Positions 1-64,000 of a DNA stretch of 64,000 bases are shown here, in pieces. The stretch comes from Azospirillum baldaniorum (GTDB lineage: Bacteria; Pseudomonadota; Alphaproteobacteria; Azospirillales; Azospirillaceae). The notes beneath the pieces were generated by a model. The model worked only from the letters and a program-made list of their open reading frames with translations. It was not told the origin of the DNA and ran no database searches. Positions within the stretch are counted from its first letter, which is position 1. Each line of letters starts with the position of its first letter. A program made the position numbers and the translations under genes. The stretch covers positions 186,001 to 250,000 of the forward strand of contig NZ_CP022255.1 of NCBI RefSeq assembly GCF_003119195.2, given 5' to 3'.

Positions 1-200
1 AAGTCGTGGTGACCGACGATGGGCCGGGGTTCAGGGAAGGGCCGGGCACGGCGGAGCAGGGTGGATTGGGCATCGCCGGGATGGCGGAGCGGGTGAGGGC
101 GCTGGGCGGCACGCTGCGCATCGGATCGGACGGCGGGCAGGGCACCCGTGTGGCCGCATGCCTTCCCTGTGTCCCGGCCGGGCTGGAAGGCGTGGCATGA
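1..200 (+). CDS. Sensor histidine kinase, C-terminal end only (NarX/UhpB/DegS type)
   Basis: This is the last ~66 codons of a gene that begins outside the window; the open frame runs in from the left edge and stops at 198-200. The residues are the end of a HATPase_c domain: DDGPGF corresponds to the G1 box, and GLGIAGMAERVRALGG is the G2-type segment typical of the HisKA_3 kinases (NarX, UhpB, DegS). In that family the protein autophosphorylates on histidine and passes the phosphate to a LuxR-type regulator. The next gene overlaps it by four bases (ATGA) and encodes exactly such a regulator, so the two form a two-component pair. The signal sensed cannot be inferred because the sensory part is missing. 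Confidence 0.88.
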   Translation, partial: VVVTDDGPGFREGPGTAEQGGLGIAGMAERVRALGGTLRIGSDGGQGTRVAACLPCVPAGLEGVA

Positions 201-844
201 CCTTGACCATCCTCCTGGTGGACGACCATCCGGTGGTGCGCGCCGGTTGCCAGAGCCTGCTCGCCGAAGCCGGGCTCGGCCGTGTCGTCGAGGCCGCTGA
301 CGTGGCGACGGCGCTGGCGCTGTGGCGCTCGCAGCGGCCGGACGTGGTCATCCTCGACCTCAACCTGCCGGGTGGCGCCGGGGGAAGGGATGGCGGCGGG
401 ATGGAGGTGTTGCGGGCGATCCGGGCGGAAAACCCGGCGGTGCCGGTGCTGATCTTCAGCATGCACGAGGATCCCGCCATCGCCGCGCGAGCGCTGAAAG
501 CCGGTGCCAAGGGCTATGTCACCAAGAACGACGCGCCCGAGACGCTGGTGACGGCTGTGCGCTGCGTGCTGGCGGGCCGGGTCCATCTCGACCACGCGCT
601 GGCGCGCGAGCTGGCGCTGATGGCGCTGGCCCCGACCGACGACCCGCTGGCGGTGCTGACCCAGCGCGAGCGGGAAATACTGGCGCTGGTGGGGCGCGGC
701 CTGACCGCGGCGGCCATCGCCGAGGCGCTGGGCATCAGCCAGAAGACCGTCGCCAACGCCTGCACGCAGATCAAGGACAAGCTGGGCGCCGACAGCACGC
801 GCGCGCTGATCCGCATCGCCATCGACCACGGGCTGGCGGCTTGA
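197..844 (+). CDS. Two-component response regulator, NarL/LuxR family
   Basis: A 215-residue regulator with an N-terminal receiver domain (about residues 3-120) and a C-terminal LuxR-type helix-turn-helix (about 145-210). The receiver shows the acidic pair D9-D10, the phosphoacceptor D54 in VVILDLNLP, and the conserved lysine in GYVTKND. The output domain carries LTQREREILALV and a recognition helix in ISQKTVANACTQI. I chose the ATG at 197 because it overlaps the kinase stop codon, giving translational coupling; an upstream in-frame start at 158 lies inside the kinase gene. It probably receives phosphate from the upstream kinase and binds DNA as a dimer. Targets are unknown. Confidence 0.93.
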   Translation: MTLTILLVDDHPVVRAGCQSLLAEAGLGRVVEAADVATALALWRSQRPDVVILDLNLPGGAGGRDGGGMEVLRAIRAENPAVPVLIFSMHEDPAIAARALKAGAKGYVTKNDAPETLVTAVRCVLAGRVHLDHALARELALMALAPTDDPLAVLTQREREILALVGRGLTAAAIAEALGISQKTVANACTQIKDKLGADSTRALIRIAIDHGLAA

Positions 845-865
845 GCGTCCCCGTGGGTGGACCCG

Positions 866-1921
866 TCACGGCGGCGGAGCGTCCTCGCCGCGCTTGCCCT
901 TGCGCGCCCGGCTGGGCATCTCGCCGAACTGGGTCTTGAAATCGCGTGAGAAATGGGCGGCGTCGGCGAAGCCGCAGTCGAAGGCGATCTCGGTGATCGT
1001 GCGGCGCGTGTGCTCCAGAAGCCAGCGGCCGTAATCCAGCCGCAGCCGGCGTTGGAAGGCCGACGGCGAGATGCCAAGCGCGGCCTGAAAGGACCGTTCG
1101 AGTTGCCGGGCGCTGACCCCGACGTAGCGGGCGATGGCCTCGACGGAGGGCGGGGAGTCCAGCCGCTGCTCGATGAAATGCGTCGCCTGACGGACACGGG
1201 CGTCGGTCACGCCGTCGAGGTTCGCGTAGAAATGCGCCTGCGGCAGCGCGCCGGGGCGGATGTCCTGGAGCATCATGTGGCGGACGGCCTGCCGCGCCTT
1301 CTGCCCGCCGCAGTGCCGCCCGACGAGGTAGAGGCCGAGGTCGATGGCCGCCGTCGATCCGGCGCAGGTGATCAGGTCGCCCTCGTCGATGAAGAGATGG
1401 TCCACCGAGGCGTTGGCGGCCGGAAAGCGCTCGCGGAAGGTGTCCAGCACGTTCCAATGGACGCAGACGCGGCGCGTGCCGACGAGGCCGGCGCGCGCGA
1501 TGGCGAAGGTGCCCGTGCAGATGCCGAGAAGCCGCACCCGCTGCGCCGCCACCGCGCGCAGATAGGCGGTCACCGCCCCCGGCACCTCGTTCCGGTAATC
1601 GTTGCCGCCGCACACCGCCACGTAATCGAAGGGCGCCGGGGCGAGCAGATCGCTGTTGGGCGTCACCAACACGCCGCAGCTCGACTGGCGCGGCTGCCCG
1701 CCGACGCTCATCACCGTCCAACTCGCGTCGATCTGCCGGCTGCGCCCTCCGGGGTCGGCGGCGAGCCTGAGCGCGTCGATCAACCCGGAGAAGGCGGTCA
1801 GCGTGAACTGGTCGAGCAGCACGAAGCCGATGCGCAACCGGGGATCGGCGGGGGACGGGGCGTCGCGGTCGGGGACGTCCGGCATGTCGGGTTTGGGCGT
1901 CGGCATGTCGGAAATATTCAA
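866..1921 (-). CDS. GlxA-type transcriptional regulator (DJ-1/PfpI domain + AraC HTH)
   Basis: A 351-residue regulator. Residues ~30-195 form a DJ-1/PfpI-like domain with the nucleophile-elbow sequence LLGICTGTFAIARAG; residues ~230-330 form an AraC-type double helix-turn-helix (YVGVSARQLERSF, then ITEIAFDCGFADAAHFSRDF). Proteins of this architecture (GlxA, GbdR, CdhR, ArgR of Pseudomonas) control use of amino acids, quaternary amines and related nitrogen compounds. It is transcribed divergently from the PotDABC-like importer and proline-racemase-like enzyme (2026-6947), with ~104 bases between the starts, so it is the likely activator of that operon. The inducer cannot be read from the sequence. 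Confidence 0.92.
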   Translation of the reverse strand: MNISDMPTPKPDMPDVPDRDAPSPADPRLRIGFVLLDQFTLTAFSGLIDALRLAADPGGRSRQIDASWTVMSVGGQPRQSSCGVLVTPNSDLLAPAPFDYVAVCGGNDYRNEVPGAVTAYLRAVAAQRVRLLGICTGTFAIARAGLVGTRRVCVHWNVLDTFRERFPAANASVDHLFIDEGDLITCAGSTAAIDLGLYLVGRHCGGQKARQAVRHMMLQDIRPGALPQAHFYANLDGVTDARVRQATHFIEQRLDSPPSVEAIARYVGVSARQLERSFQAALGISPSAFQRRLRLDYGRWLLEHTRRTITEIAFDCGFADAAHFSRDFKTQFGEMPSRARKGKRGEDAPPP

Positions 1922-2025
1922 GGATTCGGCAGCATTCTTCTATCGGAAAATACGTCGGAACAATTAGCTTTCGAACGAACCACGGCTCTGACGCCCGCTG
2001 GACCGACACCACGAAGGAACCGGTC

Positions 2026-3096
2026 ATGACCCATACGCGCGCCGCCACCCGCACCGTCTCACGCTTTGCCGCCCTGACCGCCGTCCTGGCGGCCGGGGTC
2101 TCCCTGTACGCCCTGCCGGCCGCGGCCCAGGGCGAAATCCGCGTCGCCTGGTACGGCGGCAACTGGGGCGAGGCCTTCCGCACCTGCGTCGCGGAGCCCT
2201 TCACCAAGGCGACCGGCGTTCGCGTCGTGCCGGAGATCGGCACCTCGACCGCGACCTTCGCCAAGCTGCAGCAGCAGAAGGACGCGCCGACGCTCGACGT
2301 CGCCTACATGGACGGTGGCATCAGCGAGATGGCGCAGGCGGCGGGCGTGCTGGAGGCCATCGACCCGACGGGCGTGCCGAACCTGGCGAAGGCGTTGCCG
2401 GAGGCGATCTACAAGGCGGACGGGTCGATCTTCGCCGTGGGGTCCGGCTACTACTCGCTCGGCCTGACCTACAACACCAAGGAGATCAAGACCCCGCCGA
2501 CCTCGTGGAACGACCTGTGGAAGCCGGAATTCGCGGACACGGTGACGATCCCGTCGCCGGCCAACTCCTCCGGCGTGCCGTTCGTCATGTTCCTGAACCG
2601 CATGTGGGGCAACCCGCCGGGCGACCTGTCCAAGACCTTCGAAAAGCTTAAGACGCTGAAGACCGCGCTCTACTTCGACAGCTCGGGGGCGGCGAGCAAC
2701 GCCTACCAGAGCGGCGAGGCGATCATCGGCGCGCATTTCAACGTCGGCGCCTGGGATCTGGCCGACAAGGGCCTGCCCATCGGCTTCGCCGTCCCGAAGG
2801 AAGGCGTCTGGGCCACCGACGCCCGCCTGCATCTGGTCAAGAACGCTCCGCACAAGGCCGACGCCCAGCGCTTCATCGACACCGCCCTGACCCCGGAAGC
2901 CTCGGCCTGTCTGGCGGAGAAGCTCTATCTCGGCCCGGCGGTGCAGAACGTGTCGGTGTCGCCGGACGTCGAGCGCAAGCTGCCCTGGGGTGTCGGCGGG
3001 TCGGTCAAGAACCTCCAGCTCTTCAACTGGGCGGACATCAACCGGGACCGCGCGGCGATCACCGACGCCTGGAACCGCGAACTCGCCCGCCAGTGA
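2026..3096 (+). CDS. ABC transporter periplasmic substrate-binding protein, polyamine/PotD type
   Basis: A 356-residue secreted binding protein. It has a basic N-terminus, a hydrophobic core and a likely signal-peptidase site after LPAAAQ near residue 35. The mature part starts IRVAWYGGNWGEAF and contains a typical extracellular solute-binding family 1 region (YNTKEIKTPPTSWNDLW; WATDARLHLVKNAPHKADAQRFID). An AAGGAA ribosome site precedes the ATG. It is the first gene of a five-gene operon with an ATPase, two permeases and a proline-racemase-like enzyme. Family members bind polyamines, but the neighbouring enzyme suggests a hydroxyproline-like or betaine-like ligand here; that ligand is an inference. 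Confidence 0.92.
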   Translation: MTHTRAATRTVSRFAALTAVLAAGVSLYALPAAAQGEIRVAWYGGNWGEAFRTCVAEPFTKATGVRVVPEIGTSTATFAKLQQQKDAPTLDVAYMDGGISEMAQAAGVLEAIDPTGVPNLAKALPEAIYKADGSIFAVGSGYYSLGLTYNTKEIKTPPTSWNDLWKPEFADTVTIPSPANSSGVPFVMFLNRMWGNPPGDLSKTFEKLKTLKTALYFDSSGAASNAYQSGEAIIGAHFNVGAWDLADKGLPIGFAVPKEGVWATDARLHLVKNAPHKADAQRFIDTALTPEASACLAEKLYLGPAVQNVSVSPDVERKLPWGVGGSVKNLQLFNWADINRDRAAITDAWNRELARQ

Positions 3097-3122
3097 ACCG
3101 CAGCCAGCCGGGGAGCCCCTCC

Positions 3123-4220
3123 ATGTCCGCGACGCCCAAGCCCGACGCCCTGCTCTCCATCCGCTCCATCGACAAGTATTTCGGCACATACCATGCGCTG
3201 AGGGACGTGTCGCTGGATGTGGCCCATGGCGAGTTCGTCGCCCTGCTGGGGCCGAGCGGCTGCGGCAAGACGACCCTGCTGCGCTGCATCGCCGGCTTCC
3301 TCTCCCCCGATTCCGGCACCATCCGGATCGGTGGGGAGGACGTGACGCGGCTGCCGCCGCACCGGCGCCCGCTGAACACGGTGTTCCAGCACTACGCCCT
3401 GTTCCCGCATCTGAGCATCCTCGACAACGTGGCCTACGGGCCGCGCCGTCACGGGGTGGCGCGGGGCGAGGCGCTGGAGCGCGCCCGCGAGGCGCTGGAG
3501 CTGGTCGGGCTGGACTCCGCGGCGGGGCGCCACCCGCGGGAGCTGTCGGGCGGTCAGCAGCAGCGCGTCGCCCTGGCGCGGGCCTTCGTCAACCGCCCGA
3601 AGCTCCTCCTGCTCGACGAGCCGCTGAGCGCGCTCGACCTGAAGCTGCGCAAGCGGATGCAGATCGAGCTGAAGCATCTCCAGGAGAAGCTCGGCATCGC
3701 CTTCGTGTTCGTGACCCACGACCAGGAGGAGGCGATGAGCATGGCGAACCGCATCGTCGTCATGAACCGCGGCGTGATCGAGCAGGTGGGTGACGGTCGG
3801 GCCATCTACACCCGCCCGGCCAGCCGCTTCGTCGCCGATTTCATCGGCGAGGCCAACCTGCTGCCGGGAACGGCGGAGGGCGACGCCGGGGTGCGGCTGG
3901 CGGTGGGGTCGGCGCTGCTGCCCCATCTGGGCGCCGACACGCGGCAGCGCTACACCGCGGTGCTGCGGCCCGAGCATGTCGAGTTGCTGAAGGAGCCGGA
4001 GGCGCCGGGTCTGATCACCGACCAGGGCTTCGTTGAGGACGTCATCGACACCGGCGGGCAGACCGTCGTGACGGTGCGCGTCGGCGAGCATCTGCTGGCC
4101 AGCCGCCGGCTGGGCATGGCGGGGGAGGGGCTCAATCCGGGGGCGCCGGTCTTCGTCGGCTTCCGTCCGGGGCACGTCCACATCATCGCCGAGCCGGCCA
4201 CCCACCGGTCCGGACCATGA
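3123..4220 (+). CDS. ABC transporter ATP-binding protein, PotA type
   Basis: A 365-residue ATPase with a Walker A (GPSGCGKTTLL), Q-loop region (VFQHYALFPH), signature (LSGGQQQRVALARA), Walker B (LLLLDEPLSALD), switch histidine (VTHDQEEAM) and a C-terminal TOBE-like regulatory part (about residues 270-360). It energises uptake by the two permeases that follow. I prefer the ATG at 3123, which has GGGGAG just upstream; a GTG at 3093 overlapping the previous stop would add ten residues and is possible. Its stop overlaps the next gene's ATG by four bases. Confidence 0.93.
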   Translation: MSATPKPDALLSIRSIDKYFGTYHALRDVSLDVAHGEFVALLGPSGCGKTTLLRCIAGFLSPDSGTIRIGGEDVTRLPPHRRPLNTVFQHYALFPHLSILDNVAYGPRRHGVARGEALERAREALELVGLDSAAGRHPRELSGGQQQRVALARAFVNRPKLLLLDEPLSALDLKLRKRMQIELKHLQEKLGIAFVFVTHDQEEAMSMANRIVVMNRGVIEQVGDGRAIYTRPASRFVADFIGEANLLPGTAEGDAGVRLAVGSALLPHLGADTRQRYTAVLRPEHVELLKEPEAPGLITDQGFVEDVIDTGGQTVVTVRVGEHLLASRRLGMAGEGLNPGAPVFVGFRPGHVHIIAEPATHRSGP

Positions 4221-5080
4221 GCACGACCATGAGCGCCGCCATGAACCGAGCCTTGCCCCTGCTGGCGGCCCCGGTCGCCTTCTTCGCCGCCTTCTTCGCC
4301 GTTCCGATGATCGTGGTCGTGTCGTCCAGCCTGATGGCCGGCGGCGTGCCGTCCCTCGGCAACTACGCGCGGGTGCTGTTCGACCAGTATCACTGGGACG
4401 TGCTGGCGGCGACCTTCCGCATCGCCGGGCTGACCACGGTGGCCTGCGCGCTGCTCGGCTACCCGCTGGCCTATTATCTGGTGCGGGTGGTCAAGTCGCG
4501 GGCGTTGCGGCGGACCTGCGTCATCCTGCTGGTGCTGCCGCTGTTCACCAGCAACATCGTCCGCTCCTTCGGCTGGATGGTGCTGCTGGGTCGCAACGGC
4601 CTCGTCAACGACGCGCTGGTCGGGGTCGGCATCCTGGACCGCCCGATGCGCTTCCTCGGCACCGAGCTGGGCATCGTGATCGGGCTGGTCTACATCCTGC
4701 TGCCCTTCATCGTGCTGGCCGTCGGCAACGCGCTGGCCGCGGTGGACCCGGCGCTGGAGGATGCCTCCTCCGACCTCGGCGCCACGCCCTTCGACACTTT
4801 CCGGACGGTCACCTTTCCGCTCTGCCTGCCGGGGCTGATGTCGGGGATCGTCATGGTCTTCACTCTGGCGGTCAGCGCCTACGTCACGCCGGCCCTGCTC
4901 AGCGGCGGCAAGATCACGGTCTTCCCCATGCTGATCTTCCAGCAATACAGCACGGTCTTCGACGTGAACTACGGCGGCGCGCTCAGCATGACGCTGCTGG
5001 TCATGACGTTGGTCCTGGTCGGTCTGGCCGGCTGGATCGGCAACGCCGGGGCCAGCGCAACGGGGAGGAAAGCCCAATGA
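4217..5080 (+). CDS. ABC transporter permease, PotB type
   Basis: A 287-residue inner-membrane protein with about six hydrophobic helices and the binding-protein-dependent transport signature (the EAA loop) around ALEDASSDLGATPFDTFRTV. This is the first of two paired permeases in the PotB/PotC arrangement. Its start overlaps the stop of the ATPase gene (ATGA) and its own stop overlaps the next start (ATGA), so it is translationally coupled on both sides. Confidence 0.93.
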   Translation: MSTTMSAAMNRALPLLAAPVAFFAAFFAVPMIVVVSSSLMAGGVPSLGNYARVLFDQYHWDVLAATFRIAGLTTVACALLGYPLAYYLVRVVKSRALRRTCVILLVLPLFTSNIVRSFGWMVLLGRNGLVNDALVGVGILDRPMRFLGTELGIVIGLVYILLPFIVLAVGNALAAVDPALEDASSDLGATPFDTFRTVTFPLCLPGLMSGIVMVFTLAVSAYVTPALLSGGKITVFPMLIFQQYSTVFDVNYGGALSMTLLVMTLVLVGLAGWIGNAGASATGRKAQ

Positions 5081-5865
5081 TCGCCCGGCTTCTTCTGCGG
5101 GTGGTGTCCTGGTCGGTCATGGGCTACCTGATCCTGCCGCTCCTGGTCATCGTCGGGTCCTCCTTCACCGCCACCAGCTACCTCGCCTTCCCGCCGCAGG
5201 GGCTGACGCTCGACTGGTACGGGCGGATGCTCGGCGACACCTCCTATCTGGCGGCCTTCGGCACCAGCACCCTGCTGGCCCTGGTCGCCACGGCGGCGGC
5301 CCTGCTGCTCGGCGTTCCGGCGGCGCTGGCCATCGCCCGCTGCGAGTTCCCGGGCAAGAGGTTCCTGCTGTCGCTGCTGATGTCGCCGCTGGTCCTGCCG
5401 CACGTCGTGCTGGGCGCCGCCCTGCTGCAATACTGCGCGGCGCTGGGTCTGATGCGCAGCTTCACGGCGCTGCTGGTCGGGCACATCGTCATCATCATGC
5501 CCTTCGTCCTGCGCTCCGTCCTGCCGCAGCTGACGCCGGAGCAGCGGGCGCTGGAGGAGGCCTCCGCCGACCTGGGCGCCCGTCCGATGGAGACCTTCTT
5601 CCTCGTCACGCTGCCGCAGATCCGCAGCGGCTTGGCGAGCGGCGCGATCTTCGCCTTCATCTCCTCCTGGATCAACGTCGAGCTGAGCATCTTCAACACC
5701 ACGGCGGAGATGACGACCATCCCGGTCAAGCTCTTCAACTACGTCCAGTACACGATCGACCCGGTCATCGCCGCGGTGTCCTCCATCACCATCGGCGTGG
5801 CGGCCCTGGCGATCATCATCCTCGACCTCACCGTCGGGCTGCACCTTCTGTCGGACCGGCGCTGA
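5077..5865 (+). CDS. ABC transporter permease, PotC type
   Basis: A 262-residue inner-membrane permease with about six hydrophobic helices and an EAA-type loop (ALEEASADLGARPMETFFLV) that contacts the ATPase. It pairs with the upstream PotB-like permease to form the channel. The four-base overlap with the upstream gene and the operon order (binding protein, ATPase, permease, permease) are standard for this family. The substrate is set by the binding protein and is not certain. Confidence 0.93.
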   Translation: MIARLLLRVVSWSVMGYLILPLLVIVGSSFTATSYLAFPPQGLTLDWYGRMLGDTSYLAAFGTSTLLALVATAAALLLGVPAALAIARCEFPGKRFLLSLLMSPLVLPHVVLGAALLQYCAALGLMRSFTALLVGHIVIIMPFVLRSVLPQLTPEQRALEEASADLGARPMETFFLVTLPQIRSGLASGAIFAFISSWINVELSIFNTTAEMTTIPVKLFNYVQYTIDPVIAAVSSITIGVAALAIIILDLTVGLHLLSDRR

Positions 5866-5933
5866 CCGGTCCCGACACCCCCCGCTTCATCCCCCGATCC
5901 AACACTGAATCCGATCCACGAAAGGGTCCTTCC

Positions 5934-6947
5934 ATGCGCATGCAAGACGCATTCGATGTCCTGTACACCCACACCGAGGGCGAGCCGCTCTGCATCATCC
6001 ACAGCGGCATCCCCTATCCGGCCGGTTCCAGCATCCTGGAGAAGCGCCAGTTCCTGGAAACGCATTACGACTGGCTGCGCGAAGCCCTGATGCGCGAGCC
6101 GCGCGGCCACAAGGACATGTTCGGCGTCTTCCTGACCCCGCCGTCCGGCCCGGACTATGACGCCGGCCTGATCTACATCGACGGCACCCAGTATTCGCAC
6201 ATGTGCGGCCACGGCACGATCGCCGTCGCCATGGCGATGGTTGCCAACGGCCTCGTCCGCCGCGGCGAGAACGGCCGCACCATCATCCGCTTCGAGACCA
6301 CCGCCGGCCTCGTCGTCGCCGAGGTGGCCCATGAGGGCGACCGGGTGCTGTGGACCAAGTTCGAGAACGTCCCGGCCTACGTCGCCGCGCAGGACGTCGA
6401 GTTCGAGCTGCCGGAGATCGGCCCGCTGAAGGCCGACATCGTGTGGGGCGGCAACTACTTCGGCATCATCGACCTGACCGGCACGTCGCTGCGCATCGGG
6501 CCGGAGAACGGCACCGCCCTGTCGCATTACGGCATTCTGGCGCGCGAGCAGCTCCGCCAGAAGGTGGCGATCCAGCACCCGGCGTCGGCGCACATCAACA
6601 ACTTCAACTTCGTGACCTTCTGGCACGAGCCGACCATCGAGGGCGCCTTCTACAAGAACGTCCACGTCTTCAGCGCCGGCCAGCTCGACCGCTCGCCGGG
6701 CGGCACCGGCACCAGCGCCATGATGGCGATGTTCGAGGCGCGCGGGAAGATGGCGATCGGCGACACCATTCGTTCCGAGGGCCTGCTCGGCACCGGTACC
6801 TTCGAGGGCAGCCTGCTCGGCGAGACCCGCCTGAACGGCGTGCGCGCCGTGCGCCCGACCGTCAAGGGCACGGCCAGCATCCTCGGCACCGCCCGCTGGG
6901 TCATCGACCGCAACGATCCGGTCGGCGCCGGCTTCCTGGTCGCCTGA
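5934..6947 (+). CDS. Proline racemase superfamily enzyme with Cys/Gly active site (hydroxyproline epimerase/dehydratase-like)
   Basis: A 337-residue protein of the proline racemase / 4-hydroxyproline epimerase / trans-3-hydroxyproline dehydratase superfamily. The first catalytic position is intact: C91 in HMCGHGT. The second canonical motif, normally SPCGTGTSA, reads SPGGTGTSA, so the general acid/base cysteine is replaced by G256 (codon GGC, one base from TGC). In this superfamily Cys/Cys enzymes racemise or epimerise, and Cys/Thr enzymes dehydrate trans-3-hydroxyproline; Cys/Gly is not a pair I know to be characterised. A one-base proton-abstraction chemistry such as dehydration or elimination is therefore more likely than racemisation. 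It is last in the operon with the importer and probably acts on the imported amino acid. A hairpin terminator follows. Confidence 0.85.
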   Translation: MRMQDAFDVLYTHTEGEPLCIIHSGIPYPAGSSILEKRQFLETHYDWLREALMREPRGHKDMFGVFLTPPSGPDYDAGLIYIDGTQYSHMCGHGTIAVAMAMVANGLVRRGENGRTIIRFETTAGLVVAEVAHEGDRVLWTKFENVPAYVAAQDVEFELPEIGPLKADIVWGGNYFGIIDLTGTSLRIGPENGTALSHYGILAREQLRQKVAIQHPASAHINNFNFVTFWHEPTIEGAFYKNVHVFSAGQLDRSPGGTGTSAMMAMFEARGKMAIGDTIRSEGLLGTGTFEGSLLGETRLNGVRAVRPTVKGTASILGTARWVIDRNDPVGAGFLVA

Positions 6948-6977
6948 CCGGCTCTTAGCAGCAGCGTCCTAGACTTC

Positions 6978-7010
6978 GTCCCGGCGTCCTCTCAGGGCGC
7001 CGGGACCTTT
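6978..7010 (+). terminator. Hairpin terminator after the transporter/racemase-like operon
   Basis: GTCCCGGCG (6978-6986) pairs perfectly with CGCCGGGAC (6998-7006) around an 11-base loop and is followed by CTTTGTG. The T tract is short, so termination may be imperfect. It lies between the enzyme gene and the convergent GntR gene. Confidence 0.6.
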
Positions 7011-7059
7011 GTGCTGCGCCGATCAGGGCGGTCCACCTGCCCGTATCGGCGCGCCGTCT

Positions 7060-7069
7060 TTGTATACAA
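7060..7069. promoter_or_regulatory. Perfect palindrome TTGTATACAA, candidate GntR operator (3' copy)
   Basis: This ten-base perfect palindrome is identical to the copy at 7829-7838, so two copies bracket the GntR gene. It sits six bases beyond the GntR stop codon. FadR-subfamily (FCD) regulators commonly bind short AT-rich palindromes with a TNGTATACNA-like core. A downstream copy could allow looping or a roadblock on the repressor's own gene; that role is an inference. Confidence 0.6.
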
Positions 7070-7075
7070 TGAAGC

Positions 7076-7777
7076 TCACTCGGTTTTTGGGACCGTGAAG
7101 ACGGCCCGCCCGGCGCGCACATGCGCGCGCATCACCGACGACGCCCATTCCCCATCACCGGCGGTCAGGGCTTCGACGATCTCGCGGTGGTGGTTCATGC
7201 TGCGGGCGAGGTCGCGCCGGCTGTAGCGGGCGAAGGTCCGCAGAACCAGCGGCATCTCCACCACCTGCCGGATCATCTGGCCCAGCCGTCGATCCCCGGC
7301 GATGTCGATCAGCAGGCTGTGAAAGCGGTCGTTCAGCGGCGTGATGCGCGAGAAATCCACCGCGTCGCCGTCCCCCACCACCGCCTCCATCGCGTCGCAC
7401 AGCGCCCCCAGCTCCGCCAGATGCTGCGGCTTCGCGCGGCTGGCGGCGAGGCCAGCCACTTGGCTTTCCAAAGTCGCGCGCAGTCCAAAAATCTCATCGA
7501 GGTCCTGGATCGTCCAGGCGTTCACCTTGGCGCCGAGGTTGGGGACGAGTTGCAGCAGCCCGTCGGCGGACAGCCGGCGCAGCGCCTCGCGCACCGGGGT
7601 GCGGCTGACTCCGGTCAGCTCGGCCAGTTCCTGTTCGCGCAGATGGGCACCCGGCGGCCAGCGGCTGGCCAGGATGCCTTCCCGGATGAAGCGATAGGCG
7701 CGGTCGGCGGCGCGGTTGGAGCCGCCGCTAAAGCCGTTGTCCCATTGGGGTGCCAGAGCCCCGGCGCTGTCCGACAT
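7076..7777 (-). CDS. GntR-family transcriptional regulator, FadR/FCD subfamily
   Basis: A 233-residue regulator with an N-terminal winged helix (about residues 20-85; ELTGVSRTPVREALRRLSADGLL) and a C-terminal all-helical FCD ligand domain (about 100-225). The start at 7777 is preceded by a strong GGGAGG; the frame stays open upstream to 7861 but that stretch overlaps the candidate operator. FCD regulators usually repress until a carboxylate inducer binds. It is divergent from the seven-gene hydratase/lyase/transporter operon and is the obvious repressor of it. Identical TTGTATACAA palindromes lie on both sides of the gene. Confidence 0.93.
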   Translation of the reverse strand: MSDSAGALAPQWDNGFSGGSNRAADRAYRFIREGILASRWPPGAHLREQELAELTGVSRTPVREALRRLSADGLLQLVPNLGAKVNAWTIQDLDEIFGLRATLESQVAGLAASRAKPQHLAELGALCDAMEAVVGDGDAVDFSRITPLNDRFHSLLIDIAGDRRLGQMIRQVVEMPLVLRTFARYSRRDLARSMNHHREIVEALTAGDGEWASSVMRAHVRAGRAVFTVPKTE

Positions 7778-7828
7778 GCTGACCTCCCTTGCCCTTCTGT
7801 CCGGCAATCCGATTTTTTTCGGGTTGCG

Positions 7829-7838
7829 TTGTATACAA
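7829..7838. promoter_or_regulatory. Perfect palindrome TTGTATACAA, candidate GntR operator (intergenic copy)
   Basis: The second copy of the ten-base palindrome lies in the 162-base divergent region between the GntR start (7777) and the lyase start (7940). Its position would let one dimer control both directions. Assignment to the adjacent GntR protein rests on position, symmetry and the duplicate at 7060-7069. Confidence 0.7.
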
Positions 7839-7939
7839 TGGCGCACTATGTTCGTGGGCACAACAAATTAAACGCCCGGTTCCGGTGCGCTCTAGCGGAA
7901 GCCAACAGCGGAAGCGGCGACAAGGGAGGGATACAACCG

Positions 7940-8812
7940 GTGACGACACCCGCACAACGCCTGAAAACGGCGCTGGAGGCTCCCGGCCTTCACCTGATGC
8001 CCTGCTGCTTCGACGCGCTGTCGGCGCGGCTGATCGAGCAGGCCGGTTTCCGCGTCAGCCTGATGAGCGGCTTCGCCGTCTCGGCCACCCGGCTGGGGAT
8101 GCCCGACACCGGGCTGATTTCCTTCGCCGAGATGCTGGACCAGCTCCGCAACGTTTGTCAGGCGGCCCCCGGCCTGCTGGTGATCGGCGATGGCGACACC
8201 GGCTACGGCAACGCCATGAACGTGCAGCGCACCGTGCGCGACTATGCTCGCGCCGGGGCTGCAGCGGTCCTGATTGAAGACCAAGTGAGCCCCAAGCGCT
8301 GCGGCCACACCAAAGGCAAGCAGGTTGTCGGGCGGGCCGAGGCGCGGATGAAGATCCGTGCCGCCGTCGACGCCGCCCGGTCGGGGGCCAACGACATCCT
8401 GATCCTGGCGCGGACCGACGCACGCGCCGTGCACGGCTTCGACGCGGCGCTGGAGCGCTGCCAGGATTTCGTGGAGGAGGGCGCCGACATCATCTTCATG
8501 GAGGCCCCGCACGACGAGACGGAAATGGCCGCCTTCTGCGCCGGCATCGACCGGCCGGCCATGGCGAACATGGTGCGCGGCGGCCAGACGCCGATGCTGC
8601 CGCCGCGCGAGCTGGAGGCGCTGGGCTTCAAGCTCGCCGCCTATCCGCTGACCCTGATGTCGGCGGCCATCGACGCCATGCGCGCCGCCCTGGCCGCGGT
8701 GGCGGACGGGCAGGAAAGCCGGGTGGCCCAGGCCGATTTCGAGGCGCTGAAGTCCCTTGTCGGCTTCCCCGACTATTACGAGCGGGAACAGGCCTACCGA
8801 GCCGCCGAATGA
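7940..8812 (+). CDS. Isocitrate lyase / PEP mutase superfamily C-C lyase (copy 1)
   Basis: A 290-residue enzyme of the isocitrate lyase/PEP mutase superfamily. It shows the metal-binding GDGDTGYG motif and the lyase loop KRCGH with catalytic C121, which phosphonate mutases lack; that points to a retro-aldol lyase (2-methylisocitrate, 2,3-dimethylmalate or citramalate-type). The start is a GTG at 7940 with GGGAGG nine bases upstream. The frame is open far upstream, but that part is antisense to the GntR gene and not coding. It is the first gene of the operon and overlaps the ATGA region of the next gene. Together with the LeuCD-like hydratase it suggests hydration followed by cleavage of a dicarboxylate. 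Confidence 0.88.
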
Positions 8813-8838
8813 CGGGCCGAATGACGGGAGGCAACGCC

Positions 8839-10254
<1,416 letters not shown>

Positions 10255-10255
10255 C

Positions 10256-10882
10256 ATGCCGGAACCCGTCAATCGCATCACCGGGATTGCCGCGCCGCTG
10301 CCGCGGGCCAACGTCGACACCGACGCGATCATCCCCAAGGCGCATCTGCTGACCATCCACCGCAGCGGGCTGGGCGCCGGCCTCTTCTCCGAATGGCGGT
10401 TCGACGACGACGGTCGGGAACGGCCGGACTTCGTCCTCAACCAGGCGCCCTGGCGGGAGGCCAAGATCCTGCTGGCCGGCGAGAATTTCGGCTGCGGCTC
10501 GTCGCGCGAACACGCGGTGTGGAGCCTGATGGACTTCGGCATCCGCTGCGTGATCGCGCCGAGCTTCGCCAGCATCTTCCACGAGAACTGCCAGAAGAAC
10601 GGTTTGGCCGCGGTGACTCTGGACGAGGCGGCGCTCGCCCATCTCGTCGCTTGTGCGCAGGCAACGCCGGCCGCCACCACGACGGTGGACATCAAGGCCA
10701 GCCGCGTCACCGCCCCGGACGGACGGGAGTTCCCCTTCACGATGGAGGCGGCGCGGCGGCAGGCGCTTCTGGAGGGGCTCGACGAGATTGGGGCCAGCCT
10801 GCGCCACGACGCCGCCATGGCGGCGTTCGAGGCGCGCGACCGGGCGCAGCGCCCGTGGATTCACGCCCTGCCCACCGCCTGA
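10256..10882 (+). CDS. Aconitase-family hydratase, small subunit (LeuD/DmdB-like)
   Basis: A 208-residue swivelling-domain subunit. It contains NVDTDAIIPKAHL near the N-terminus and GENFGCGSSREHAVWSL, the conserved loop that completes the active site of isopropylmalate dehydratase-type enzymes. It begins one base after the stop of the large subunit, consistent with 1:1 synthesis of a heterodimer. The ATG at 10256 is preceded by GAGGGGAGC. Length matches the family (about 200 residues). Confidence 0.9.
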   Translation: MPEPVNRITGIAAPLPRANVDTDAIIPKAHLLTIHRSGLGAGLFSEWRFDDDGRERPDFVLNQAPWREAKILLAGENFGCGSSREHAVWSLMDFGIRCVIAPSFASIFHENCQKNGLAAVTLDEAALAHLVACAQATPAATTTVDIKASRVTAPDGREFPFTMEAARRQALLEGLDEIGASLRHDAAMAAFEARDRAQRPWIHALPTA

Positions 10883-10939
10883 CGGGTCCGGGTCAACGCG
10901 CATGGCCGGAAAGGCCAGCGGCAATTGGGAGGAACAGCG

Positions 10940-11899
10940 ATGTCGTTCATGACCACGATGAAGCGGAAGGCGGCTTTGGGGGCGGCGGCCATGGGGGTGG
11001 CGCTCGCCACCCTGGTCCCGGCGCAGGCCGAGGAGATCACGGTCACCCACTGGGGCGTCCTGATGTACGGCGCGCCCTACGCCGTCGCCATGGAGAAGGG
11101 CTATTACAAGGAGCAGGGGCTGGACATCACCGGCGTCCTGACCTCCAAGGGCGGCGGCACGACCATGCGCAACGTCATGGCGGCGCCGATGCCCTACGGC
11201 GAGGTCGCCCTGTCGGCGGCGGTGGCCGCCATCAACCAGGGTCTGGACGTGAAGATCATCCACACCGGCGTCCGCACCGCGGGCGAGATCCTGTGGGTGA
11301 CCAAGCCGGACTCCCCGGTCAAGACCGCCAAGGACCTGGACGGCAAGAAGGTCGCCTTCACCAGCCCGAAGTCGGTCACCGACATGCTGCTGACCATGGT
11401 GAAGGACAAGCACGGCATCACCGTGGACGGCGTGTCGGCGGGCGGCATCGGCGGCGGCCTGACCATGCTGGAACAGGGCGCGGTGGCCGCCGCCCCGGTG
11501 ATGGACCCGATCTGGGCGCGCGTGCAGAACAAGTACCGCATGGTCTTCGCGGTCGAAACCGAGCTGCCGACCATGGTGCAGACCGTGGGCGTCACCACCT
11601 CGGACTTCGCCGCGAAGAACGGCGACAAGCTGAGGAAGCTGATCGAGGCGCGGCGCAAAGGGGTGGACTTCGTCTACGCCAATCCCGAAGAGACCGCCAA
11701 GATCATGACCAAATACTACGACATCGACGAGGCGGTGGCGCTGCAGGCGCTGAAGAATCTGGCGACGATCAAGTACTGGAGCGCCGGCGACTTCGAGTAT
11801 GACGGGATGAACAACCTGATCAAGGGGTTGCAGATCATCGGCGAGGTCAAGGGCGAGGTCGACTGGTCGAAGCACTCTGACGCCTCGTTTCTGAAATAA
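10940..11899 (+). CDS. ABC transporter substrate-binding protein, NitT/TauT (SsuA/TauA) type
   Basis: A 319-residue secreted protein with a signal peptide (basic MSFMTTMKRK, hydrophobic core, cleavage after PAQAEE near residue 28) and a family-typical mature part beginning ITVTHWGVLMYGAPYAVAM. The ATG at 10940 has GGGAGG upstream; an in-frame TTG at 10925 is less likely. It lies inside the hydratase/lyase operon, so it probably delivers the dicarboxylate-like substrate that those enzymes break down. The ligand class (carboxylate rather than sulfonate) is inferred from neighbours. Confidence 0.9.
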   Translation: MSFMTTMKRKAALGAAAMGVALATLVPAQAEEITVTHWGVLMYGAPYAVAMEKGYYKEQGLDITGVLTSKGGGTTMRNVMAAPMPYGEVALSAAVAAINQGLDVKIIHTGVRTAGEILWVTKPDSPVKTAKDLDGKKVAFTSPKSVTDMLLTMVKDKHGITVDGVSAGGIGGGLTMLEQGAVAAAPVMDPIWARVQNKYRMVFAVETELPTMVQTVGVTTSDFAAKNGDKLRKLIEARRKGVDFVYANPEETAKIMTKYYDIDEAVALQALKNLATIKYWSAGDFEYDGMNNLIKGLQIIGEVKGEVDWSKHSDASFLK

Positions 11900-11953
11900 C
11901 CGCTCTGAAGAACATCCGCCTGACGCATCACGATGACCGGGAGGAAGCCCCCG

Positions 11954-12814
11954 ATGAAAGCGAACGTCGCCGCCAAGCGCGACCTGCACGAGGAGGCGGG
12001 GGCTAACCCCGCTCCGGCCGTCCACGCCGAACTGAAGGGGGTGAGCCGCATCTACGGCGTTCCCGGACACGGCGGGGTGCACGCGCTGGGCCCCGTCGAC
12101 CTGACCTTGCGGCAGGGGGAGTTCTTCTCCGTCGTCGGGCCGTCGGGCTGCGGCAAGTCCACGCTGCTTGACGTGCTGTCCGGCCTGTCCGTGCCGACCG
12201 AGGGGTCGGTCAGCTTCGAAGGCAAGCCGGTGGCCGGCAAGGTCCCGGACGGCGTCGGGGTGGTGTTCCAGGAGGACGCTACCTTCCCCTGGCTGACCGT
12301 GTGGGACAACATCGCCTTCGGCCTGCGCCGGGCGGGCGTCGATCCGGCGGAAATCGAACGGCGGGTCACCTACGCCGTCGGCTTCGTCGGGCTGAAGGAC
12401 TTCGCCAAGGCCTATCCGGTGCAGCTGTCCGGCGGCATGCGCCAGCGCGTCTGCATCGCCCGCACGCTGGTGATGCGCCCGCGCCTGATTCTGCTGGACG
12501 AGCCGTTCGGCGCGCTCGACGCCCAGACCCGCCTGATCATGGGCGACGAGCTGCTGAAGCTGTGGCGCGAGACCGGCGCCACGGTGATGCTGATCACCCA
12601 CGCGCTGGACGAGGCGGCCATGCTGTCGGACCGCATCGGCGTCATGTCGTCCCGGCCCGGACGGATCATCGAGGAGATCGAGACGGGCTGGCCGCGCGAG
12701 CGCGATTCCCGCATCGCCAGCGAGGACGGCTTCGGCCAGATCACCGCCCGGCTGTGGCGCCTGCTGCGCGAGGAGAGCCTGAAGGCGGCCGGCCTCGCCG
12801 GGGGTGGGTCATGA
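11954..12814 (+). CDS. ABC transporter ATP-binding protein, NitT/TauT type
   Basis: A 286-residue ATPase with Walker A (GPSGCGKSTLLD), signature (LSGGMRQRVCIARTL), Walker B (LILLDEPFGALD) and the switch histidine in LITHALDEA. The LSGGMRQR form and the GALDAQTR sequence are typical of SsuB/TauB-like ATPases. The ATG at 11954 follows GGGAGG; an ATG at 11933 is an alternative. Its stop overlaps the ATG of the first permease (ATGA). Confidence 0.93.
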   Translation: MKANVAAKRDLHEEAGANPAPAVHAELKGVSRIYGVPGHGGVHALGPVDLTLRQGEFFSVVGPSGCGKSTLLDVLSGLSVPTEGSVSFEGKPVAGKVPDGVGVVFQEDATFPWLTVWDNIAFGLRRAGVDPAEIERRVTYAVGFVGLKDFAKAYPVQLSGGMRQRVCIARTLVMRPRLILLDEPFGALDAQTRLIMGDELLKLWRETGATVMLITHALDEAAMLSDRIGVMSSRPGRIIEEIETGWPRERDSRIASEDGFGQITARLWRLLREESLKAAGLAGGGS

Positions 12815-13560
12815 GCTGGGCGGGCTGGCTCCGGCTGATCGTGGTGACCGGCGCCGTCCTGCTGCTGGAGGTTCTGTGCCGGGCCGGCGTCATCGCCAAG
12901 ACGGTGCTGCCGGCGCCCAGCGTCATGGCCGGCGATCTCTACCGCCTTCTCGCCTCGGGGGCGGCCAGCGCCGACATCGGCGAGACGCTGGGCAACGTCG
13001 CGATGGCGGTGATCGCCTCGATCCTGCTCGGCTTCGTCGCCGGCGTGGCGATCCACGCCATGCCGCGGGTGCGCCGGGCGCTCGATCCCTTCCTGGCGAC
13101 CTACTACGCGGTGCCGTTCTTCGTTTTCTACCCGGTGCTGATCGTCATCTTCGGGCTGGGGGCGGCGCCCATCGTGGTGATCGGCACGCTGTTCGGCGTG
13201 GTGGCGATGCTGATCAACACGCTGAACGGGCTGGACCGGATTCCCCGCGTTCTGCTGAAGACCGCGCGCGTCCACGGCATGGACCCGGTGCGCACGGCGC
13301 TGATGGTCAAGCTGCCCAGCGCGGCGCCCTTCCTGTTCACCGGGGCGAAGTTGGCCATCGCCTACTGCTTCATCGGCGTCATCGCGGCGGAGTTCATCAT
13401 GTCCTCCTCGGGCATCGGCTACAGCATCGCCTATGCCTTCAACAACTTCGACAATGCGCGGATGTACGCGCTGATGCTGTTCATCATCGTCCTGGTGACG
13501 GTGCTCAACGCGGTGCTCTTCACCTGGGAGCGCCGGATCATGCAGCGGCGGAGGCGCTGA
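12811..13560 (+). CDS. ABC transporter permease 1, NitT/TauT type
   Basis: A 249-residue inner-membrane permease with about six hydrophobic segments and the binding-protein-dependent transport signature near VLLKTARVHGMDPVRTALMV. The start overlaps the ATPase stop by four bases. Together with the next gene it supplies two different permease subunits, whereas SsuC/TauC systems often use one permease twice. A heterodimeric channel is therefore likely. Confidence 0.92.
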   Translation: MSWAGWLRLIVVTGAVLLLEVLCRAGVIAKTVLPAPSVMAGDLYRLLASGAASADIGETLGNVAMAVIASILLGFVAGVAIHAMPRVRRALDPFLATYYAVPFFVFYPVLIVIFGLGAAPIVVIGTLFGVVAMLINTLNGLDRIPRVLLKTARVHGMDPVRTALMVKLPSAAPFLFTGAKLAIAYCFIGVIAAEFIMSSSGIGYSIAYAFNNFDNARMYALMLFIIVLVTVLNAVLFTWERRIMQRRRR

Positions 13561-13565
13561 CGGCC

Positions 13566-14303
13566 ATGCACGGAAAGACCGATACGCTCCTCGTCATCGT
13601 CGCGCTGGTGGCCCTGTGGCAGGTCCTGCACTGGATCGTCGGCAGCGTTGCCCTGACCTCGCCCGCCGACACGCTGGCCCGCGCGGTGGAACTGCTGGGC
13701 TCCGCCACCTTCTGGCCGCACGTCGCGGAGACCGGCGTGGCGCTGCTCTATTCGCTGCTGCTGGCGGTGCTCGGCGGGCTGACCATCGGCATCGCGCTGG
13801 GCATCAACCGGCTGGCCGGGGAGGTGGCGGAGCCGATCCTGGTGTCGCTCTACTCGCTGCCCAAGATCACGCTCTATCCGGTGATCCTGCTCGCCTTCGG
13901 GCTGGGCCTGTCGGCCAAGGTGGCCTTCGGGACGATCCACGGCATCATTCCGGTGATCATCTTCACGATGAACGCGGTCCGCACCATCCCGCCGGTGATG
14001 CTGCGCAGCGCGCGGGTGATGCGCCTGTCGCCGCCCCAGCTCGTCTCCACCATCATTCTGCCCGCCGCCTTGCCGGAACTGGTGTCCGGCCTGCGGGTGG
14101 GCTTCTCGCTGACCCTGCTGGGCGTGCTGATCGGCGAGATGTTCGCCTCGCAGCGCGGCCTCGGCTACCTCGTCATGAACGCCATCGGCGGGCACGACGT
14201 GCGCACCATGATGGCCGTGGTGCTGATCCTTGCCACCACCGCCGTGCTCATCAGCGCCGGCCTGCTGCACATCGACCGGCGCATGCACCGGCGGGCCTCG
14301 TGA
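13566..14303 (+). CDS. ABC transporter permease 2, NitT/TauT type
   Basis: A 245-residue permease with about six membrane helices and an EAA-type loop (MLRSARVMRLSPPQLVSTI). It starts five bases after the first permease and is followed after 23 bases by the second lyase gene, so it belongs to the same transcript. The last helix ends in a basic tail (HIDRRMHRRAS) facing the cytoplasm. Confidence 0.92.
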   Translation: MHGKTDTLLVIVALVALWQVLHWIVGSVALTSPADTLARAVELLGSATFWPHVAETGVALLYSLLLAVLGGLTIGIALGINRLAGEVAEPILVSLYSLPKITLYPVILLAFGLGLSAKVAFGTIHGIIPVIIFTMNAVRTIPPVMLRSARVMRLSPPQLVSTIILPAALPELVSGLRVGFSLTLLGVLIGEMFASQRGLGYLVMNAIGGHDVRTMMAVVLILATTAVLISAGLLHIDRRMHRRAS

Positions 14304-14326
14304 AGACATCCGGAGATTCCAACGAC

Positions 14327-15205
14327 ATGACCACATCCCTCAAGCCCCGGTCCCTCAAACAGCGCCTGTCGCAGCCGGGCCTGATCTCGGCCCCCGGCGT
14401 GTTCGACATGATCTCGGCCAAGGTGGCGGACGGCATGGGGTTCGACACGCTGTACATGACCGGCTACGGCACCGTCGCCAGCCATCTCGGCCTGCCGGAC
14501 GCCGGGCTCGCCACCTTCAGCGATATGGTCGGCCGGGTGCGGGCCATCGCGCGCGGCACATCGACACCGCTGGTCGCCGACGGCGACACCGGCTATGGCG
14601 GGCTGCTCAACGTCGATTTCACCATCCGCGGCTACGAGGAGGCCGGTGCCGCGGCCATCCAGCTCGAAGACCAGGAATTCCCGAAGAAGTGCGGCCACAC
14701 GCCGGGCCGCCGGGTCATTCCCATGGCCGACATGGTGCGCAAGATCCGCGTCGCCTGCGAGGCGCGGTCATCGAGCGACTTCCTGATCATCGCCCGCACC
14801 GACGCCCGGACGACGCTCGGCCTCGACGAGGCGCTGCGCCGCGCCGACGCCTATGCCGAGGCCGGCGCCGACATCATCTTCGTGGAAAGCCCGGAGAGCG
14901 AGGCGGAGATGGAACGGATCTGCCGGACCATCGGCAAGCCGCTGATCGCCAACATGGTGGAGGGCGGGCGCACGCCGGTGATGACCGGGGCGCAGCTGGA
15001 ATCGCTCGGCTACCGCATCGCCATTTTCCCGGCGACCGGCTTCCTGGCGATGGCCGCGGCGCTGCGCAGCGCCTACGGCGAAATCCTCGCCAAGGGATCG
15101 AGCGCCGAGTATCGGGGAGAGCTTTACCCCTTCCCCGACTTCACCCGCCTGATGGGCTTCGAGCGCGTCTGGGAGTTCGAGAAGCGCCACCCCGAGACGG
15201 AGTAA
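14327..15205 (+). CDS. Isocitrate lyase / PEP mutase superfamily C-C lyase (copy 2)
   Basis: A 292-residue paralogue of the operon's first gene, with DGDTGYG and the catalytic loop KKCGH (C122). It keeps the family's ARTDAR and VESPES strands. The two lyases differ through most of their length, so this is not a recent duplication; they may cleave two successive intermediates or two related substrates imported by the same transporter. It is the last gene of the operon and converges with the giant sensor kinase only 12 bases away, leaving no room for a dedicated terminator. Confidence 0.88.
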   Translation: MTTSLKPRSLKQRLSQPGLISAPGVFDMISAKVADGMGFDTLYMTGYGTVASHLGLPDAGLATFSDMVGRVRAIARGTSTPLVADGDTGYGGLLNVDFTIRGYEEAGAAAIQLEDQEFPKKCGHTPGRRVIPMADMVRKIRVACEARSSSDFLIIARTDARTTLGLDEALRRADAYAEAGADIIFVESPESEAEMERICRTIGKPLIANMVEGGRTPVMTGAQLESLGYRIAIFPATGFLAMAAALRSAYGEILAKGSSAEYRGELYPFPDFTRLMGFERVWEFEKRHPETE

Positions 15206-15217
15206 CCGCTCGCCATC

Positions 15218-18200
15218 TCAGCTCGGCGGCGTTTTTCCGGGGGCACGGCAGGGGAACTCGACGGTGAATCGCGTCCCCTCGCCGGGCTGGCTGTCCAACT
15301 GGATGGTGCCGCCGAGCTGGCCGGTGATCAGGTTGAAGACGATGTGCAGGCCGAGCCCGGTCGAGCCGGTGCCCCGCCGCGTCGTGAAGAAGGGCTCGAA
15401 CACCTTGCCGTGGTTCTCCGCCGGGATGCCGCAGCCGTCGTCCCGGTAGACCAGCCGCACCCCGTCGTTCTCCAGCGTCTGCGCCGTGATGGCGATCCGG
15501 CCCTTCTCGCCCTCCCGGTAGGCGTGGTTGACCGAGTTGGTGATGAGATTCGTCACGATCTGCGCGATCACGCCGGGGTAGCTGTCCAGCTCGATGCCCT
15601 TGGGGCACTCCAGACTCACCTCGTGGCCCGGGCGGTGCCAGGTCGGGCGCAGGCTGACCAGAACCTCCTCCAGATAGCCGCGCAGGTCGAACCGGCGGCG
15701 GTCGCTGCGCGTCTGGTCGGAGGCGACCTGCTTGAAGCTCTGCACCAGATCGGCGGCGCGGGTGGCGTTGCTGATCATCAGCGTGGCGGCGTCGCGCGCG
15801 GCCTGCATGAAGTCCTGGAAGTCGGCCCGGCGCATCTTGCCGGTGTCGGACAGCGTTTCGAGCGCGCTGATCTTCTCGCCGAGATAGGAGGCGCTGGTCA
15901 TCACGATGCCGATGGGCGTGTTGATCTCGTGCGCCACCCCGGCGACGAGCTGCCCCAGCGAGGCCATCTTCTCCGCCTGGACGAGCTGCTGCTGGGCGGC
16001 CTTGAGCTGGGCATGGGCGGCGTGGAGCTGCTCGTGGGCGTCGCGCAGCTCGCTTTCGCGGCTGCGGTCCACCGTCACGTCCACATAGACCTGCACCATG
16101 CCGCCGTCCGGCATGGGATTGCTGCGGACCTGGATGACCCGGCCGTCGGCGAACTCGATCTCGCTGGGGCTGCTGACCAGGGGCGAGGGCACCAGCGCCG
16201 TCAGAAGCTGCCCCGAGGCGTTCACCGCGGCGCTCAGCTCCCGATACGGAACGCCGACCCGGCGCAGCGTGTCCGGCAGTTGGAAGAGGGCCATGGCGCG
16301 CTCGTTCCAGACGCGCAGCCGTTCCTCGGCGTCGAAGGCCGCCAGGCCGTCGTACATGCTGGCCAGCGTGGCGCGCAGCAGCTGCGACTGCTCGGCCACC
16401 TCGCGCGTCCGCTCGGCCACCTGGGCTTCCAGCGTGCGGTTCAGCCGCTCCAGCCCGTCGTAGAGGCGGGCGTTCTCGATGGAGATGGCGATCTGCACCG
16501 ACAGGAGGTTGAGCAGCTCCAGCCGCTCCGGGCTGAAGATGTCGGCGGCGAGGTTGTTCTCCAGATAGAGGATGCCGACCATCTGGTTGCGGTTGCGCAA
16601 GGGCAGGCACAGCACGGAGCGCGGCTGCGCCATCCGCGTGTAGGCGTCGTACTGGAAATCGCCGTCGTTCGCGGCGTCGGCCAGAACCACCGGCTCCCCG
16701 GTCTGGATGACCGCATCGACGACGCCGCGCACCAGGACCGGCGCCGCGTCGTCGAGCGGGCGGGATTGCAGGACCTCCGCGGCGTCGCCCTCGCTCGTGG
16801 CGTCGGCCTCGATCCGCCACGCGCCGTCGGTCGGCAGCAGCAGGCAGCCCCGCGTCGCCCCGGCGTTGGTGATGACCAGCTTCATCAGCGTCCACAGCAG
16901 GTCGCCCAGGCGGATGTCCTGCGCCAGCGCCTGCGAGGTGCGGATCACCGTCTCCACATCCACCATGTGGGAGCTGGACCCGGAGGAGGAGCGCCGCCGC
17001 GACGAGGCGGTGACCGGGCGCTGCGGCGGGAAGCCGTCGTCGACGGGACCCTGGTCCGCCGCCGTCTCGCCGAACAGCTCGGCCAGCCGGGCGTCCAGCG
17101 CCCGGACTTTCGCCAGCGCGTCCCAGCGCCGGTAGGCGTGACGGGCCTGAAACAGCATCGCCTTCGCCGTGAAGCGGTCGCCGCGCGCCAACGCGGCCTC
17201 GCCGGCCCGCTCGCAGGCGAAGGCCTCGTCGTGGGTGAAGCCCTGCTCGCGGGCGCTCTCCGTGGCGGTCTGGTAATGACGGTGCGCCTTGTCCAGCCGC
17301 CCGGTGGCGCGCAACCGTTCGGCCACCACCAGCGCCAGCAGGTGACGGAAATTGGTCGGCGCGTGGCGGATCGCGCCGCGGAGCCGGCGCTCCAGCCCAA
17401 GCGACGCGGCCCGTGCGCGGAGCCGCTCGGCGGGGCGGAGGCGGTCCCAGGCGGCGAAGTCGATCAGGGCGGCGACCACCCGCATGCGCAGGTTCATCAC
17501 CATGCCCATGGAGGCGTCGGCGAAGGGACGGCGCTTCGCCATGCAGCGCCGCGCCTCGTCGATCCGGCCGAACAGCAGGTTCAGATAGGCCAGATGGCTG
17601 TGCATCGTGTCCAGGGCAAGGCGGTTGCCGCTGGCGGCCAGGGCTGGGACGTCGCTCGCCTCCGTAACGTGGGGTCCGGCGAAAACGGTGGGGTCTTCGG
17701 ACTCGCCCAGCAGGTTGGCGATGAGCTGCTGGTGGGGCCGCAAGACACCGGCCGCGGTCTGCTGGTTCAGACGCGCGATGGCGGCGGCGTGACCCGCCGC
17801 GGTCTGCTGGAGCTGCCGCAGAGGATGGCCGAGAAACAGCCCTTGGGCGACGGCGTTGTTCAGGCAGTAGGCGGCGTACTCGATGTCGCCGGTTTCCAGG
17901 CCGATCCGGTGGGCGTCGAGAAGGCCGGCCAGTGATTTGGCCACCGGCTGGTGCCACACCTCGATGAACAGATGGACGACGAACAGCGTCTGGGCGCGGC
18001 CCTGGTTGGCGTGCAGCCGGTCGAGCACGCGCAGCGCCACCCGCCCGTACATGGCGCCCGCCGGAACGTCGCCGAGCATCGCGCAGTGCAGCAGCCCGTA
18101 GGTGGCGTAGGTGATGCCGGAGGCCGGCAGGATTCCTTCGGTCGCCGACAGGCGGACCATGCGCAGCAGCAGCACCGTGTAGAGGTTGGTGTCGTGCAGA

Positions 18201-20977
18201 TAGGCGCTGGCCAGCACGCGCGACACGATGCGCCCGATCGTCAGCAGGCGCGGGTCGGTGAGGGGTGGGCGGTTGACGAGATCCTCCTCGCCCTTGCCGC
18301 GCAGCGCCAGCTTGGTCGTGGCGAGTTCCTTGAGCACGTGCCGGGTGTCCGCCCGCTCGGGGATCGGACTGCCGAGCTGGCCCAGGGCGGTGCGGCAGGC
18401 ATCGAGCGCCGCCGGCAGGTTCTGCCGCGACACGTGCATCTGGATCTGCGTCTCGTAGGCCAGGGCACGGTCGAGGACGATGCGGGCGTTGGCCTCGATG
18501 GCCTCGGCCAGCGGGGTCGCCGCGGCGACGTCGCCGTTCACCGCCGCGATCTCCGCCGCTTCGGCGTGCAGGCTGAGCGCCAGCTCGTACAGGCGCGACC
18601 AACCGTCCGCGGGAAGCAGCCCGACCCCGGTGATGAGATAGTCGAAGGCCGGCCCCAGCGCCGCCGAGGCGCGCGCCGCCTGCCCGGCCAGAAGGTTGTA
18701 ACGGGCCAGCCGCTCCTTCTGCTCCGGCGACAGCAGGGGCAGGGCGCGGTTCAGCTGGTTGGTGATCGCGAACAGCCGATCGGTCGTCCGATCGCCCGTC
18801 AGGCCCTGGCTGCGTTCCAGCACGAGGCCGACGGCGAGATGGCAGGCCAGGGCGTCGGCGTCCGGCAGCATGCTGTAGGCCGCCTGCTGCACCCGGTCGT
18901 GGACGAAGCGGTAGGTGGCGCGCGGCGACACGCTGTCCATGTCGGCGTAGCGGTAGGCGTCGCCCACCGGGACCACCAGCCCGCTGCGCAGGGCCGGCCA
19001 CAGCGCCGCCGCCGTCGCGGCGGAGGTCCGCCGGCTCGCGTCGGCCAGGGTGGCGAGATCGAAGGCGCTGCCGATGCAGGCGGCGGTCTGGATGACGGTC
19101 AGCGTCTCGGCGGGAAGCTCGCGGATGCGGCGGACCACGAAGGTGACGACGTCGTCGACCATCCGTTCCATCCGCTGGGACTCGATGGCCTCCAGGTTCC
19201 AGTTCCACACCCCGGCGAGGCCGTCATAGGCGATCAGCCCGCTCTGCTCCAGCGACTCCAGGAATTGCCCGAGGAAGAAGGGGTTGCCCAGCGTGTTGGC
19301 GATCAGCCGTTCGGCCAGAGGGCGCACGTCGTCGGGGGCCGCGTGCAGCGTGTCGGACAGCAGGGCCACCACCGCGTCGGCGTCGAGCCCGCCGAGAGAG
19401 ACGTCGCGGACGGGAACGCCGCGCTCGCCGAAGGTCTGGATCGTGTGGCGCAGCGGGTGGGCGGCATCGACCTCGGTGTCGCGGCAGGTGCCGACCAGCA
19501 GGAAGTGGCCGAGGTCCGGATCGCCGGCCAGCCCCTCCAGAAGTTTCAGCGTGGCGAGGTCGGCCCATTGCAGGTCGTCCAGGAACAGCACCAGCGGGTG
19601 CCCCGCCCCGGCGAAGACGCGGACGAAATTGCGGAAGACGTAGATGAAGCGCTCGTGTGCCTCCACCGGCCCCAGCTCCGGCAGCGGCGGCTGGGGGCCG
19701 ATCAGCCGTTCGACGTGGGGAATGACGTCGGTGATGATCCGCCCATTGGGACCGAGCGCGGCGAGAAGGCGCGCGCGCCACAGCGCCAGCGACTCCGGGC
19801 CGGTGGCGAAGGTCTGCCGCACCAGGGTCTTGAAGGCTTCGATCACCGGCGCGTAGGGGATGTCGCGCTTCAGCGGCTCGAACTTGCCGGTGATGAAGAA
19901 GCCGTGGCGGGCGATCACCGGCTTGTGCAGTTCCCGCACCAGCGCCGATTTGCCCACACCCGAATAGCCGGAGATCAACAGGGCCTCGAACCCGCCCGCG
20001 GCGGCGCGCCCGAAGGCGTCGAGAAGGACGCGGAACTGGCCGGTGCGGCCATAGAGCTTCTGCGGGATGCGCAGCACCGGACGGACGTCCCGGCCGGCCA
20101 GCGCGAAGGGCTGGATGCGGCCGTGGCTGCGCCATTCGGTCAGGCAGCGTTCGAGGTCGGCGCGCAGGCCGAAGGTGCTCTGGTAGCGCTCCTCCGGGTT
20201 CTTCGCCATCAGCCGGGCCACGATGGCGGCCAGCGGCTCGGGCACCAGCGGGTTGAGCTTGTGCACGGGCACGGGCGTCCGCGCGATGTGGCAATGCACC
20301 AGCTCCAGCGGGTCGCCGGACGGGAAGGGGGGCTGGCCGGTCAGGAAGTCGTGGAAGGTGGCGCCCAGCGCGTAGAAGTCGGCGCGGTAATCCACCGACC
20401 GGTTCATGCGGCCGGTCTGCTCTGGCGCCATGTAGGCGAGCGTGCCCTCCATGGTGCCGACGTCCGGGTCGCCCGCCTCTTCCCGCGACAGTTCCGACGC
20501 GATGCCGAAGTCGATCAGGTTGAACTGGCCGGTCGCCGGGTTCCAGATCAGGTTGCCGGGGCTGATGTCCTTGTGGACGACTCCGGCGTCGTGCACGGCG
20601 GCCAGGGCGTCGACCGCCTGGAGCGCCATCCGCAGGAAGACCGCGACGTCCTCCGCCCGCACGTCCGGAAGGCTGTCCAGCGCGGCGCCGCCGATGTCGC
20701 GGAACACCATCATCAGCCCGTTGCCGTGGGGAACGCAGTCCAGCGCCTCCACGATCCCGGCGTGGCGCAACCGGCGGGCGATGGCGAATTCACGCAGGAA
20801 CGCCGCCTTGTCCTCGCCGCCGATGTCCGCCCCGGACAGGAGCTTGCAGATGACGGGCAGGCCGTCGTCGCGCCGGACGGCGCGCAGCACGGTGGAGCGC
20901 GCCCCCACATGCAGCGTCTCGACAACGCGGAAGCCCGGTAACGCCGGCACGGTTGCGGTGGGGATGGCCCCGATCAC
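15218..20977 (-). CDS. Giant hybrid sensor: Ser/Thr kinase + AAA ATPase + GAF + PAS + histidine kinase
   Basis: A single 1919-residue protein. Residues ~10-275 are a Ser/Thr protein kinase-like domain (catalytic HKDISPGN near 134, NLIDFGIAS after it; the glycine loop is degenerate). A predicted AAA ATPase follows with Walker A GYSGVGKSALV near 336 and FLDDLQWAD as Walker B. A long helical, TPR-like middle runs to ~1350. A GAF domain lies near 1370-1510, a PAS-like segment near 1530-1630, a HisKA domain with phosphoacceptor GVAHEIN near 1680, and a HATPase_c domain to the end (NLITNSVNHAY, DDGCGIP, GTGSTGLGLHI). This order is a known proteobacterial/cyanobacterial multidomain sensor family. 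No response regulator gene is adjacent, so its output partner is unknown. No membrane segment was seen; it is probably cytosolic. Confidence 0.93.
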   Translation of the reverse strand: MIGAIPTATVPALPGFRVVETLHVGARSTVLRAVRRDDGLPVICKLLSGADIGGEDKAAFLREFAIARRLRHAGIVEALDCVPHGNGLMMVFRDIGGAALDSLPDVRAEDVAVFLRMALQAVDALAAVHDAGVVHKDISPGNLIWNPATGQFNLIDFGIASELSREEAGDPDVGTMEGTLAYMAPEQTGRMNRSVDYRADFYALGATFHDFLTGQPPFPSGDPLELVHCHIARTPVPVHKLNPLVPEPLAAIVARLMAKNPEERYQSTFGLRADLERCLTEWRSHGRIQPFALAGRDVRPVLRIPQKLYGRTGQFRVLLDAFGRAAAGGFEALLISGYSGVGKSALVRELHKPVIARHGFFITGKFEPLKRDIPYAPVIEAFKTLVRQTFATGPESLALWRARLLAALGPNGRIITDVIPHVERLIGPQPPLPELGPVEAHERFIYVFRNFVRVFAGAGHPLVLFLDDLQWADLATLKLLEGLAGDPDLGHFLLVGTCRDTEVDAAHPLRHTIQTFGERGVPVRDVSLGGLDADAVVALLSDTLHAAPDDVRPLAERLIANTLGNPFFLGQFLESLEQSGLIAYDGLAGVWNWNLEAIESQRMERMVDDVVTFVVRRIRELPAETLTVIQTAACIGSAFDLATLADASRRTSAATAAALWPALRSGLVVPVGDAYRYADMDSVSPRATYRFVHDRVQQAAYSMLPDADALACHLAVGLVLERSQGLTGDRTTDRLFAITNQLNRALPLLSPEQKERLARYNLLAGQAARASAALGPAFDYLITGVGLLPADGWSRLYELALSLHAEAAEIAAVNGDVAAATPLAEAIEANARIVLDRALAYETQIQMHVSRQNLPAALDACRTALGQLGSPIPERADTRHVLKELATTKLALRGKGEEDLVNRPPLTDPRLLTIGRIVSRVLASAYLHDTNLYTVLLLRMVRLSATEGILPASGITYATYGLLHCAMLGDVPAGAMYGRVALRVLDRLHANQGRAQTLFVVHLFIEVWHQPVAKSLAGLLDAHRIGLETGDIEYAAYCLNNAVAQGLFLGHPLRQLQQTAAGHAAAIARLNQQTAAGVLRPHQQLIANLLGESEDPTVFAGPHVTEASDVPALAASGNRLALDTMHSHLAYLNLLFGRIDEARRCMAKRRPFADASMGMVMNLRMRVVAALIDFAAWDRLRPAERLRARAASLGLERRLRGAIRHAPTNFRHLLALVVAERLRATGRLDKAHRHYQTATESAREQGFTHDEAFACERAGEAALARGDRFTAKAMLFQARHAYRRWDALAKVRALDARLAELFGETAADQGPVDDGFPPQRPVTASSRRRSSSGSSSHMVDVETVIRTSQALAQDIRLGDLLWTLMKLVITNAGATRGCLLLPTDGAWRIEADATSEGDAAEVLQSRPLDDAAPVLVRGVVDAVIQTGEPVVLADAANDGDFQYDAYTRMAQPRSVLCLPLRNRNQMVGILYLENNLAADIFSPERLELLNLLSVQIAISIENARLYDGLERLNRTLEAQVAERTREVAEQSQLLRATLASMYDGLAAFDAEERLRVWNERAMALFQLPDTLRRVGVPYRELSAAVNASGQLLTALVPSPLVSSPSEIEFADGRVIQVRSNPMPDGGMVQVYVDVTVDRSRESELRDAHEQLHAAHAQLKAAQQQLVQAEKMASLGQLVAGVAHEINTPIGIVMTSASYLGEKISALETLSDTGKMRRADFQDFMQAARDAATLMISNATRAADLVQSFKQVASDQTRSDRRRFDLRGYLEEVLVSLRPTWHRPGHEVSLECPKGIELDSYPGVIAQIVTNLITNSVNHAYREGEKGRIAITAQTLENDGVRLVYRDDGCGIPAENHGKVFEPFFTTRRGTGSTGLGLHIVFNLITGQLGGTIQLDSQPGEGTRFTVEFPCRAPGKTPPS

Positions 20978-21241
20978 GACGCAGCATCCTTATGTCGCGT
21001 GGTTGCGGTATCCGTTATAGAAGGTCGCGCCACGGTGGAGCAAGCGCAGGGCGTGCCGGCCGGGGTTTTGCACGATTTTTGCTTTGCGATCGCACGGGTC
21101 ATAGACCTGTAGCATCGGCGAAACGGCGTAATAGTTCAATTGCGGTACGACAATTTATGCTAATCTCCCCCGCAATTTCTGACGAGTGCCGCGGAATTCC
21201 GCGCCGCCGTCACGGAGATGCCGGATCTGCGGGGGGAGAGC

Positions 21242-23527
21242 ATGGCGAAGACGAGGGTTGCAATTCTGGGTGGTGGCGTCGGCGCCCTCACCACGGCGCA
21301 TTTCCTGTCCGACACGGACGAGAAGCGGGCGCGCTACGACGTCACCATCTATCAGATGGGCTGGCGGCTGGGCGGCAAGGGCGCCACCGGGCGCGACCAG
21401 TGGAACCGCATCCAGGAGCACGGCCTGCATGTCTGGTTCGGCTTCTACAACAACGCCTTCAAGATGCTCCAGGACGTCTTCGACGTCTGGAAGCGCTCGC
21501 CGGACAACACCTTCCAGTCCTGGCGGGACGTGCTGAAGCCGCAGCGCTTCACCCCCATCGGCATGGTGCTGGACGGCGGCAAGCCGGCCTACTGGCCGCT
21601 GACCTGGCCGGTGCTGGGCGGCGAACCGGGCTCGGCCAACGTCATGCCGACCCTGCCGCAGGCCATCGCGTCGCTGGTCGGCGTGGTGCGCGACGTGTTC
21701 GAGAACTGGGACGAGCTGAGCGGCCTGATCGTCGACGGCAAGCTGGTCCACATCGACGGCCGCACCGTCGCGCCGATGCCCGTCCTGCCGGCCGACCAGC
21801 AGGTCCTTCCCGCACCGCTCGCCACCCGCTTCGCCGACGCGATCCGCGGCTGGAAGGACCGCGAGGTCCGCCATCTGGCGCAGGCCGAGGCGCTGGTGAA
21901 GGGCGCCGCCGTGACCACCGCGAAGGACGCCGCCATCGCCGCCCACCGGCTGATCCGGGCGCTGGCCGACGGGGCGCAAAATGGGCCGGATTCGGCGGCT
22001 CCGCCGGTCGAGCATTTCCACGACCTGATGACGCTGCTGCGGCTGATCGAGGCCGCGGCGGCCACCCTGCCCAGCAACCACGTGGCCCGCGACCTGCTGG
22101 CCTTCGTGCTTCCCTTCACCGTCGGCATCATCGCCGATTTCGGGATCGAGAAGCGCACCGCCGATTCGCTGGACGAGCTGGAATTCACCGACTGGCTGAT
22201 CCGTCATGGCGGCGACGCCGCGGCGCTGAAGCAGAGCTGCTCGCTGCGCACCTGCTACGACACCTTCATGCAGTACAAGGATGGCGATTACCGTCAGCCC
22301 AACTGGGGCGCCGGCGTCGCGGCGCAGTCCTGCGTGCGCATGTTCGCCACCTGCCGTGAATCGGTGATGTGGAACATGGAAGCGGGCATGGGCGAGGTCA
22401 TCATCGCGCCCATCTACCAGACCCTGCTCCAGAACGGCGTGAAGGTGAAGTTCTTCCGCCGCGTCGAGGACATCGGCCTGTCCGAGGACCGCGCGCTGGT
22501 CGAGACCGTGCGCCTCGCCCGGCAGGTCGAACTGGCCGACGGCGGGGACGACTACCAGCCGCTGATCACCGTGCCGCTGGAGGACAGGAAGTTCCTGCTG
22601 GCCTGGCCGCTGGAACCGCTGTGGGACCAGATCAAGGACGCCGACAAGGTCCAGGCGGCGCTCGCCACCAACAACTCCTCGCTGGAGTCGCACTGGTGCG
22701 CGTGGGAGCCGGTCGGGACCGAGACGCTGCAGCGCGGCCGCGACTTCGACGTCGCCGTCCTCGGCATTTCCATGGGCGGCTTCAAGGCGATGAACGACCA
22801 GCCGACCCTGGCGGCGGAGCTGCAGGCGGCCTCGCCGGCCTTCAACGCGATGACCAGCAACATCGGCATCATCCCGACGCTGTCCATGCAGCTGTGGTGC
22901 GGTCCCGACCTTCAGGGGCTGGGCTGGGAGCCGGGCCAGCCGGCCGCCGTCGCCGGGCCGGAGCCCTGGTCGATCTGGGCGGAGATGGGGCAGACGCTGC
23001 CCTACGAGTTCCGCCCCGGCGAGACCGGAGCGCCGAAATCCGTGCATTACATCTGCGGCGTCTGGCAGACCGGCTTGGTCGCCCGCCCGACCACCGACCT
23101 CGCGGTGCCGAAGGAGGCGCTGGACACTGTGACGAACAGCGCGGCGGAGTGGCTGGACGCCTACATGGGCAATTTCTGGCCGAAGGCGACGATCTCCGGC
23201 CAGGGCGGCGTCGGCTTCAACTGGAACGTCCTCTACGACCCGTGGAACGGCAGCGGGCGGGAGCGGCTGTCGCACCAGATCATCCGCGCCAACGTCGATC
23301 CGACCGAAACGCTGCCGGGCAGCGCCGCCGGTTCCACCAAGTTCCGGCTGCGCACCGACGCGAGCGGGTTCTACAACCTGTTCCTGGCCGGCTGCTGGGT
23401 CCGCACCGGCTTCAACACCTCCTGCATCGAGGCGACGGTGATGTCCGGCATGCAGGCGGCGCGGGCCATCTCCGGGACGCCGCTGTTCATCTCCGGTGAG
23501 AACTTCCTGAACGGGGCGCCGTCGTGA
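21242..23527 (+). CDS. Large FAD-dependent oxidoreductase (amine oxidase/phytoene desaturase-like), copy 1
   Basis: A 761-residue flavoprotein. It begins with a Rossmann dinucleotide-binding motif (RVAILGGGVGALTTAHFL) followed by the second FAD contact GWRLGGKGA and RIQEHGLHVWFGFY, as in carotenoid desaturase/isomerase-type oxidoreductases. The C-terminal NLFLAGCWVRTGFNTSCIEA is the usual FAD-closing segment. The ATG at 21242 has a GGGGGGAG ribosome site; an upstream ATG at 21218 is less likely. It is 15-20% longer than typical members, with extra sequence near residues 180-300. It overlaps the ADC-like gene by four bases and has a paralogue at 25941-27950. The substrate is not known; the FadL porin nearby suggests a hydrophobic one. 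Confidence 0.85.
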   Translation: MAKTRVAILGGGVGALTTAHFLSDTDEKRARYDVTIYQMGWRLGGKGATGRDQWNRIQEHGLHVWFGFYNNAFKMLQDVFDVWKRSPDNTFQSWRDVLKPQRFTPIGMVLDGGKPAYWPLTWPVLGGEPGSANVMPTLPQAIASLVGVVRDVFENWDELSGLIVDGKLVHIDGRTVAPMPVLPADQQVLPAPLATRFADAIRGWKDREVRHLAQAEALVKGAAVTTAKDAAIAAHRLIRALADGAQNGPDSAAPPVEHFHDLMTLLRLIEAAAATLPSNHVARDLLAFVLPFTVGIIADFGIEKRTADSLDELEFTDWLIRHGGDAAALKQSCSLRTCYDTFMQYKDGDYRQPNWGAGVAAQSCVRMFATCRESVMWNMEAGMGEVIIAPIYQTLLQNGVKVKFFRRVEDIGLSEDRALVETVRLARQVELADGGDDYQPLITVPLEDRKFLLAWPLEPLWDQIKDADKVQAALATNNSSLESHWCAWEPVGTETLQRGRDFDVAVLGISMGGFKAMNDQPTLAAELQAASPAFNAMTSNIGIIPTLSMQLWCGPDLQGLGWEPGQPAAVAGPEPWSIWAEMGQTLPYEFRPGETGAPKSVHYICGVWQTGLVARPTTDLAVPKEALDTVTNSAAEWLDAYMGNFWPKATISGQGGVGFNWNVLYDPWNGSGRERLSHQIIRANVDPTETLPGSAAGSTKFRLRTDASGFYNLFLAGCWVRTGFNTSCIEATVMSGMQAARAISGTPLFISGENFLNGAPS

Positions 23528-24489
23528 CCGCCCCCCGCTACGTCTCCTTCGCCGGGCACGGCGAGGTGTCGATCGCCGCACCCGGCGTCTTCACCGACAG
23601 CCTCGCCACCGCCTTCGTCGTGCGCAGCAACCCGGTGAACACCCAGGCGCTGGTCGACAAGCTGCTGAACGCGGCGCCCGCCGGGGCGGTGCGCTACACG
23701 GTGGCCGGTCCGGTGGCGCTGTGCACCTTCCTGTCGGTGGGGCGCTGCACCAGCCCCACCGAGCCGTTCGGCTGGATTCCCTACCGGGAGGCCTCGCTGT
23801 GGCTGCCGCTGATCGAGCATCGGCCCGGCCAGTGGCCGCGGCTGGTGCTGTGGATGCCCTACGTCTTCCCGGACGCGACCATTCCGCTGGTCTGCGGGCG
23901 GGAGGGCTGGGGCTTCGCCAAGTCGCTCGGCCGCATCACGCTGCCGGAGGAGGGGGCCGAGGCGCCGCGCTTCGTCTGCGAGACGACGCTGTTCCGCACT
24001 TTGTCCTCCGACTGCGAGGGGGTGTTCGCTCCCCTGCTGACGGTGGAAGGCGGGCCGTGGACCCCCGGTTCGGCGTGGCAGAGCCTTGAGGATCTCGCCG
24101 CCGACCTCGGCGACGCGCTGAAGGCCCTGCTGCGCCCCGGCGGTCTGGTCGAGGGGGTGGAGGTCGCCGTCAAGGCGGTGGAATCTCTGCTGGCCGGCAC
24201 GGTGCCGGTCATCAACCTGAAGCAGTTCCGCGATGCCCCGGACAGCGAACGGGCCTGCTATCAGGCGCTGATCGACTGCCCGATGCACGTCGACCGCTTC
24301 CGCGGGGCGTGGCCGATGCGGGGCGACTGGACGCTGCGGGTGGCCGACTACGCCAGCCATCAGGTCATCTCGGACTTCGGCTTCGCGGCCGGGCCGGATG
24401 GCAGCGCCACCGTCCATGTGGATTTCGCCATGCAGATCCACATGGACTTCCGCGCCAACCCCGGCCGGGTGGTCTGGCAGGCGGAGTGA
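23524..24489 (+). CDS. Acetoacetate decarboxylase-fold protein
   Basis: A 321-residue protein with features of the acetoacetate decarboxylase (ADC) fold: VCGREGWGFAKSLGRI resembles the ADC segment that carries the Schiff-base lysine, here the lysine of GFAK. Known ADC-fold proteins decarboxylate beta-keto acids or act as aldolase-dehydratases through that lysine. The start is a GTG overlapping the stop of the FAD oxidoreductase gene (GTGA), so the two are translationally coupled and probably act in one pathway. The family match rests on one motif and the overall look, so assignment is moderate. A strong bidirectional hairpin follows. Confidence 0.65.
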   Translation: MTAPRYVSFAGHGEVSIAAPGVFTDSLATAFVVRSNPVNTQALVDKLLNAAPAGAVRYTVAGPVALCTFLSVGRCTSPTEPFGWIPYREASLWLPLIEHRPGQWPRLVLWMPYVFPDATIPLVCGREGWGFAKSLGRITLPEEGAEAPRFVCETTLFRTLSSDCEGVFAPLLTVEGGPWTPGSAWQSLEDLAADLGDALKALLRPGGLVEGVEVAVKAVESLLAGTVPVINLKQFRDAPDSERACYQALIDCPMHVDRFRGAWPMRGDWTLRVADYASHQVISDFGFAAGPDGSATVHVDFAMQIHMDFRANPGRVVWQAE

Positions 24490-24495
24490 GGGTCA

Positions 24496-24531
24496 GGGCG
24501 CTGGCCCCGGAAAGGGCCGGCGCCCGTTCTT
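24496..24531. terminator. Bidirectional hairpin between convergent genes
   Basis: GGGCGCTGGCCC (24496-24507) pairs with GGGCCGGCGCCC (24514-24525) as a 12-base stem with one G-U wobble and a six-base loop, followed by GTTCTT. It sits in the 58-base gap between the convergent ADC-like and FadL-like genes. Confidence 0.6.
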
Positions 24532-24547
24532 CAGGTACGAAAGGCCG

Positions 24548-25927
24548 TCAGAACGAGGCGCTGAGGCTCAGCGCCACGATGTCGGTGCCGTTGCAGAACT
24601 TGCCCGGATTGACCGCGGAGCCGTTGGGCGGCGTGCTGTTGCTCACGCACTCCTGGAAGCCGTGGGAATAGGCACCATCCAGCCGCAGCGTTTCGGAGAA
24701 GGCGTAGCCGATGCCGAAACTGGCGTGCTTGGTGATGACCACCGGGATGACCGAGACGATGTCCTCCGCCGGGGCGATTTTGTCGGCCCAGCGGAAGCCG
24801 GTGCGCAGGGTCAGCGCGTCGGTCACCCGATAGGCGCCGCCGATGGCAAAGATGTTGATGTCGCGGTAGCGTTGCGGCAGCGTCTCCCACACCGTGCCGA
24901 GGCCCGGCACGTCAACGCGGATGTTGTACTGGCGCAGCGCCTGCGCCCAGAAGGCCCGCCGGTAGTCGAAGGCGACGGTCAGGTCGGGCCGCAGCCGGTG
25001 GCTGATGCCGATGCCGAACTCGGCGGGGAGCTGGAAATTGCCCAGTGTGTATTTCGCGGGTTGGGTCAGCCGCGACCCGTCGGGTGCCAGCACGATCACC
25101 GAGCCATCGCCGGTCAGGTTGTTGAGCGCCGTGCGGAACTGGTAGAAGGCGCCGATGGTGGTGTCGGCCTGCGGCTTCCAGGTCAGGCCGAGCCGGCCGC
25201 TGACCCCGTCGCCCTCCACGCCGGCACGGGCGATCGACGGGTCGAAGATGTCGAAATAGACGCCGCCGCCCATCCCGACCATGGCGCTGGCCGCGCCCAG
25301 CATCGGCCCTTGTCCAGTCAGTCGCCCGGTGGCGGCGAGCGCGCCGAGCTGGTCGGCCCCCTGAAGGACCCGGAAGCCGAGTCCTGCCCGCACATAGTCG
25401 ATGGCGCCCGCCACCGTGACCTTCGGCGTCACGTCCCAGGCGGCGGCCAGCGGGACGCGCATGAACATCGCCTCGCTGCCGGTGCGCAGCCCGCTGTCGA
25501 CGCCGGACGGCAGGCGGGCCATGAAGCTGCCCTCGCCGTACTCGGTGCCGAAACCGCCCTGGGCGTAGGCGCCCAGCCCCAGGGCCAGAGTCTCATGCCG
25601 CCAGACGAAGCCGCCCTGGGGGATGTAGTAGCCCTGGAAGGGGAAGGTGTCCTTGCCGTGCGCCACCTCGCCGGTTTGCGTCTGGGTGGCGCGCAGCCCG
25701 GTCGGGGCGGCAACCACCAGCCCGCCCTCCAGGTAGGAGGAAGAGCGCTGCGTCAGGGTCGCCGGGTTGAAGATCATGGCGGCGGCGCCGATGTCGGACG
25801 CCGCCCCGGTGCCGCCCATGCCCATGGACACGGCCCCGAATCCTTCGAAGGTGTAGACGTCGGTGGCATGGGACGGAAACGCGGCGGCCAGAGTGGCCGC
25901 CGCGGCAAACGCTGCGATTACGCGCAT
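24548..25927 (-). CDS. FadL/TodX-family outer-membrane porin for hydrophobic compounds
   Basis: A 459-residue outer-membrane protein with a signal peptide (MRVIAAFAAAATLAAA, cleavage after SHA near residue 21). The mature start TDVYTFEGFGAVSMGMGGTG matches the FadL plug, and later NPATLTQRSSSYLEGG is the NPA region of the hatch domain. The C-terminus ends in the aromatic-terminated strand LSLSASF expected for a beta-barrel. FadL-type channels admit long-chain fatty acids or aromatic hydrocarbons. It lies 13 bases downstream of FAD oxidoreductase copy 2 in the same orientation, so the hydrophobic substrate of that enzyme may enter here. Confidence 0.9.
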   Translation of the reverse strand: MRVIAAFAAAATLAAAFPSHATDVYTFEGFGAVSMGMGGTGAASDIGAAAMIFNPATLTQRSSSYLEGGLVVAAPTGLRATQTQTGEVAHGKDTFPFQGYYIPQGGFVWRHETLALGLGAYAQGGFGTEYGEGSFMARLPSGVDSGLRTGSEAMFMRVPLAAAWDVTPKVTVAGAIDYVRAGLGFRVLQGADQLGALAATGRLTGQGPMLGAASAMVGMGGGVYFDIFDPSIARAGVEGDGVSGRLGLTWKPQADTTIGAFYQFRTALNNLTGDGSVIVLAPDGSRLTQPAKYTLGNFQLPAEFGIGISHRLRPDLTVAFDYRRAFWAQALRQYNIRVDVPGLGTVWETLPQRYRDINIFAIGGAYRVTDALTLRTGFRWADKIAPAEDIVSVIPVVITKHASFGIGYAFSETLRLDGAYSHGFQECVSNSTPPNGSAVNPGKFCNGTDIVALSLSASF

Positions 25928-25940
25928 TGAATCAGGGTTC

Positions 25941-27950
25941 TCAATCGGACGGGGTGAGGTCGATGGTCTGGCGGGCGATGGCCTCGGCGGCCTGCTTTCC
26001 GGAGAGGACGGCGATCTCGGCGCTGCCCGCGCTGAACCAGGTCCGCGTCCAGTCCCCTGCCAGGAAGGCGTTGACGAAGCCGCTGTCGCCCGGCTTCAGC
26101 CGGGTCTCCACGGTCGCCGGGAAGCACTGCACGTAGAGCTCCGACGGGTCGAGGTTGTAGCGGTAGTAGGAGGAGTAGACCTGGCTCTGATCGAACACGC
26201 CGTCCTTGACCGTGTTGGGCCACAGCACCCCGATGTTGGCGTTCAGCCACTCCGTGGCGTCCCGGCGGACGTCCGCGGCCATCCGCTGCGGCAGGCCGCA
26301 GGCGTAGGGCGGGGCGCCGGCCGGCCAGCGGGCGGTGCCGCAGAAATACTCCACGGCCTTGACGGTGCCGGGCGGCCAGGATTCGGCGGGGATGAGGTGG
26401 CTCATCTCGCCCCAGCTGTCGAGTTCCTCGACATAGCTGGTCATGGCAGTCGGGCCGGCCTTCCAGCCCATTTCCTCGATGCTCGGCGTCATCCAGAGCT
26501 GGACCGCCTGGGTCGGCACCGCCGGGGTGACCTCGACCATCTGCTTGAAGCGCAGATTGGCGTCCATCAACTCGGCCGCCGGGTCGGCCAGCGCGGCGGG
26601 CGGCATGGCCAGGACGACGAGATCGAAATCCTTGCCGACCTCCAGCACCGATTCCCCGGCGGTGCAGTGGCAGAACACCGATTCCAGGTTGATGCCGGCG
26701 TCGCGGATCTTGTCGCCATCGACGATCTGGCTCCAGTCCGGCTCGGACGGCCAGCAGTAGAGCCATTTCCCGTCGTCGCCGTAGCCGACCTTGACGAACG
26801 GGTCATAGGCGCCGTTGACGAGATCGACCTGCCGGTTCAGGCGCACCCGCTCCACCCAGGCGCCGTTTTCCGAGGTTTCCAGCTTGGTCAGGCGGTGGAA
26901 CAGCTTGATGTCCACCCCGCGCTGCTTCAGCACGAACCAGGCGGGCGTGAAGACGGTGTCGCCCATGCCGGCGTTCATCTTCCACAGCGGCGCGCCCTTG
27001 TAGGCGAAGCCCATCAGCAGAAGGATCTCCGCCGCGGCGCCGGCGGCGAAGCGCGCGTTCTCCGGTCCATCGGTCGCTTCGCCGTTCTTGTAGGAGAAGC
27101 ACATGTCGTAGAGCAGGCGCACCGGGGCCGACCACGCGAAGGTGTCGGAGATGCCGTTCTTCTGCAGCCACTCGCGGAAGTCCTCGCCGTTGATGCGGTC
27201 GAAGCCGTCCTTGCCGTAGGGCAGCACGTCGGCGAAGCAGCCGATGGCGAAGGCGAGGCCGAAATCGGCGAAGCAGGCGAACTCCCAGCCCTCGTCCGAC
27301 AGCTTCAGCAGCGGTTCCAGGACCGCCTGGAAGCCCTTCTGGACGATCTTGAGCAGATCGACGATCAGCCCGTGGTCGAAGGCGCCGTCGCCCGCCTCCT
27401 CGATGTGGGTCCGCGCCTTCTCAAGGGCGTCCAGCCCGAGCTTCGCGGTCAGGTGGCCGGGCAGATGGTCGTGCTTGGCGACCAGGTTCTGCAGCGCGCC
27501 GATCAGGAAGGCGGCGAAGCCGTTCGGGCCGAGCGATCGCGGGTCGCCGGGGGTGCCGGAGCGCTCGGGGAAATCGAGGTTCCAGGAATGCCAGCGGGTC
27601 TTGCCGAAGCGCGGGATGTCCTGCATCAGCGTCACCTGATACAGCGGGCGGAAGGCGTCCTGCCAAGTCTGGAAGGCGTAGTCGGCGGGCTCGTCCCACT
27701 CCGCGTAGGCGCCGCGCACCATCCGGAAGGCGTTGTCGTAGAAGCCCAGGAAGATGTGCAGCCCGTGCTCCTCGATGCGCTGGCCCTGCTTGGCGTTGCG
27801 GCCGCTGGCCCCCTTGCCGCCCAGCCGCCAGCCGTGGCTGACCAGCGTCACGTCGAACTTCTCGCGCAACGCCTCGGTCGCCGTGAGAGTCAGCGCGGCG
27901 GACACGCCCCCAAGCCCGCCGCCCAGCACCAGCACACGCGTCTTTCCCAT
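25941..27950 (-). CDS. Large FAD-dependent oxidoreductase (amine oxidase/phytoene desaturase-like), copy 2
   Basis: A 669-residue paralogue of the 21242 gene. It shares the Rossmann start (RVLVLGGGLGGVSAALTL), the segment GWRLGGKGASGRNAKQ, the RIEEHGLHIFLGFYDNAF box and a C-terminal AFLAGDWTRTWFSAGSAEIA FAD-closing region. I chose the ATG at 27950, preceded by GGGGTGG; the frame remains open to 29012 but that part is antisense-shadow sequence over eutC/eutB. It is co-oriented with the FadL-like porin gene. Two such enzymes in one locus suggest successive desaturation or oxidation steps on one substrate. Confidence 0.85.
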   Translation of the reverse strand: MGKTRVLVLGGGLGGVSAALTLTATEALREKFDVTLVSHGWRLGGKGASGRNAKQGQRIEEHGLHIFLGFYDNAFRMVRGAYAEWDEPADYAFQTWQDAFRPLYQVTLMQDIPRFGKTRWHSWNLDFPERSGTPGDPRSLGPNGFAAFLIGALQNLVAKHDHLPGHLTAKLGLDALEKARTHIEEAGDGAFDHGLIVDLLKIVQKGFQAVLEPLLKLSDEGWEFACFADFGLAFAIGCFADVLPYGKDGFDRINGEDFREWLQKNGISDTFAWSAPVRLLYDMCFSYKNGEATDGPENARFAAGAAAEILLLMGFAYKGAPLWKMNAGMGDTVFTPAWFVLKQRGVDIKLFHRLTKLETSENGAWVERVRLNRQVDLVNGAYDPFVKVGYGDDGKWLYCWPSEPDWSQIVDGDKIRDAGINLESVFCHCTAGESVLEVGKDFDLVVLAMPPAALADPAAELMDANLRFKQMVEVTPAVPTQAVQLWMTPSIEEMGWKAGPTAMTSYVEELDSWGEMSHLIPAESWPPGTVKAVEYFCGTARWPAGAPPYACGLPQRMAADVRRDATEWLNANIGVLWPNTVKDGVFDQSQVYSSYYRYNLDPSELYVQCFPATVETRLKPGDSGFVNAFLAGDWTRTWFSAGSAEIAVLSGKQAAEAIARQTIDLTPSD

Positions 27951-27965
27951 CGCAGCCACCCCGAG

Positions 27966-27987
27966 CCCCCGGTTGTTTTGCCGGGGG
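27966..27987. repeat. Short inverted repeat upstream of FAD oxidoreductase copy 2
   Basis: CCCCCGG (27966-27972) and CCGGGGG (27981-27987) form a 7-base stem with an eight-base T-rich loop in the 116-base gap after eutC. On the reverse strand no T run follows, so it may be a weak attenuator or Rho-associated end for the eut transcript. Confidence 0.35.
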
Positions 27988-28066
27988 ATTGTGCTTGGCA
28001 TCGCCGCTTGTCGCAATGGGATTAAGACGAATGCGAACATTCCGTCGCCGCACCGATGCGGATCGG

Positions 28067-28864
28067 TTACGGAACGCCGTCGCTTGGCAGGGCCGGCGAG
28101 GTGGCGGGTGCCGCGCTGTCGAGCAGAATACCCGACCGCCGCTGGGCGAACATCGCGGTGAGCAGGGCGGCCGCCTGGGCGGCGGCGGCGGTGGGAGCGA
28201 GGCCGCCGACTCGGACGTTTGAGATGCAGTTGCGCTCGCTGTCCACCCGGCCGGGCCGCGGTTCCCATGTCAGATAGAGGCCCAATGAATCGGCGGCGCT
28301 CAGTCCCGGCCGCTCGCCGATCAGGACGACGCTCGCCCGCGCCTGGAGCAGCGCGCCGACCGGATCGCCCAGCGCCACCCGCGCCTGCTCCGCCACCACC
28401 ACCGGCCCGACCCGCAGCCCGGCCGCCTGGAGTTTCGGGATCAGGGCTTCCAGCACCGCGACGGCGTTGGCCTGCACGGCGGTGCCGCTCAGCCCGTCGC
28501 CGACCACCAGCACGACGTCGGGGGCGCGGACCGGCTCCGACAGGCGGCGCTGCGACTCCTCTGACAATTGCCGGCCGAGGTCCGGGCGCTTCAGGTAGGC
28601 GGCGCGGTCGGGCGCCGCGCTGGTCACCGGGACCGCCGGCCAGCCGCGCTCCTCCAGCGCGGCCAGCAGCGCCGCGGCGTCGAGCGGCGTGTGCACCGCG
28701 TCGCGCGCCTGGGCGTGGGCGGCCTGAAAGGCGAGATGGGCGGCGGTGGGCAGGCCGCTCCCGGCGTGGCCCAGCGCGATCCGCGCGTCGGTGTGGCGGC
28801 GCAGATGCGCCCAGCGGTCGGGCTGGGCCGGGGCGGGAAGGGGCACCGGTTCGGACTCCGTCAT
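28067..28864 (-). CDS. eutC: Ethanolamine ammonia-lyase light chain
   Basis: A 265-residue small subunit of the B12-dependent ethanolamine ammonia-lyase, which converts ethanolamine to acetaldehyde and ammonia. Family segments are visible: LGHAGSGLPTAAHLAFQAAHAQARDAVH, split here as conserved blocks over residues ~30-60, VVGDGLSGTAVQ, and LIGERPGLSAADSLG with SERNCISNVR near the C-terminus, part of the cobalamin-binding surface. The start at 28864 overlaps the eutB stop (ATGA). Only eutB and eutC are present here; no reactivase, aldehyde dehydrogenase or microcompartment shell genes are in the window. Confidence 0.95.
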   Translation of the reverse strand: MTESEPVPLPAPAQPDRWAHLRRHTDARIALGHAGSGLPTAAHLAFQAAHAQARDAVHTPLDAAALLAALEERGWPAVPVTSAAPDRAAYLKRPDLGRQLSEESQRRLSEPVRAPDVVLVVGDGLSGTAVQANAVAVLEALIPKLQAAGLRVGPVVVAEQARVALGDPVGALLQARASVVLIGERPGLSAADSLGLYLTWEPRPGRVDSERNCISNVRVGGLAPTAAAAQAAALLTAMFAQRRSGILLDSAAPATSPALPSDGVP

Positions 28865-30255
28865 GGCTGTTCCTCCGGCAGGGGCAAGGCGGGCAGAAGG
28901 CAGGACGCGGCGGGGTCGAAGCGCAAGCGCCCTGTGGAATCGGCGATGCCGGCGGCCTGCTGCCACGCTTCGAACTCCGGCGCCGGGCGGCGGCCGAGCA
29001 CCTGACGCACATAGAGCGCGTCGTGGAAGGAGGTGCTCTGGTAGTTCAGCATGATGTCGTCGGCCCCCGGCACCCCCATGATGAAGGTGCATCCGGCCAC
29101 GCCGAGCAGGGTCAGCAGGGCGTCCATGTCGTCCTGGTCGGCCTCCGCATGATTGGTGTAGCAGACGTCGCAGCCCATCGGCAGGCCGAGCAGCTTGGCG
29201 CAGAAATGGTCCTCCAGCCCGGCGCGGGTGATCTGCTTGCCGTCGTAGAGGTATTCCGGCCCGATGAAGCCGACCACCGTGTTGACCAGAAGCGGCCGGT
29301 AGCGGCGGGCGACGGCGTAGCAGCGTGCCTCCACCGTCTGCTGGTCCACCCCCTCATGCGCGCCGGACGACAGTTCGCTGCCCTGGCCGGTCTCGAAATA
29401 CATCAGGTTGTCGCCGACGGTGCCGCGGTTCAGCGCCCGTCCGGCCTCCCACGCCTCGTCCAGCAGGGCCAGCGAGACGCCGAAGGCGCGGTTGGCGGCC
29501 TCCGTCCCGGCGATGGACTGGAAGACCAGATCGACCGGCGCCCCGCGCTCCATCGCCCGCAGCGCCGTGGTCACATGGGCCAGCACGCAGGACTGGATCG
29601 GCGCGCCGGTGCGCAGGCGAAGCTCCTCCAGCATCTCCAGCAGGGCGGTCATCGCCTCCACGCTGTCGGTGGCCGGGTTGATGCCGATCACCGCGTCGCC
29701 GCTGCCGTACATCAGCCCGTCGAGGACGCTGGCCGCGATGCCGTGCGGGTCGTCCACCGGGTGGTTGGGCTGCAGGCGGGTGGAGAGGCGCCCCGGCAGA
29801 CCGATGGTGTTGCGGAAGCGCGTGACGACGCGGGTCTTGGCGGCGACGGCGATCAGGTCCTGCAAGCGCATGATCTTCGACACCGCCGCGACCATCTCCG
29901 GCGTCAGGCCGGGGGCGAGCGCCGTCAGGGCCGCCGCGTCCGCCTCCTCCGACAGCAGCCAGTCGCGGAAGCCGCCGACGGTCAGGTGGGCGACCGGGGC
30001 GAAGGCGGCGCCGTCATGGCCGTCGACGATCAGCCGGGTCACCTCGTCCGCCTCGTAGGGGACGACCGCCTCGGTCAGGAAATGGCGCAGCGGCAGGTCG
30101 GCCAGGGCCATCTGCGCGGCCACCCGCTCCGCCGCGCTGGCAGCGATCAGCCCGGCCAGCGCGTCGCCCGAGCGCGGCGGCGAGGCGCGGGCGAGCAGCG
30201 TCTTCAGATCGGGAAACCCGTACCGCGTCCCGGCCAGAGTGTGGGCGAATGCCAT
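28861..30255 (-). CDS. eutB: Ethanolamine ammonia-lyase heavy chain
   Basis: A 464-residue catalytic large subunit with a TIM-barrel sequence characteristic of EutB: GDGLMYG-type region (DGLMYGSGDAVIGINPATDS), FETGQGSELSSGAHEG, VNTVVGFIGPEYLY and the C-terminal GVPGADDIMLNYQSTSFHD. It pairs with EutC to form the adenosylcobalamin-dependent lyase. Length matches the family. The gene reads away from the phage-tail module; its promoter must lie in 30256-30470. The promoter region shows no sigma-54 or clear consensus element that I can support. Confidence 0.96.
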   Translation of the reverse strand: MAFAHTLAGTRYGFPDLKTLLARASPPRSGDALAGLIAASAAERVAAQMALADLPLRHFLTEAVVPYEADEVTRLIVDGHDGAAFAPVAHLTVGGFRDWLLSEEADAAALTALAPGLTPEMVAAVSKIMRLQDLIAVAAKTRVVTRFRNTIGLPGRLSTRLQPNHPVDDPHGIAASVLDGLMYGSGDAVIGINPATDSVEAMTALLEMLEELRLRTGAPIQSCVLAHVTTALRAMERGAPVDLVFQSIAGTEAANRAFGVSLALLDEAWEAGRALNRGTVGDNLMYFETGQGSELSSGAHEGVDQQTVEARCYAVARRYRPLLVNTVVGFIGPEYLYDGKQITRAGLEDHFCAKLLGLPMGCDVCYTNHAEADQDDMDALLTLLGVAGCTFIMGVPGADDIMLNYQSTSFHDALYVRQVLGRRPAPEFEAWQQAAGIADSTGRLRFDPAASCLLPALPLPEEQP

Positions 30256-30473
30256 GGCGTCCCCTCTTCCCCTCGTCGGTTCGTCCGTTCAACCCGCCTC
30301 CGTAGAGTTTGGCGATGCCGATGCGCCCCGTCCAGCGCCCACCCGAGCATCGGCGGATCGATGATCCCGACCGCCGGACCTGGACCGCGCCGTTGGCGGC
30401 GACCACGGCGTTCGGGCGATGCCGTCGACGCATCTGCTGGAGGGGGCAAGAAAGTGCTTTACAAGACGAGGAA

Positions 30474-30479
30474 TATAAT
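30474..30479 (+). promoter_or_regulatory. Candidate -10 element for the tail operon
   Basis: TATAAT matches the sigma-70 -10 consensus exactly, which stands out in GC-rich DNA. No good -35 hexamer lies 16-18 bases upstream (AAAGTG at 30451-30456), and TTTACA at 30458 is too close. It could rely on an activator. It is the only promoter-like element I see before the tail genes. Confidence 0.35.
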
Positions 30480-30694
30480 CCAATCTGTAGGAGACAATGC
30501 GTTACCCGCGCCCGCCCGGCTCCGCCGCGGCGGGCGTCGTTGTTTTGATCGTGTGTCTCCTCGCCGGGGTGAATCCCATGTTCCCACCGGCGGAGGAACC
30601 CAAGGACCTGGGCGTTCCCTTTGCCCCATCGGGCGAACCGGAACGGCACGATCCCAACGGAGGGACCGTTCCACGACCGGTCCCATCCGCCGCC

Positions 30695-30718
30695 AAGCCG
30701 CCTTCGGGCGGCTTTTTT
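30695..30718 (+). terminator. Intrinsic terminator immediately upstream of the tail-tube gene
   Basis: GCCGCC and GGCGGC pair around a TTCG tetraloop and are followed by six T residues, a textbook Rho-independent terminator. It lies only 25 bases before the tail-tube ATG and downstream of the candidate promoter, so transcription from that promoter would need read-through or antitermination. Its 3' half plus CATG resembles the element at 46759-46782. Confidence 0.75.
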
Positions 30719-30742
30719 CATGGCCGAAAGGAGCCGTTCAAC

Positions 30743-32221
30743 ATGACCAGTTCGAACCGGGTGCGCCTCGCCGGTGTCCTCGAAGCGGTGCCCGGCACCA
30801 CCCCCGTCACCCCGCGCCTGCGCCAGCAGCGGGTGACCTCGATCGGCCTGACCTACAAGACCGATTATGAGGAATCCGGGGAACTGCGCGACGACCGCAT
30901 GAACGCCGATCCGCTGAGCGTCGGCCAGAGCAACGGCGGTCAGATCGGCATCGAATGGCATTATCCGGTGCCGGGCAGCCTCCTCGACTCCGAGATCGTC
31001 AGCGCCTTCTGCGCCGATTGGGTGAACACGCCGTTCCGTGACAACGACGGCCTGCCGGCGTCGGCGGTGACCTCGGTGAGCGCCGATGCGCAGGTCGTCG
31101 CCATGACCGACGGCCCGGCCTTCGCGGCGGGCCATCTGGTGCGCTTCACCGGCTTCGAGGCCGCCAACAACGGGGTGCGCAAGGTAACCGCCGGCTCCGC
31201 CACCGCTCCGGCCTTCGCGGGTGGCGGCCTGCTGGACGAGGCCGCTCCGGGAGCCGCCGCGCGGCTGAAGGTGGTGGGGTTCGAAGGAGCCTCCGGAGAT
31301 CTCGCCACGACGCTGACCGGGCTCGGGTCCACCGCTCTCGACTTCACCACGCTGGGCCTGTCGGTCGGCCAGTGGATCAAGATCGGCGGGACGACCGACG
31401 CCTACCGTTACGGCACGGCGGTGTGCAACGCCTGGGTCCGCATCGTCGGCATCGCGCCGCATGAGCTGGCCCTGGACAACCGGCCGGCCGGCTGGGCGGT
31501 CGATGCCGGCGCCGACAAGACGATCCGCGTCTGGCACGGGGACGTCATCAAGAACGGGTCGCTGGTGCGTTCGGTGACGCTGGAGCGCGGCTTCCTGGAG
31601 CAGAACCCGCCGAGCTTCATCGCCCAGACCGGCATGCGGGTGAACAGCCTGGAATTCGGCGGCGAAGCGAAGAAGCCGGCGACCGGGACGGTGGCCTTCA
31701 TGGGCATGAAGGGCGGCTCGTCCGGCGTCGCGCTCGACGTTGCGCCGGCCGACGCTCCGGACATGGTCGACTATCCGGCGATGGCCTTCTCCGCGAACTG
31801 CGGCCGGATCGGCGTCGGCGGAGCGGCGCTGGGCAATCCCGACTGGGCCCGCGCCATCAAGTTCACGATCACCAACAACCTGAGCACCCGCGACGCGCTG
31901 TCCGACGGCGACGGAACCGCCCCGGCGGCGGTGGCGATCCGCGACGGCGCCTGCGACGTGAAGGTGGAGCTGGACACCTATTTCGGGTCCCGTGCCCTGC
32001 TGTCACGGATCGAGTCCGGCGAGAAGATCGGCGTCAACTGCCGCCTGCAGAAATGCGGCCGGGCGATGATCTGGGAGTCGCCGCGCCTCACCGCCCGTGA
32101 GGGCGATCCGGGCGTCGGCGGCAAGAGCCAGGACGTCACGCTGCCGGCGCAGCTGACCGCCTCGCGCGATCCGCTGACCAACGCGCAGCTGATCCTGAAC
32201 CGGATCGAATTCTTCCAGTAA
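30743..32221 (+). CDS. Phage tail tube (major tail) protein
   Basis: A 492-residue protein read as the major tail tube subunit of a siphovirus-like tail. The N-terminal part (RLAGVLEAVPGTTPVTPR, then DYEESGELRDDRM) and the later VTLERGFLEQNPPSF with FGGEAKK are features of the phage tail tube family that includes larger, domain-inserted tube proteins; position before the chaperone pair and tape measure supports this. Extra Ig-like or OB-like insertions probably occupy residues ~110-250. The ATG at 30743 has AAAGGAG upstream. An in-frame ATG at 30497 would add 82 residues with a hydrophobic segment and span a terminator, so I reject it as the main start. Confidence 0.78.
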   Translation: MTSSNRVRLAGVLEAVPGTTPVTPRLRQQRVTSIGLTYKTDYEESGELRDDRMNADPLSVGQSNGGQIGIEWHYPVPGSLLDSEIVSAFCADWVNTPFRDNDGLPASAVTSVSADAQVVAMTDGPAFAAGHLVRFTGFEAANNGVRKVTAGSATAPAFAGGGLLDEAAPGAAARLKVVGFEGASGDLATTLTGLGSTALDFTTLGLSVGQWIKIGGTTDAYRYGTAVCNAWVRIVGIAPHELALDNRPAGWAVDAGADKTIRVWHGDVIKNGSLVRSVTLERGFLEQNPPSFIAQTGMRVNSLEFGGEAKKPATGTVAFMGMKGGSSGVALDVAPADAPDMVDYPAMAFSANCGRIGVGGAALGNPDWARAIKFTITNNLSTRDALSDGDGTAPAAVAIRDGACDVKVELDTYFGSRALLSRIESGEKIGVNCRLQKCGRAMIWESPRLTAREGDPGVGGKSQDVTLPAQLTASRDPLTNAQLILNRIEFFQ

Positions 32222-32272
32222 CCGGCATCCCGGCGACCAACGGGAACGAGGCTGCCCCACCGGGCGGCAGAC

Positions 32273-32286
32273 GGTTCGCGCGAACC
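32273..32286. repeat. 14-base perfect palindrome in the tail operon
   Basis: GGTTCGCGCGAACC is a perfect palindrome in the 136-base gap between the tail-tube and chaperone genes. GCGGGCG and CGCCCGC follow at about 32290-32315 and can form a second hairpin without a T run. It may be an operator or an mRNA stability element setting the high tube-to-chaperone ratio; function is unknown. Confidence 0.4.
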
Positions 32287-32357
32287 GGGGCGGGCGTTTG
32301 GTCGGCGCCCGCCCGCTTCCGCGCATCCCGACCAACGACCAAGCACGAGAGACGCTC

Positions 32358-32810
32358 ATGACCTTCGAACATGTTTCGCACGGCCTGCCGGCCGCCGCCC
32401 CGCAGACCGACGACCTCGGCGACCTGCTGGTGGATGAGCGCGTCGCGCGCGACGGCGTGTGGATCACCCCGGACCCCGACCGCAGCCTGCGCATCAGGAC
32501 GAAGGGCCTGCCGGACGCCTACTACGACGCCCAGGCCCGACAGCAGCGCCAGGCGGCCAAGGGCTTCAACGGCGACACCAACCGGTTGCCGGTATCGCAC
32601 AAGCGCCGGATCAACGCCCGCTGCCTGATCGACCACAGCCTGGTCGACGTGGAGGGTTGCGTCATCGGCGGCCGCGAGCTGCCCTTCGCCGAATTCTGCG
32701 ACCTGATCCTGGAGCCGCGCGGCGCCAGGCTGCTCGACCTCGCCTTCGGTGCGGCCACCACGGCGCAGGATGGCAAGGCCGAGGAGTTGGAGGCCGCCCG
32801 GGGAAACTGA
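32358..32810 (+). CDS. Tail assembly chaperone, G-like, frame-0 product
   Basis: A 150-residue protein between the tube and tape-measure genes, the position of lambda G. No domain is recognised with certainty from sequence alone; the call rests on gene order and on the canonical -1 slippery heptamer GGGAAAC located three codons from its end. In lambda, gpG coats the tape measure and the rarer frameshifted gpGT recruits tube subunits. The ATG at 32358 is preceded by GAGAGA; the frame opens at 32298 but without a ribosome site. The protein is rich in Asp/Arg and lacks membrane segments. Confidence 0.72.
   Translation: MTFEHVSHGLPAAAPQTDDLGDLLVDERVARDGVWITPDPDRSLRIRTKGLPDAYYDAQARQQRQAAKGFNGDTNRLPVSHKRRINARCLIDHSLVDVEGCVIGGRELPFAEFCDLILEPRGARLLDLAFGAATTAQDGKAEELEAARGN
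32801..32807 (+). promoter_or_regulatory. Programmed -1 ribosomal frameshift site (G GGA AAC)
   Basis: In the frame of the upstream gene the bases read G-GGA-AAC-TGA, an exact X-XXY-YYZ heptamer directly before the stop codon. A -1 slip continues at CTG (32807) into an open frame to 33205. CCGC (32811-32814) and GCGG (32821-32824) can form a small stem 4 bases downstream. Lambda uses GGGAAAG at the same place in G-T. Confidence 0.8.
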
Positions 32811-33205
32811 CCGCGGCGCTGCGGGACTGGCTCGACCGGCGGGCCGAGACCGACGACCTGCTGGACGAGCTGATGGATGAGGATCCGGACGCCGTGGCGA
32901 TCGTCGCGGCGCGCCGGGCCGGGCTCGGGGAGGCGGTGGAGGTCGAGCCCTGGTGCCGATGGGTCTGGCGCGCGTGGCACGACCTTGCCGACGACCGGCA
33001 TTGGCGGCCGGGCGGACTCGGTCCGGCCATGCCCTGCCGGATTCCCTGGTCGGTGGTGACGGCCTACGCCGACCGCAACGCCGTCGACGCCGACCTCCTG
33101 CGGACGCTGCTCCATCACATGGACGAGCTGTACCTCGCCTGGTGGGCCGAGACGTCCAGGCAGAGCGCCGCCCAGACCGGCGGCGAGGCCGGGGAGGGAG
33201 CGTGA
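32807..33205 (+). CDS. Tail assembly chaperone, T-like extension made by -1 frameshift
   Basis: A 132-residue extension in the -1 frame relative to the preceding gene. It has no convincing own start: the first ATG in frame is at 32873, inside the sequence and without a ribosome site. Frameshifting would give a 282-residue fusion (150 + 132). The extension is acidic then aromatic-rich (WCRWVWRAWHDLADD; HHMDELYLAWWAE), similar in character to phage tail chaperone second domains, and it lies directly before the tape measure. Expected stoichiometry is low compared with the frame-0 product. Confidence 0.7.
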   Translation: MTAALRDWLDRRAETDDLLDELMDEDPDAVAIVAARRAGLGEAVEVEPWCRWVWRAWHDLADDRHWRPGGLGPAMPCRIPWSVVTAYADRNAVDADLLRTLLHHMDELYLAWWAETSRQSAAQTGGEAGEGA

Positions 33206-33291
33206 GCAACGCTCCCTCCGTCCTGCCCGCCACGCCGCCCCACCGGCGGATTCGTCCGCCCTGATCATCACCTCTCGCCGCTGAGGCAGCC

Positions 33292-36200
33292 ATGGCAGCA
33301 GAACAGCTGGTCGTCGGCTACGACGACTGGATATCCACCACCGTCCGCGCGACCAAATCCGGTGAGCAGCTTGCCCGCCAGTACGGGGATGTCGAACGGC
33401 TCACGACCAAGGTGACGGCGATCACCAGCCGCTTCGCGGATGAACTCACCAATCTGGAAGCCAGCGAACACGCGCTGGTCGACAAGGAACGGCTTCGCGC
33501 GGCCATCCTGTCCCAGCAGGACGCCGCCGTCCGGAAGGCCACCGCCGCGCACGAGCGGTGGGTGGCCGGCATGCGGGCGGCGGAAGCCGCCGCCGGCGCC
33601 CAGGCGGCCAGCACCGCCACCGCGACGGCCTCCGCCGGGTCCTGGGCCGGTGCGATGGCAAAGATTCATGAGAGCGCCGCACAGGCCGCCGCGAATCTCA
33701 ACGGTCCGGCCTTCGAGGCGCTGTCCGGCCGGATCGGGGACCTGACCAAGGCGCAGGGCTCCACGGGTTCTCTTCACACCGCTGCGGCGCGGCAATCGGC
33801 GCCGGTGCAAACCAGTTCCGCCGGCGAAAAACGCGACGTCCCGGTTGCCGCCGCCGCCAAACCGGCAGCCGCCAATGATTCGTCGGCCGACCCGAAGAAA
33901 GCCGAGGAAACAATTAAGGAAGCGCGGAAGGCGCTAACCGATATTCTGCAGAAGACATTCGACAGCTTGGGCGAAGCCCTGGTGAAAGTGTTCGTCACCG
34001 GCAAGAATGCGGCAGTGGATTGGGGCAAATCCACGAAGGCCATCATCGGTGAACTCGCCACCGATCTGATCAAGATGGCGGCTATCCAACCGTTGAAAAA
34101 CGTGATCTTCGGAACCAGTGGTCCCACGCTGTGGGATGCCTTCAGAACATCGAAAGACGATGCGGCCAAGAACGACAATAACGTGACTGGGCAGGCTTCC
34201 TCCATGGCAACCAATTGGGCTGGGGGGAAAGCGCTGTCATGGGCAGGAGATAAATTGGGACTGGGAGGCACCAGTGGTAGCATTGCTGGGGCAATTGATG
34301 GCTGGGCCCTCTCCAATCTGGGTATTGGGCAGCTGACTACCGGTTCTAACGGCATGCTGGTTGGGGGTGGAGCAACCAGTTCTACAGTACCATCATCGCC
34401 ATTGGTAGCAGGCACAGGCCTGACCAGCTATCTAGGGGCGGCCGGCGCTGGTGCGGCAGCGGGCGGCCTCGTCGGCGGTTGGGCCGGGAGCCAAAGCAAC
34501 AGCAAGGCTGTCGGCGGCGCTACGGGGGCGGTGGCGGGCGCAGCAGCCTCCTATGGGATTGGCTCGCTTATGTCCATCGGTGCGATGACCGGTCCCTGGG
34601 GCCTTGCCATCGCGGCGGTGGCAGGGGCGGTCATGGGGATGGTGGGCACCCAAAAAGCCTCCGTCGGCCCGAACGCCGCCGCGACCTTGCGGGTCGAGAA
34701 CGGCAAGCTGGTCCGGATCGGCGCCGACGCGGACAACGGCGGGAGCACCGACCGTGTGGTGGCGGTGACCGATGCCGTGGCCACCGCGGTCAACGCCATG
34801 ACCCAGCTCGGCGTGCAGGTCCGCGAAGGGCAGCAATTTTTCTTCGTGGACGGTGGCCCCAAGGTCGTGAACAACGGCAAAAGGGCCCAGACACCCGAAG
34901 CGTTCATCCGCGAGGTGATGGGCACGCTGACCGCCGATGGGCTGGTCGGCAAGGCCCTGGCGTCCGATGCCGCGCAGAACAGCGGCGATCTGAACAAGAT
35001 CGTCCAGGGGCTGTCGCTGGCCAAGTCCATCGAGCAGGCGAACTCGGCACTCTCCAATTTGGACAATTCGCTGCACGCGGTCCAGAAATCGGCCTTCGCG
35101 GCGACCGCCGAGAGCCTTCAGCCGATGGTCGACCAGTTCAGGCTGGCGCAGGAGTTCGGCCTGGAAGCGGATTACGCGTCCATGGCGACCGGCCAGCTGA
35201 CCGCGATCCTGGACAACATCCGGGACCCGGTGCAATGGCAGACGGTGCAGGTGGCGGTGGCGGAACTAGACGGGCAGATGGCCGCCTTCCGCGATCAGGT
35301 GGGGAAAGTGAATCCCGCCCTGGTCGGCCTGATCAACGATGTCGCAGCCGCCGCGAAGGAGAAGATCTACGGCGATTACCGGAAGACGTTCGACGCCGGG
35401 CTGAACAGCGCCCGCGGAGCCGACTACCTGAACCAGCTGACCGACGTGCGGACCTGGTGGAACAACAATTGGGCCAACAGCCTGATGTCGGGCCGCAACC
35501 CGAACGACATGTACGCGGCCCAGGCTAAGGCGATCTTTGACGGCCTCGACGTCAACCAGCTGGGAAAGGCGGTCGAGTATTTCGCTGAGCTCGACCCGGT
35601 GATGTCCGGGCTGGCTGCCGCGGCGCGCGACATCGCCCGTCAGGATGCCATGACCGGTTTGGATCAGCGCTACCGGGCCGCCCAGGTGGCGTTGGGCCAG
35701 CTGTCGCAGGCGGAGTTCGACCGTTACCAGACCGAGCTGGAGCAGGCGCGGGAGCTGTCGGCGGTCACCGATCCGGTCGTCCGCGCCCGCCTGCAGGAGG
35801 TGCAGACTCTCGAGAAGCAGGCCCAGGCTTATGAAAAGGCGCGGCAGTCCGGAGAATCGCTCACCGACTGGCTGACCAACAAGCTGGGCACCAGCTCCGC
35901 CGGGGTCTCGGCGTCCACCGCCTACACCAACGCGCTGGGCGCGTACCAGGCGGATCTCGCGAAAGCGGCCGCCAACGACAACGACGCTCTGGGACGGATG
36001 GCCAGCACCGCCGACCGCCTGCTGACCGCCTACACCGATTATTTCGGCAGCCAGGGCGCCACGGCCTTCTGGCAGAAGATCATGGGGGAGGTCGCCAACC
36101 TTCCGGCCGTCAAATCCTACGACAGCTCCATCGTCGACGCGATCAACCGGCTTCCCCATGGCGCCGGCGGGCCGGCCACCGGCCTCACCATGGTCAACGA

Positions 36201-36498
36201 CGCCGGGCCGGAGCTGATCCGGTTGCCGACCGGCTCGATGGTGATGACCAGCCGGGCCAGCGTCGATTTCCTGCGGCGCGGCGGCGGCTCCACGACCACG
36301 ATGCCCGCCCCCGACACCGCGGTGGTGGAGACTCTGCGGCAATTGCTCCGCGCGGTCGTCTTCAACGGCGCCGACCTGACCACGGTCCTCGAAGGGCTGA
36401 AGGACAGCGGCTTGCGCCAGGAGAAGGCGCTGGCCGCGCTGCGCGGCCAGTTCAAGCGGGCCGGCGACGCCGGCACGCTGCCGGGGCGCGCGGCCTGA
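33292..36498 (+). CDS. Phage tail tape measure protein
   Basis: A 1068-residue protein that sets tail length and passes through the tube. Residues ~1-200 are helical and Ala-rich; residues ~209-273 (LTDILQKTFDSLGEALVKVFVTGKNAAVDW and following, listed in parts) match the lambda-type tape-measure C-terminal region; residues ~377-457 are a Gly/Ala-rich hydrophobic stretch (GAAGAGAAAGGLVGGWAG) that probably inserts in the target membrane; the rest is helical. Using the usual ~1.5 A per residue, the tail would be about 160 nm. Bases around 34000-34420 are clearly less GC-rich (my hand count ~53% for 34141-34260), suggesting a recombined segment. Confidence 0.87.
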   Translation: MAAEQLVVGYDDWISTTVRATKSGEQLARQYGDVERLTTKVTAITSRFADELTNLEASEHALVDKERLRAAILSQQDAAVRKATAAHERWVAGMRAAEAAAGAQAASTATATASAGSWAGAMAKIHESAAQAAANLNGPAFEALSGRIGDLTKAQGSTGSLHTAAARQSAPVQTSSAGEKRDVPVAAAAKPAAANDSSADPKKAEETIKEARKALTDILQKTFDSLGEALVKVFVTGKNAAVDWGKSTKAIIGELATDLIKMAAIQPLKNVIFGTSGPTLWDAFRTSKDDAAKNDNNVTGQASSMATNWAGGKALSWAGDKLGLGGTSGSIAGAIDGWALSNLGIGQLTTGSNGMLVGGGATSSTVPSSPLVAGTGLTSYLGAAGAGAAAGGLVGGWAGSQSNSKAVGGATGAVAGAAASYGIGSLMSIGAMTGPWGLAIAAVAGAVMGMVGTQKASVGPNAAATLRVENGKLVRIGADADNGGSTDRVVAVTDAVATAVNAMTQLGVQVREGQQFFFVDGGPKVVNNGKRAQTPEAFIREVMGTLTADGLVGKALASDAAQNSGDLNKIVQGLSLAKSIEQANSALSNLDNSLHAVQKSAFAATAESLQPMVDQFRLAQEFGLEADYASMATGQLTAILDNIRDPVQWQTVQVAVAELDGQMAAFRDQVGKVNPALVGLINDVAAAAKEKIYGDYRKTFDAGLNSARGADYLNQLTDVRTWWNNNWANSLMSGRNPNDMYAAQAKAIFDGLDVNQLGKAVEYFAELDPVMSGLAAAARDIARQDAMTGLDQRYRAAQVALGQLSQAEFDRYQTELEQARELSAVTDPVVRARLQEVQTLEKQAQAYEKARQSGESLTDWLTNKLGTSSAGVSASTAYTNALGAYQADLAKAAANDNDALGRMASTADRLLTAYTDYFGSQGATAFWQKIMGEVANLPAVKSYDSSIVDAINRLPHGAGGPATGLTMVNDAGPELIRLPTGSMVMTSRASVDFLRRGGGSTTTMPAPDTAVVETLRQLLRAVVFNGADLTTVLEGLKDSGLRQEKALAALRGQFKRAGDAGTLPGRAA

Positions 36499-38222
36499 TG
36501 CGCGTCTTCCTCGTCCGGATCGAGGAGCAGCCCTTGACCGTGACGGAACCGGCGCCGCTCGATCTGAGCGGCGTCGTCCGTCCTCCGCCCCGCGTCGAAG
36601 CGGGGCGGTCCCTGGCCATGGTCCGCGCCTTCACCCGCCGGCCGGTCTGGCGCCCCCCGGTGCCGGCCGCCGTTCCGCCGCCGTTGCGGGCCTCCGTCCG
36701 CACCACCCTCGCCACCGTCCAGGGGTACGTCATGCTCGGCGCCTCTCCCTTCGGCGCGGCTCCCTTCGGCGCCCGCCGCGACCGCCTGTCCCTCGCCATC
36801 GGAGACGTCATGCTGCGTTATGGGACCATAAATTACGTCGACCGCGACCACAGGGAGTTCGAGGATGGGCTTCGGACTCCCTCCTTCAGCCGCACGATCC
36901 TGACCGGCGGTACGGTCGGCGGCTGGGCCACCGCCAGCCTCGGCGACCTCGAACTGGACAATCTGGAGGGCGAGCGCAGCGACCTGCTGCGGCGCGTCGC
37001 CGTCGACGGGCGCCCGGTCGAGGTGCTGCAGCCGCGGCCCGACGGAACGACCGAGGTTGTCTTCGAATGCACGGCCCGGGACATCGTGCCCGGCGACGAC
37101 GACACGGTGCGCATCCGGCTGCGGGATTGGGATTATCTGCTCGACAAGCCGGCCCAGACCGCCACCTACCCGGACGACGCCCCGCCGGAAATCGCCAACC
37201 GCCGCCGGCCCTTCGGCTATGGCCCGTGCAACAACGTGACGCCGACCCGGATCGCCACGACGGCTCCGGCCTATCAGTTCAACGATGGCCCGTCGCGCGC
37301 CCTGCGGGCGGTCTATGTCGCCGGCATCCCGCAACTGCCGGCGGACCTTGCGGCTATCGATCTGGCGGCCTCGACCTTCACGCTGGCGGCGGAGCCGGCG
37401 GGCGACGTGACCTGCGATTTCGACGGTCTGGTGGTGGACGGGGTGTATCTCAACACCACCGCCCTGGTAATCGACGATCTGGCCTTCCGGCGCGGCGGGT
37501 TGCCGGCGACACGGAAATCCGTCCGCCATTTCGAGCGCTTCGCCGCTGACATGCCCGGCGAGGTGCAGCTCTACGTGTCACACGGCGAGGAGCCGACCGT
37601 CCTGTCGCTGATCCAACGCCTTCTGGCGCCTTGCGGCTGGGGGGCGTTCTCGTGGCGCGGCCAGCTCCAGGTCGGTGTCTGGAAGGTGGCGACGGGAGCC
37701 CCGCGCTGCCTGCTCTCCAAGGCCGAAGGGACGCTGATCAGCCTGCAGCCGGCCGAGCTTCCCACGGAGGTCTATCCACCGCCGTGGCGGTTGCGCGGCG
37801 GGTACGACCGCAACTGGACGCCTCAGACGGCCAGCCAGCTCAAGGGCGACGACACCCCCGGCGCGGCCGACCCCGTCGGCGGGCCGGAGCGGCGCCGCTG
37901 GCTGGCGCGTGGGCAGGAGATCGCGGAAGCGAAGGACGAGGTCACTCGCGACCGCCTCCATCTGGGCGCGCAGGATCCGGCCGTCGTGGAGACCTGCCTC
38001 GCCGACAAGATCGGCTGCGAAACCGTTCTGCAGGCGTCCCTGGCCCACTGGCTCGGCAACCGGGCCCAGTACCGGGTCGTGCCCGACACGCCTCCCTTCT
38101 TCTTCGACATCGGGGACGAGGTGGCGATCCAGTGGGACGGCCATGGCCTGGAGGGCGGCCAGATCGGCGTGGTGGCGGAAGTCGCCGAGGGCGAATGGAC
38201 CGAACTGGTTATTGAGGTGTGA
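36498..38222 (+). CDS. Tail protein of unknown function, 574 residues (baseplate/hub candidate)
   Basis: Its start overlaps the tape-measure stop (TGATG) and it precedes two other tail-tip genes, where siphovirus tails encode distal tail and hub proteins. I do not recognise a specific family. The first ~75 residues are proline-rich and basic, followed by MLGASPFGAAPFGARR at an in-frame ATG (36732) that could be the real start. The remainder looks beta-rich (DLELDNLEGERSDLLRRV; FDIGDEVAIQWDGHGLEGGQ), and the final segment resembles the domain that closes phage hub proteins. No signal peptide or membrane segment. Confidence 0.6.
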   Translation: MRVFLVRIEEQPLTVTEPAPLDLSGVVRPPPRVEAGRSLAMVRAFTRRPVWRPPVPAAVPPPLRASVRTTLATVQGYVMLGASPFGAAPFGARRDRLSLAIGDVMLRYGTINYVDRDHREFEDGLRTPSFSRTILTGGTVGGWATASLGDLELDNLEGERSDLLRRVAVDGRPVEVLQPRPDGTTEVVFECTARDIVPGDDDTVRIRLRDWDYLLDKPAQTATYPDDAPPEIANRRRPFGYGPCNNVTPTRIATTAPAYQFNDGPSRALRAVYVAGIPQLPADLAAIDLAASTFTLAAEPAGDVTCDFDGLVVDGVYLNTTALVIDDLAFRRGGLPATRKSVRHFERFAADMPGEVQLYVSHGEEPTVLSLIQRLLAPCGWGAFSWRGQLQVGVWKVATGAPRCLLSKAEGTLISLQPAELPTEVYPPPWRLRGGYDRNWTPQTASQLKGDDTPGAADPVGGPERRRWLARGQEIAEAKDEVTRDRLHLGAQDPAVVETCLADKIGCETVLQASLAHWLGNRAQYRVVPDTPPFFFDIGDEVAIQWDGHGLEGGQIGVVAEVAEGEWTELVIEV

Positions 38223-38223
38223 C

Positions 38224-39003
38224 ATGGACAACCTGACGGCACGGGTCGGCTGGATCAACCACGCCGACACCGCCACCCTGACCGCCCTCCACCCCGGACC
38301 GGACACGCTGGGTGTGGAGCGGCTGCAAATCAAGCACGTGGCCCGCTATCACGAGCAGACCGGTCCCGAACTGGCGATTCGTGCCGATCTGCACGCCGGC
38401 AAGCCGGTGGACGCGGTGGTGCTGCCTCTGGTCAACGCGGCGCCGAGCGCCACCCTGCGGGTGCGCGCGGCCGCGACGGTGGCCGATCTGTCGGCGGCCC
38501 CGCTCTACACCTACGCCGGGCCGGGGCATATCGACGACGCGCACAACTACGCCATCCATCTGCTGCCGGCGACGGTCACCGCGCGGGTGTGGGAGGTGGC
38601 CGTCACCGATCCGGACCGGGAGGTTTCGCGCGCCGGCCGGCTGGTCCTGGCGCCGCTGCATCGCTTCGCCTTCAATTTCAAGGCGAACTGGGGCGTGCGC
38701 TGGGAAGACCTGTCGGAGGAGCGCGACGGCGCCGGCGGCCAGATGTACTCCCGCGCCGGGCCACGGCGCCGCGTTCTGAGCGCGGAATTCGGCGAGATGA
38801 CCCGCCGGGAGCGCGACGAGGTCGCGCTCGAGATCGAGCGGCTGGCCGGCAAGACCGGCGACATCCTGATGGTGGCGCGGCCCAACGCCCCGAACCTTGC
38901 GCACTACACGGTGTGGGGAAAGCCGGTGGACACCGGCGGCGTCAACGAAAGCCGCCTCGGCATCTTCACCAAAACCTTCCAGATCAAAGAACGGCGGTTC
39001 TGA
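38224..39003 (+). CDS. Tail protein of unknown function, 259 residues
   Basis: A protein starting one base after the previous stop and overlapping the next start (TGATG), so it is coupled within the tail-tip cluster. It has a beta-rich N-terminal half (residues ~1-150) and a C-terminal half (RFAFNFKANWGVRWEDLSE; HYTVWGKPVDTGGVNES) that may be a distal tail or tip-attachment domain. No family is recognised with confidence. Function is inferred only from the operon position between the hub candidate and the long tail-tip/fibre protein. Confidence 0.6.
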   Translation: MDNLTARVGWINHADTATLTALHPGPDTLGVERLQIKHVARYHEQTGPELAIRADLHAGKPVDAVVLPLVNAAPSATLRVRAAATVADLSAAPLYTYAGPGHIDDAHNYAIHLLPATVTARVWEVAVTDPDREVSRAGRLVLAPLHRFAFNFKANWGVRWEDLSEERDGAGGQMYSRAGPRRRVLSAEFGEMTRRERDEVALEIERLAGKTGDILMVARPNAPNLAHYTVWGKPVDTGGVNESRLGIFTKTFQIKERRF

Positions 39004-42000
39004 TGGCCTTCGTCTATCCTGACCGCGCCTCGGAAGTCACCACCTCGACCGGTGACCAGGGCGACATCATTCTTCAGGGGCCGGAACCGTCCTTCTGGTC
39101 CTTCACCAGCCGGATGGCCGTCGGCGACGAGACCACGGTGTGCCGGGAGGATGGCCTCACCTCGGAGCTGGTCCGGGTGCGGCTGGTGGCGCCGGACCGT
39201 CTGCGCTATCTGGCGGTCTACGGCTCGTCCAACGGCGGCGCCCGCGTCGTCTGGCCGGCGGGGCAGCAGCGGGTCTACGCCACGCAGCTCGGGCGCTACG
39301 CCCTGCTGCCCCCCGACGCCGGACAGGCCGGACGGCCCGTGGTGGTGCAGCCGGACGGGACGTACGGCGCCGGGGCGCTGACCGTGCCGGTGCCGACCGG
39401 CCTGACCCTGGGCACGCTGCTCGACGCGGCTTCCGCCGGCGGGCGACCGGACGGGGCGGTGCTGATCCGCCTGGTGGTGACCTGGGACGAGGTCCCCGAT
39501 CTGGACTACGAGCTGGAGATCCGCGACGGCCTGACCACTGGCTGGCCGGGCGCAGCGTCGAATCCCGCCCTCATCCCGGCGGGCGGCGGGCGTTGCGTCG
39601 TCAACGTGGTCGGGGGCTACACCTACGGGGTACGGCTGCGTGCCCGTGCCGTCGGCGGGGTGTCCGGCTGGACGCCCGAGCAGACCATCGCGGCGACCGG
39701 CGACGACGTGCCGCCGGGGCCTCCCACGGACATGGTGGTGACCGAGGTCTATGGCGGCGCGGTGTTCATGTTCACGCCGCCCACTGACGCCGACACCCTG
39801 GAGGTCCGCTTCTACGCGGCGCCCTCCGACGACGAGACGGCCGCCGTGCTGGTCGGAGCGGGGCTGCGCCGGGTGACGCTGACCGGCCTGCCGGCGGGGA
39901 CCACCCGCTGGGTGTGGGCGGCCTCGGTGGACACCAGCGGCAACGAGGCGGAGTGGCTCTCCCTCGGCCCAGTGACCGCGCTGCTGATCGAGCCGGGCGA
40001 CCTCGCCGCGGAGTTGGGCGAGCGCATTGAACGGCTGTCCGATGTGGACCCGGCGAGCTTGGATCTCGCAGGGGAGGCCGCCCTGGAGGCGGTGCTGGCG
40101 GCACACGAGGTCCGCCTGGGGGCGCAACGGCGGCTCGCCCAGGCGATGACTGGCGTGGACGACACGATTGACGGGGTGCGCGACAGGCTGGCGGGCGTGG
40201 AGACGGGCCTTCAGCAGGAGACCACCATCCGCACTGACGAGACGGCGGCCCTGACCCAGAGCCTGACCACCCTCGGGGCCGTCGTGGAGGACAACACCGC
40301 CGCCATCCAGGCCGAGCAGACGGCGCGGGCCGACGCGTACGAGGCCCTGGCCGAGAGTGTGACTCTGGTGGCCGCCCAGGCGGGCAGCGCCCTGGCCGCT
40401 GTGCAGAGCGAGGCGCAGACCCGCGCTTCGGAGGACGAGGCGCTGTCCAGCCGCATCGACACGGTGGTTGCCGACACCGCGCACAACGCCGCCGCGATTC
40501 TGGCGGAGCAGACGGCCCGCATCAACGCCGATGGCGCCCTGGCAAACACGCTGACGTCGGTGTCCGCCCAGGCGACGCGGGCGCGCACCTTCCGGCAAGC
40601 CACCGCCCCCGCCACTCCGCAGGTGGGCGACCTGTGGTACGACACCGCCAGCAACAACTCCCCCAAGCGTTGGTCCGGGACGGGTTGGGAATCCACCGAG
40701 GACCCGCGCATCGCGGCGACCGCCGCCGTGGTGGCGGCTGAACAGACGGCCCGTGCGGACGGTGATTCCGCCCTGGCGAGCAGCATCAGCAGCGTGTCGG
40801 CGCAAGCGTCACGGTCCCGGACATTCCGGCAGAGCGCTGCGCCCGCCGCGCCACAGGTCGGCGATGTCTGGTACGACACGGCCAACGGCAACGCGGCCAA
40901 GCGTTACAACGGCACCGCGTGGGAGTTGGTGGACGACGCGCGGCTGGCCGCCAACGCCGCGGCCATCACCAGCGAGGCGACGGCGCGGGCCGATGGAGAC
41001 GCGGCGCTGACGACGCAGGTCAACACGGCGATCAGCAAGGCCGACCGGGTGCGCACGTTCCGGCAGGCCTCCGCCCCCGGCGCGCCCCAGCCGGGGGACG
41101 TGTGGTTCGACATGGCGAACAACAGCGCGCCGAAGCGCTGGTCGGGCATCGCCTGGGAGAGCGCCGAGGATCCGCGGATTGGGCAGAACACTGCGGCTAT
41201 CGCCAGCGAGGCGACGACGCGGGCGAGCGCTGATACGGCGCTCGGGCAGCGCATCGACACCGTGGTCGCCGATGTGAACACCAACGCCGCGGCCATCCAG
41301 AGCGAGGCGACGGCGCGGGCCAACGCCGATTCCGCCTTGTCGAACACGCTGACGTCGGTTTCGGCGCAAGCCACGCGGGCGCGCACGTTCCGCCAGAGCG
41401 CGGCGCCCGCAAGCCCGCAGGCGGGCGATGTCTGGTACGACACCTCGGCCAACAACGTGGCCAAGCGCTGGTCGGGGACGGCGTGGGAATCCACCGAAGA
41501 TCCGCGCATCGGGCAGAACGTGGCGGCCATCACGTCCGAGGCCACGGCGCGGGCCAACGCCGACAGCGCCCTGGCGAACACGCTGACGACGGTGCAGACC
41601 ACGGTGGGCGAGCACACCGCAACCATTCAGCAGCAGGCCCAGAGCATCGACGGTCTGTCGGCGCAGTACACCGTCAAGGTGGACGTCAATGGGTACGTCT
41701 CAGGTTTCGGCCTTGCCACGACCGCCAAGGACGGCGTGCCCTCCAGCACCTTCACTGTCCTGGCCGAAAAGTTCGAAATCACGGCGCCGGGTGGCTCGAA
41801 GATCAGCCCCTTCGTTGTTCAAAACGGCACGGTCTATCTGCGCTCTGTGGTCATCGGAACGGGCTGGATCGGTGACACCCACATCGGCCCAAACGGCATC
41901 GACGCCAAGCACCTGAAGGCCAGCAGCGTGCTAACCGACTCCATCAGGATCGGTAGCGCCAGCGGGTCCACGCTGTCCACCGTCGCCAGCAACGCCGCCA

Positions 42001-43466
42001 CCGGCGCCCAGGACCCGGCGGCCCGGATCAACGCGGGCTCCACGTCCATCAACCCTGGCAAGATCATCGTTAAGGGATCGAACACCCTCACGTCCGTGGG
42101 CGGGTGGTTCTACGGGAACACCACCGAGATTGACGGTGGGAAAATCGCTGCCGAGACCGTCACGGCCCGAGAGGTCAAGGCCCTGAGCCTCACCGGTGAC
42201 CGTGTGGCCGCCGGCACCCTGACCGTCGATAAGCTCGCCCAGTTCTCGACGGGCAACCTGCTGGCCAACAGCAGCTTCGATGCCGGCTGGGAATGCTGGA
42301 ACCGCCTGGGCTCCAACATGGGAGGAGCCCCGACCAATTGGGCGGTTAACCATCCGAGTGTGGACTGGTACCTCGCCGGGGGGAACACTCTCAGCGTGCA
42401 GCAGACGAACGGGCAGACCGGCGGGGACTGGGCCGGCTTCTACAGTCACCCGGCTTCCAACTGGGGAGGGATACCCATTGAGCCGGGGAAGCCCTACGAG
42501 TTCTCCATCTATACCGGCGCCCACAACTGCAAGGTCGATTGCTTCATCGTCTTCTACAATACCGCTGGAACCCCCGTCGGGGACTGGGCCGACGGAATTA
42601 CCCCCACGGCGAACGTCAACGATGGGGAGGCCCTGGGCGGGCGCTCCCTCGCAGGATACAAGCGGATTTGGGCTCGCGGGGTTGCCCCGGCCACCGCCGT
42701 CCAAGCTCGCCCGTTCATCCGCAAGCACAACTCCAAACCTGGGGCCACCGAGAGCTGGGGGTTCTACACGCTCCCCTTCTTCGGAGAGAGCGCCGCCAAT
42801 GCCGTCCAGCCCCAGCCCTGGCAGCCCGGCGGCGTGACCAAAATCTTCGGCGGCAACCTTGTCGCGGAGACCGTGACCTCGACCCACCTCGCGGCCGGCT
42901 CGGTCACGGCCAACAAGATCAACGCCCGGACCATCGTCGGGGACCACATGGTCGTCGGCACGATCTACGGTGACCTCATCGGCACTGCCGCGGTCACCAC
43001 CCTGAAGATCGAGGGCAACTCGGTGACGGTGCCCGTCGGGTACTACCAGCAAGACGAGATATGGATCGGCAACCTCTTCACCACCCCCAACAACTACGAT
43101 TACAACTACGGCGAGACTGGCGAAATCGACACCGATGGGTCTCCTGTGTTGATTATGGCTGCTGCCACCTGCCGGGTGGATGGCGCCCAAACGACCAACA
43201 ACAACGTGGCGGGTTGGGTGATCCGCATCATGAACGGCGTCGCCTCCAACTACCATGAGGTGACTCGGTCCAGCGTCGTCGTGCAGAGCATCGCCGTCGG
43301 CAATTCTTGGCCCGGCAATTCCGGAGCCTATGCAGCGGTTGCCGTCGACCGGCCCCCTTCTGGCATCAAAGTTAAATACCGCCTCATGTTCGCTAAGGGC
43401 TTCGCCGACGGCCCCGCCTGCTACGTCAGCAACCGGGGCGTTGCAGCCATGATGGCTCGCCGCTGA
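39003..43466 (+). CDS. Long tail-tip / receptor-binding protein with repeated modules
   Basis: A 1487-residue protein at the position of lambda gpJ. Residues ~1-170 are a tip-attachment part; ~165-320 contain two fibronectin III-like stretches (LEIRDGLTTGWPGAASNPAL; PPGPPTDMVVTEVYGGAVF); ~330-840 are long coiled-coil heptads of the AAAIASEATARAD type broken by four ~45-residue modules with GDVWYD and KRWSG (see the repeat entry); ~900-1080 resemble the DUF1983-like central region; ~1080-1290 form a jelly-roll-like carbohydrate-binding candidate (LLANSSFDAGWECWNRLG at its start); the end is a beta-rich tip. It probably contacts surface polysaccharide of a target bacterium. Confidence 0.78.
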   Translation: MAFVYPDRASEVTTSTGDQGDIILQGPEPSFWSFTSRMAVGDETTVCREDGLTSELVRVRLVAPDRLRYLAVYGSSNGGARVVWPAGQQRVYATQLGRYALLPPDAGQAGRPVVVQPDGTYGAGALTVPVPTGLTLGTLLDAASAGGRPDGAVLIRLVVTWDEVPDLDYELEIRDGLTTGWPGAASNPALIPAGGGRCVVNVVGGYTYGVRLRARAVGGVSGWTPEQTIAATGDDVPPGPPTDMVVTEVYGGAVFMFTPPTDADTLEVRFYAAPSDDETAAVLVGAGLRRVTLTGLPAGTTRWVWAASVDTSGNEAEWLSLGPVTALLIEPGDLAAELGERIERLSDVDPASLDLAGEAALEAVLAAHEVRLGAQRRLAQAMTGVDDTIDGVRDRLAGVETGLQQETTIRTDETAALTQSLTTLGAVVEDNTAAIQAEQTARADAYEALAESVTLVAAQAGSALAAVQSEAQTRASEDEALSSRIDTVVADTAHNAAAILAEQTARINADGALANTLTSVSAQATRARTFRQATAPATPQVGDLWYDTASNNSPKRWSGTGWESTEDPRIAATAAVVAAEQTARADGDSALASSISSVSAQASRSRTFRQSAAPAAPQVGDVWYDTANGNAAKRYNGTAWELVDDARLAANAAAITSEATARADGDAALTTQVNTAISKADRVRTFRQASAPGAPQPGDVWFDMANNSAPKRWSGIAWESAEDPRIGQNTAAIASEATTRASADTALGQRIDTVVADVNTNAAAIQSEATARANADSALSNTLTSVSAQATRARTFRQSAAPASPQAGDVWYDTSANNVAKRWSGTAWESTEDPRIGQNVAAITSEATARANADSALANTLTTVQTTVGEHTATIQQQAQSIDGLSAQYTVKVDVNGYVSGFGLATTAKDGVPSSTFTVLAEKFEITAPGGSKISPFVVQNGTVYLRSVVIGTGWIGDTHIGPNGIDAKHLKASSVLTDSIRIGSASGSTLSTVASNAATGAQDPAARINAGSTSINPGKIIVKGSNTLTSVGGWFYGNTTEIDGGKIAAETVTAREVKALSLTGDRVAAGTLTVDKLAQFSTGNLLANSSFDAGWECWNRLGSNMGGAPTNWAVNHPSVDWYLAGGNTLSVQQTNGQTGGDWAGFYSHPASNWGGIPIEPGKPYEFSIYTGAHNCKVDCFIVFYNTAGTPVGDWADGITPTANVNDGEALGGRSLAGYKRIWARGVAPATAVQARPFIRKHNSKPGATESWGFYTLPFFGESAANAVQPQPWQPGGVTKIFGGNLVAETVTSTHLAAGSVTANKINARTIVGDHMVVGTIYGDLIGTAAVTTLKIEGNSVTVPVGYYQQDEIWIGNLFTTPNNYDYNYGETGEIDTDGSPVLIMAAATCRVDGAQTTNNNVAGWVIRIMNGVASNYHEVTRSSVVVQSIAVGNSWPGNSGAYAAVAVDRPPSGIKVKYRLMFAKGFADGPACYVSNRGVAAMMARR
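40574..41510 (+). repeat. Four in-frame copies of a ~45-codon module in the tail-tip gene
   Basis: Copies lie at about 40574-40712, 40811-40948, 41043-41180 and 41372-41510. Each encodes RTFRQ-x(2)-AP-x(2)-PQ-x-GD-x-W followed by a [KR]W/YxG-x(2)-WE block and ends in D-[PA]-R. Spacers of 31-63 codons are coiled-coil heptads rich in EATARAD. High nucleotide similarity between copies indicates recent expansion or gene conversion. Confidence 0.85.
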
Positions 43467-43482
43467 TCGAGAGGAAAAGCAG

Positions 43483-43923
43483 ATGACTGATGAGACCCAA
43501 GGCCCCGAGCCGATGGACGAGGCCGCCGCCCCCTCTGTCGCGAGGGTCAGCCCCTACCATGCTGTCACCGGTCGCATCCTCGGCGTCTGGACGATGCCAA
43601 CCTCGCTGCTGGGTACCCAGCACGATCCCTTCTACCCCGAGGAGGTGGACGGGACGACTCACTACATCGACGTCTCCACGGGCCAGCTGTTGGAACGGCC
43701 GCCTCTGGACCTTCAGGTCTCCAAGACCGAGTTGGTGGCCGACGGCGAGGACTTCGTGGCGGTGACCGGCGTGCCTGTGGGCTGCCCGGTCATCACCCCC
43801 GCAGGGCGCTTCATAGTGGATGACGGCGTGCTGGAATTTGCCACCGTCCATGAGGGTCCCCACCGGCTGTTCTTCGACGCCTTTCCCGAGCGGCAGGGGG
43901 AGGTCATCGTCCATGCGCGTTAA
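43483..43923 (+). CDS. Small tail-fibre-associated protein, function unknown
   Basis: A 146-residue protein between the tail-tip gene and the tail-fibre chaperone. It starts 16 bases after the tip gene with GAGAGGAAAAG upstream. The sequence is acidic at the N-terminus and beta-rich later (DVSTGQLLERPPLDLQVSK; GRFIVDDGVLEFATVHEGPH). I do not recognise a family. The position is where many phages encode fibre adaptor or tip-associated proteins. The last four codons overlap the next gene's start region. Confidence 0.6.
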   Translation: MTDETQGPEPMDEAAAPSVARVSPYHAVTGRILGVWTMPTSLLGTQHDPFYPEEVDGTTHYIDVSTGQLLERPPLDLQVSKTELVADGEDFVAVTGVPVGCPVITPAGRFIVDDGVLEFATVHEGPHRLFFDAFPERQGEVIVHAR

Positions 43924-44140
43924 GGACGCCCCCACGGACTGGAGTGGCATCAACGCCGAGGTCGTCCGGCGGCTCGCCGAGACCGACCGCTACATGCAGC
44001 CCGACTTACCCCTGACCGAATCCTGCCGACAGGCCCTGGTCGCCTATCGGCAGTCGCTGCGCGGCCTCAACCACACCTACGCCCATCCCGAGGACGTGGT
44101 GTTCCCGACCCAACCCCAAATCGAGAAGGCGAGAGCATGA
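43913..44140 (+). CDS. Tail fibre assembly chaperone-like protein
   Basis: A 75-residue protein resembling the phage tail assembly chaperone (APC-type) proteins found before tail fibres: VVRRLAETDRYMQPDLPL, then ALVAYRQSLRGLNHT, fit the family pattern of R/LAxTDW-like start, D-P and YRQxLR. It starts inside the end of the previous gene with GGGGGAGG eight bases upstream, and its stop overlaps the fibre gene ATG by four bases. Such chaperones help trimerise the fibre and usually leave before infection. Confidence 0.75.
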   Translation: MRVKDAPTDWSGINAEVVRRLAETDRYMQPDLPLTESCRQALVAYRQSLRGLNHTYAHPEDVVFPTQPQIEKARA

Positions 44141-46725
44141 GCTGGTACAAAGTTGGCCGCGTAGCGGTCACGAACGGGTCCGCCGCAGTGGTGGGCACCG
44201 GCACGAAATGGGCGGGCAAGTTCAAGCCCGGCGATCTCTTCGCCCTGGCCGGCGGCGCCTTCGTCCCCTACGAAATCGTGTCGGTGGCTGACGACACCCA
44301 CCTGACCCTGGCCACGCCCTTCGCGGGGATGGGGGGTGATTACCAGCCCTACGTGGTGATCCAGAACTTCACCACGACCACCAACGCCGATCTGGCGGTG
44401 CGGGTGGGCCAGCTGCTCCAAGTCTACGAAGCGGCGGTGGCCGCCCCGGAGGAGGCGGTGGCGGCGTCCCAAGCGGCGCAGGCGAGCGCGGCGGCGGCTC
44501 TCGTCTCCAAAGAAACGGCAGCGGACAGCGCGGCGGCGGCGGCGGATCACGCCCTGTCGGCGGCAACTTCGGCGGCCCAGGCGGTGGTGGACACGACCAA
44601 CGCCATCCAGGCGGAGGCCCAGGCCCGCGTCGCTGCTGACACCGCTCTGTCCGGCGCCGTGGCGCTCAAGGCCGACAAAGCGGACACCTACACCAAGACC
44701 CAGGTCGATGGGGCGCTCCAGACCGAAGTGACCACCCGCGCCGCAGCCGACACGGCGCTGGGCAACCGCGCCACAGCGCTGGAGAGCGGCAAGGCGGACA
44801 AGTCGGCGCTGGGCACGGCGGCGGCCAGGAACGCCCCAGCCAGTGGCAACGCGGCATCGGGCGAAGTGGTGCTGGGCAGCGACAGCCGCCTTTCCGACGC
44901 CCGAGCCCCGACGGCGCACAGCGTGACCGCGCACAGCGACTGGCCGGCGGCGGTGAGCGTGACGGAGTTGGGTTGTCTCGACGGCGTAACCGGGCCGATC
45001 CAGGCCCAGATCAACGGCAAAGCCACGGTCGGCACGACGGCGGGCTCGGCCGCGGGCACGGCCTCCGCGGGCACGGCGGCCACGGCGGCCCGGTCGGACC
45101 ATGTCCATCCAATGCAGACCAGCGTATCGGGCAACGCCGGCACGGCGACCAAGCTGGCCAGCGCGGTGACCATCAACAACGTCCCCTTCGACGGCAGCGC
45201 CGGCATCACGATCAACGCGGCGGACAGCACGGCGCGGATCGCGGCCAGCGAGAAGGGCGCCGCCAACGGCGTGACGCCTCTCGGCAGCGACGGCAAGGTG
45301 CCGGCGTCCTATTTGCCGTCCTATGTGGACGACGTGCTGGAATTCTCCGCCACCGGCAACTTTCCGGCTTCCGGCGAGACCGGCAAGATCTACGTCGCCA
45401 CCGGGACCAACAAGACGTACCGCTGGTCCGGATCGGGCTACGTCGAGATATCGGCCTCGCCCGGCTCCACCGACGCGGTGCCGGAAGGAGCGGCCAATCT
45501 CTACTTCACGACGGCCCGCGCCGCCGCTGCGGCTCCCGTGAAGACCGTGGCGGGCAAGAGCGGCGATGTCGCCCTGAGCAAAGCCGATGTCGGCCTGGGC
45601 AGCGTGGACAACACCGCCGACAGCACCAAGGCGGTGGCGTCGGCGGGCAAACTGACCGCCGCGCGCACGATCACCCTGACCGGTGGTGTCACCGGCTCCG
45701 TGACCACCGACTTGTCCAGCGCCGTCAGCATCAACGCGACGGTCACACAGGATACCAACAACCGGTTCGTGACCGACACCGAGAAGGCGACTTGGAACGG
45801 CAAGGCGACGGTGGGCAGCGTGACTCCCTCGGCCCCCGGCGCGGCGGCCGTCGGCACCTCGGGGCAGGCGGCCCGTGCGGACCATGTCCACCCCGCCCAG
45901 ACGTCCGTCTCTGGCAACGCCGGCACCGCCACCAAGCTCGCCACCGCCCGGACCATCTCCCTGAGCGGCGGCGTCACGGGGACGGTGACCTTCGATGGCT
46001 CCGCCAACGTTGCCATCGCCGCAACGGTCGATCCATCCAAGCACTCCCATGCGCAGAGTATCCAAGCGCTCGATGACCAGGGGATGGGTTTCTCCGTCGA
46101 CCCAAGCAACATGCGGATTTACGTGGCTGGGAACTCAGCTGCGGACGAAGAACTCCGCTCGTATTTCGGAGCGCTGAGCCCCGAAGAAGCAGGCTGCCGG
46201 GTGGCGGGCGCCGACACCGTGGGTATGACCGGCCTCGCCCCCCTGCTCATTGGCATGCAGCAGGGCATCGGCAAGCTCGACGACCTCCAGACCTCCGACA
46301 CCTCCAGCCTTGTCAATGCGGTCAACGAGCTGAAGGCGATGCTGTCCGGCGGCGGCGGAGGCGGCGGTGTCCCTCCGGGCACCATGATGATGTACGCGGG
46401 TCTCTTCATCCCGGAAGGCTGGCTGGAGTGCGATGGGTCGGAGGTGTCACGGGACGACTACCCCGACCTGCTCGAGGCCATCTACGAGACCTGGGGGGCC
46501 GGCGATGGGTCCACCACGTTCAAGCTGCCGGACATGCGGGGCCTCTTGGCAATCGGCGCTGGGGAGCGCCCCGAGGACGGCTACGGGGTCGATTGGCGGC
46601 AGTATGGCCACGTCAGCACGGGGGACTATACGACCCAGACCACCTGGACGAGCACCATAATCCCATTCTCCGTCGAGGACAGCAGTGTGAGCGCCATCGG
46701 CATGAAGTACATCATCAAGACCTGA
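44137..46725 (+). CDS. Tail fibre with C-terminal phage collar domain
   Basis: An 862-residue fibre. The N-terminus (WYKVGRVAVTNGSAAVVGTG) is the tail-attachment type seen on many fibres; residues ~90-190 are Ala-rich coiled coil; the shaft has repeated beta-helix-like units, including two copies of HVHP-QTSVSGNAGTATKLA (near residues 325 and 587) with HxH motifs that bind metal in T4-type fibre shafts; after a seven-glycine linker the tail collar domain begins (PPGTMMMYAGLFIPEGW, CDGSEVSRDDYPDLL, FKLPDMRGL). Collar-domain fibres recognise surface glycans. It overlaps its chaperone gene by four bases. Confidence 0.85.
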   Translation: MSWYKVGRVAVTNGSAAVVGTGTKWAGKFKPGDLFALAGGAFVPYEIVSVADDTHLTLATPFAGMGGDYQPYVVIQNFTTTTNADLAVRVGQLLQVYEAAVAAPEEAVAASQAAQASAAAALVSKETAADSAAAAADHALSAATSAAQAVVDTTNAIQAEAQARVAADTALSGAVALKADKADTYTKTQVDGALQTEVTTRAAADTALGNRATALESGKADKSALGTAAARNAPASGNAASGEVVLGSDSRLSDARAPTAHSVTAHSDWPAAVSVTELGCLDGVTGPIQAQINGKATVGTTAGSAAGTASAGTAATAARSDHVHPMQTSVSGNAGTATKLASAVTINNVPFDGSAGITINAADSTARIAASEKGAANGVTPLGSDGKVPASYLPSYVDDVLEFSATGNFPASGETGKIYVATGTNKTYRWSGSGYVEISASPGSTDAVPEGAANLYFTTARAAAAAPVKTVAGKSGDVALSKADVGLGSVDNTADSTKAVASAGKLTAARTITLTGGVTGSVTTDLSSAVSINATVTQDTNNRFVTDTEKATWNGKATVGSVTPSAPGAAAVGTSGQAARADHVHPAQTSVSGNAGTATKLATARTISLSGGVTGTVTFDGSANVAIAATVDPSKHSHAQSIQALDDQGMGFSVDPSNMRIYVAGNSAADEELRSYFGALSPEEAGCRVAGADTVGMTGLAPLLIGMQQGIGKLDDLQTSDTSSLVNAVNELKAMLSGGGGGGGVPPGTMMMYAGLFIPEGWLECDGSEVSRDDYPDLLEAIYETWGAGDGSTTFKLPDMRGLLAIGAGERPEDGYGVDWRQYGHVSTGDYTTQTTWTSTIIPFSVEDSSVSAIGMKYIIKT

Positions 46726-46758
46726 CCGCCGCGACAACACCCCAACCGTCTGATGACC

Positions 46759-46782
46759 GGCCGCCCTCGAGGCGGCTTTTTT
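46759..46782 (+). terminator. Terminator between the fibre and lysis genes
   Basis: GGCCGCC and GGCGGC pair around CTCGA and are followed by six T residues. As at 30695-30718, the sequence GGCGGCTTTTTTCATG ends just before a ribosome site and a start codon, so the tail and lysis sections carry matching terminator-plus-start elements. Confidence 0.7.
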
Positions 46783-46801
46783 CATGCCCGCAGGATCCGC
46801 C

Positions 46802-47047
46802 ATGACCGCTCGCACCGCCTTCGACCTTCCCGCTGGCACCGTGGCGGCCACCATTCCCCTTTGGGCCGCCGACCTGACGCTCGGCCTCCAACTCGCCACC
46901 GCCGCGCTGGGGCTGATGCTCGTGCTGGTCCGCCTCGCCCTGGCGCTCGGCGACGTCGCCAAGCGCCCGCCGGTGTGGTGGACGCGCCTGCGGGCGCGGC
47001 TCCGCGCGCGCCGGAACGATACCCGCCCCGAACCATTACAGGAGTGA
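46802..47047 (+). CDS. Holin-like small membrane protein
   Basis: An 81-residue protein with one long or two short hydrophobic helices (TVAATIPLWAADLTLGLQLA, then ATAALGLMLVLVRLALALG, about residues 16-52) and a very basic C-terminus (TRLRARLRARRN). It directly precedes the lysozyme gene, separated by two bases, the usual holin-endolysin arrangement. An in-frame ATG at 46784 would add six residues and could provide a dual start as in lambda S, which I cannot decide. No sequence family is recognised. Confidence 0.6.
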   Translation: MTARTAFDLPAGTVAATIPLWAADLTLGLQLATAALGLMLVLVRLALALGDVAKRPPVWWTRLRARLRARRNDTRPEPLQE

Positions 47048-47049
47048 CC

Positions 47050-47892
47050 ATGACCGCCACCCTTCGGGCGGCTCCCCCGCCCGCCGCCCTCGATCTGGCC
47101 CGCCACTTCGAGGGGCTGTCCCGAACCGCGTACCGCTGCCCGGCCGGCGTGTGGACCATCGGTTACGGCCACACCCAGGCCGTGACCGCGGGCGACGCCA
47201 TAACCACCGATCAGGCGGAGCGTCTGCTCGCCGGCGACTTGGCCGAGGCGGCCGCGGCCGTGGACGCCGCCGTGACCGTTCCCCTGACCGACGGACAGCG
47301 GGCCGCTCTGATCGATTTCGTTTTCAACGTCGGGCCGGGCCGGGCCAGGAAGGGCAAGGATTCCGGAAAGGACGGCTTCGTCCGCCTGCGCAGCGGAAAG
47401 CCTTCCACCCTGCTGCGCAAGCTGAACGCCGGCGACAGTGCCGGGGCCGCCGCCGAATTCGGCGCGTGGGTCTATGGCGGCGGCCGGGTGCTGCCCGGTC
47501 TGGTGCGGCGTCGGCGCGCCGAGGAACTGCTGTTCCGTGGGGCGGACTGGCGCCGCGCACTCGACGACGGTGCGATGGCGCAGACGGTCGAGCCGGCCAC
47601 GCCCTCCGTCCCAACCGGCGCCGTCCGCGCCGCCGCCGGGACGCTGGCGATCGGCGGCTCGCTCGGCGTGGTGGCGGAGGTGCTGGCGCCGGTGCTGCAG
47701 GTGACCCAGCAGGTGCAGGATCTCGCCGAGCAGGCGCAGGGCGTGGCGGCCCAGGCGCAGGGCGTGACCACCCAGATCCACGGCCTCGCCCGGCTGCTCG
47801 GGTGGGCGCCGTCGCCGGCGGTCGCGGTCCTGGCGACCGGTCTGGTGGTCACGCTGGCGCTGCTGTGGCGGGCGCGCCGGACCCGGGGCTGA
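47050..47892 (+). CDS. Phage lysozyme (GH24) with C-terminal membrane anchor
   Basis: A 280-residue endolysin. The catalytic glutamate is E21 in HFEGLSRTAY, followed by CPAGVWTIGYGHT, the standard GH24 T4-like lysozyme motif, which cuts N-acetylmuramic acid bonds in peptidoglycan. The enzyme domain ends near residue 165. A long extension follows: a Pro/Ala linker, a heptad-like stretch (VTQQVQDLAEQAQGVAAQAQ) and a C-terminal hydrophobic helix (~253-275) ending in RRARRTRG. The membrane tail is unusual, because SAR endolysins carry theirs at the N-terminus. The ATG at 47050 has CAGGAG upstream. Confidence 0.88.
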   Translation: MTATLRAAPPPAALDLARHFEGLSRTAYRCPAGVWTIGYGHTQAVTAGDAITTDQAERLLAGDLAEAAAAVDAAVTVPLTDGQRAALIDFVFNVGPGRARKGKDSGKDGFVRLRSGKPSTLLRKLNAGDSAGAAAEFGAWVYGGGRVLPGLVRRRRAEELLFRGADWRRALDDGAMAQTVEPATPSVPTGAVRAAAGTLAIGGSLGVVAEVLAPVLQVTQQVQDLAEQAQGVAAQAQGVTTQIHGLARLLGWAPSPAVAVLATGLVVTLALLWRARRTRG

Positions 47893-47924
47893 CCGCAAGG
47901 ACGGCTCTCGGATGCACTCATGGC

Positions 47925-47957
47925 AAGGCACGGGGACGAGTCCCGTCTTCGTGCCTT
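47925..47957. repeat. Nested inverted repeat after the lysozyme gene
   Basis: AAGGCACG (47925-47932) pairs with CGTGCCTT (47950-47957), and inside it GGGAC (47933-47937) pairs with GTCCC (47940-47944). In RNA this gives a stable two-part hairpin 33 bases after the lysozyme stop codon, possibly an mRNA 3'-end stabiliser or protein site. Confidence 0.5.
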
Positions 47958-47977
47958 CGTCGCCGATCACGCAACCG

Positions 47978-48013
47978 TTGAGCGGCGTACCACGCCGCTC
48001 AATGGGATTTTTT
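47978..48013 (+). terminator. Intrinsic terminator closing the tail/lysis operon
   Basis: TTGAGCGGCGT (47978-47988) pairs with ACGCCGCTCAA (47992-48002) around a three-base loop, followed after TGGGA by six T residues. This is the strongest hairpin in the area and marks the transcriptional end of the phage-derived module. Confidence 0.8.
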
Positions 48014-48267
48014 AAAGCTGGCGGCACAATTCAGTGGAGAAAGCGGGCCGATCCCAGGATAGCATCCTGTCCTCTGCTCGGAGCCTCCGCATGATGCCAA
48101 CTCCCCTCGACGATCCGTCCGCCCTGGTTTGGAGCCGTCGCCCCCGCCGGACCTTCGCCGCCGTCCGCAGCCGCGACGCCGTTCCCTCCGGCGGCACCGG
48201 CGGCCTGATCGCCGCGTTTGCGCCGCCAGCCCTGCCGCATTTCCACGGTCCCTGATCCAGCGATCCC

Positions 48268-51200
48268 ATGCCGCCCATGCCTCCCCCCCTCCCCGCCGGC
48301 GCGACCGTCAACCCCATCGCCGATGTGATCCGGTTCCAACGCGCCGGGCACCCCGACGCGGCGGAGGCGCTGCTGCGCACTATGCTGTCCATCGACGGTT
48401 CCAACGAGGAGGCGTGGCTCCGGCTCGGCGGCATGGCGCTCGGGGACGGACGGAACCGCCTTGCTGCCCGTTGCTTCGCCCGCGTCATGCTGTTCGCGCC
48501 GGACCGCGCCCAGGCCATGCACAATCTCGCCGAAGCCCTGCGCATGACCGGGCGGAAGGCGCAGGCGACCATCGCCTTCACGCGGGCGCTGCGGCTGCGT
48601 CCGGCCTATCCCAAGGCGCTGGCCGCCTTCGGGCTGATGATGATGGACACGGGAAACGGGCGCGCGGCACGGCATCTGGCCGCGCGCGCTCTGATCCTCG
48701 ACCCGGCCTTCGCCACCGGATGGCGCAATCTGGCGACGATGCTCCAACCGATGAACCAGCCGGACACGGTGGCTCGCCTGCTCCGCCGGGCGGTGCTGTC
48801 CACCCCGGACAGCCCCAGCCTCCGGGCCGCCTACGGCGTCGCCCTGTGCGAGGTCAAGGAAACCCGCCGCGCCCTGGACGCGCTGCGCCAAGCCGTCGCG
48901 CTGGCCCCGGGCCTTGCCCAGGCGGTGAACCATCTGGCCTTCGGCCTGATGCACGACGGCGACCTGGAAGGGGCCTTGCGGACCACCGGGCGCGGCCGCC
49001 GCATCGACCCCATGGCGGCCGAAGCGGATGCCCAGGATTCGCTGACGTGGATGATGAAGGGCGAATTCGCGCGCGGCGCCGCCGCCATCCGGCGCGCCCT
49101 GATCCTCGACCCGGGCAACTCCGGCATCCTGGTCAACGTCGCCCTGCTCCTGCACGCCAGGAACGAGGGCAAGGAGAGCATCCGCTGGAACAAGCGTGCC
49201 CTGCGCCTGGACCCGGACAGCACGGTGGCCCGTTTCAACCTGTCAATGACCCTGTTGCAGCGCGGCGATTTCGCCCGCGGCTGGGCGCTGTACGAGGCGC
49301 GCTGGTCGATGTGGGGCGCCGGCTACCCGCGTTATGCCCCGGCCTGGGACGGTGGCCCTCTGAACGGGCGGAGCATCCTGCTGACCGCCGAGCAGGGGCA
49401 TGGCGACACCCTGCATTTCGTCCGCTACGCCACCCTGCTGGCGGAGCGTGGCGGGCGCGTGTTCCTGCATGTGCAGCCTCTCCTGAAGCGGTTGCTCGCC
49501 AACACCCCCGGGGTCACGGCGGTTTTCGGAATGGACGAGGAGCCGCCGGCCTGCGATCTGTGCGCGCCGCTGCTCAGCCTTCCCCGGCTGGTCGGGACCC
49601 GGCTGGACAGCATTCCCGACGCCATGCCCTATCTGCGCGCCAGCGAGGGCGACCGTCCGTCCTGGCGGGAACGTTTGGCCGGGGAGCGGCGGCTGAAGGT
49701 CGGCCTCGTCTGGGCGGGCGAACCGCGCAAGGGGGATCTCAAGGCCAACTCCGTCGATCGTCGGCGCAGCCTGACGCTGGACGCCCTCGCGCCCCTGGCC
49801 GCCATTCCGAACATCGCCTTCCACAGCCTGCAGATCGGGGAGGCGGGCGCCCAGGCCAAGGCGCCGCCTCCGGGGATGGAGGTCATCGACTGGACCGGCC
49901 ACATCCGCGACTTCGCCGACACCGCGGCCTTCATCGATGAACTGGACCTCGTGGTGACGGTCGACACCTCGGTCTGCCATCTGGCGGGCGGTCTGGGCAA
50001 ACCGGTCTGGGTGCTGTCGCGATTCGACGCCTGCTGGCGCTGGCTGGGCCACCGGGAGGACAGCCCCTGGTACCCGACCATGCGTCTGTTCTACCAGGAG
50101 GAACCGGGAGCCTGGGACGCCCCGATCGCGCGGCTGGCCACCGCGCTGGCCAAGCTGGTCTCCGGCGGCGATGGTTCCGGACCGGCCGCCCGGCGGACGA
50201 CGGACCGGGCGCCCGATCCGGCGGGCGCGTTTCGGGGTGATCCCCTCGGGGCGGGTTTGCAGGCGGCGGTCGCCGCCCACCGCTCCGGACGCCTGACGGA
50301 AGCCGCCGCCGGCTACCGCCGGGCGTTGACCGCCGACCCGGCGAGGGGGGACGCGCTGCATCTCCTCGGGTTGACGAATCTGGTCGGTGGGGACCAGGCC
50401 GCGGCGGAGCGCTGGATCGACCGCGGCGTGTCCGTCGAGCCGGGTCGCGCTACGTTCCGCAACTCGTTGGGCGAGTGCCGCCGCTCCGCCGACCGTCTGG
50501 AGGCCGCCGTCCTGTGCTTCCAGCAGGCCGTAGCGCTCGACCCCGCCTATGCCGAGCCGTGGGTCAACCTCGCCAAGCTGTCGGTGGCCACCGGCCGGCC
50601 GGGCGATGGTGACCGACAGGCCCGGCGCGCGGTGCACCTGTCGCCCCTGTTGCCGGACGCTTGGCGCACGCTTGGCCATGCGGCGCTGGAGCGGGGTGAA
50701 GCCGGCCTGGCCGAGCGGGCTGGACGCCGGGGGCTGGCGCTTCTCCCCACCGACGGGGAGGCGCTGGGCCACGCCGCGCGATTGGCCGGGCAGCGCGGCG
50801 ACCGGGAACTGGCCGAACGGCTGCTCGGGCGCGTCCTCCGCCTCGACCCGGAAGCGGCTCACGCGTGGCGCGAGCAGGCCGATCTGACGCTGAAGAGCGG
50901 CGCGCACGCCAAAGCCCTGCCAATGCTGCAACGGGCGCTCGCGCTTGCACCCGATTTTCCGGAGGCGCTCAACAACCTCGGCGGTGCACTGCTCGGTCTG
51001 CGGCGCCAGGAGGAGGCGGGACGCCATTACCGCCGGGCCATCCAACTCCGTCCGGGCTATCCCGACCCCTGGAACAACGCTGGCAGCGCCTTGCAGGAGC
51101 GGGGTGACACGGCCCTGGCTCTGGACCATTACCGGCGTGCGGTGGCGCTGTCCCCGGCGCATCCCGTGGCCTATGCCAACATGGGCGAAACCATCCGCTC

Positions 51201-52347
51201 CTCGGCGGCGGGGATGCCGGATTTCCGGGTGGCGGAGGCGCTGTGCCGCCGCGCCCTGACGTTGGTGCCGGGTCATGGCGCCGCCCTGAACGCACTGTCG
51301 GTGCTGTGCCTGGACCTGCGGCGCCTGGAGGAGGCGGAGGCCGGCTTCCGCACGCTCATCGAGCGGAACCCGGAGAGCGCCCAGGCCGGCTTCAACCTGT
51401 CCTTGGTCCTGCTGACCAGCGGCCGGTTGCGCGAAGGGTGGGAGCATTACGAGGAGCGCTGGCGGATCGGCGAGATTCCCGTTCCCAAAGCGCCGGGCCG
51501 GCTGTGGATGGGCGAGCCGCTGGAGGGCCGGAGCATCCTGCTGCACGCCGAACAGGGCCATGGCGACACGCTGCAGTTCGTGCGCTACGCCCCGATGGTG
51601 GCGGAGCGGAGCGGCCGGGTCCATCTGGCCGTCCACAGTGGTCTGCGGCGCCTGATGGAGCGCATTCCCGGACTGGAGGGCGTGTACGACCTGTACGGCA
51701 GGCTGCCGGCGACGGACTTCCATTGCCCGCTGCTCAGCCTGCCGCGGGCCTTCGGAACGGAAATCGGCAGCATTCCCGCGGCGGTCCCCTACCTGAAGTC
51801 CGATCCGGCGGAGGTGGAGCGGTGGCGGGCGCGCTTGCCCGCGGACGGGCGGCTCAAGGTCGGCCTCGTGTGGTCCGGCGATCCGCGCCCGCACAGCCCC
51901 AAGGCCAACGCGGTGGACCGGCGGCGCAGCCTGACGCTGGCCGCTCTGGCCCCGCTGGCCACCGCCGGGGACGCGCTGTTCGTCAGCCTGCAGAAGGGAA
52001 GCCCCGCGGCCCAGGCCAAGGAGCCGCCCCCCGGCATGGACCTGATCGACCCGATGGACGCGGTGACGGATTTCGCGGACACGGCGGCGCTGATGCGTTG
52101 CCTGGACCTGATCGTCACCGTGGACACGTCGGTGGCGCATCTGGCGGGCGGGCTGGGCCTGCCGGTCTGGGTGCTGTCGCGCCACTCCGGCTGCTGGCGT
52201 TGGCTCACCCGGCGGACGGACAGCCCCTGGTACCCGACGCTCCGGCTGTTCCACCAGCCCAGCCCCGGCGATTGGGAGCCGGCCGTCGCCCAACTGGCGG
52301 AAGCGCTGACGGAGCGCGTGCGATCGCACGAAGCCCATCCGGCTTGA
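48268..52347 (+). CDS. TPR protein with two glycosyltransferase-like domains (tandem duplication)
   Basis: A 1359-residue protein built as TPR array, glycosyltransferase-like domain, TPR array, glycosyltransferase-like domain. The two enzyme-like blocks start at G367 and G1087 (GRSILLTAEQGHGDTLHF and GRSILLHAEQGHGDTLQF) and end in VVTVDTSVCHLAGGLGKPVW and IVTVDTSVAHLAGGLGLPVW, the nucleotide-sugar region of GT9/heptosyltransferase-like proteins. TPR units show typical spacing (for example AYPKALAAFG, AEPWVNLAKL). Such proteins glycosylate surface or secreted proteins or lipopolysaccharide. It lies 255 bases after the operon terminator, so it could be host-derived, but modification of the tail fibre or of the producer's surface is worth considering. 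Confidence 0.85.
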   Translation: MPPMPPPLPAGATVNPIADVIRFQRAGHPDAAEALLRTMLSIDGSNEEAWLRLGGMALGDGRNRLAARCFARVMLFAPDRAQAMHNLAEALRMTGRKAQATIAFTRALRLRPAYPKALAAFGLMMMDTGNGRAARHLAARALILDPAFATGWRNLATMLQPMNQPDTVARLLRRAVLSTPDSPSLRAAYGVALCEVKETRRALDALRQAVALAPGLAQAVNHLAFGLMHDGDLEGALRTTGRGRRIDPMAAEADAQDSLTWMMKGEFARGAAAIRRALILDPGNSGILVNVALLLHARNEGKESIRWNKRALRLDPDSTVARFNLSMTLLQRGDFARGWALYEARWSMWGAGYPRYAPAWDGGPLNGRSILLTAEQGHGDTLHFVRYATLLAERGGRVFLHVQPLLKRLLANTPGVTAVFGMDEEPPACDLCAPLLSLPRLVGTRLDSIPDAMPYLRASEGDRPSWRERLAGERRLKVGLVWAGEPRKGDLKANSVDRRRSLTLDALAPLAAIPNIAFHSLQIGEAGAQAKAPPPGMEVIDWTGHIRDFADTAAFIDELDLVVTVDTSVCHLAGGLGKPVWVLSRFDACWRWLGHREDSPWYPTMRLFYQEEPGAWDAPIARLATALAKLVSGGDGSGPAARRTTDRAPDPAGAFRGDPLGAGLQAAVAAHRSGRLTEAAAGYRRALTADPARGDALHLLGLTNLVGGDQAAAERWIDRGVSVEPGRATFRNSLGECRRSADRLEAAVLCFQQAVALDPAYAEPWVNLAKLSVATGRPGDGDRQARRAVHLSPLLPDAWRTLGHAALERGEAGLAERAGRRGLALLPTDGEALGHAARLAGQRGDRELAERLLGRVLRLDPEAAHAWREQADLTLKSGAHAKALPMLQRALALAPDFPEALNNLGGALLGLRRQEEAGRHYRRAIQLRPGYPDPWNNAGSALQERGDTALALDHYRRAVALSPAHPVAYANMGETIRSSAAGMPDFRVAEALCRRALTLVPGHGAALNALSVLCLDLRRLEEAEAGFRTLIERNPESAQAGFNLSLVLLTSGRLREGWEHYEERWRIGEIPVPKAPGRLWMGEPLEGRSILLHAEQGHGDTLQFVRYAPMVAERSGRVHLAVHSGLRRLMERIPGLEGVYDLYGRLPATDFHCPLLSLPRAFGTEIGSIPAAVPYLKSDPAEVERWRARLPADGRLKVGLVWSGDPRPHSPKANAVDRRRSLTLAALAPLATAGDALFVSLQKGSPAAQAKEPPPGMDLIDPMDAVTDFADTAALMRCLDLIVTVDTSVAHLAGGLGLPVWVLSRHSGCWRWLTRRTDSPWYPTLRLFHQPSPGDWEPAVAQLAEALTERVRSHEAHPA
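49366..52290 (+). repeat. 720-codon-spaced internal duplication in the TPR-glycosyltransferase gene
   Basis: The segment 49366-50130 (first glycosyltransferase-like domain) and 51526-52290 (second) align codon by codon with clear nucleotide similarity, for example around the AEQGHGDTL and VDTSV motifs. The TPR arrays before them correspond less well. This points to tandem duplication and fusion of an ancestral TPR-transferase gene. Confidence 0.8.
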
Positions 52348-52374
52348 CCGGGGAGGGCCGTCGCGCGATCGGGT

Positions 52375-53145
52375 TCAGCGGAACCGTCCGCCGCCGTCCA
52401 TGTCGACCACCGAGCCCGACAGGTAGGCGACGCGCGGCGAGCTGAGGAGCGTGACGAGGGAGGCGATCTCGGACGGTTCGGCGAGACGCCCGAAGGGAAG
52501 ATCGCCCAGGGCTTCGGCCCAGCGTTCCTCGTCGTCGAAGCGCGTCTTGGCGCGCTTGCGGTAGACCGCCGCGACCCGGTCGGTGCGCGTCGCCGACGGG
52601 TTCACCCCGAAGACGCGGACGTTCCAGTCGGTGCTGCGGGCGCCCACCGCCTGGGTGAAGGCGATGAGCGCCGCATTGCCCGCCGAGCCGCAGGCATAGT
52701 CCCAGCGCGGCGTCATGCCCATCATGCCGATGACGTTGACGATGGTCCCGCCGCCGCGCTCCCGCATCGCCTCGACGAAGAGCTTCGTCATGTGGATGTA
52801 TCCGAAGACCTTCAGCTGCCACGCCGCTTCCCATTCGGCCATGCCGAGGTCGAGGACGCTGCCGCCGGGGATCGCCCCGGCGTTGTTGACCAGCACGTCG
52901 ATGTCGGGAAGCGCCGCGGCGAGCCGTTCACGGGACGCCCCGTCGGCGAGGTCGGCGGCCATCGTCTCGACCGCCACGCCGTGACGCGCGCGGATGCCCG
53001 CCGCCGCCGTTTCCAGCGCTGCCGCGTCGCGGGCGACCAGGACGGGCAGGGCGCCCTCGGCGGCGAAGGCCTCGGCGCAGGCGAGCCCGATTCCCTTGGA
53101 GCCCCCGGTGACGAGGACCCGCTTGCCGGACAGGTTCAAGTCCAT
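52375..53145 (-). CDS. Short-chain dehydrogenase/reductase with atypical catalytic residues
   Basis: A 256-residue Rossmann protein with the cofactor motif TGGSKGIG (residues 13-20) and NNAG (87-90). In classical SDRs the tetrad is N-S-Y-K; here Y150 is present (WDYACGSAGNAAL) but the lysine position is S154 and the serine position near 137 is N. SDR subfamilies with a Y-x3-S and the GSAGNAAL sequence exist near degradation clusters, so the protein may still work with a different proton relay or bind without oxidoreduction. It is the last gene of the amidase/CoA operon, three bases after the deacetylase gene. Confidence 0.87.
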   Translation of the reverse strand: MDLNLSGKRVLVTGGSKGIGLACAEAFAAEGALPVLVARDAAALETAAAGIRARHGVAVETMAADLADGASRERLAAALPDIDVLVNNAGAIPGGSVLDLGMAEWEAAWQLKVFGYIHMTKLFVEAMRERGGGTIVNVIGMMGMTPRWDYACGSAGNAALIAFTQAVGARSTDWNVRVFGVNPSATRTDRVAAVYRKRAKTRFDDEERWAEALGDLPFGRLAEPSEIASLVTLLSSPRVAYLSGSVVDMDGGGRFR

Positions 53146-53148
53146 CGC

Positions 53149-54039
53149 TCAGCCCCCCGCTTGTTCCGCTGCCGGCTCCGCCGCCGCGTACCAGTCGGCG
53201 ATCTGCGGGCCGGTGGCGAAGGCGACGTGCGGCGAGGCCTGCAACAGGTCCAGCATGGCTTCCAGCTCGTGCAGCCGGTGCGGCACCGCAATCAGGTGCG
53301 GGTGCAGGCCGATGGCCAGGACGCGCGGGTTCTCCACGCATTCCCGCTCGAACAGCCGCAGGGTGTGGCCGAGCCGGCTCAGCATCTCCCCCGTCGCGTG
53401 CTTTTCGATGGCGTAGACGATGGAGTCGTTGATCTCCAGGTTGTAGGGCATGGCGAGCAGCGGGCCGTGCGCGGTGCGCATCCAACTCGGCAGGTCGTCC
53501 ACCACCCAGTCGAACACATGGTCGATGCCCTGGCGGCGCAGCAGGTCGGGCGTCTGCACCGTCTCGCGCAGGCCGGGGCTCAGCCAGCCGCGCGGGCGCG
53601 TGCCGGTGAAGCGCTCGATGCGGTCCAGCGCCGCCTCGATCAACGCCTCCTCGCCGTCTCCGGCGTGGTTGATCGCCTTCTGGTGCATGCCGTGGCCGAT
53701 GAACTCCCAGCCGGCGGCGAGCATGGCCTCGGCGGCCTGCGGGTAGGCGTCGATGACGCCGGCGTTGAGGCTGGTCGAGGCGGGCACGCCGCGGTCGCGG
53801 AACAGCGTCAGGATGCGCGGCAGGCCGCTGCGCATGCCGTAGTCGGCCCAGCTGAAGTTCGGCACGTCCGGCACCGTCTCCCGCCCGTGGGGCGGGGTGA
53901 TGATGGTGCGTGGCATCGCCTCGTCGAAGCGCCAGTTCTCCACGTTGACGACCAGATGGGCGATGATCCGCCGCCCCTGGAAGTCCGGCAACGCCGGCCG
54001 AGCGTCGGACAGGCGGTAGCTGATCCGGGGGTTGGTCAT
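53149..54039 (-). CDS. Polysaccharide deacetylase family protein, PuuE/allantoinase-like
   Basis: A 296-residue NodB-fold protein (TIM-like barrel). The usual first motif TFDDG is replaced by VNVENWRF, and the protein keeps GWEFIGHGMHQKAI and RGWLSPGLRET, the arrangement of the PuuE/cytosolic deacetylase subgroup rather than of cell-wall deacetylases. Members open ring amides such as allantoin or act on small N-acyl compounds. There is no signal peptide, so it acts in the cytoplasm. It overlaps the ATPase gene stop by four bases (ATGA) and sits in the import operon, suggesting it processes the imported molecule. Confidence 0.8.
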   Translation of the reverse strand: MTNPRISYRLSDARPALPDFQGRRIIAHLVVNVENWRFDEAMPRTIITPPHGRETVPDVPNFSWADYGMRSGLPRILTLFRDRGVPASTSLNAGVIDAYPQAAEAMLAAGWEFIGHGMHQKAINHAGDGEEALIEAALDRIERFTGTRPRGWLSPGLRETVQTPDLLRRQGIDHVFDWVVDDLPSWMRTAHGPLLAMPYNLEINDSIVYAIEKHATGEMLSRLGHTLRLFERECVENPRVLAIGLHPHLIAVPHRLHELEAMLDLLQASPHVAFATGPQIADWYAAAEPAAEQAGG

Positions 54040-54803
54040 GCGTGTTCCTTCTGCGCTTCGCGCATCTCGGCCATGATGGCGGCCTTGTGCCGGATGAAGG
54101 CCGGGTCGGTCAGCTGGTCCACCGAGCGGGGCCGCGGCAGGTCCACGGTGATCTCGCGGGTGATCCGCCCCGGCCGGGCCGACATGATGCAGATGCGGTC
54201 GGCGAGCAGGATCGCCTCGTCGATGTCGTGCGTGACGAACAGAACCGTGGTGCCGAGCGTCTGCCAGACGTCGAGCAGAAGCTGCTGCATGCTCATGCGA
54301 GTCTGGGCGTCGAGCGCGCCGAACGGCTCGTCCATCAGCAGCGCCTTGGGGTCCATGACCAGGGCGCGGGCGATGCCGACGCGCTGGCGCATGCCGCCGG
54401 AAAGCTGCGAGGGCAGGGCGCTGGCGAAGCGCTCCAGCCCGACGAGGCGGAGCAGCTCGCGGATCTTCGGCTCGTATTCGGCGCGCGGGCGCTTCTGGAC
54501 GCTCGGCCCGAAGGCGATGTTCTGCTCCACCGTCAGCCAGGGCAGCAGGGCCGCCTCCTGGAAGACGACGGCGCGTTCCGGGCCGGGGCTGTCGACCGTG
54601 CCGCCGTTGAAGGACAGCGCGCCGGAGGTCATCTCCTCGAAGCCGGCGATAAGGTTGAGCAGGGTGGATTTGCCGCAGCCCGAGGGGCCGAGCAGGGCGA
54701 CGAACTCGCCCTCGCCGATGTCGAGGTTGACGCGGTCGAGCGCGATGACCGGTTGCTTGCCGGGGTAGGTCTTCACGACCTCGCGGAAACGAATGGTGCC
54801 CAT
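54036..54803 (-). CDS. ABC transporter ATP-binding protein, SsuB/TauB type
   Basis: A 255-residue ATPase with Walker A (GPSGCGKSTLLN), signature (LSGGMRQRVGIARAL), Walker B (ALLMDEPFGALD) and switch VTHDIDEA. It belongs to the nitrate/sulfonate/taurine group. It is the energising subunit for the permease and binding protein encoded just upstream (reverse strand). Length and motifs are standard. Only one permease gene is present, so the channel is probably a homodimer. Confidence 0.93.
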   Translation of the reverse strand: MGTIRFREVVKTYPGKQPVIALDRVNLDIGEGEFVALLGPSGCGKSTLLNLIAGFEEMTSGALSFNGGTVDSPGPERAVVFQEAALLPWLTVEQNIAFGPSVQKRPRAEYEPKIRELLRLVGLERFASALPSQLSGGMRQRVGIARALVMDPKALLMDEPFGALDAQTRMSMQQLLLDVWQTLGTTVLFVTHDIDEAILLADRICIMSARPGRITREITVDLPRPRSVDQLTDPAFIRHKAAIMAEMREAQKEHA

Positions 54804-54818
54804 GTGTGTCTCCGTGCT

Positions 54819-55703
54819 TCAGCGCGAGGCGGATTGGAGCCGGCGCCAGCGCAGGGCCCAGTGCTCGACGGTGACGATCAGGCGGTCGCTCAGCAGGCCC
54901 ATGGCCCCGATCGACAGCATGTCGGCGATGACCACGTCCATGCGGCCGACGTAGTAGGCGTCCCACAGCACGTAGCCGAGCCCCGACTTGACCGCGACCA
55001 TCTCGGAGACGATGACCGCCGTCCAGGCGATGCCCAGACCGATGCGCAGCCCCGTGAAGATCGCCGGCAGCGCCGCCGGCAGGACCACGCGCCGCAGCAC
55101 GTCGAACCGGCTGGCCCCCATCATCTCGGCCGCCCGGATCCAGTTGCGGTCGACGTCGCGGGCGCCGTGCGTGGCGTTCACCACGATCGGGTAGAAGCCG
55201 CCGAGGGCGATCAGGAAAATCGCGCCCATGTCCTGGATGCCGAACACGGCGATGGAGAAGGGCAGCCACGCGGTAATGGGGATGGGGCGCAGAAGCTGGA
55301 TCGTCGGGTCCACCGTGCCGGACACGGCGCGGCTCCAGCCGATCATCACCCCCGCCGGGATGCCGATGGCCATGGCGAGCACGAAGCCCTGCGCGACGCG
55401 CATCGACGAGAACAGCACGTTGCTCAGCCAAGTGCCGCTGTAGGGGTTGAGGCCCATGCCCTGCGGGCCGAAGGCCCAGACGACCCAAGCGTCCCACACC
55501 CGGTCGGGCGTCGGCAGCACACCCCCGGCCAGCGAGCCGCCCGATCCGGCGAGCTGCCACACCGCGATCACCAGGACGGGCAGCAGCGCCGCGCGCATCG
55601 CCGCACCGGTGCGTCCCGCCGGGAACAGGCCCCGGCTCTTCACCTTGGGAGCCGCCGGCACGGGGGCCGCGTCCAGAGCTCTTGCGGGCGCGTCATTCAT
55701 CAC
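54819..55703 (-). CDS. ABC transporter permease, SsuC/TauC type
   Basis: A 294-residue membrane protein with a soluble Pro/Ala-rich N-terminus (~residues 1-35) and about six hydrophobic helices. The EAA-type loop lies at EMMGASRFDVLRRVVLPAALP. It is encoded between the binding protein and the ATPase, 15 bases before the latter, with a GGAGTGATG-like ribosome context at its start. The substrate is unknown. Confidence 0.92.
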   Translation of the reverse strand: MMNDAPARALDAAPVPAAPKVKSRGLFPAGRTGAAMRAALLPVLVIAVWQLAGSGGSLAGGVLPTPDRVWDAWVVWAFGPQGMGLNPYSGTWLSNVLFSSMRVAQGFVLAMAIGIPAGVMIGWSRAVSGTVDPTIQLLRPIPITAWLPFSIAVFGIQDMGAIFLIALGGFYPIVVNATHGARDVDRNWIRAAEMMGASRFDVLRRVVLPAALPAIFTGLRIGLGIAWTAVIVSEMVAVKSGLGYVLWDAYYVGRMDVVIADMLSIGAMGLLSDRLIVTVEHWALRWRRLQSASR

Positions 55704-55778
55704 TCCAGTCCTCCGCCATTCTTGTCGCCGCCACGCTGTCGGAAGGCCGCCCGCCGGAGCGGGCGGCGGCGTTCCAAA

Positions 55779-56765
55779 TCACTGAGCCTTCTCGACGAAG
55801 GAGGCGTCCCAGTACTTCTCGATGTCGCCCGACACGTCCTTCGGAATGACGCCCAGCTCGTTGAAGGCCTTGGCCTGACGCTTGATCTGGTCGACCGTGG
55901 TGACGGAGCCAAGCTCGATCACCTTGGACGCCTCGGCGGCGAGCTTGGTGTCGAGGCCGGTCAGCGACGCGTAGGCCTTGGTGAACTCGTCCGGCGAGGC
56001 GGCGAGCTTCTTCTGCGCCTGCAGATAGGCCCAGACGAATCGCTCCATGGCGGGGCGCTTCTCGGCCATCGACTTGCGGTTGGCGGCCAGCATGCCGAGC
56101 TCCGCGCCGACCGATTTGGACTGGCTGTATTCGAGATTCTTGGCGAAGAAGCCGTAGCCTTCCATCACCGGGATGGATTCGAAGGGCTCCCAGGTGACGA
56201 TGGCGTCGACCTCGCCGCGCTGCAGGGCCTGGTCGAAGTTGGCGCCGCCGCCCTGGATGTTCACGGCCTGGAAGCTGTTGTAGGGGATGTTCTTCTCGGT
56301 CAAGGTCGCGGCGAACTGGAACCACACCGCCGAACCGGGGGCGATGGCGACCTTCTTGCCCTTCAGGTCGTCCCAGCTGTCGAGTTTGACGCCCTTGCGG
56401 CCGATCACGTATTTCGGGGAGCTGCCGACGCCCATGATGCCGACCATGTCGGTGGCGCCCTGGGCCAGCGAGATCGCGAGGTCGGCCGGTCCGACGGTGG
56501 CCATGTCGAGGGAGCCGGCGAGAAGCGCGGTGCGCGCGTCGGCGTAACGGGCGAACTCGACCGTCTTCAGCTCGACTCCGAGCTTCTTGAGGTCGTCGGT
56601 GATCATCACCACCGGGGCGAGATGGCCCACCTTCTGATAGCCCACCGTCAGCTCGACCGGCTTCGGCAGGGGAGCGGGTTCCGCCGCGCGTGCGGCGGGC
56701 GACAATGCCAGACATCCGGCGATGACCGCGCCGATGGTGTTGAGACCCAGATGCTTCCAGTTCAT
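55779..56765 (-). CDS. ABC transporter substrate-binding protein, SsuA/TauA type
   Basis: A 328-residue secreted protein with a signal peptide (MNWKHLGLNTIGAVIAGCLA, cleavage after ARA near residue 27). The mature part begins VELTVGYQKVGHLAPVVM, typical of aliphatic sulfonate or nitrate-type binding proteins. GGGAGACAAG precedes the start. It is the fourth gene of the operon and probably captures the amide or carboxylate compound that the amidase and CoA enzymes process. Confidence 0.92.
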   Translation of the reverse strand: MNWKHLGLNTIGAVIAGCLALSPAARAAEPAPLPKPVELTVGYQKVGHLAPVVMITDDLKKLGVELKTVEFARYADARTALLAGSLDMATVGPADLAISLAQGATDMVGIMGVGSSPKYVIGRKGVKLDSWDDLKGKKVAIAPGSAVWFQFAATLTEKNIPYNSFQAVNIQGGGANFDQALQRGEVDAIVTWEPFESIPVMEGYGFFAKNLEYSQSKSVGAELGMLAANRKSMAEKRPAMERFVWAYLQAQKKLAASPDEFTKAYASLTGLDTKLAAEASKVIELGSVTTVDQIKRQAKAFNELGVIPKDVSGDIEKYWDASFVEKAQ

Positions 56766-56816
56766 GACTTGTCTCCCTGTTTATGGTTCGCCGCCCCGTG
56801 GGGCCGATCCTCCGCC

Positions 56817-57638
56817 TTACTCTCCCTTGAAACCGGGTTCTCTTTTTTGCGCGAAGGCGGCACGCCCCTCCGCGTAATCGGCGCTGGCGAAGCAGCGGGC
56901 GACCAGCGCGTCCACCGCTTCGGTGTCGGCCGGACCGTCGGTCCGCAGCGCTTCCAGCATGGCCCGTTTCGCCGCGCGCAGCGTCAGCGGCGCGTTTCCG
57001 GCGATCAGGCCGAGATAGTCCTCCACCGCGCCGTCGAAGGCGGACGCTGGGGCCACGCGCTGGACGATGCCGAGGCTTGCCGCCTCGTCCGCCGTCACGA
57101 CGCGCGCGCTGAACAGCAGGTCGGCGGCGGCAGCAGCACCCATCCGCTGCACGACGAGGCGCACCAGGGGGAAGCCGTAGCCGAGCCCGAGCCGGGCGCC
57201 CGGCATGCGGAAGCGGGCGCCGTCGTCGCTGAGCCGCAGGTCGCAGCACAGAGCCAGCTCCAGCCCGCCGCCGAAGCAGATGCCGCGGATGGCGGCGACC
57301 GTGGGCACCGGGGCGTTGAGGAGCGCCTCGGTCGCTGCCGACACGGCTTCCTCATAGGCGGCCGCCTGGGCGGCATCGGCGCGGACGGTGCCGAATTCGG
57401 AGATGTCGGCCCCGGCGGAGAAGGCGCGCTCCCCGGCACCACGGACCAGCAGGACGCGGACCGCGGGGTCGGCCACGGCGCGGCCGATGCGCTCGGGCAG
57501 GGAGCGCCACATCTCCAGCGTCATCGCGTTCAGCCGCCGGGGCTGGTCGAGAGTCAGGCGGGCGATCCCGCCCGACACGTCGAGCCCCACCACGCCGCCG
57601 GCCATGATCTCCGGAGCTCCCGGTTCCTGCTCGGCCAT
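56817..57638 (-). CDS. Enoyl-CoA hydratase/isomerase (crotonase) family protein
   Basis: A 273-residue crotonase-fold protein. It shows the oxyanion-hole strands GAGERAFSAGADISEF and AIRGICFGGGLELALCCDLR and the usual C-terminal helical trimerisation part. The positions of the two catalytic glutamates of classic hydratases are not clearly preserved in the sequence I read (PGARLGLGYGFPLV region), so hydratase versus isomerase or hydrolase cannot be set. It follows the class III CoA-transferase, overlapping it by one base. Confidence 0.88.
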   Translation of the reverse strand: MAEQEPGAPEIMAGGVVGLDVSGGIARLTLDQPRRLNAMTLEMWRSLPERIGRAVADPAVRVLLVRGAGERAFSAGADISEFGTVRADAAQAAAYEEAVSAATEALLNAPVPTVAAIRGICFGGGLELALCCDLRLSDDGARFRMPGARLGLGYGFPLVRLVVQRMGAAAAADLLFSARVVTADEAASLGIVQRVAPASAFDGAVEDYLGLIAGNAPLTLRAAKRAMLEALRTDGPADTEAVDALVARCFASADYAEGRAAFAQKREPGFKGE

Positions 57639-58831
57639 CAGACGATCCCCTGCGCCTTGAGGGCGGCGACGTCCGCCGGGGACAGGCCGATGGCGCCCAG
57701 CACCTCCGCCGTGTGCTCGCCCGCGTCGGGGGCGGGCCGCTCGATGCGGGCGGGGGTGCGCGACAGGCCGACGGGCTGTCCGACGAGGCGCATGGCGCCG
57801 CGGGCGGGATGCTCGCAGGGCACGGCGATGCCGAGATGCCCGACCTGCGGGTCGGCGAAGACCTCATCCATGCGGTAGATCGGTCCCGCCGGAACCCCTT
57901 CCTCCTCCAGCCGTGCCAGCCAGTCCGCCGTCTTGCGCGTGCGGAACACCTCCTCCAGCAGCGGCTTGAGCGTCGGGCGATTGCGGAAGCGCTGCTCCTG
58001 CGTGGCGAACTCGGGGGCGTCGGCGAGGTCCTCGCGCTCGATGGCCCGGCAGAAGGACTGCCACTGCCCGTCGCCGCCGACGCCGATGTTCAGGTGGCCG
58101 TCGGCCGTCGCCATCACGCCCATGGGGGTCGAATAGGGGTGGTCGTTGCCCGCCGGCTGCGGCACCTCGCCCTCCACCAGATAGCGGGCGGCCTGGAAGT
58201 CCATCAGGGCGATCTGGGATTCCAGAAGCGAGGTCTGGACCCACTGCCCCTCACCGGAGCGGTCGCGTTCCGACAGGGCGACCAGGATGCCGATGGCGGC
58301 GTAGAGGCCGGAGGCGCTGTCGGCGACCGCGATGCCCGCCCGCACCGGTCCCTGTCCGGGAAGGCCGGTGACGCTCATCAGGCCGCCCATGCCCTGGGCG
58401 ATCTGGTCGAAGCCGGCGCGCTCGCGGTAGGGGCCGGTCTGGCCGTAGCCGGAGATGGAGGCCAGGATGATCCGCGGATTCACCGCCCGCAGCGCGTCGT
58501 AGCCGATGCCGAGCCGGTCCTTGACGTCGGGCCGGTAGTTCTCGACCACCACGTCCGCCGTGCGCACCAGCTCCAGGAACAGGTCGCGGCCCTGCGGGGT
58601 GCGGAGGTTGAGCGACAGCGACCGCTTGTTGCGGTGCAGGTTCAGCATGTCGTAGCCGTGCCGGGGGCCGCTCATCCCCTCGTTGCGGTCGACGCCCGGC
58701 GGCGCCTCGACCTTGATGACGTCCGCCCCGAAGTCGGCGAGCACGCGGCAGCAGGTCGGGCCGGCGCGCACGCGCGTGAGATCCAGGACTCGGATGTGCT
58801 CAAGAGCTTTTGCGGGTTCGGATCGGGTCAT
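57638..58831 (-). CDS. Class III CoA-transferase (CaiB/BaiF/FRC family)
   Basis: A 397-residue enzyme moving CoA between carboxylates. It starts ALEHIRVLDLTRVRAGPTC, contains the CoA-binding LHRNKRSLSLNLRTPQGR segment and the catalytic aspartate in GIAVADSASGLYAA. These enzymes activate a carboxylate using CoA from a thioester. It is coupled to the amidase gene by a four-base overlap and to the crotonase gene by one base. Together with the amidase it suggests hydrolysis of an amide followed by CoA activation of the released acid. Confidence 0.93.
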   Translation of the reverse strand: MTRSEPAKALEHIRVLDLTRVRAGPTCCRVLADFGADVIKVEAPPGVDRNEGMSGPRHGYDMLNLHRNKRSLSLNLRTPQGRDLFLELVRTADVVVENYRPDVKDRLGIGYDALRAVNPRIILASISGYGQTGPYRERAGFDQIAQGMGGLMSVTGLPGQGPVRAGIAVADSASGLYAAIGILVALSERDRSGEGQWVQTSLLESQIALMDFQAARYLVEGEVPQPAGNDHPYSTPMGVMATADGHLNIGVGGDGQWQSFCRAIEREDLADAPEFATQEQRFRNRPTLKPLLEEVFRTRKTADWLARLEEEGVPAGPIYRMDEVFADPQVGHLGIAVPCEHPARGAMRLVGQPVGLSRTPARIERPAPDAGEHTAEVLGAIGLSPADVAALKAQGIV

Positions 58832-60198
58832 GAGCCACGCTGTGCAAGAGGGCTGGGAAAATCGGTGATCTCGCTGGGCCGCCGCCGGTGCCAGCCGGTC
58901 CGCGCCTGCAGCGCCGCGGCGAGTGCCAGCAGCGTGCCGTCCGTCCCCGGACGGCCGACGATCTGGAGCGCCACCGGCATCCCGCGGTCGTCGAAGCCGG
59001 CCGGGACGGCGACCGCCGGCAGGCTAAGGGCGTTGACGAAGCGGGTGTAGGCGCTGAGCCGATAGAGCGTCGCCGCGTGGAAGTCCGGGGAAGCCGGGTC
59101 GGCCACGGCGACCGGCGGCGTGCGGATCGGCATGACCGGCAGCAGGAGGGCGCCGGCGTCGCCGAACAGACTGTCCAGGATGGGCGCGGTGGCGTTGGAC
59201 AGCGCCGCCTTGGCCGCGGCGAGGCGGTCCGGCGTGATGTCCAGGCCCTTGGCGAGCCGCCGGGCGAGGGTCGGGTCCCGCGCGGCGAGGGCAAGCCCGC
59301 CATGCTGGGCCGCCGCCTCGGCCTGGAGAATGAGGAAGAGGGGGTCGGACAGCGCCTCGATGGCGGACAGGCCCGACCGTTGCTCCAGGGAGACGCCGCA
59401 GGCGGCGATGGCTTCCGCGCCGTCGCGGCAAGCCGCCTGGATCGGCGCCTCGGACGCCTCGACCGCGTCGGACAGGAGGGCGACGCAGGCCGGCGGTTCG
59501 GATGGGAACCCCATATCCGTCGCCAGAACGGGCGCCAGGAGTTGGATGTCGCGCGCGCTGCGCGCCAAAATTCCGATGGTGTCGAGGCTGGGGGCCAGCG
59601 CCATCGCCCCGGCGACCGGCACCACGCCGTAGGTCGGCTTCCAGGCGGTGACTCCGCAGGCCTGCGCGGGGATGCGCAGCGACCCGGCGGTGTCCGACCC
59701 CAGAGCGGCGAACACCGCGCCGGACGCCACCGCCACCGCCGATCCGGAGGACGAGCCGCCGGGGACGATGTCGCGGTTCCAGGGGTTGAGCGCCTTGCCC
59801 ACGCCCGACGGCTCATAGGCCAGAGCTGTCATGGTGGTGAAGCCGATCCGCCGCGCCCCGGCCCCGTCGAGCCGTTCCAGCACCGCCGCACGCCGCGGGG
59901 CCGGGCCTGACGCGTCGTCCGCGGCAGCGGGAAGGCCGCAGCCGGGGGAGCGCCCGACGCTGTCGAACATGTCCTTGGCGGCGTAGGGCAGCCCGGCCAG
60001 TGGGCCGGCGGCGTCCGCTTCGGCGGTGCCAAGCCCGACGAAGCAGCCGAAGCGGGCCTGAACCTCCGGTGCCCAGGCCGCGCAGGCCGCGGCGGCCTCG
60101 GCGCGGGCCGGCGTCGGGAGCCCGCTCCAATCCGCGAAACCGGGACCGGCCGCGCGGGGGTCGTCAGGAACATCGGGGTTCTGGCTGGTCCAGGACAT
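58828..60198 (-). CDS. Amidase signature family hydrolase
   Basis: A 456-residue amidase with the Ser-cisSer-Lys triad visible: K in GLPYAAKDMFD, the serine-rich GGSSSGSAVAVASG, and DTAGSLRIPAQACG with the nucleophile. Family members hydrolyse amides, N-acyl bonds or aryl amides. I chose the ATG at 60198 (GGGAG upstream); the frame stays open to 60243. It is the first gene of the eight-gene operon. The C-terminal part after residue ~330 is shorter than in GatA, arguing against the tRNA amidotransferase. Confidence 0.92.
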   Translation of the reverse strand: MSWTSQNPDVPDDPRAAGPGFADWSGLPTPARAEAAAACAAWAPEVQARFGCFVGLGTAEADAAGPLAGLPYAAKDMFDSVGRSPGCGLPAAADDASGPAPRRAAVLERLDGAGARRIGFTTMTALAYEPSGVGKALNPWNRDIVPGGSSSGSAVAVASGAVFAALGSDTAGSLRIPAQACGVTAWKPTYGVVPVAGAMALAPSLDTIGILARSARDIQLLAPVLATDMGFPSEPPACVALLSDAVEASEAPIQAACRDGAEAIAACGVSLEQRSGLSAIEALSDPLFLILQAEAAAQHGGLALAARDPTLARRLAKGLDITPDRLAAAKAALSNATAPILDSLFGDAGALLLPVMPIRTPPVAVADPASPDFHAATLYRLSAYTRFVNALSLPAVAVPAGFDDRGMPVALQIVGRPGTDGTLLALAAALQARTGWHRRRPSEITDFPSPLAQRGS

Positions 60199-60274
60199 TT
60201 GGCCCACTCCCTCATCGCCGGACCTGATGATGAGGGTCTGCACAGTTGCCTAGAAGAACAATTGCGACACACCT

Positions 60275-60295
60275 GATTTCGAATTTCTCGAAATC
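60275..60295. repeat. Perfect inverted repeat GATTTCGA...TCGAAATC at the LysR stop
   Basis: GATTTCGA (60275-60282) and TCGAAATC (60288-60295) form an 8-base stem with a five-base loop that overlaps the stop codon of the LysR gene, about 80 bases ahead of the amidase start. It may be a weak terminator or an operator for the amidase operon. Confidence 0.45.
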
Positions 60296-61196
60296 ACGGC
60301 TTCGGCACCGCCTGCTCCCGCAGGAAATCCAGAAGCCGTTGGCTGGGCGCGTCCAGAGCGTCCGGTGAACGAACGCAAATCTCGAAGCTGCGTTCCGCCC
60401 ACTCCTCGTCGAGGGCGACCAGCTCGACGCCGAGCGCGGTCGAGAGGGGCTGGACGGCGCGCTTCGGCAGGACGCCGACGCCCAGCCCCAGGCTGATCAT
60501 CTGGCACATCACCTCGAAGCTGCGGACCTGGACGCGCACCTTGATGAAGCGGCCCTCCGCCCGGGCCCGCTCGGCGAGCAGGCCGTGCACGGCGGTGCCG
60601 CCCTCCAGCGCCACATGCTCCTCGTCCAGAAGCTCGGCGAAGCGCAGGCTGGGCCGGTCGGCCAGACGATGCCCGCGCGGCAACGCCACCCACAGCCGGT
60701 CCTTGGCGTAGGGGTAGCGGACCAGCCCCTCGGTCCCCCGGCCGCCGACGATAACCCCGATGTCGGCCTTCTTGTGATAGAGCGCGTCCAGCGTGTCGGC
60801 GCTGGGGCGTTCCTCCAACTCCAATTTGATGCCGGGATTTTCCGCGGCGAAGCGCGAGAGGTCGGCGGCGAGGCATTCCACCAGCGCCGAGGAGGAGGCG
60901 TAGACCCGCACATGGCCGCGCACGCCGGACCGGTATTCGGCAAGCATCGCCTCCAGCTGTGCCCCCAGATAGACCATATCGTGCGCATAGCGGAGCACGA
61001 GCAGCCCGGCCGGGGTCGGCTCGATGCCGTGAGGGCGCCGCTTCAGCAGCGGCATCCCGGCGTCGTGCTCCAGCAGCCGGATGCGCCGGCTGGCGGCGGA
61101 CACCGCGAGATTCAAAGCCTCGCTGGCGCGGCTCAGGCTTTTCAGCTCGCAGGCTTTCACGAACAGCCGAAGCGTCGCCAAGTCATGGTGAAGCAC
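60294..61196 (-). CDS. LysR-family transcriptional regulator
   Basis: A 300-residue regulator with an N-terminal winged helix (residues ~3-60: FVKACELKSLSRASEALNLA, then SAASRRIRLLEHDAG) and a periplasmic-binding-protein-like inducer domain (~95-295). The start is a GTG at 61196; the frame is open to 61439 but the upstream part has no LysR similarity. It lies immediately upstream of and in the same direction as the amidase operon, 95 bases before it, rather than divergent. It probably activates that operon in response to an imported compound. Confidence 0.88.
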   Translation of the reverse strand: MLHHDLATLRLFVKACELKSLSRASEALNLAVSAASRRIRLLEHDAGMPLLKRRPHGIEPTPAGLLVLRYAHDMVYLGAQLEAMLAEYRSGVRGHVRVYASSSALVECLAADLSRFAAENPGIKLELEERPSADTLDALYHKKADIGVIVGGRGTEGLVRYPYAKDRLWVALPRGHRLADRPSLRFAELLDEEHVALEGGTAVHGLLAERARAEGRFIKVRVQVRSFEVMCQMISLGLGVGVLPKRAVQPLSTALGVELVALDEEWAERSFEICVRSPDALDAPSQRLLDFLREQAVPKP

Positions 61197-61299
61197 GGTC
61201 CACTCACCCCATCCGCAATCCGCCGTTCCCGACAGAGTGCCATCACGGGCGCGGGCGGGCGAGCGCGATGACAGGGTGACGGGATTCAGGGGGGCCGGA

Positions 61300-62082
61300 T
61301 CACAGCGACAGGTCGAGCACCCGCCCTTCGAACACGCGGTCGCGCGACCCTTCCAGATGCCGGCGCATGCGCGCGCGCGCGGTGTCGGCGTCGCGGCAGC
61401 GGATCGCTTCGAAGATGCCCCGGTGCTCCTCCAGGACATGGGACAGGCCGCCGCTGGGGCCCAGCAGCGACGAGCCGTGGAACTTCATGCCGACGGCGAT
61501 GTGGTCCTTCAGCGCCTGCATCGACGACGCGTAATAGTGGTTGTTCGCGGCGTCCGCGATGGCGGCGTGGAAGGCGAAGTCCGCGTCGTCCCGGTGCCGG
61601 TGGGCGTGCGTCGCGTCGGCCATCAGGTCGAGCGCCGAGACGATGTTGGACAGCGCCGCGTCGTTCCAGCGCAGGGCGGCGTGGTAGGCGTGGTCCGGCT
61701 CGATGGTCAGGCGGAATTCGTAGCAACGCTGGATGTCGGCGATGGTCTCCACCGGTGCGTAGCCGAGCAGCGGCCGGCTTTCCTCCACCGTCGCCCGCAC
61801 GAAGCTGCCGGCGCCCTGGCGCGAGTAGATCATCCCCTCATCACGCAGCCGGCGCAGCGCCTCGCGCACGATGGGGCGCGACACCTGGAAGCGCGTGGCG
61901 AGTTCGTTCTCCCCCGGCAGCCGCTCGTTCGGCTGGTAGTCGCCGGCGCTGATCTGGGTCAGCAGAAGCTGGTAGACGCGCTGGACGAGAGGCGTGTGGC
62001 GCGCCCGCGCCGCGGTGTGGCCCTCGCCATCCCCGGGCATCGGCGAAGCGCCGTCCTCCATCCCCCGATCGCGTGACTCCAT
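61300..62082 (-). CDS. GntR-family regulator, FadR/FCD subfamily (tetronate operon repressor)
   Basis: A 260-residue regulator with a winged helix at ~35-100 (RLPGENELATRFQVSRPIVR) and an FCD ligand domain at ~110-245 containing the metal/ligand histidines (ADFAFHAAIADAANNHYY). It is divergent from the four-carbon acid sugar kinase gene with a 157-base intergenic region carrying a 9-base inverted repeat and a palindrome. In known otnK-pdxA2 clusters a GntR- or DeoR-type repressor occupies this place. The first ~30 residues are acidic and likely disordered. Confidence 0.9.
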   Translation of the reverse strand: MESRDRGMEDGASPMPGDGEGHTAARARHTPLVQRVYQLLLTQISAGDYQPNERLPGENELATRFQVSRPIVREALRRLRDEGMIYSRQGAGSFVRATVEESRPLLGYAPVETIADIQRCYEFRLTIEPDHAYHAALRWNDAALSNIVSALDLMADATHAHRHRDDADFAFHAAIADAANNHYYASSMQALKDHIAVGMKFHGSSLLGPSGGLSHVLEEHRGIFEAIRCRDADTARARMRRHLEGSRDRVFEGRVLDLSL

Positions 62083-62102
62083 ACGGCCTTCTCCTGCGAC
62101 GT

Positions 62103-62187
62103 CCTGTCAACTTGTAAAGATGTAAACCCATTCTGGCGGGTGGTTCAAGCGGAAAAGCAGCAATCAACATTACAACATGTTGACAGG
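62103..62187. promoter_or_regulatory. Inverted repeat CCTGTCAAC / GTTGACAGG plus palindrome, divergent GntR-kinase region
   Basis: CCTGTCAAC (62103-62111) and GTTGACAGG (62179-62187) are exact inverted copies 67 bases apart, and CAACATGTTG (62173-62182) is a perfect palindrome overlapping the second. TTGACA inside the second copy could also be a -35 element for the kinase operon. These are the candidate operators for the FCD regulator. Confidence 0.5.
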
Positions 62188-62239
62188 TGATTTGTTGTAT
62201 GTCTCAATGATCCGGCCTTGAACAACGGGTCGGGATGCC

Positions 62240-63421
62240 ATGCCGCCGCTTCACCTGATCGCCGACGACCTGACCGGCGCGCTGGACAGCGCGGCGGCCT
62301 TCGCCGGCCCGGACCGCCCGGTTGCGGTCCATTGGGACGGGGTTCCCGTCGGTCTGGCGGTGGGCGCCTCGGTGGCGCTCGACACCGGCACGCGGGACAT
62401 CGGGGACGCGGCGGCGGCCCGGCGGCGGGTGACGGCGCTGGCGACCCGCCTGCCGGACGGCGAGGCGCTGCGCTTCGCCAAGCTGGACAGCCTGCTGCGT
62501 GGCCATGGCGCGGCGGAGATCGCCGCCTGGATGGCGGTGGACCGGCCGGACCATTGCATCGTCGCCCCGGCCTTTCCCTTCCAGGGGCGGGTGACGCGCG
62601 CCGGCCGCCAGCACATTCGGGATGTGGACGGCTGGACGGCCGTCGCCACCGATCTGACGGCCGCCCTGGAGGCGGAGGGCGAGCGGGTGCGGCTGTGCCG
62701 CCCCGGCGACCCGGTGCCGCCCGGCGTCAGCCTGTGGGACGCCGAGACCGAGGCCGACCTCGCCGCCATCGCGGCCACCGGGCTGGCCCTGTCCGGCCGG
62801 GTGCTGTGGTGCGGCAGCGGCGGCTTGGCGGCGGCCCTGGCGGCGGTGATGGAAACCGGTCGCGGACCGGCGCCGTCGCCGGATCCGTTTCCCCGGCCGC
62901 TGTTGGGGCTGTTCGGCACCGACCATCCGGTGACGATGGCGCAGCTCACCGCCTGCGGCGGCGACGTTCTGGTCCTACCGGACGGCGGGACCGCCTCCGC
63001 GGCGCGCGTGGCCGCGCGTCTGGCGGAGCGCGGCGCCGCGCTGGTCCGCCTCGGCCTGCCCGACGGGCTGGCGCGCGACGCGGCGGCCGAGCGCATCGGG
63101 CGGGAACTGGGCGCGCTGGCCCGCCGCCTTGTCCCGCCGGCGACCCTGCTGGTGTCGGGCGGCGAGACGCTGCGGGCGTTGTGCGGGGCGCTCGGCGCCG
63201 GCCGCCTCGACCTCGACGGCGCCCTGCTGCCGGGCGTGCCCGGATCGACCCTGCGTGGCGGCGCTTGGGACGGGGTGCGCGTCGTCTCCAAATCGGGCGC
63301 CTTCGGCGACCCCTCGCTTTTGCGCCGGCTGATCCGCGGGGACACCCCCGACGCGGACCGGGCGGCCCCGGAACCAACGCGCCACGGCACGCCCTGGCCG
63401 CATCGAGGAGAACGAGCATGA
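62240..63421 (+). CDS. otnK: Four-carbon acid sugar kinase (DUF1537 family; threonate/erythronate kinase)
   Basis: A 393-residue kinase of the family that phosphorylates tetronates and related acid sugars on the 4-position. The N-terminal LHLIADDLTGALDSAAAFA is diagnostic, with FAKLDSLLRGHGAAEI, VAPAFPFQGRVTRAG and the C-terminal nucleotide part LLVSGGETLRALCGAL and SKSGAFGD. It is followed by a PdxA-like gene (four-base overlap), matching the L-threonate/D-erythronate pathway in which the phosphorylated acid is oxidised and decarboxylated to dihydroxyacetone phosphate. The tetronate dehydrogenase of the pathway may lie beyond the window. Confidence 0.9.
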   Translation: MPPLHLIADDLTGALDSAAAFAGPDRPVAVHWDGVPVGLAVGASVALDTGTRDIGDAAAARRRVTALATRLPDGEALRFAKLDSLLRGHGAAEIAAWMAVDRPDHCIVAPAFPFQGRVTRAGRQHIRDVDGWTAVATDLTAALEAEGERVRLCRPGDPVPPGVSLWDAETEADLAAIAATGLALSGRVLWCGSGGLAAALAAVMETGRGPAPSPDPFPRPLLGLFGTDHPVTMAQLTACGGDVLVLPDGGTASAARVAARLAERGAALVRLGLPDGLARDAAAERIGRELGALARRLVPPATLLVSGGETLRALCGALGAGRLDLDGALLPGVPGSTLRGGAWDGVRVVSKSGAFGDPSLLRRLIRGDTPDADRAAPEPTRHGTPWPHRGERA

Positions 63422-64000
63422 CCCCCCATCTGGCCATCACCATGGGTGATCCGGCCGGCGTCGGACCCGAGATCATCGTCAAGGCCTGCGCCCGCCTGAA
63501 GGAGCGGCTGGACGCCGGAAGCCTGCGGCTTCTGGTGATCGGCAGCAACCCGGCGCTGATGGCGGCGCGCGAGGCCTTGGGCAGCGACCTCGCCTTCCCC
63601 GAGGTGACGGCGGACGAGGAGTGGCCGGCGCTCGCCTGCCTGCAGGCCGGCCCGGAGGGCGAACCGATCCGCCCCGGCGAGCTGTCGGTGGACGGCGGCC
63701 GCTTCGCCTATCTGGCGGTGGAGCGCGCGGTGCGGCTGGCCGAGGCCGGGCGCATCCATGGGCTGGTCACGGCGCCGCTGAACAAGGAGGCGATGAACAA
63801 GGCCGGCTACCACTTCGCCGGCCACACCGACCTGCTGGCCGAGCTGACCGGTGCCCGCGGGTCGGTGATGATGCTGGCCCACGGCAACATGCGGGTCAGC
63901 CACGTCACCACCCACATCGCGCTGGAGGACGTGCCGAAGCGCCTGACGCCGGAGCGGCTGCGCTACGTCATCGACCGCACCGACGAGACGTTGGCCGGGC
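63418..64000 (+). CDS. pdxA2: PdxA-like 4-phospho-tetronate dehydrogenase (partial, runs off window)
   Basis: The first 194 codons of a PdxA-family dehydrogenase: the start HLAITMGDPAGVGPEIIVKA is the family signature, and VTAPLNKEAMNKAGYHFAGHTDLLAELTG contains metal ligands, given here in two parts. Classical PdxA makes pyridoxine; PdxA2-type paralogues coupled to a DUF1537 kinase oxidise 4-phosphoerythronate or 4-phosphothreonate. The ATG overlaps the kinase stop by four bases and has GAGGAG upstream. The C-terminal third lies beyond base 64000. Confidence 0.92.
   Translation, partial: MTPHLAITMGDPAGVGPEIIVKACARLKERLDAGSLRLLVIGSNPALMAAREALGSDLAFPEVTADEEWPALACLQAGPEGEPIRPGELSVDGGRFAYLAVERAVRLAEAGRIHGLVTAPLNKEAMNKAGYHFAGHTDLLAELTGARGSVMMLAHGNMRVSHVTTHIALEDVPKRLTPERLRYVIDRTDETLAG

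Follow-up and report, generated by a model that had tools for sequence, protein, structure and literature searches.

The 64-kb stretch of Azospirillum DNA analysed here (the window) has two reading frames, G and T, placed between a tail tube gene (PF18906) and a tape-measure-like gene, with T in the −1 frame relative to G. The question raised by this locus is whether T is a gene in its own right, the remnant of a broken gene, or an extension of G that ribosomes would reach by slipping back one base at the end of G. A sequence-only reading of this DNA had favoured the last of these, pointing to a heptamer, G-GGA-AAC-TGA, at the stop of G and to a −1 frame open for 132 codons.

Two reading frames and a heptamer at their junction

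The 3′ end of G in frame 0 reads ...CGG GGA AAC TGA, and both the register and the coordinates of the heptamer (32801–32807) were verified, as was the length of the open −1 frame (32807–33205). The features of the locus are collected in Table 1. Upstream of the junction, the −1 frame is open as far as 32438; its last start-type codon (ATG, GTG or TTG) before the site is TTG 32657 and the next one is ATG 32873, with neither AGG nor GGAG in the 20 nt scanned ahead of this ATG. The G+C content by codon position revealed a frame change at the G/T junction. Within the window, GGGAAAC is present in three copies on the + strand and one on the − strand.

Table 1. Features of the G/T junction and of the surrounding tail and lysis genes (positions in the window)
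Feature	Position	Strand	Basis or description
Tail tube (major tail) protein	30740..32221	+	PF18906 Phage_tube_2, E 1.5e-29; phrog_290 ('minor tail protein'), E 1.8e-43
G-type tail assembly chaperone gene (putative)	32358..32810	+	frame 0; ATG 32358; 150 aa; TGA 32808-32810
Slippery heptamer G GGA AAC	32801..32807	+	X XXY YYZ register; abuts the frame-0 stop
T extension	32807..33205	+	−1 frame; 132 codons plus TGA 33203-33205; read as G-T fusion
Tape measure protein (likely)	33292..36498	+	PF09718 Tape_meas_lam_C, 22.7 bits (cut-off 23); 1068 aa; position; no PHROG match
Cassette genes 36498-38222 and 38221-39003	36498..39003	+	phrog_8917, E 1.4e-53; phrog_8610, E 4.4e-16; both of function unknown
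Tail tip / fibre gene	39003..43466	+	PF09327 Phage_Tail_Tip, E 2e-14
Small ORF between tail tip and fibre genes	43483..43923	+	no Pfam/PHROG match
Tail fibre gene, collar domain	44137..46725	+	PF07484 Collar, E 3.8e-20
Lysis part	46784..47892	+	small ORF 46784-47047; lysozyme 47050-47892, PF00959 Phage_lysozyme, E 1.6e-42

Family searches placed G in phrog_19222 (E 1.9e-36), which PHROG annotates as of function unknown, and gave no Pfam family match; the AlphaFold model of G had a mean pLDDT of 84. T matched phrog_3817 ('tail chaperonin', E 8.9e-11) and the C-terminal part (176–248/271) of phrog_8233 ('tail assembly chaperone', E 6e-7), and scored 26.4 bits against the Pfam family Phage_TAC_18 (PF23812), for which the curated cut-off is 27. 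When the model of T was compared with predicted viral structures using Foldseek, the best named matches were pre-tape measure and tail assembly chaperones, with a best E of 2.1e-3 at a probability of 1.00 and none at E ≤ 0.001; some of the chaperone matches were 231–277 aa long, leaving room for a G-T fusion. T is homologous to the T domains of known tail chaperones. Searches of the PDB with the folds of G and T gave no match at E ≤ 0.001, a result compatible with a chaperone fold. The best match of G, a proteasome subunit (VIA, Z 5.2 over 42 residues), was set aside as a common arrangement.

The junction among relatives

The host-family search for G covered 82 genomes and found it in 14 of them, at 18 places including the window's own. 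After strand orientation, an in-register heptamer was present at 18/18 places: GGGAAAC directly before TGA or TAA at 14, AAAAAAC before TGA at three, and, at the remaining one, GGGAAAC followed 51 nt on by the stop. A T profile search of viral contigs yielded 61 loci, and an in-register XXXAAAC behind a long frame-0 ORF was observed in 61/61, so that none of these relatives with both frames had lost the heptamer. Searching 50,697 phage records with G and T gave Azospirillum phage Cd, under two accessions, as the sole match. The 18 G places, the 61 viral loci, phage Cd and locus L022 together make 81 site records, which collapse to 56 distinct junctions and, at 90% junction identity, to 41 clusters. 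XXXAAAC was in register in 81/81 records and in 41/41 clusters, although the latter are not independent trials because of shared ancestry. The cluster sites were GGGAAAC (31), AAAAAAC (nine) and CCCAAAC (one), the second shift codon being AAC in all 41 and AAG in none, and the frame-0 stop came immediately after the site in 26 (18 TGA and eight TAA) and 18–60 nt further on in 15.

For the viral loci, the picking of sites for the 41-cluster count required AAAC. A pass without that condition returned the same kind of site in 61/61, together with extra in-register heptamers at eight loci (L040, L045, L059, L060, L061, L073, L078 and L085), all behind short upstream frames of 1–37 codons with the exception of the overlapping AAAGGGA of L040. 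Left out of the count were L019–L021 (close duplicates of loci in the count, each with GGGAAAC TGA), L023 (a 30-residue match with no heptamer and a −1 frame of only 18 codons), L105 and L108 (weak fragments with no site ahead of the match), L107 (a class-level relative, which has AAAAAAC TGA) and L100/L106 (a decayed copy in genome G040). L086–L099 and L101–L104 duplicate places that the G search had already contributed. The decayed G-T junction of G040, on contig C132, still has GGGAAAC; only 11 frame-0 codons are open upstream of it, and its T is split.

Other in-register heptamers were found at 3/4430 codon positions when 41 representative loci were examined over as many as the last 110 codons of G. 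In the same genes, with the sites excluded, GGA makes up 46/552 glycine codons (8.3%) and AAA 39/233 lysine codons (16.7%); despite this local rarity, GGA is the shift-site codon in 31 clusters and AAA in nine. The codon preceding the site encodes Glu, Ala, Val, Ser, Gln, Arg, Lys, Leu or Met, its last base always matching, and between clusters all three X positions change from G to A with the motif still intact. The heptamer is far from chance, and its nucleotides themselves appear to be under selection; the change from GGG to AAA at all X positions is the most telling single fact for selection at this level.

The same clusters bear on whether T has a start of its own. As an ordinary separate gene overlapping G, with its start at ATG 32873 or elsewhere, T could be expressed by translational coupling; in some phages the two chaperone parts are encoded by separate genes, an in-frame ATG does exist at 32873, and 11/41 clusters have a possible T-frame start near the junction (48–60 nt before or ~30 nt after the heptamer start), nearly all of these being GTG or TTG. 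However, in the stretch reaching from 60 nt ahead of the site to ~30 nt past it, the T frame contained no ATG, GTG or TTG in 30/41 clusters, and no ATG in 40/41. Furthermore, T can be aligned from its codon 1, and L1 and L5 do not vary among 37 sequences whose identity falls as low as 29%. Residues 1–21, which are upstream of ATG 32873, contain the conserved positions LTxALR...L, and residues 2–14 form a confidently predicted helix (pLDDT 93 for the block 1–10). Conservation that begins at residue 1 of the −1 product thus contradicts an independent start at 32873, in keeping with the earlier claim that T has no convincing start. A separate gene would also leave the retention of XXXAAAC unexplained, and we consider it improbable. 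T appears instead to be without a start of its own and to be conserved from the junction onwards.

Probable slippage, stimulators and selection

Taken together, these observations make it very likely that the junction is a programmed −1 ribosomal frameshift site like that of lambda G/GT. TGA 32808 would end translation for most ribosomes, which would release the 150-aa chaperone G, and a minority would move back by one base at G GGA AAC, re-pair with GGG AAA and continue for 132 codons to give a G-T fusion of ~282 aa. If the roles are those known from lambda, the tape measure protein would be bound by the G part and the tail tube subunit recruited by the T part, and therefore a set G:GT ratio would be needed in tail assembly. 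We infer the slippage, its frequency and the chaperone roles of G and T from the sequences and the analogy with lambda. Of the earlier claim that a working frameshift signal has been retained, the retention is borne out in 41/41 clusters, and it is probable that the signal works.

A fusion could also arise by slippage of the polymerase, rather than the ribosome, on the run of A and G, and AAAAAAC, with its run of at least six A, is the site in nine clusters. This route seems very improbable, as the site is GGGAAAC in 31/41 clusters and the window's own site is just G4A3, a short run for polymerase slippage.

For the ribosomal frameshift, the usual bacterial stimulators were not evident, because neither an average downstream fold nor an excess of anti-Shine–Dalgarno pairing was found. 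Over the 60 nt beginning 5 nt after the site (n=41), the mean z for predicted structure was −0.71, compared with −0.70, −0.23, −0.16 and −0.40 at the four control offsets. In 9/41 loci z was below −2, four of them with AAAAAAC (L012, L013, L014 and L044) and five with GGGAAAC (L007, L008, L010, L015 and L076); the remaining AAAAAAC loci (L045, L050, L053, L059 and L075) ranged from −1.06 to +1.92, and the window's own site had a z of −1.81 and its near relative L004 a z of +0.62. The four folding AAAAAAC loci have a strong predicted hairpin that begins ~8 nt downstream, for example GCCCTGCGC...GCGCAGGGC, and this is a possible lineage-specific stimulator. Upstream, Shine–Dalgarno pairing at −15 to −4 was strong, yet approximately as expected from amino acid sequence and codon usage (z −0.7 to +1.3); by a different measure, AGG within −17 to −6 was in excess, being present in 32/41, compared with 27.8 expected (S.D. 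1.8), which equals the highest of 300 synonymous shuffles. Frameshifting on A_AAA_AAC is described as proven in an IS cluster, with no stimulator established in that account (PMC4066793). It may be that a low level of shifting suffices, as in lambda, or that the stop behind the site or some unrecognised feature helps.

The strict use of AAC may be connected with the tRNAs of the host. In E. coli, A_AAA_AAC is described as far less shift-prone than A_AAA_AAG (PMC5009743), a point that counts against the frameshift reading. Scanning 55/69 tRNA places in the window's genome gave a single tRNA-Lys(TTT) gene and two tRNA-Lys(CTT) genes. AAG sites may slip poorly in this host, because a dedicated CUU tRNA should re-pair badly with AAA, and we propose as a hypothesis that the tRNA-Lys(CUU) genes are the reason for the absence of AAG. 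Alternatively, the C of AAC may be fixed by the leucine at residue 1 of T. The strict AAC together with the host tRNA-Lys(CUU) offers a testable tie between the tRNA set of a host and its choice of shift site.

We analysed selection on the two frames using the changes between species. The dN/dS of G was 0–0.05 (10 synonymous changes and no replacement compared with genome G008; seven and one compared with genome G039) and that of T was 0.14–0.16 (six synonymous and three replacement changes compared with G008; seven and three compared with G039), all resting on few changes. The corresponding ratios were 0.07 for a neighbouring host gene that we take to be eutB-like, 0.16–0.20 for the tube gene, 0.28–0.32 for the tape measure gene and 0.26–0.42 for 38221–39003. 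The constraint on T is therefore clear but not extreme, its ratio being above that of the eutB-like gene. On these few changes, the low dN/dS values support the view that G and T are under purifying selection and lend direct weight to the earlier claim of selection on the tail module, whose maintenance by selection would fit. That the two frames derive from one gene, split by a frameshift mutation as a prophage decayed, is scarcely credible, for although the cassette is without HK97 head genes and one copy, that of G040, is clearly decayed, the same arrangement is found in 81/81 site records, including the isolate Azospirillum phage Cd, and dN/dS is low in both frames.

The head-less cassette and comparison with known systems

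Three Azospirillum genomes carry the tail and lysis genes (window 30740–47892) at a single, collinear site. In long blocks, G008 and G039 match the window collinearly at ~92–96%, and the tip/fibre part is diverged (~41.2–44.8 kb for G008 and 40.2–46.7 kb for G039). The small ORF 43483–43923 had best matches of 79% identity in G039 and 38% in G008. ORF 46784–47047, with no Pfam or PHROG family match, is a putative holin by position. Similar terminator-like repeats, ending GGCGGCTTTTTTCATG, are located before the tail tube gene (30697–30722) and before the lysis genes (46760–46786). Elsewhere in the window, two large ORFs, at 21218–23527 (+) and within 25941–29012 (−), share the alike stretches MAKTRVAILGGGVGAL and MGKTRVLVLGGGLGGV and are presumably paralogous oxidoreductases.

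Head genes were searched for using the families PF05065 and PF04860 (HK97-type capsid and portal) and the phrog_2 terminase. Neither PF05065 nor PF04860 had a match anywhere in the window's genome (G000) or in G008, and their matches in G039 were on contigs other than that of the cassette. The phrog_2 terminase was rejected as a discriminator, since it gave matches, mostly weak, in 7/7 genomes searched; its two strong matches in G000 were likewise on contigs other than the cassette's. Two further cassettes, in G020 and G041, are ~60% identical in tube protein and G, and most of their length is collinear between the two. No capsid or portal match was found near either: in G020 the nearest one on the contig was ~64 kb away, and in G041 the contig had none. 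In G005, G006, G009 and G036 the flanks are the same, the tail genes are absent and the lysozyme gene adjoins the upstream region, which represents either loss of the tail module or an older state. In these four relatives (loci L123–L126), the upstream region (~30443–30567) stands directly before the lysozyme gene (within window 47009–47905) and the tail module is missing. In L123, ~5 kb of other ORFs, which we take to be transporter-like, separate the upstream region and lysozyme gene from the eutB-like gene.

No sheath match was obtained among the cassette ORFs in general Pfam/PHROG scans, in which no sheath family was searched for by name. A gene transfer agent was rejected: it needs an HK97-type capsid gene in the cluster, and PF05065 had no match in G000. 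With its tail and lysis genes, fixed locus and diverged tip/fibre part, the cassette resembles an F-type tailocin. Any particle made from it would probably be a tailocin rather than a phage, because tail and lysis genes are present and no head genes of the families searched were found. A literature search combining Azospirillum and tailocin returned no title or abstract with either term. The cassette, syntenic and head-less, is a candidate for a bacteriocin particle in a genus associated with plants. Tentatively, and with more doubt than confidence, one may suppose that Azospirillum has a fixed head-less F-type tailocin whose assembly depends on the G/GT frameshift, and that this uses the eukaryote-style XXXAAAC since tRNA-Lys(CUU) disables the slip on AAG.

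The founding survey of the G/GT frameshift in phages is reportedly that of Xu, Hendrix and Duda in 2004. In lambda the heptamer is GGGAAAG, the second codon being AAG (Lys), whereas here it is AAC (Asn), with a stop directly after it in 26/41 clusters. The lambda-like reading holds for the class of mechanism, and the heptamer itself is not that of lambda. As described for lambda, gpG/gpGT likewise has a −1 shift near the end of G and the T domain in the −1 frame, and the products are chaperones of the tape measure and tail tube (PMC5009743). Another close system is the gene 41 region of Azospirillum phage Cd (CU468217), in which G is 62% identical and T ~50%, with GGGAAAC followed by TAA. Phage Cd differs in having a 62-kb phage genome in which a prohead protease and a major capsid protein are annotated. 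Behind gene 41, the larger part of the T frame (L024, record ~27390–27766) is without annotation. HCTV-1 and HCTV-2, tailed viruses of haloarchaea, are described as using G_GGA_AAC and A_AAA_AAC as G-T shift sites (PMC5009743); their hosts are archaeal, and the likeness rests on the shift sites.

The setting is comparable with that of rhizoviticin from Allorhizobium vitis, also an alphaproteobacterium, which has a head-less tail-plus-lysis region and is, according to its abstract, the first F-type tailocin reported in Alphaproteobacteria (PMC10811719). The words frameshift and chaperone are absent from the main text of that paper (PMC10811719). Rhizoviticin has, in the account given there, an early region with replication genes, an integrase remnant and killing activity (PMC10811719), whereas the Azospirillum cassette is read from its gene content. 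The present analysis adds a well-supported alphaproteobacterial family of G/GT frameshifts, one that annotation can miss, as with the T frame of phage Cd. Set beside these systems, the mechanism is an ordinary one, and what is unusual is mainly the strict AAC codon and the head-less setting.
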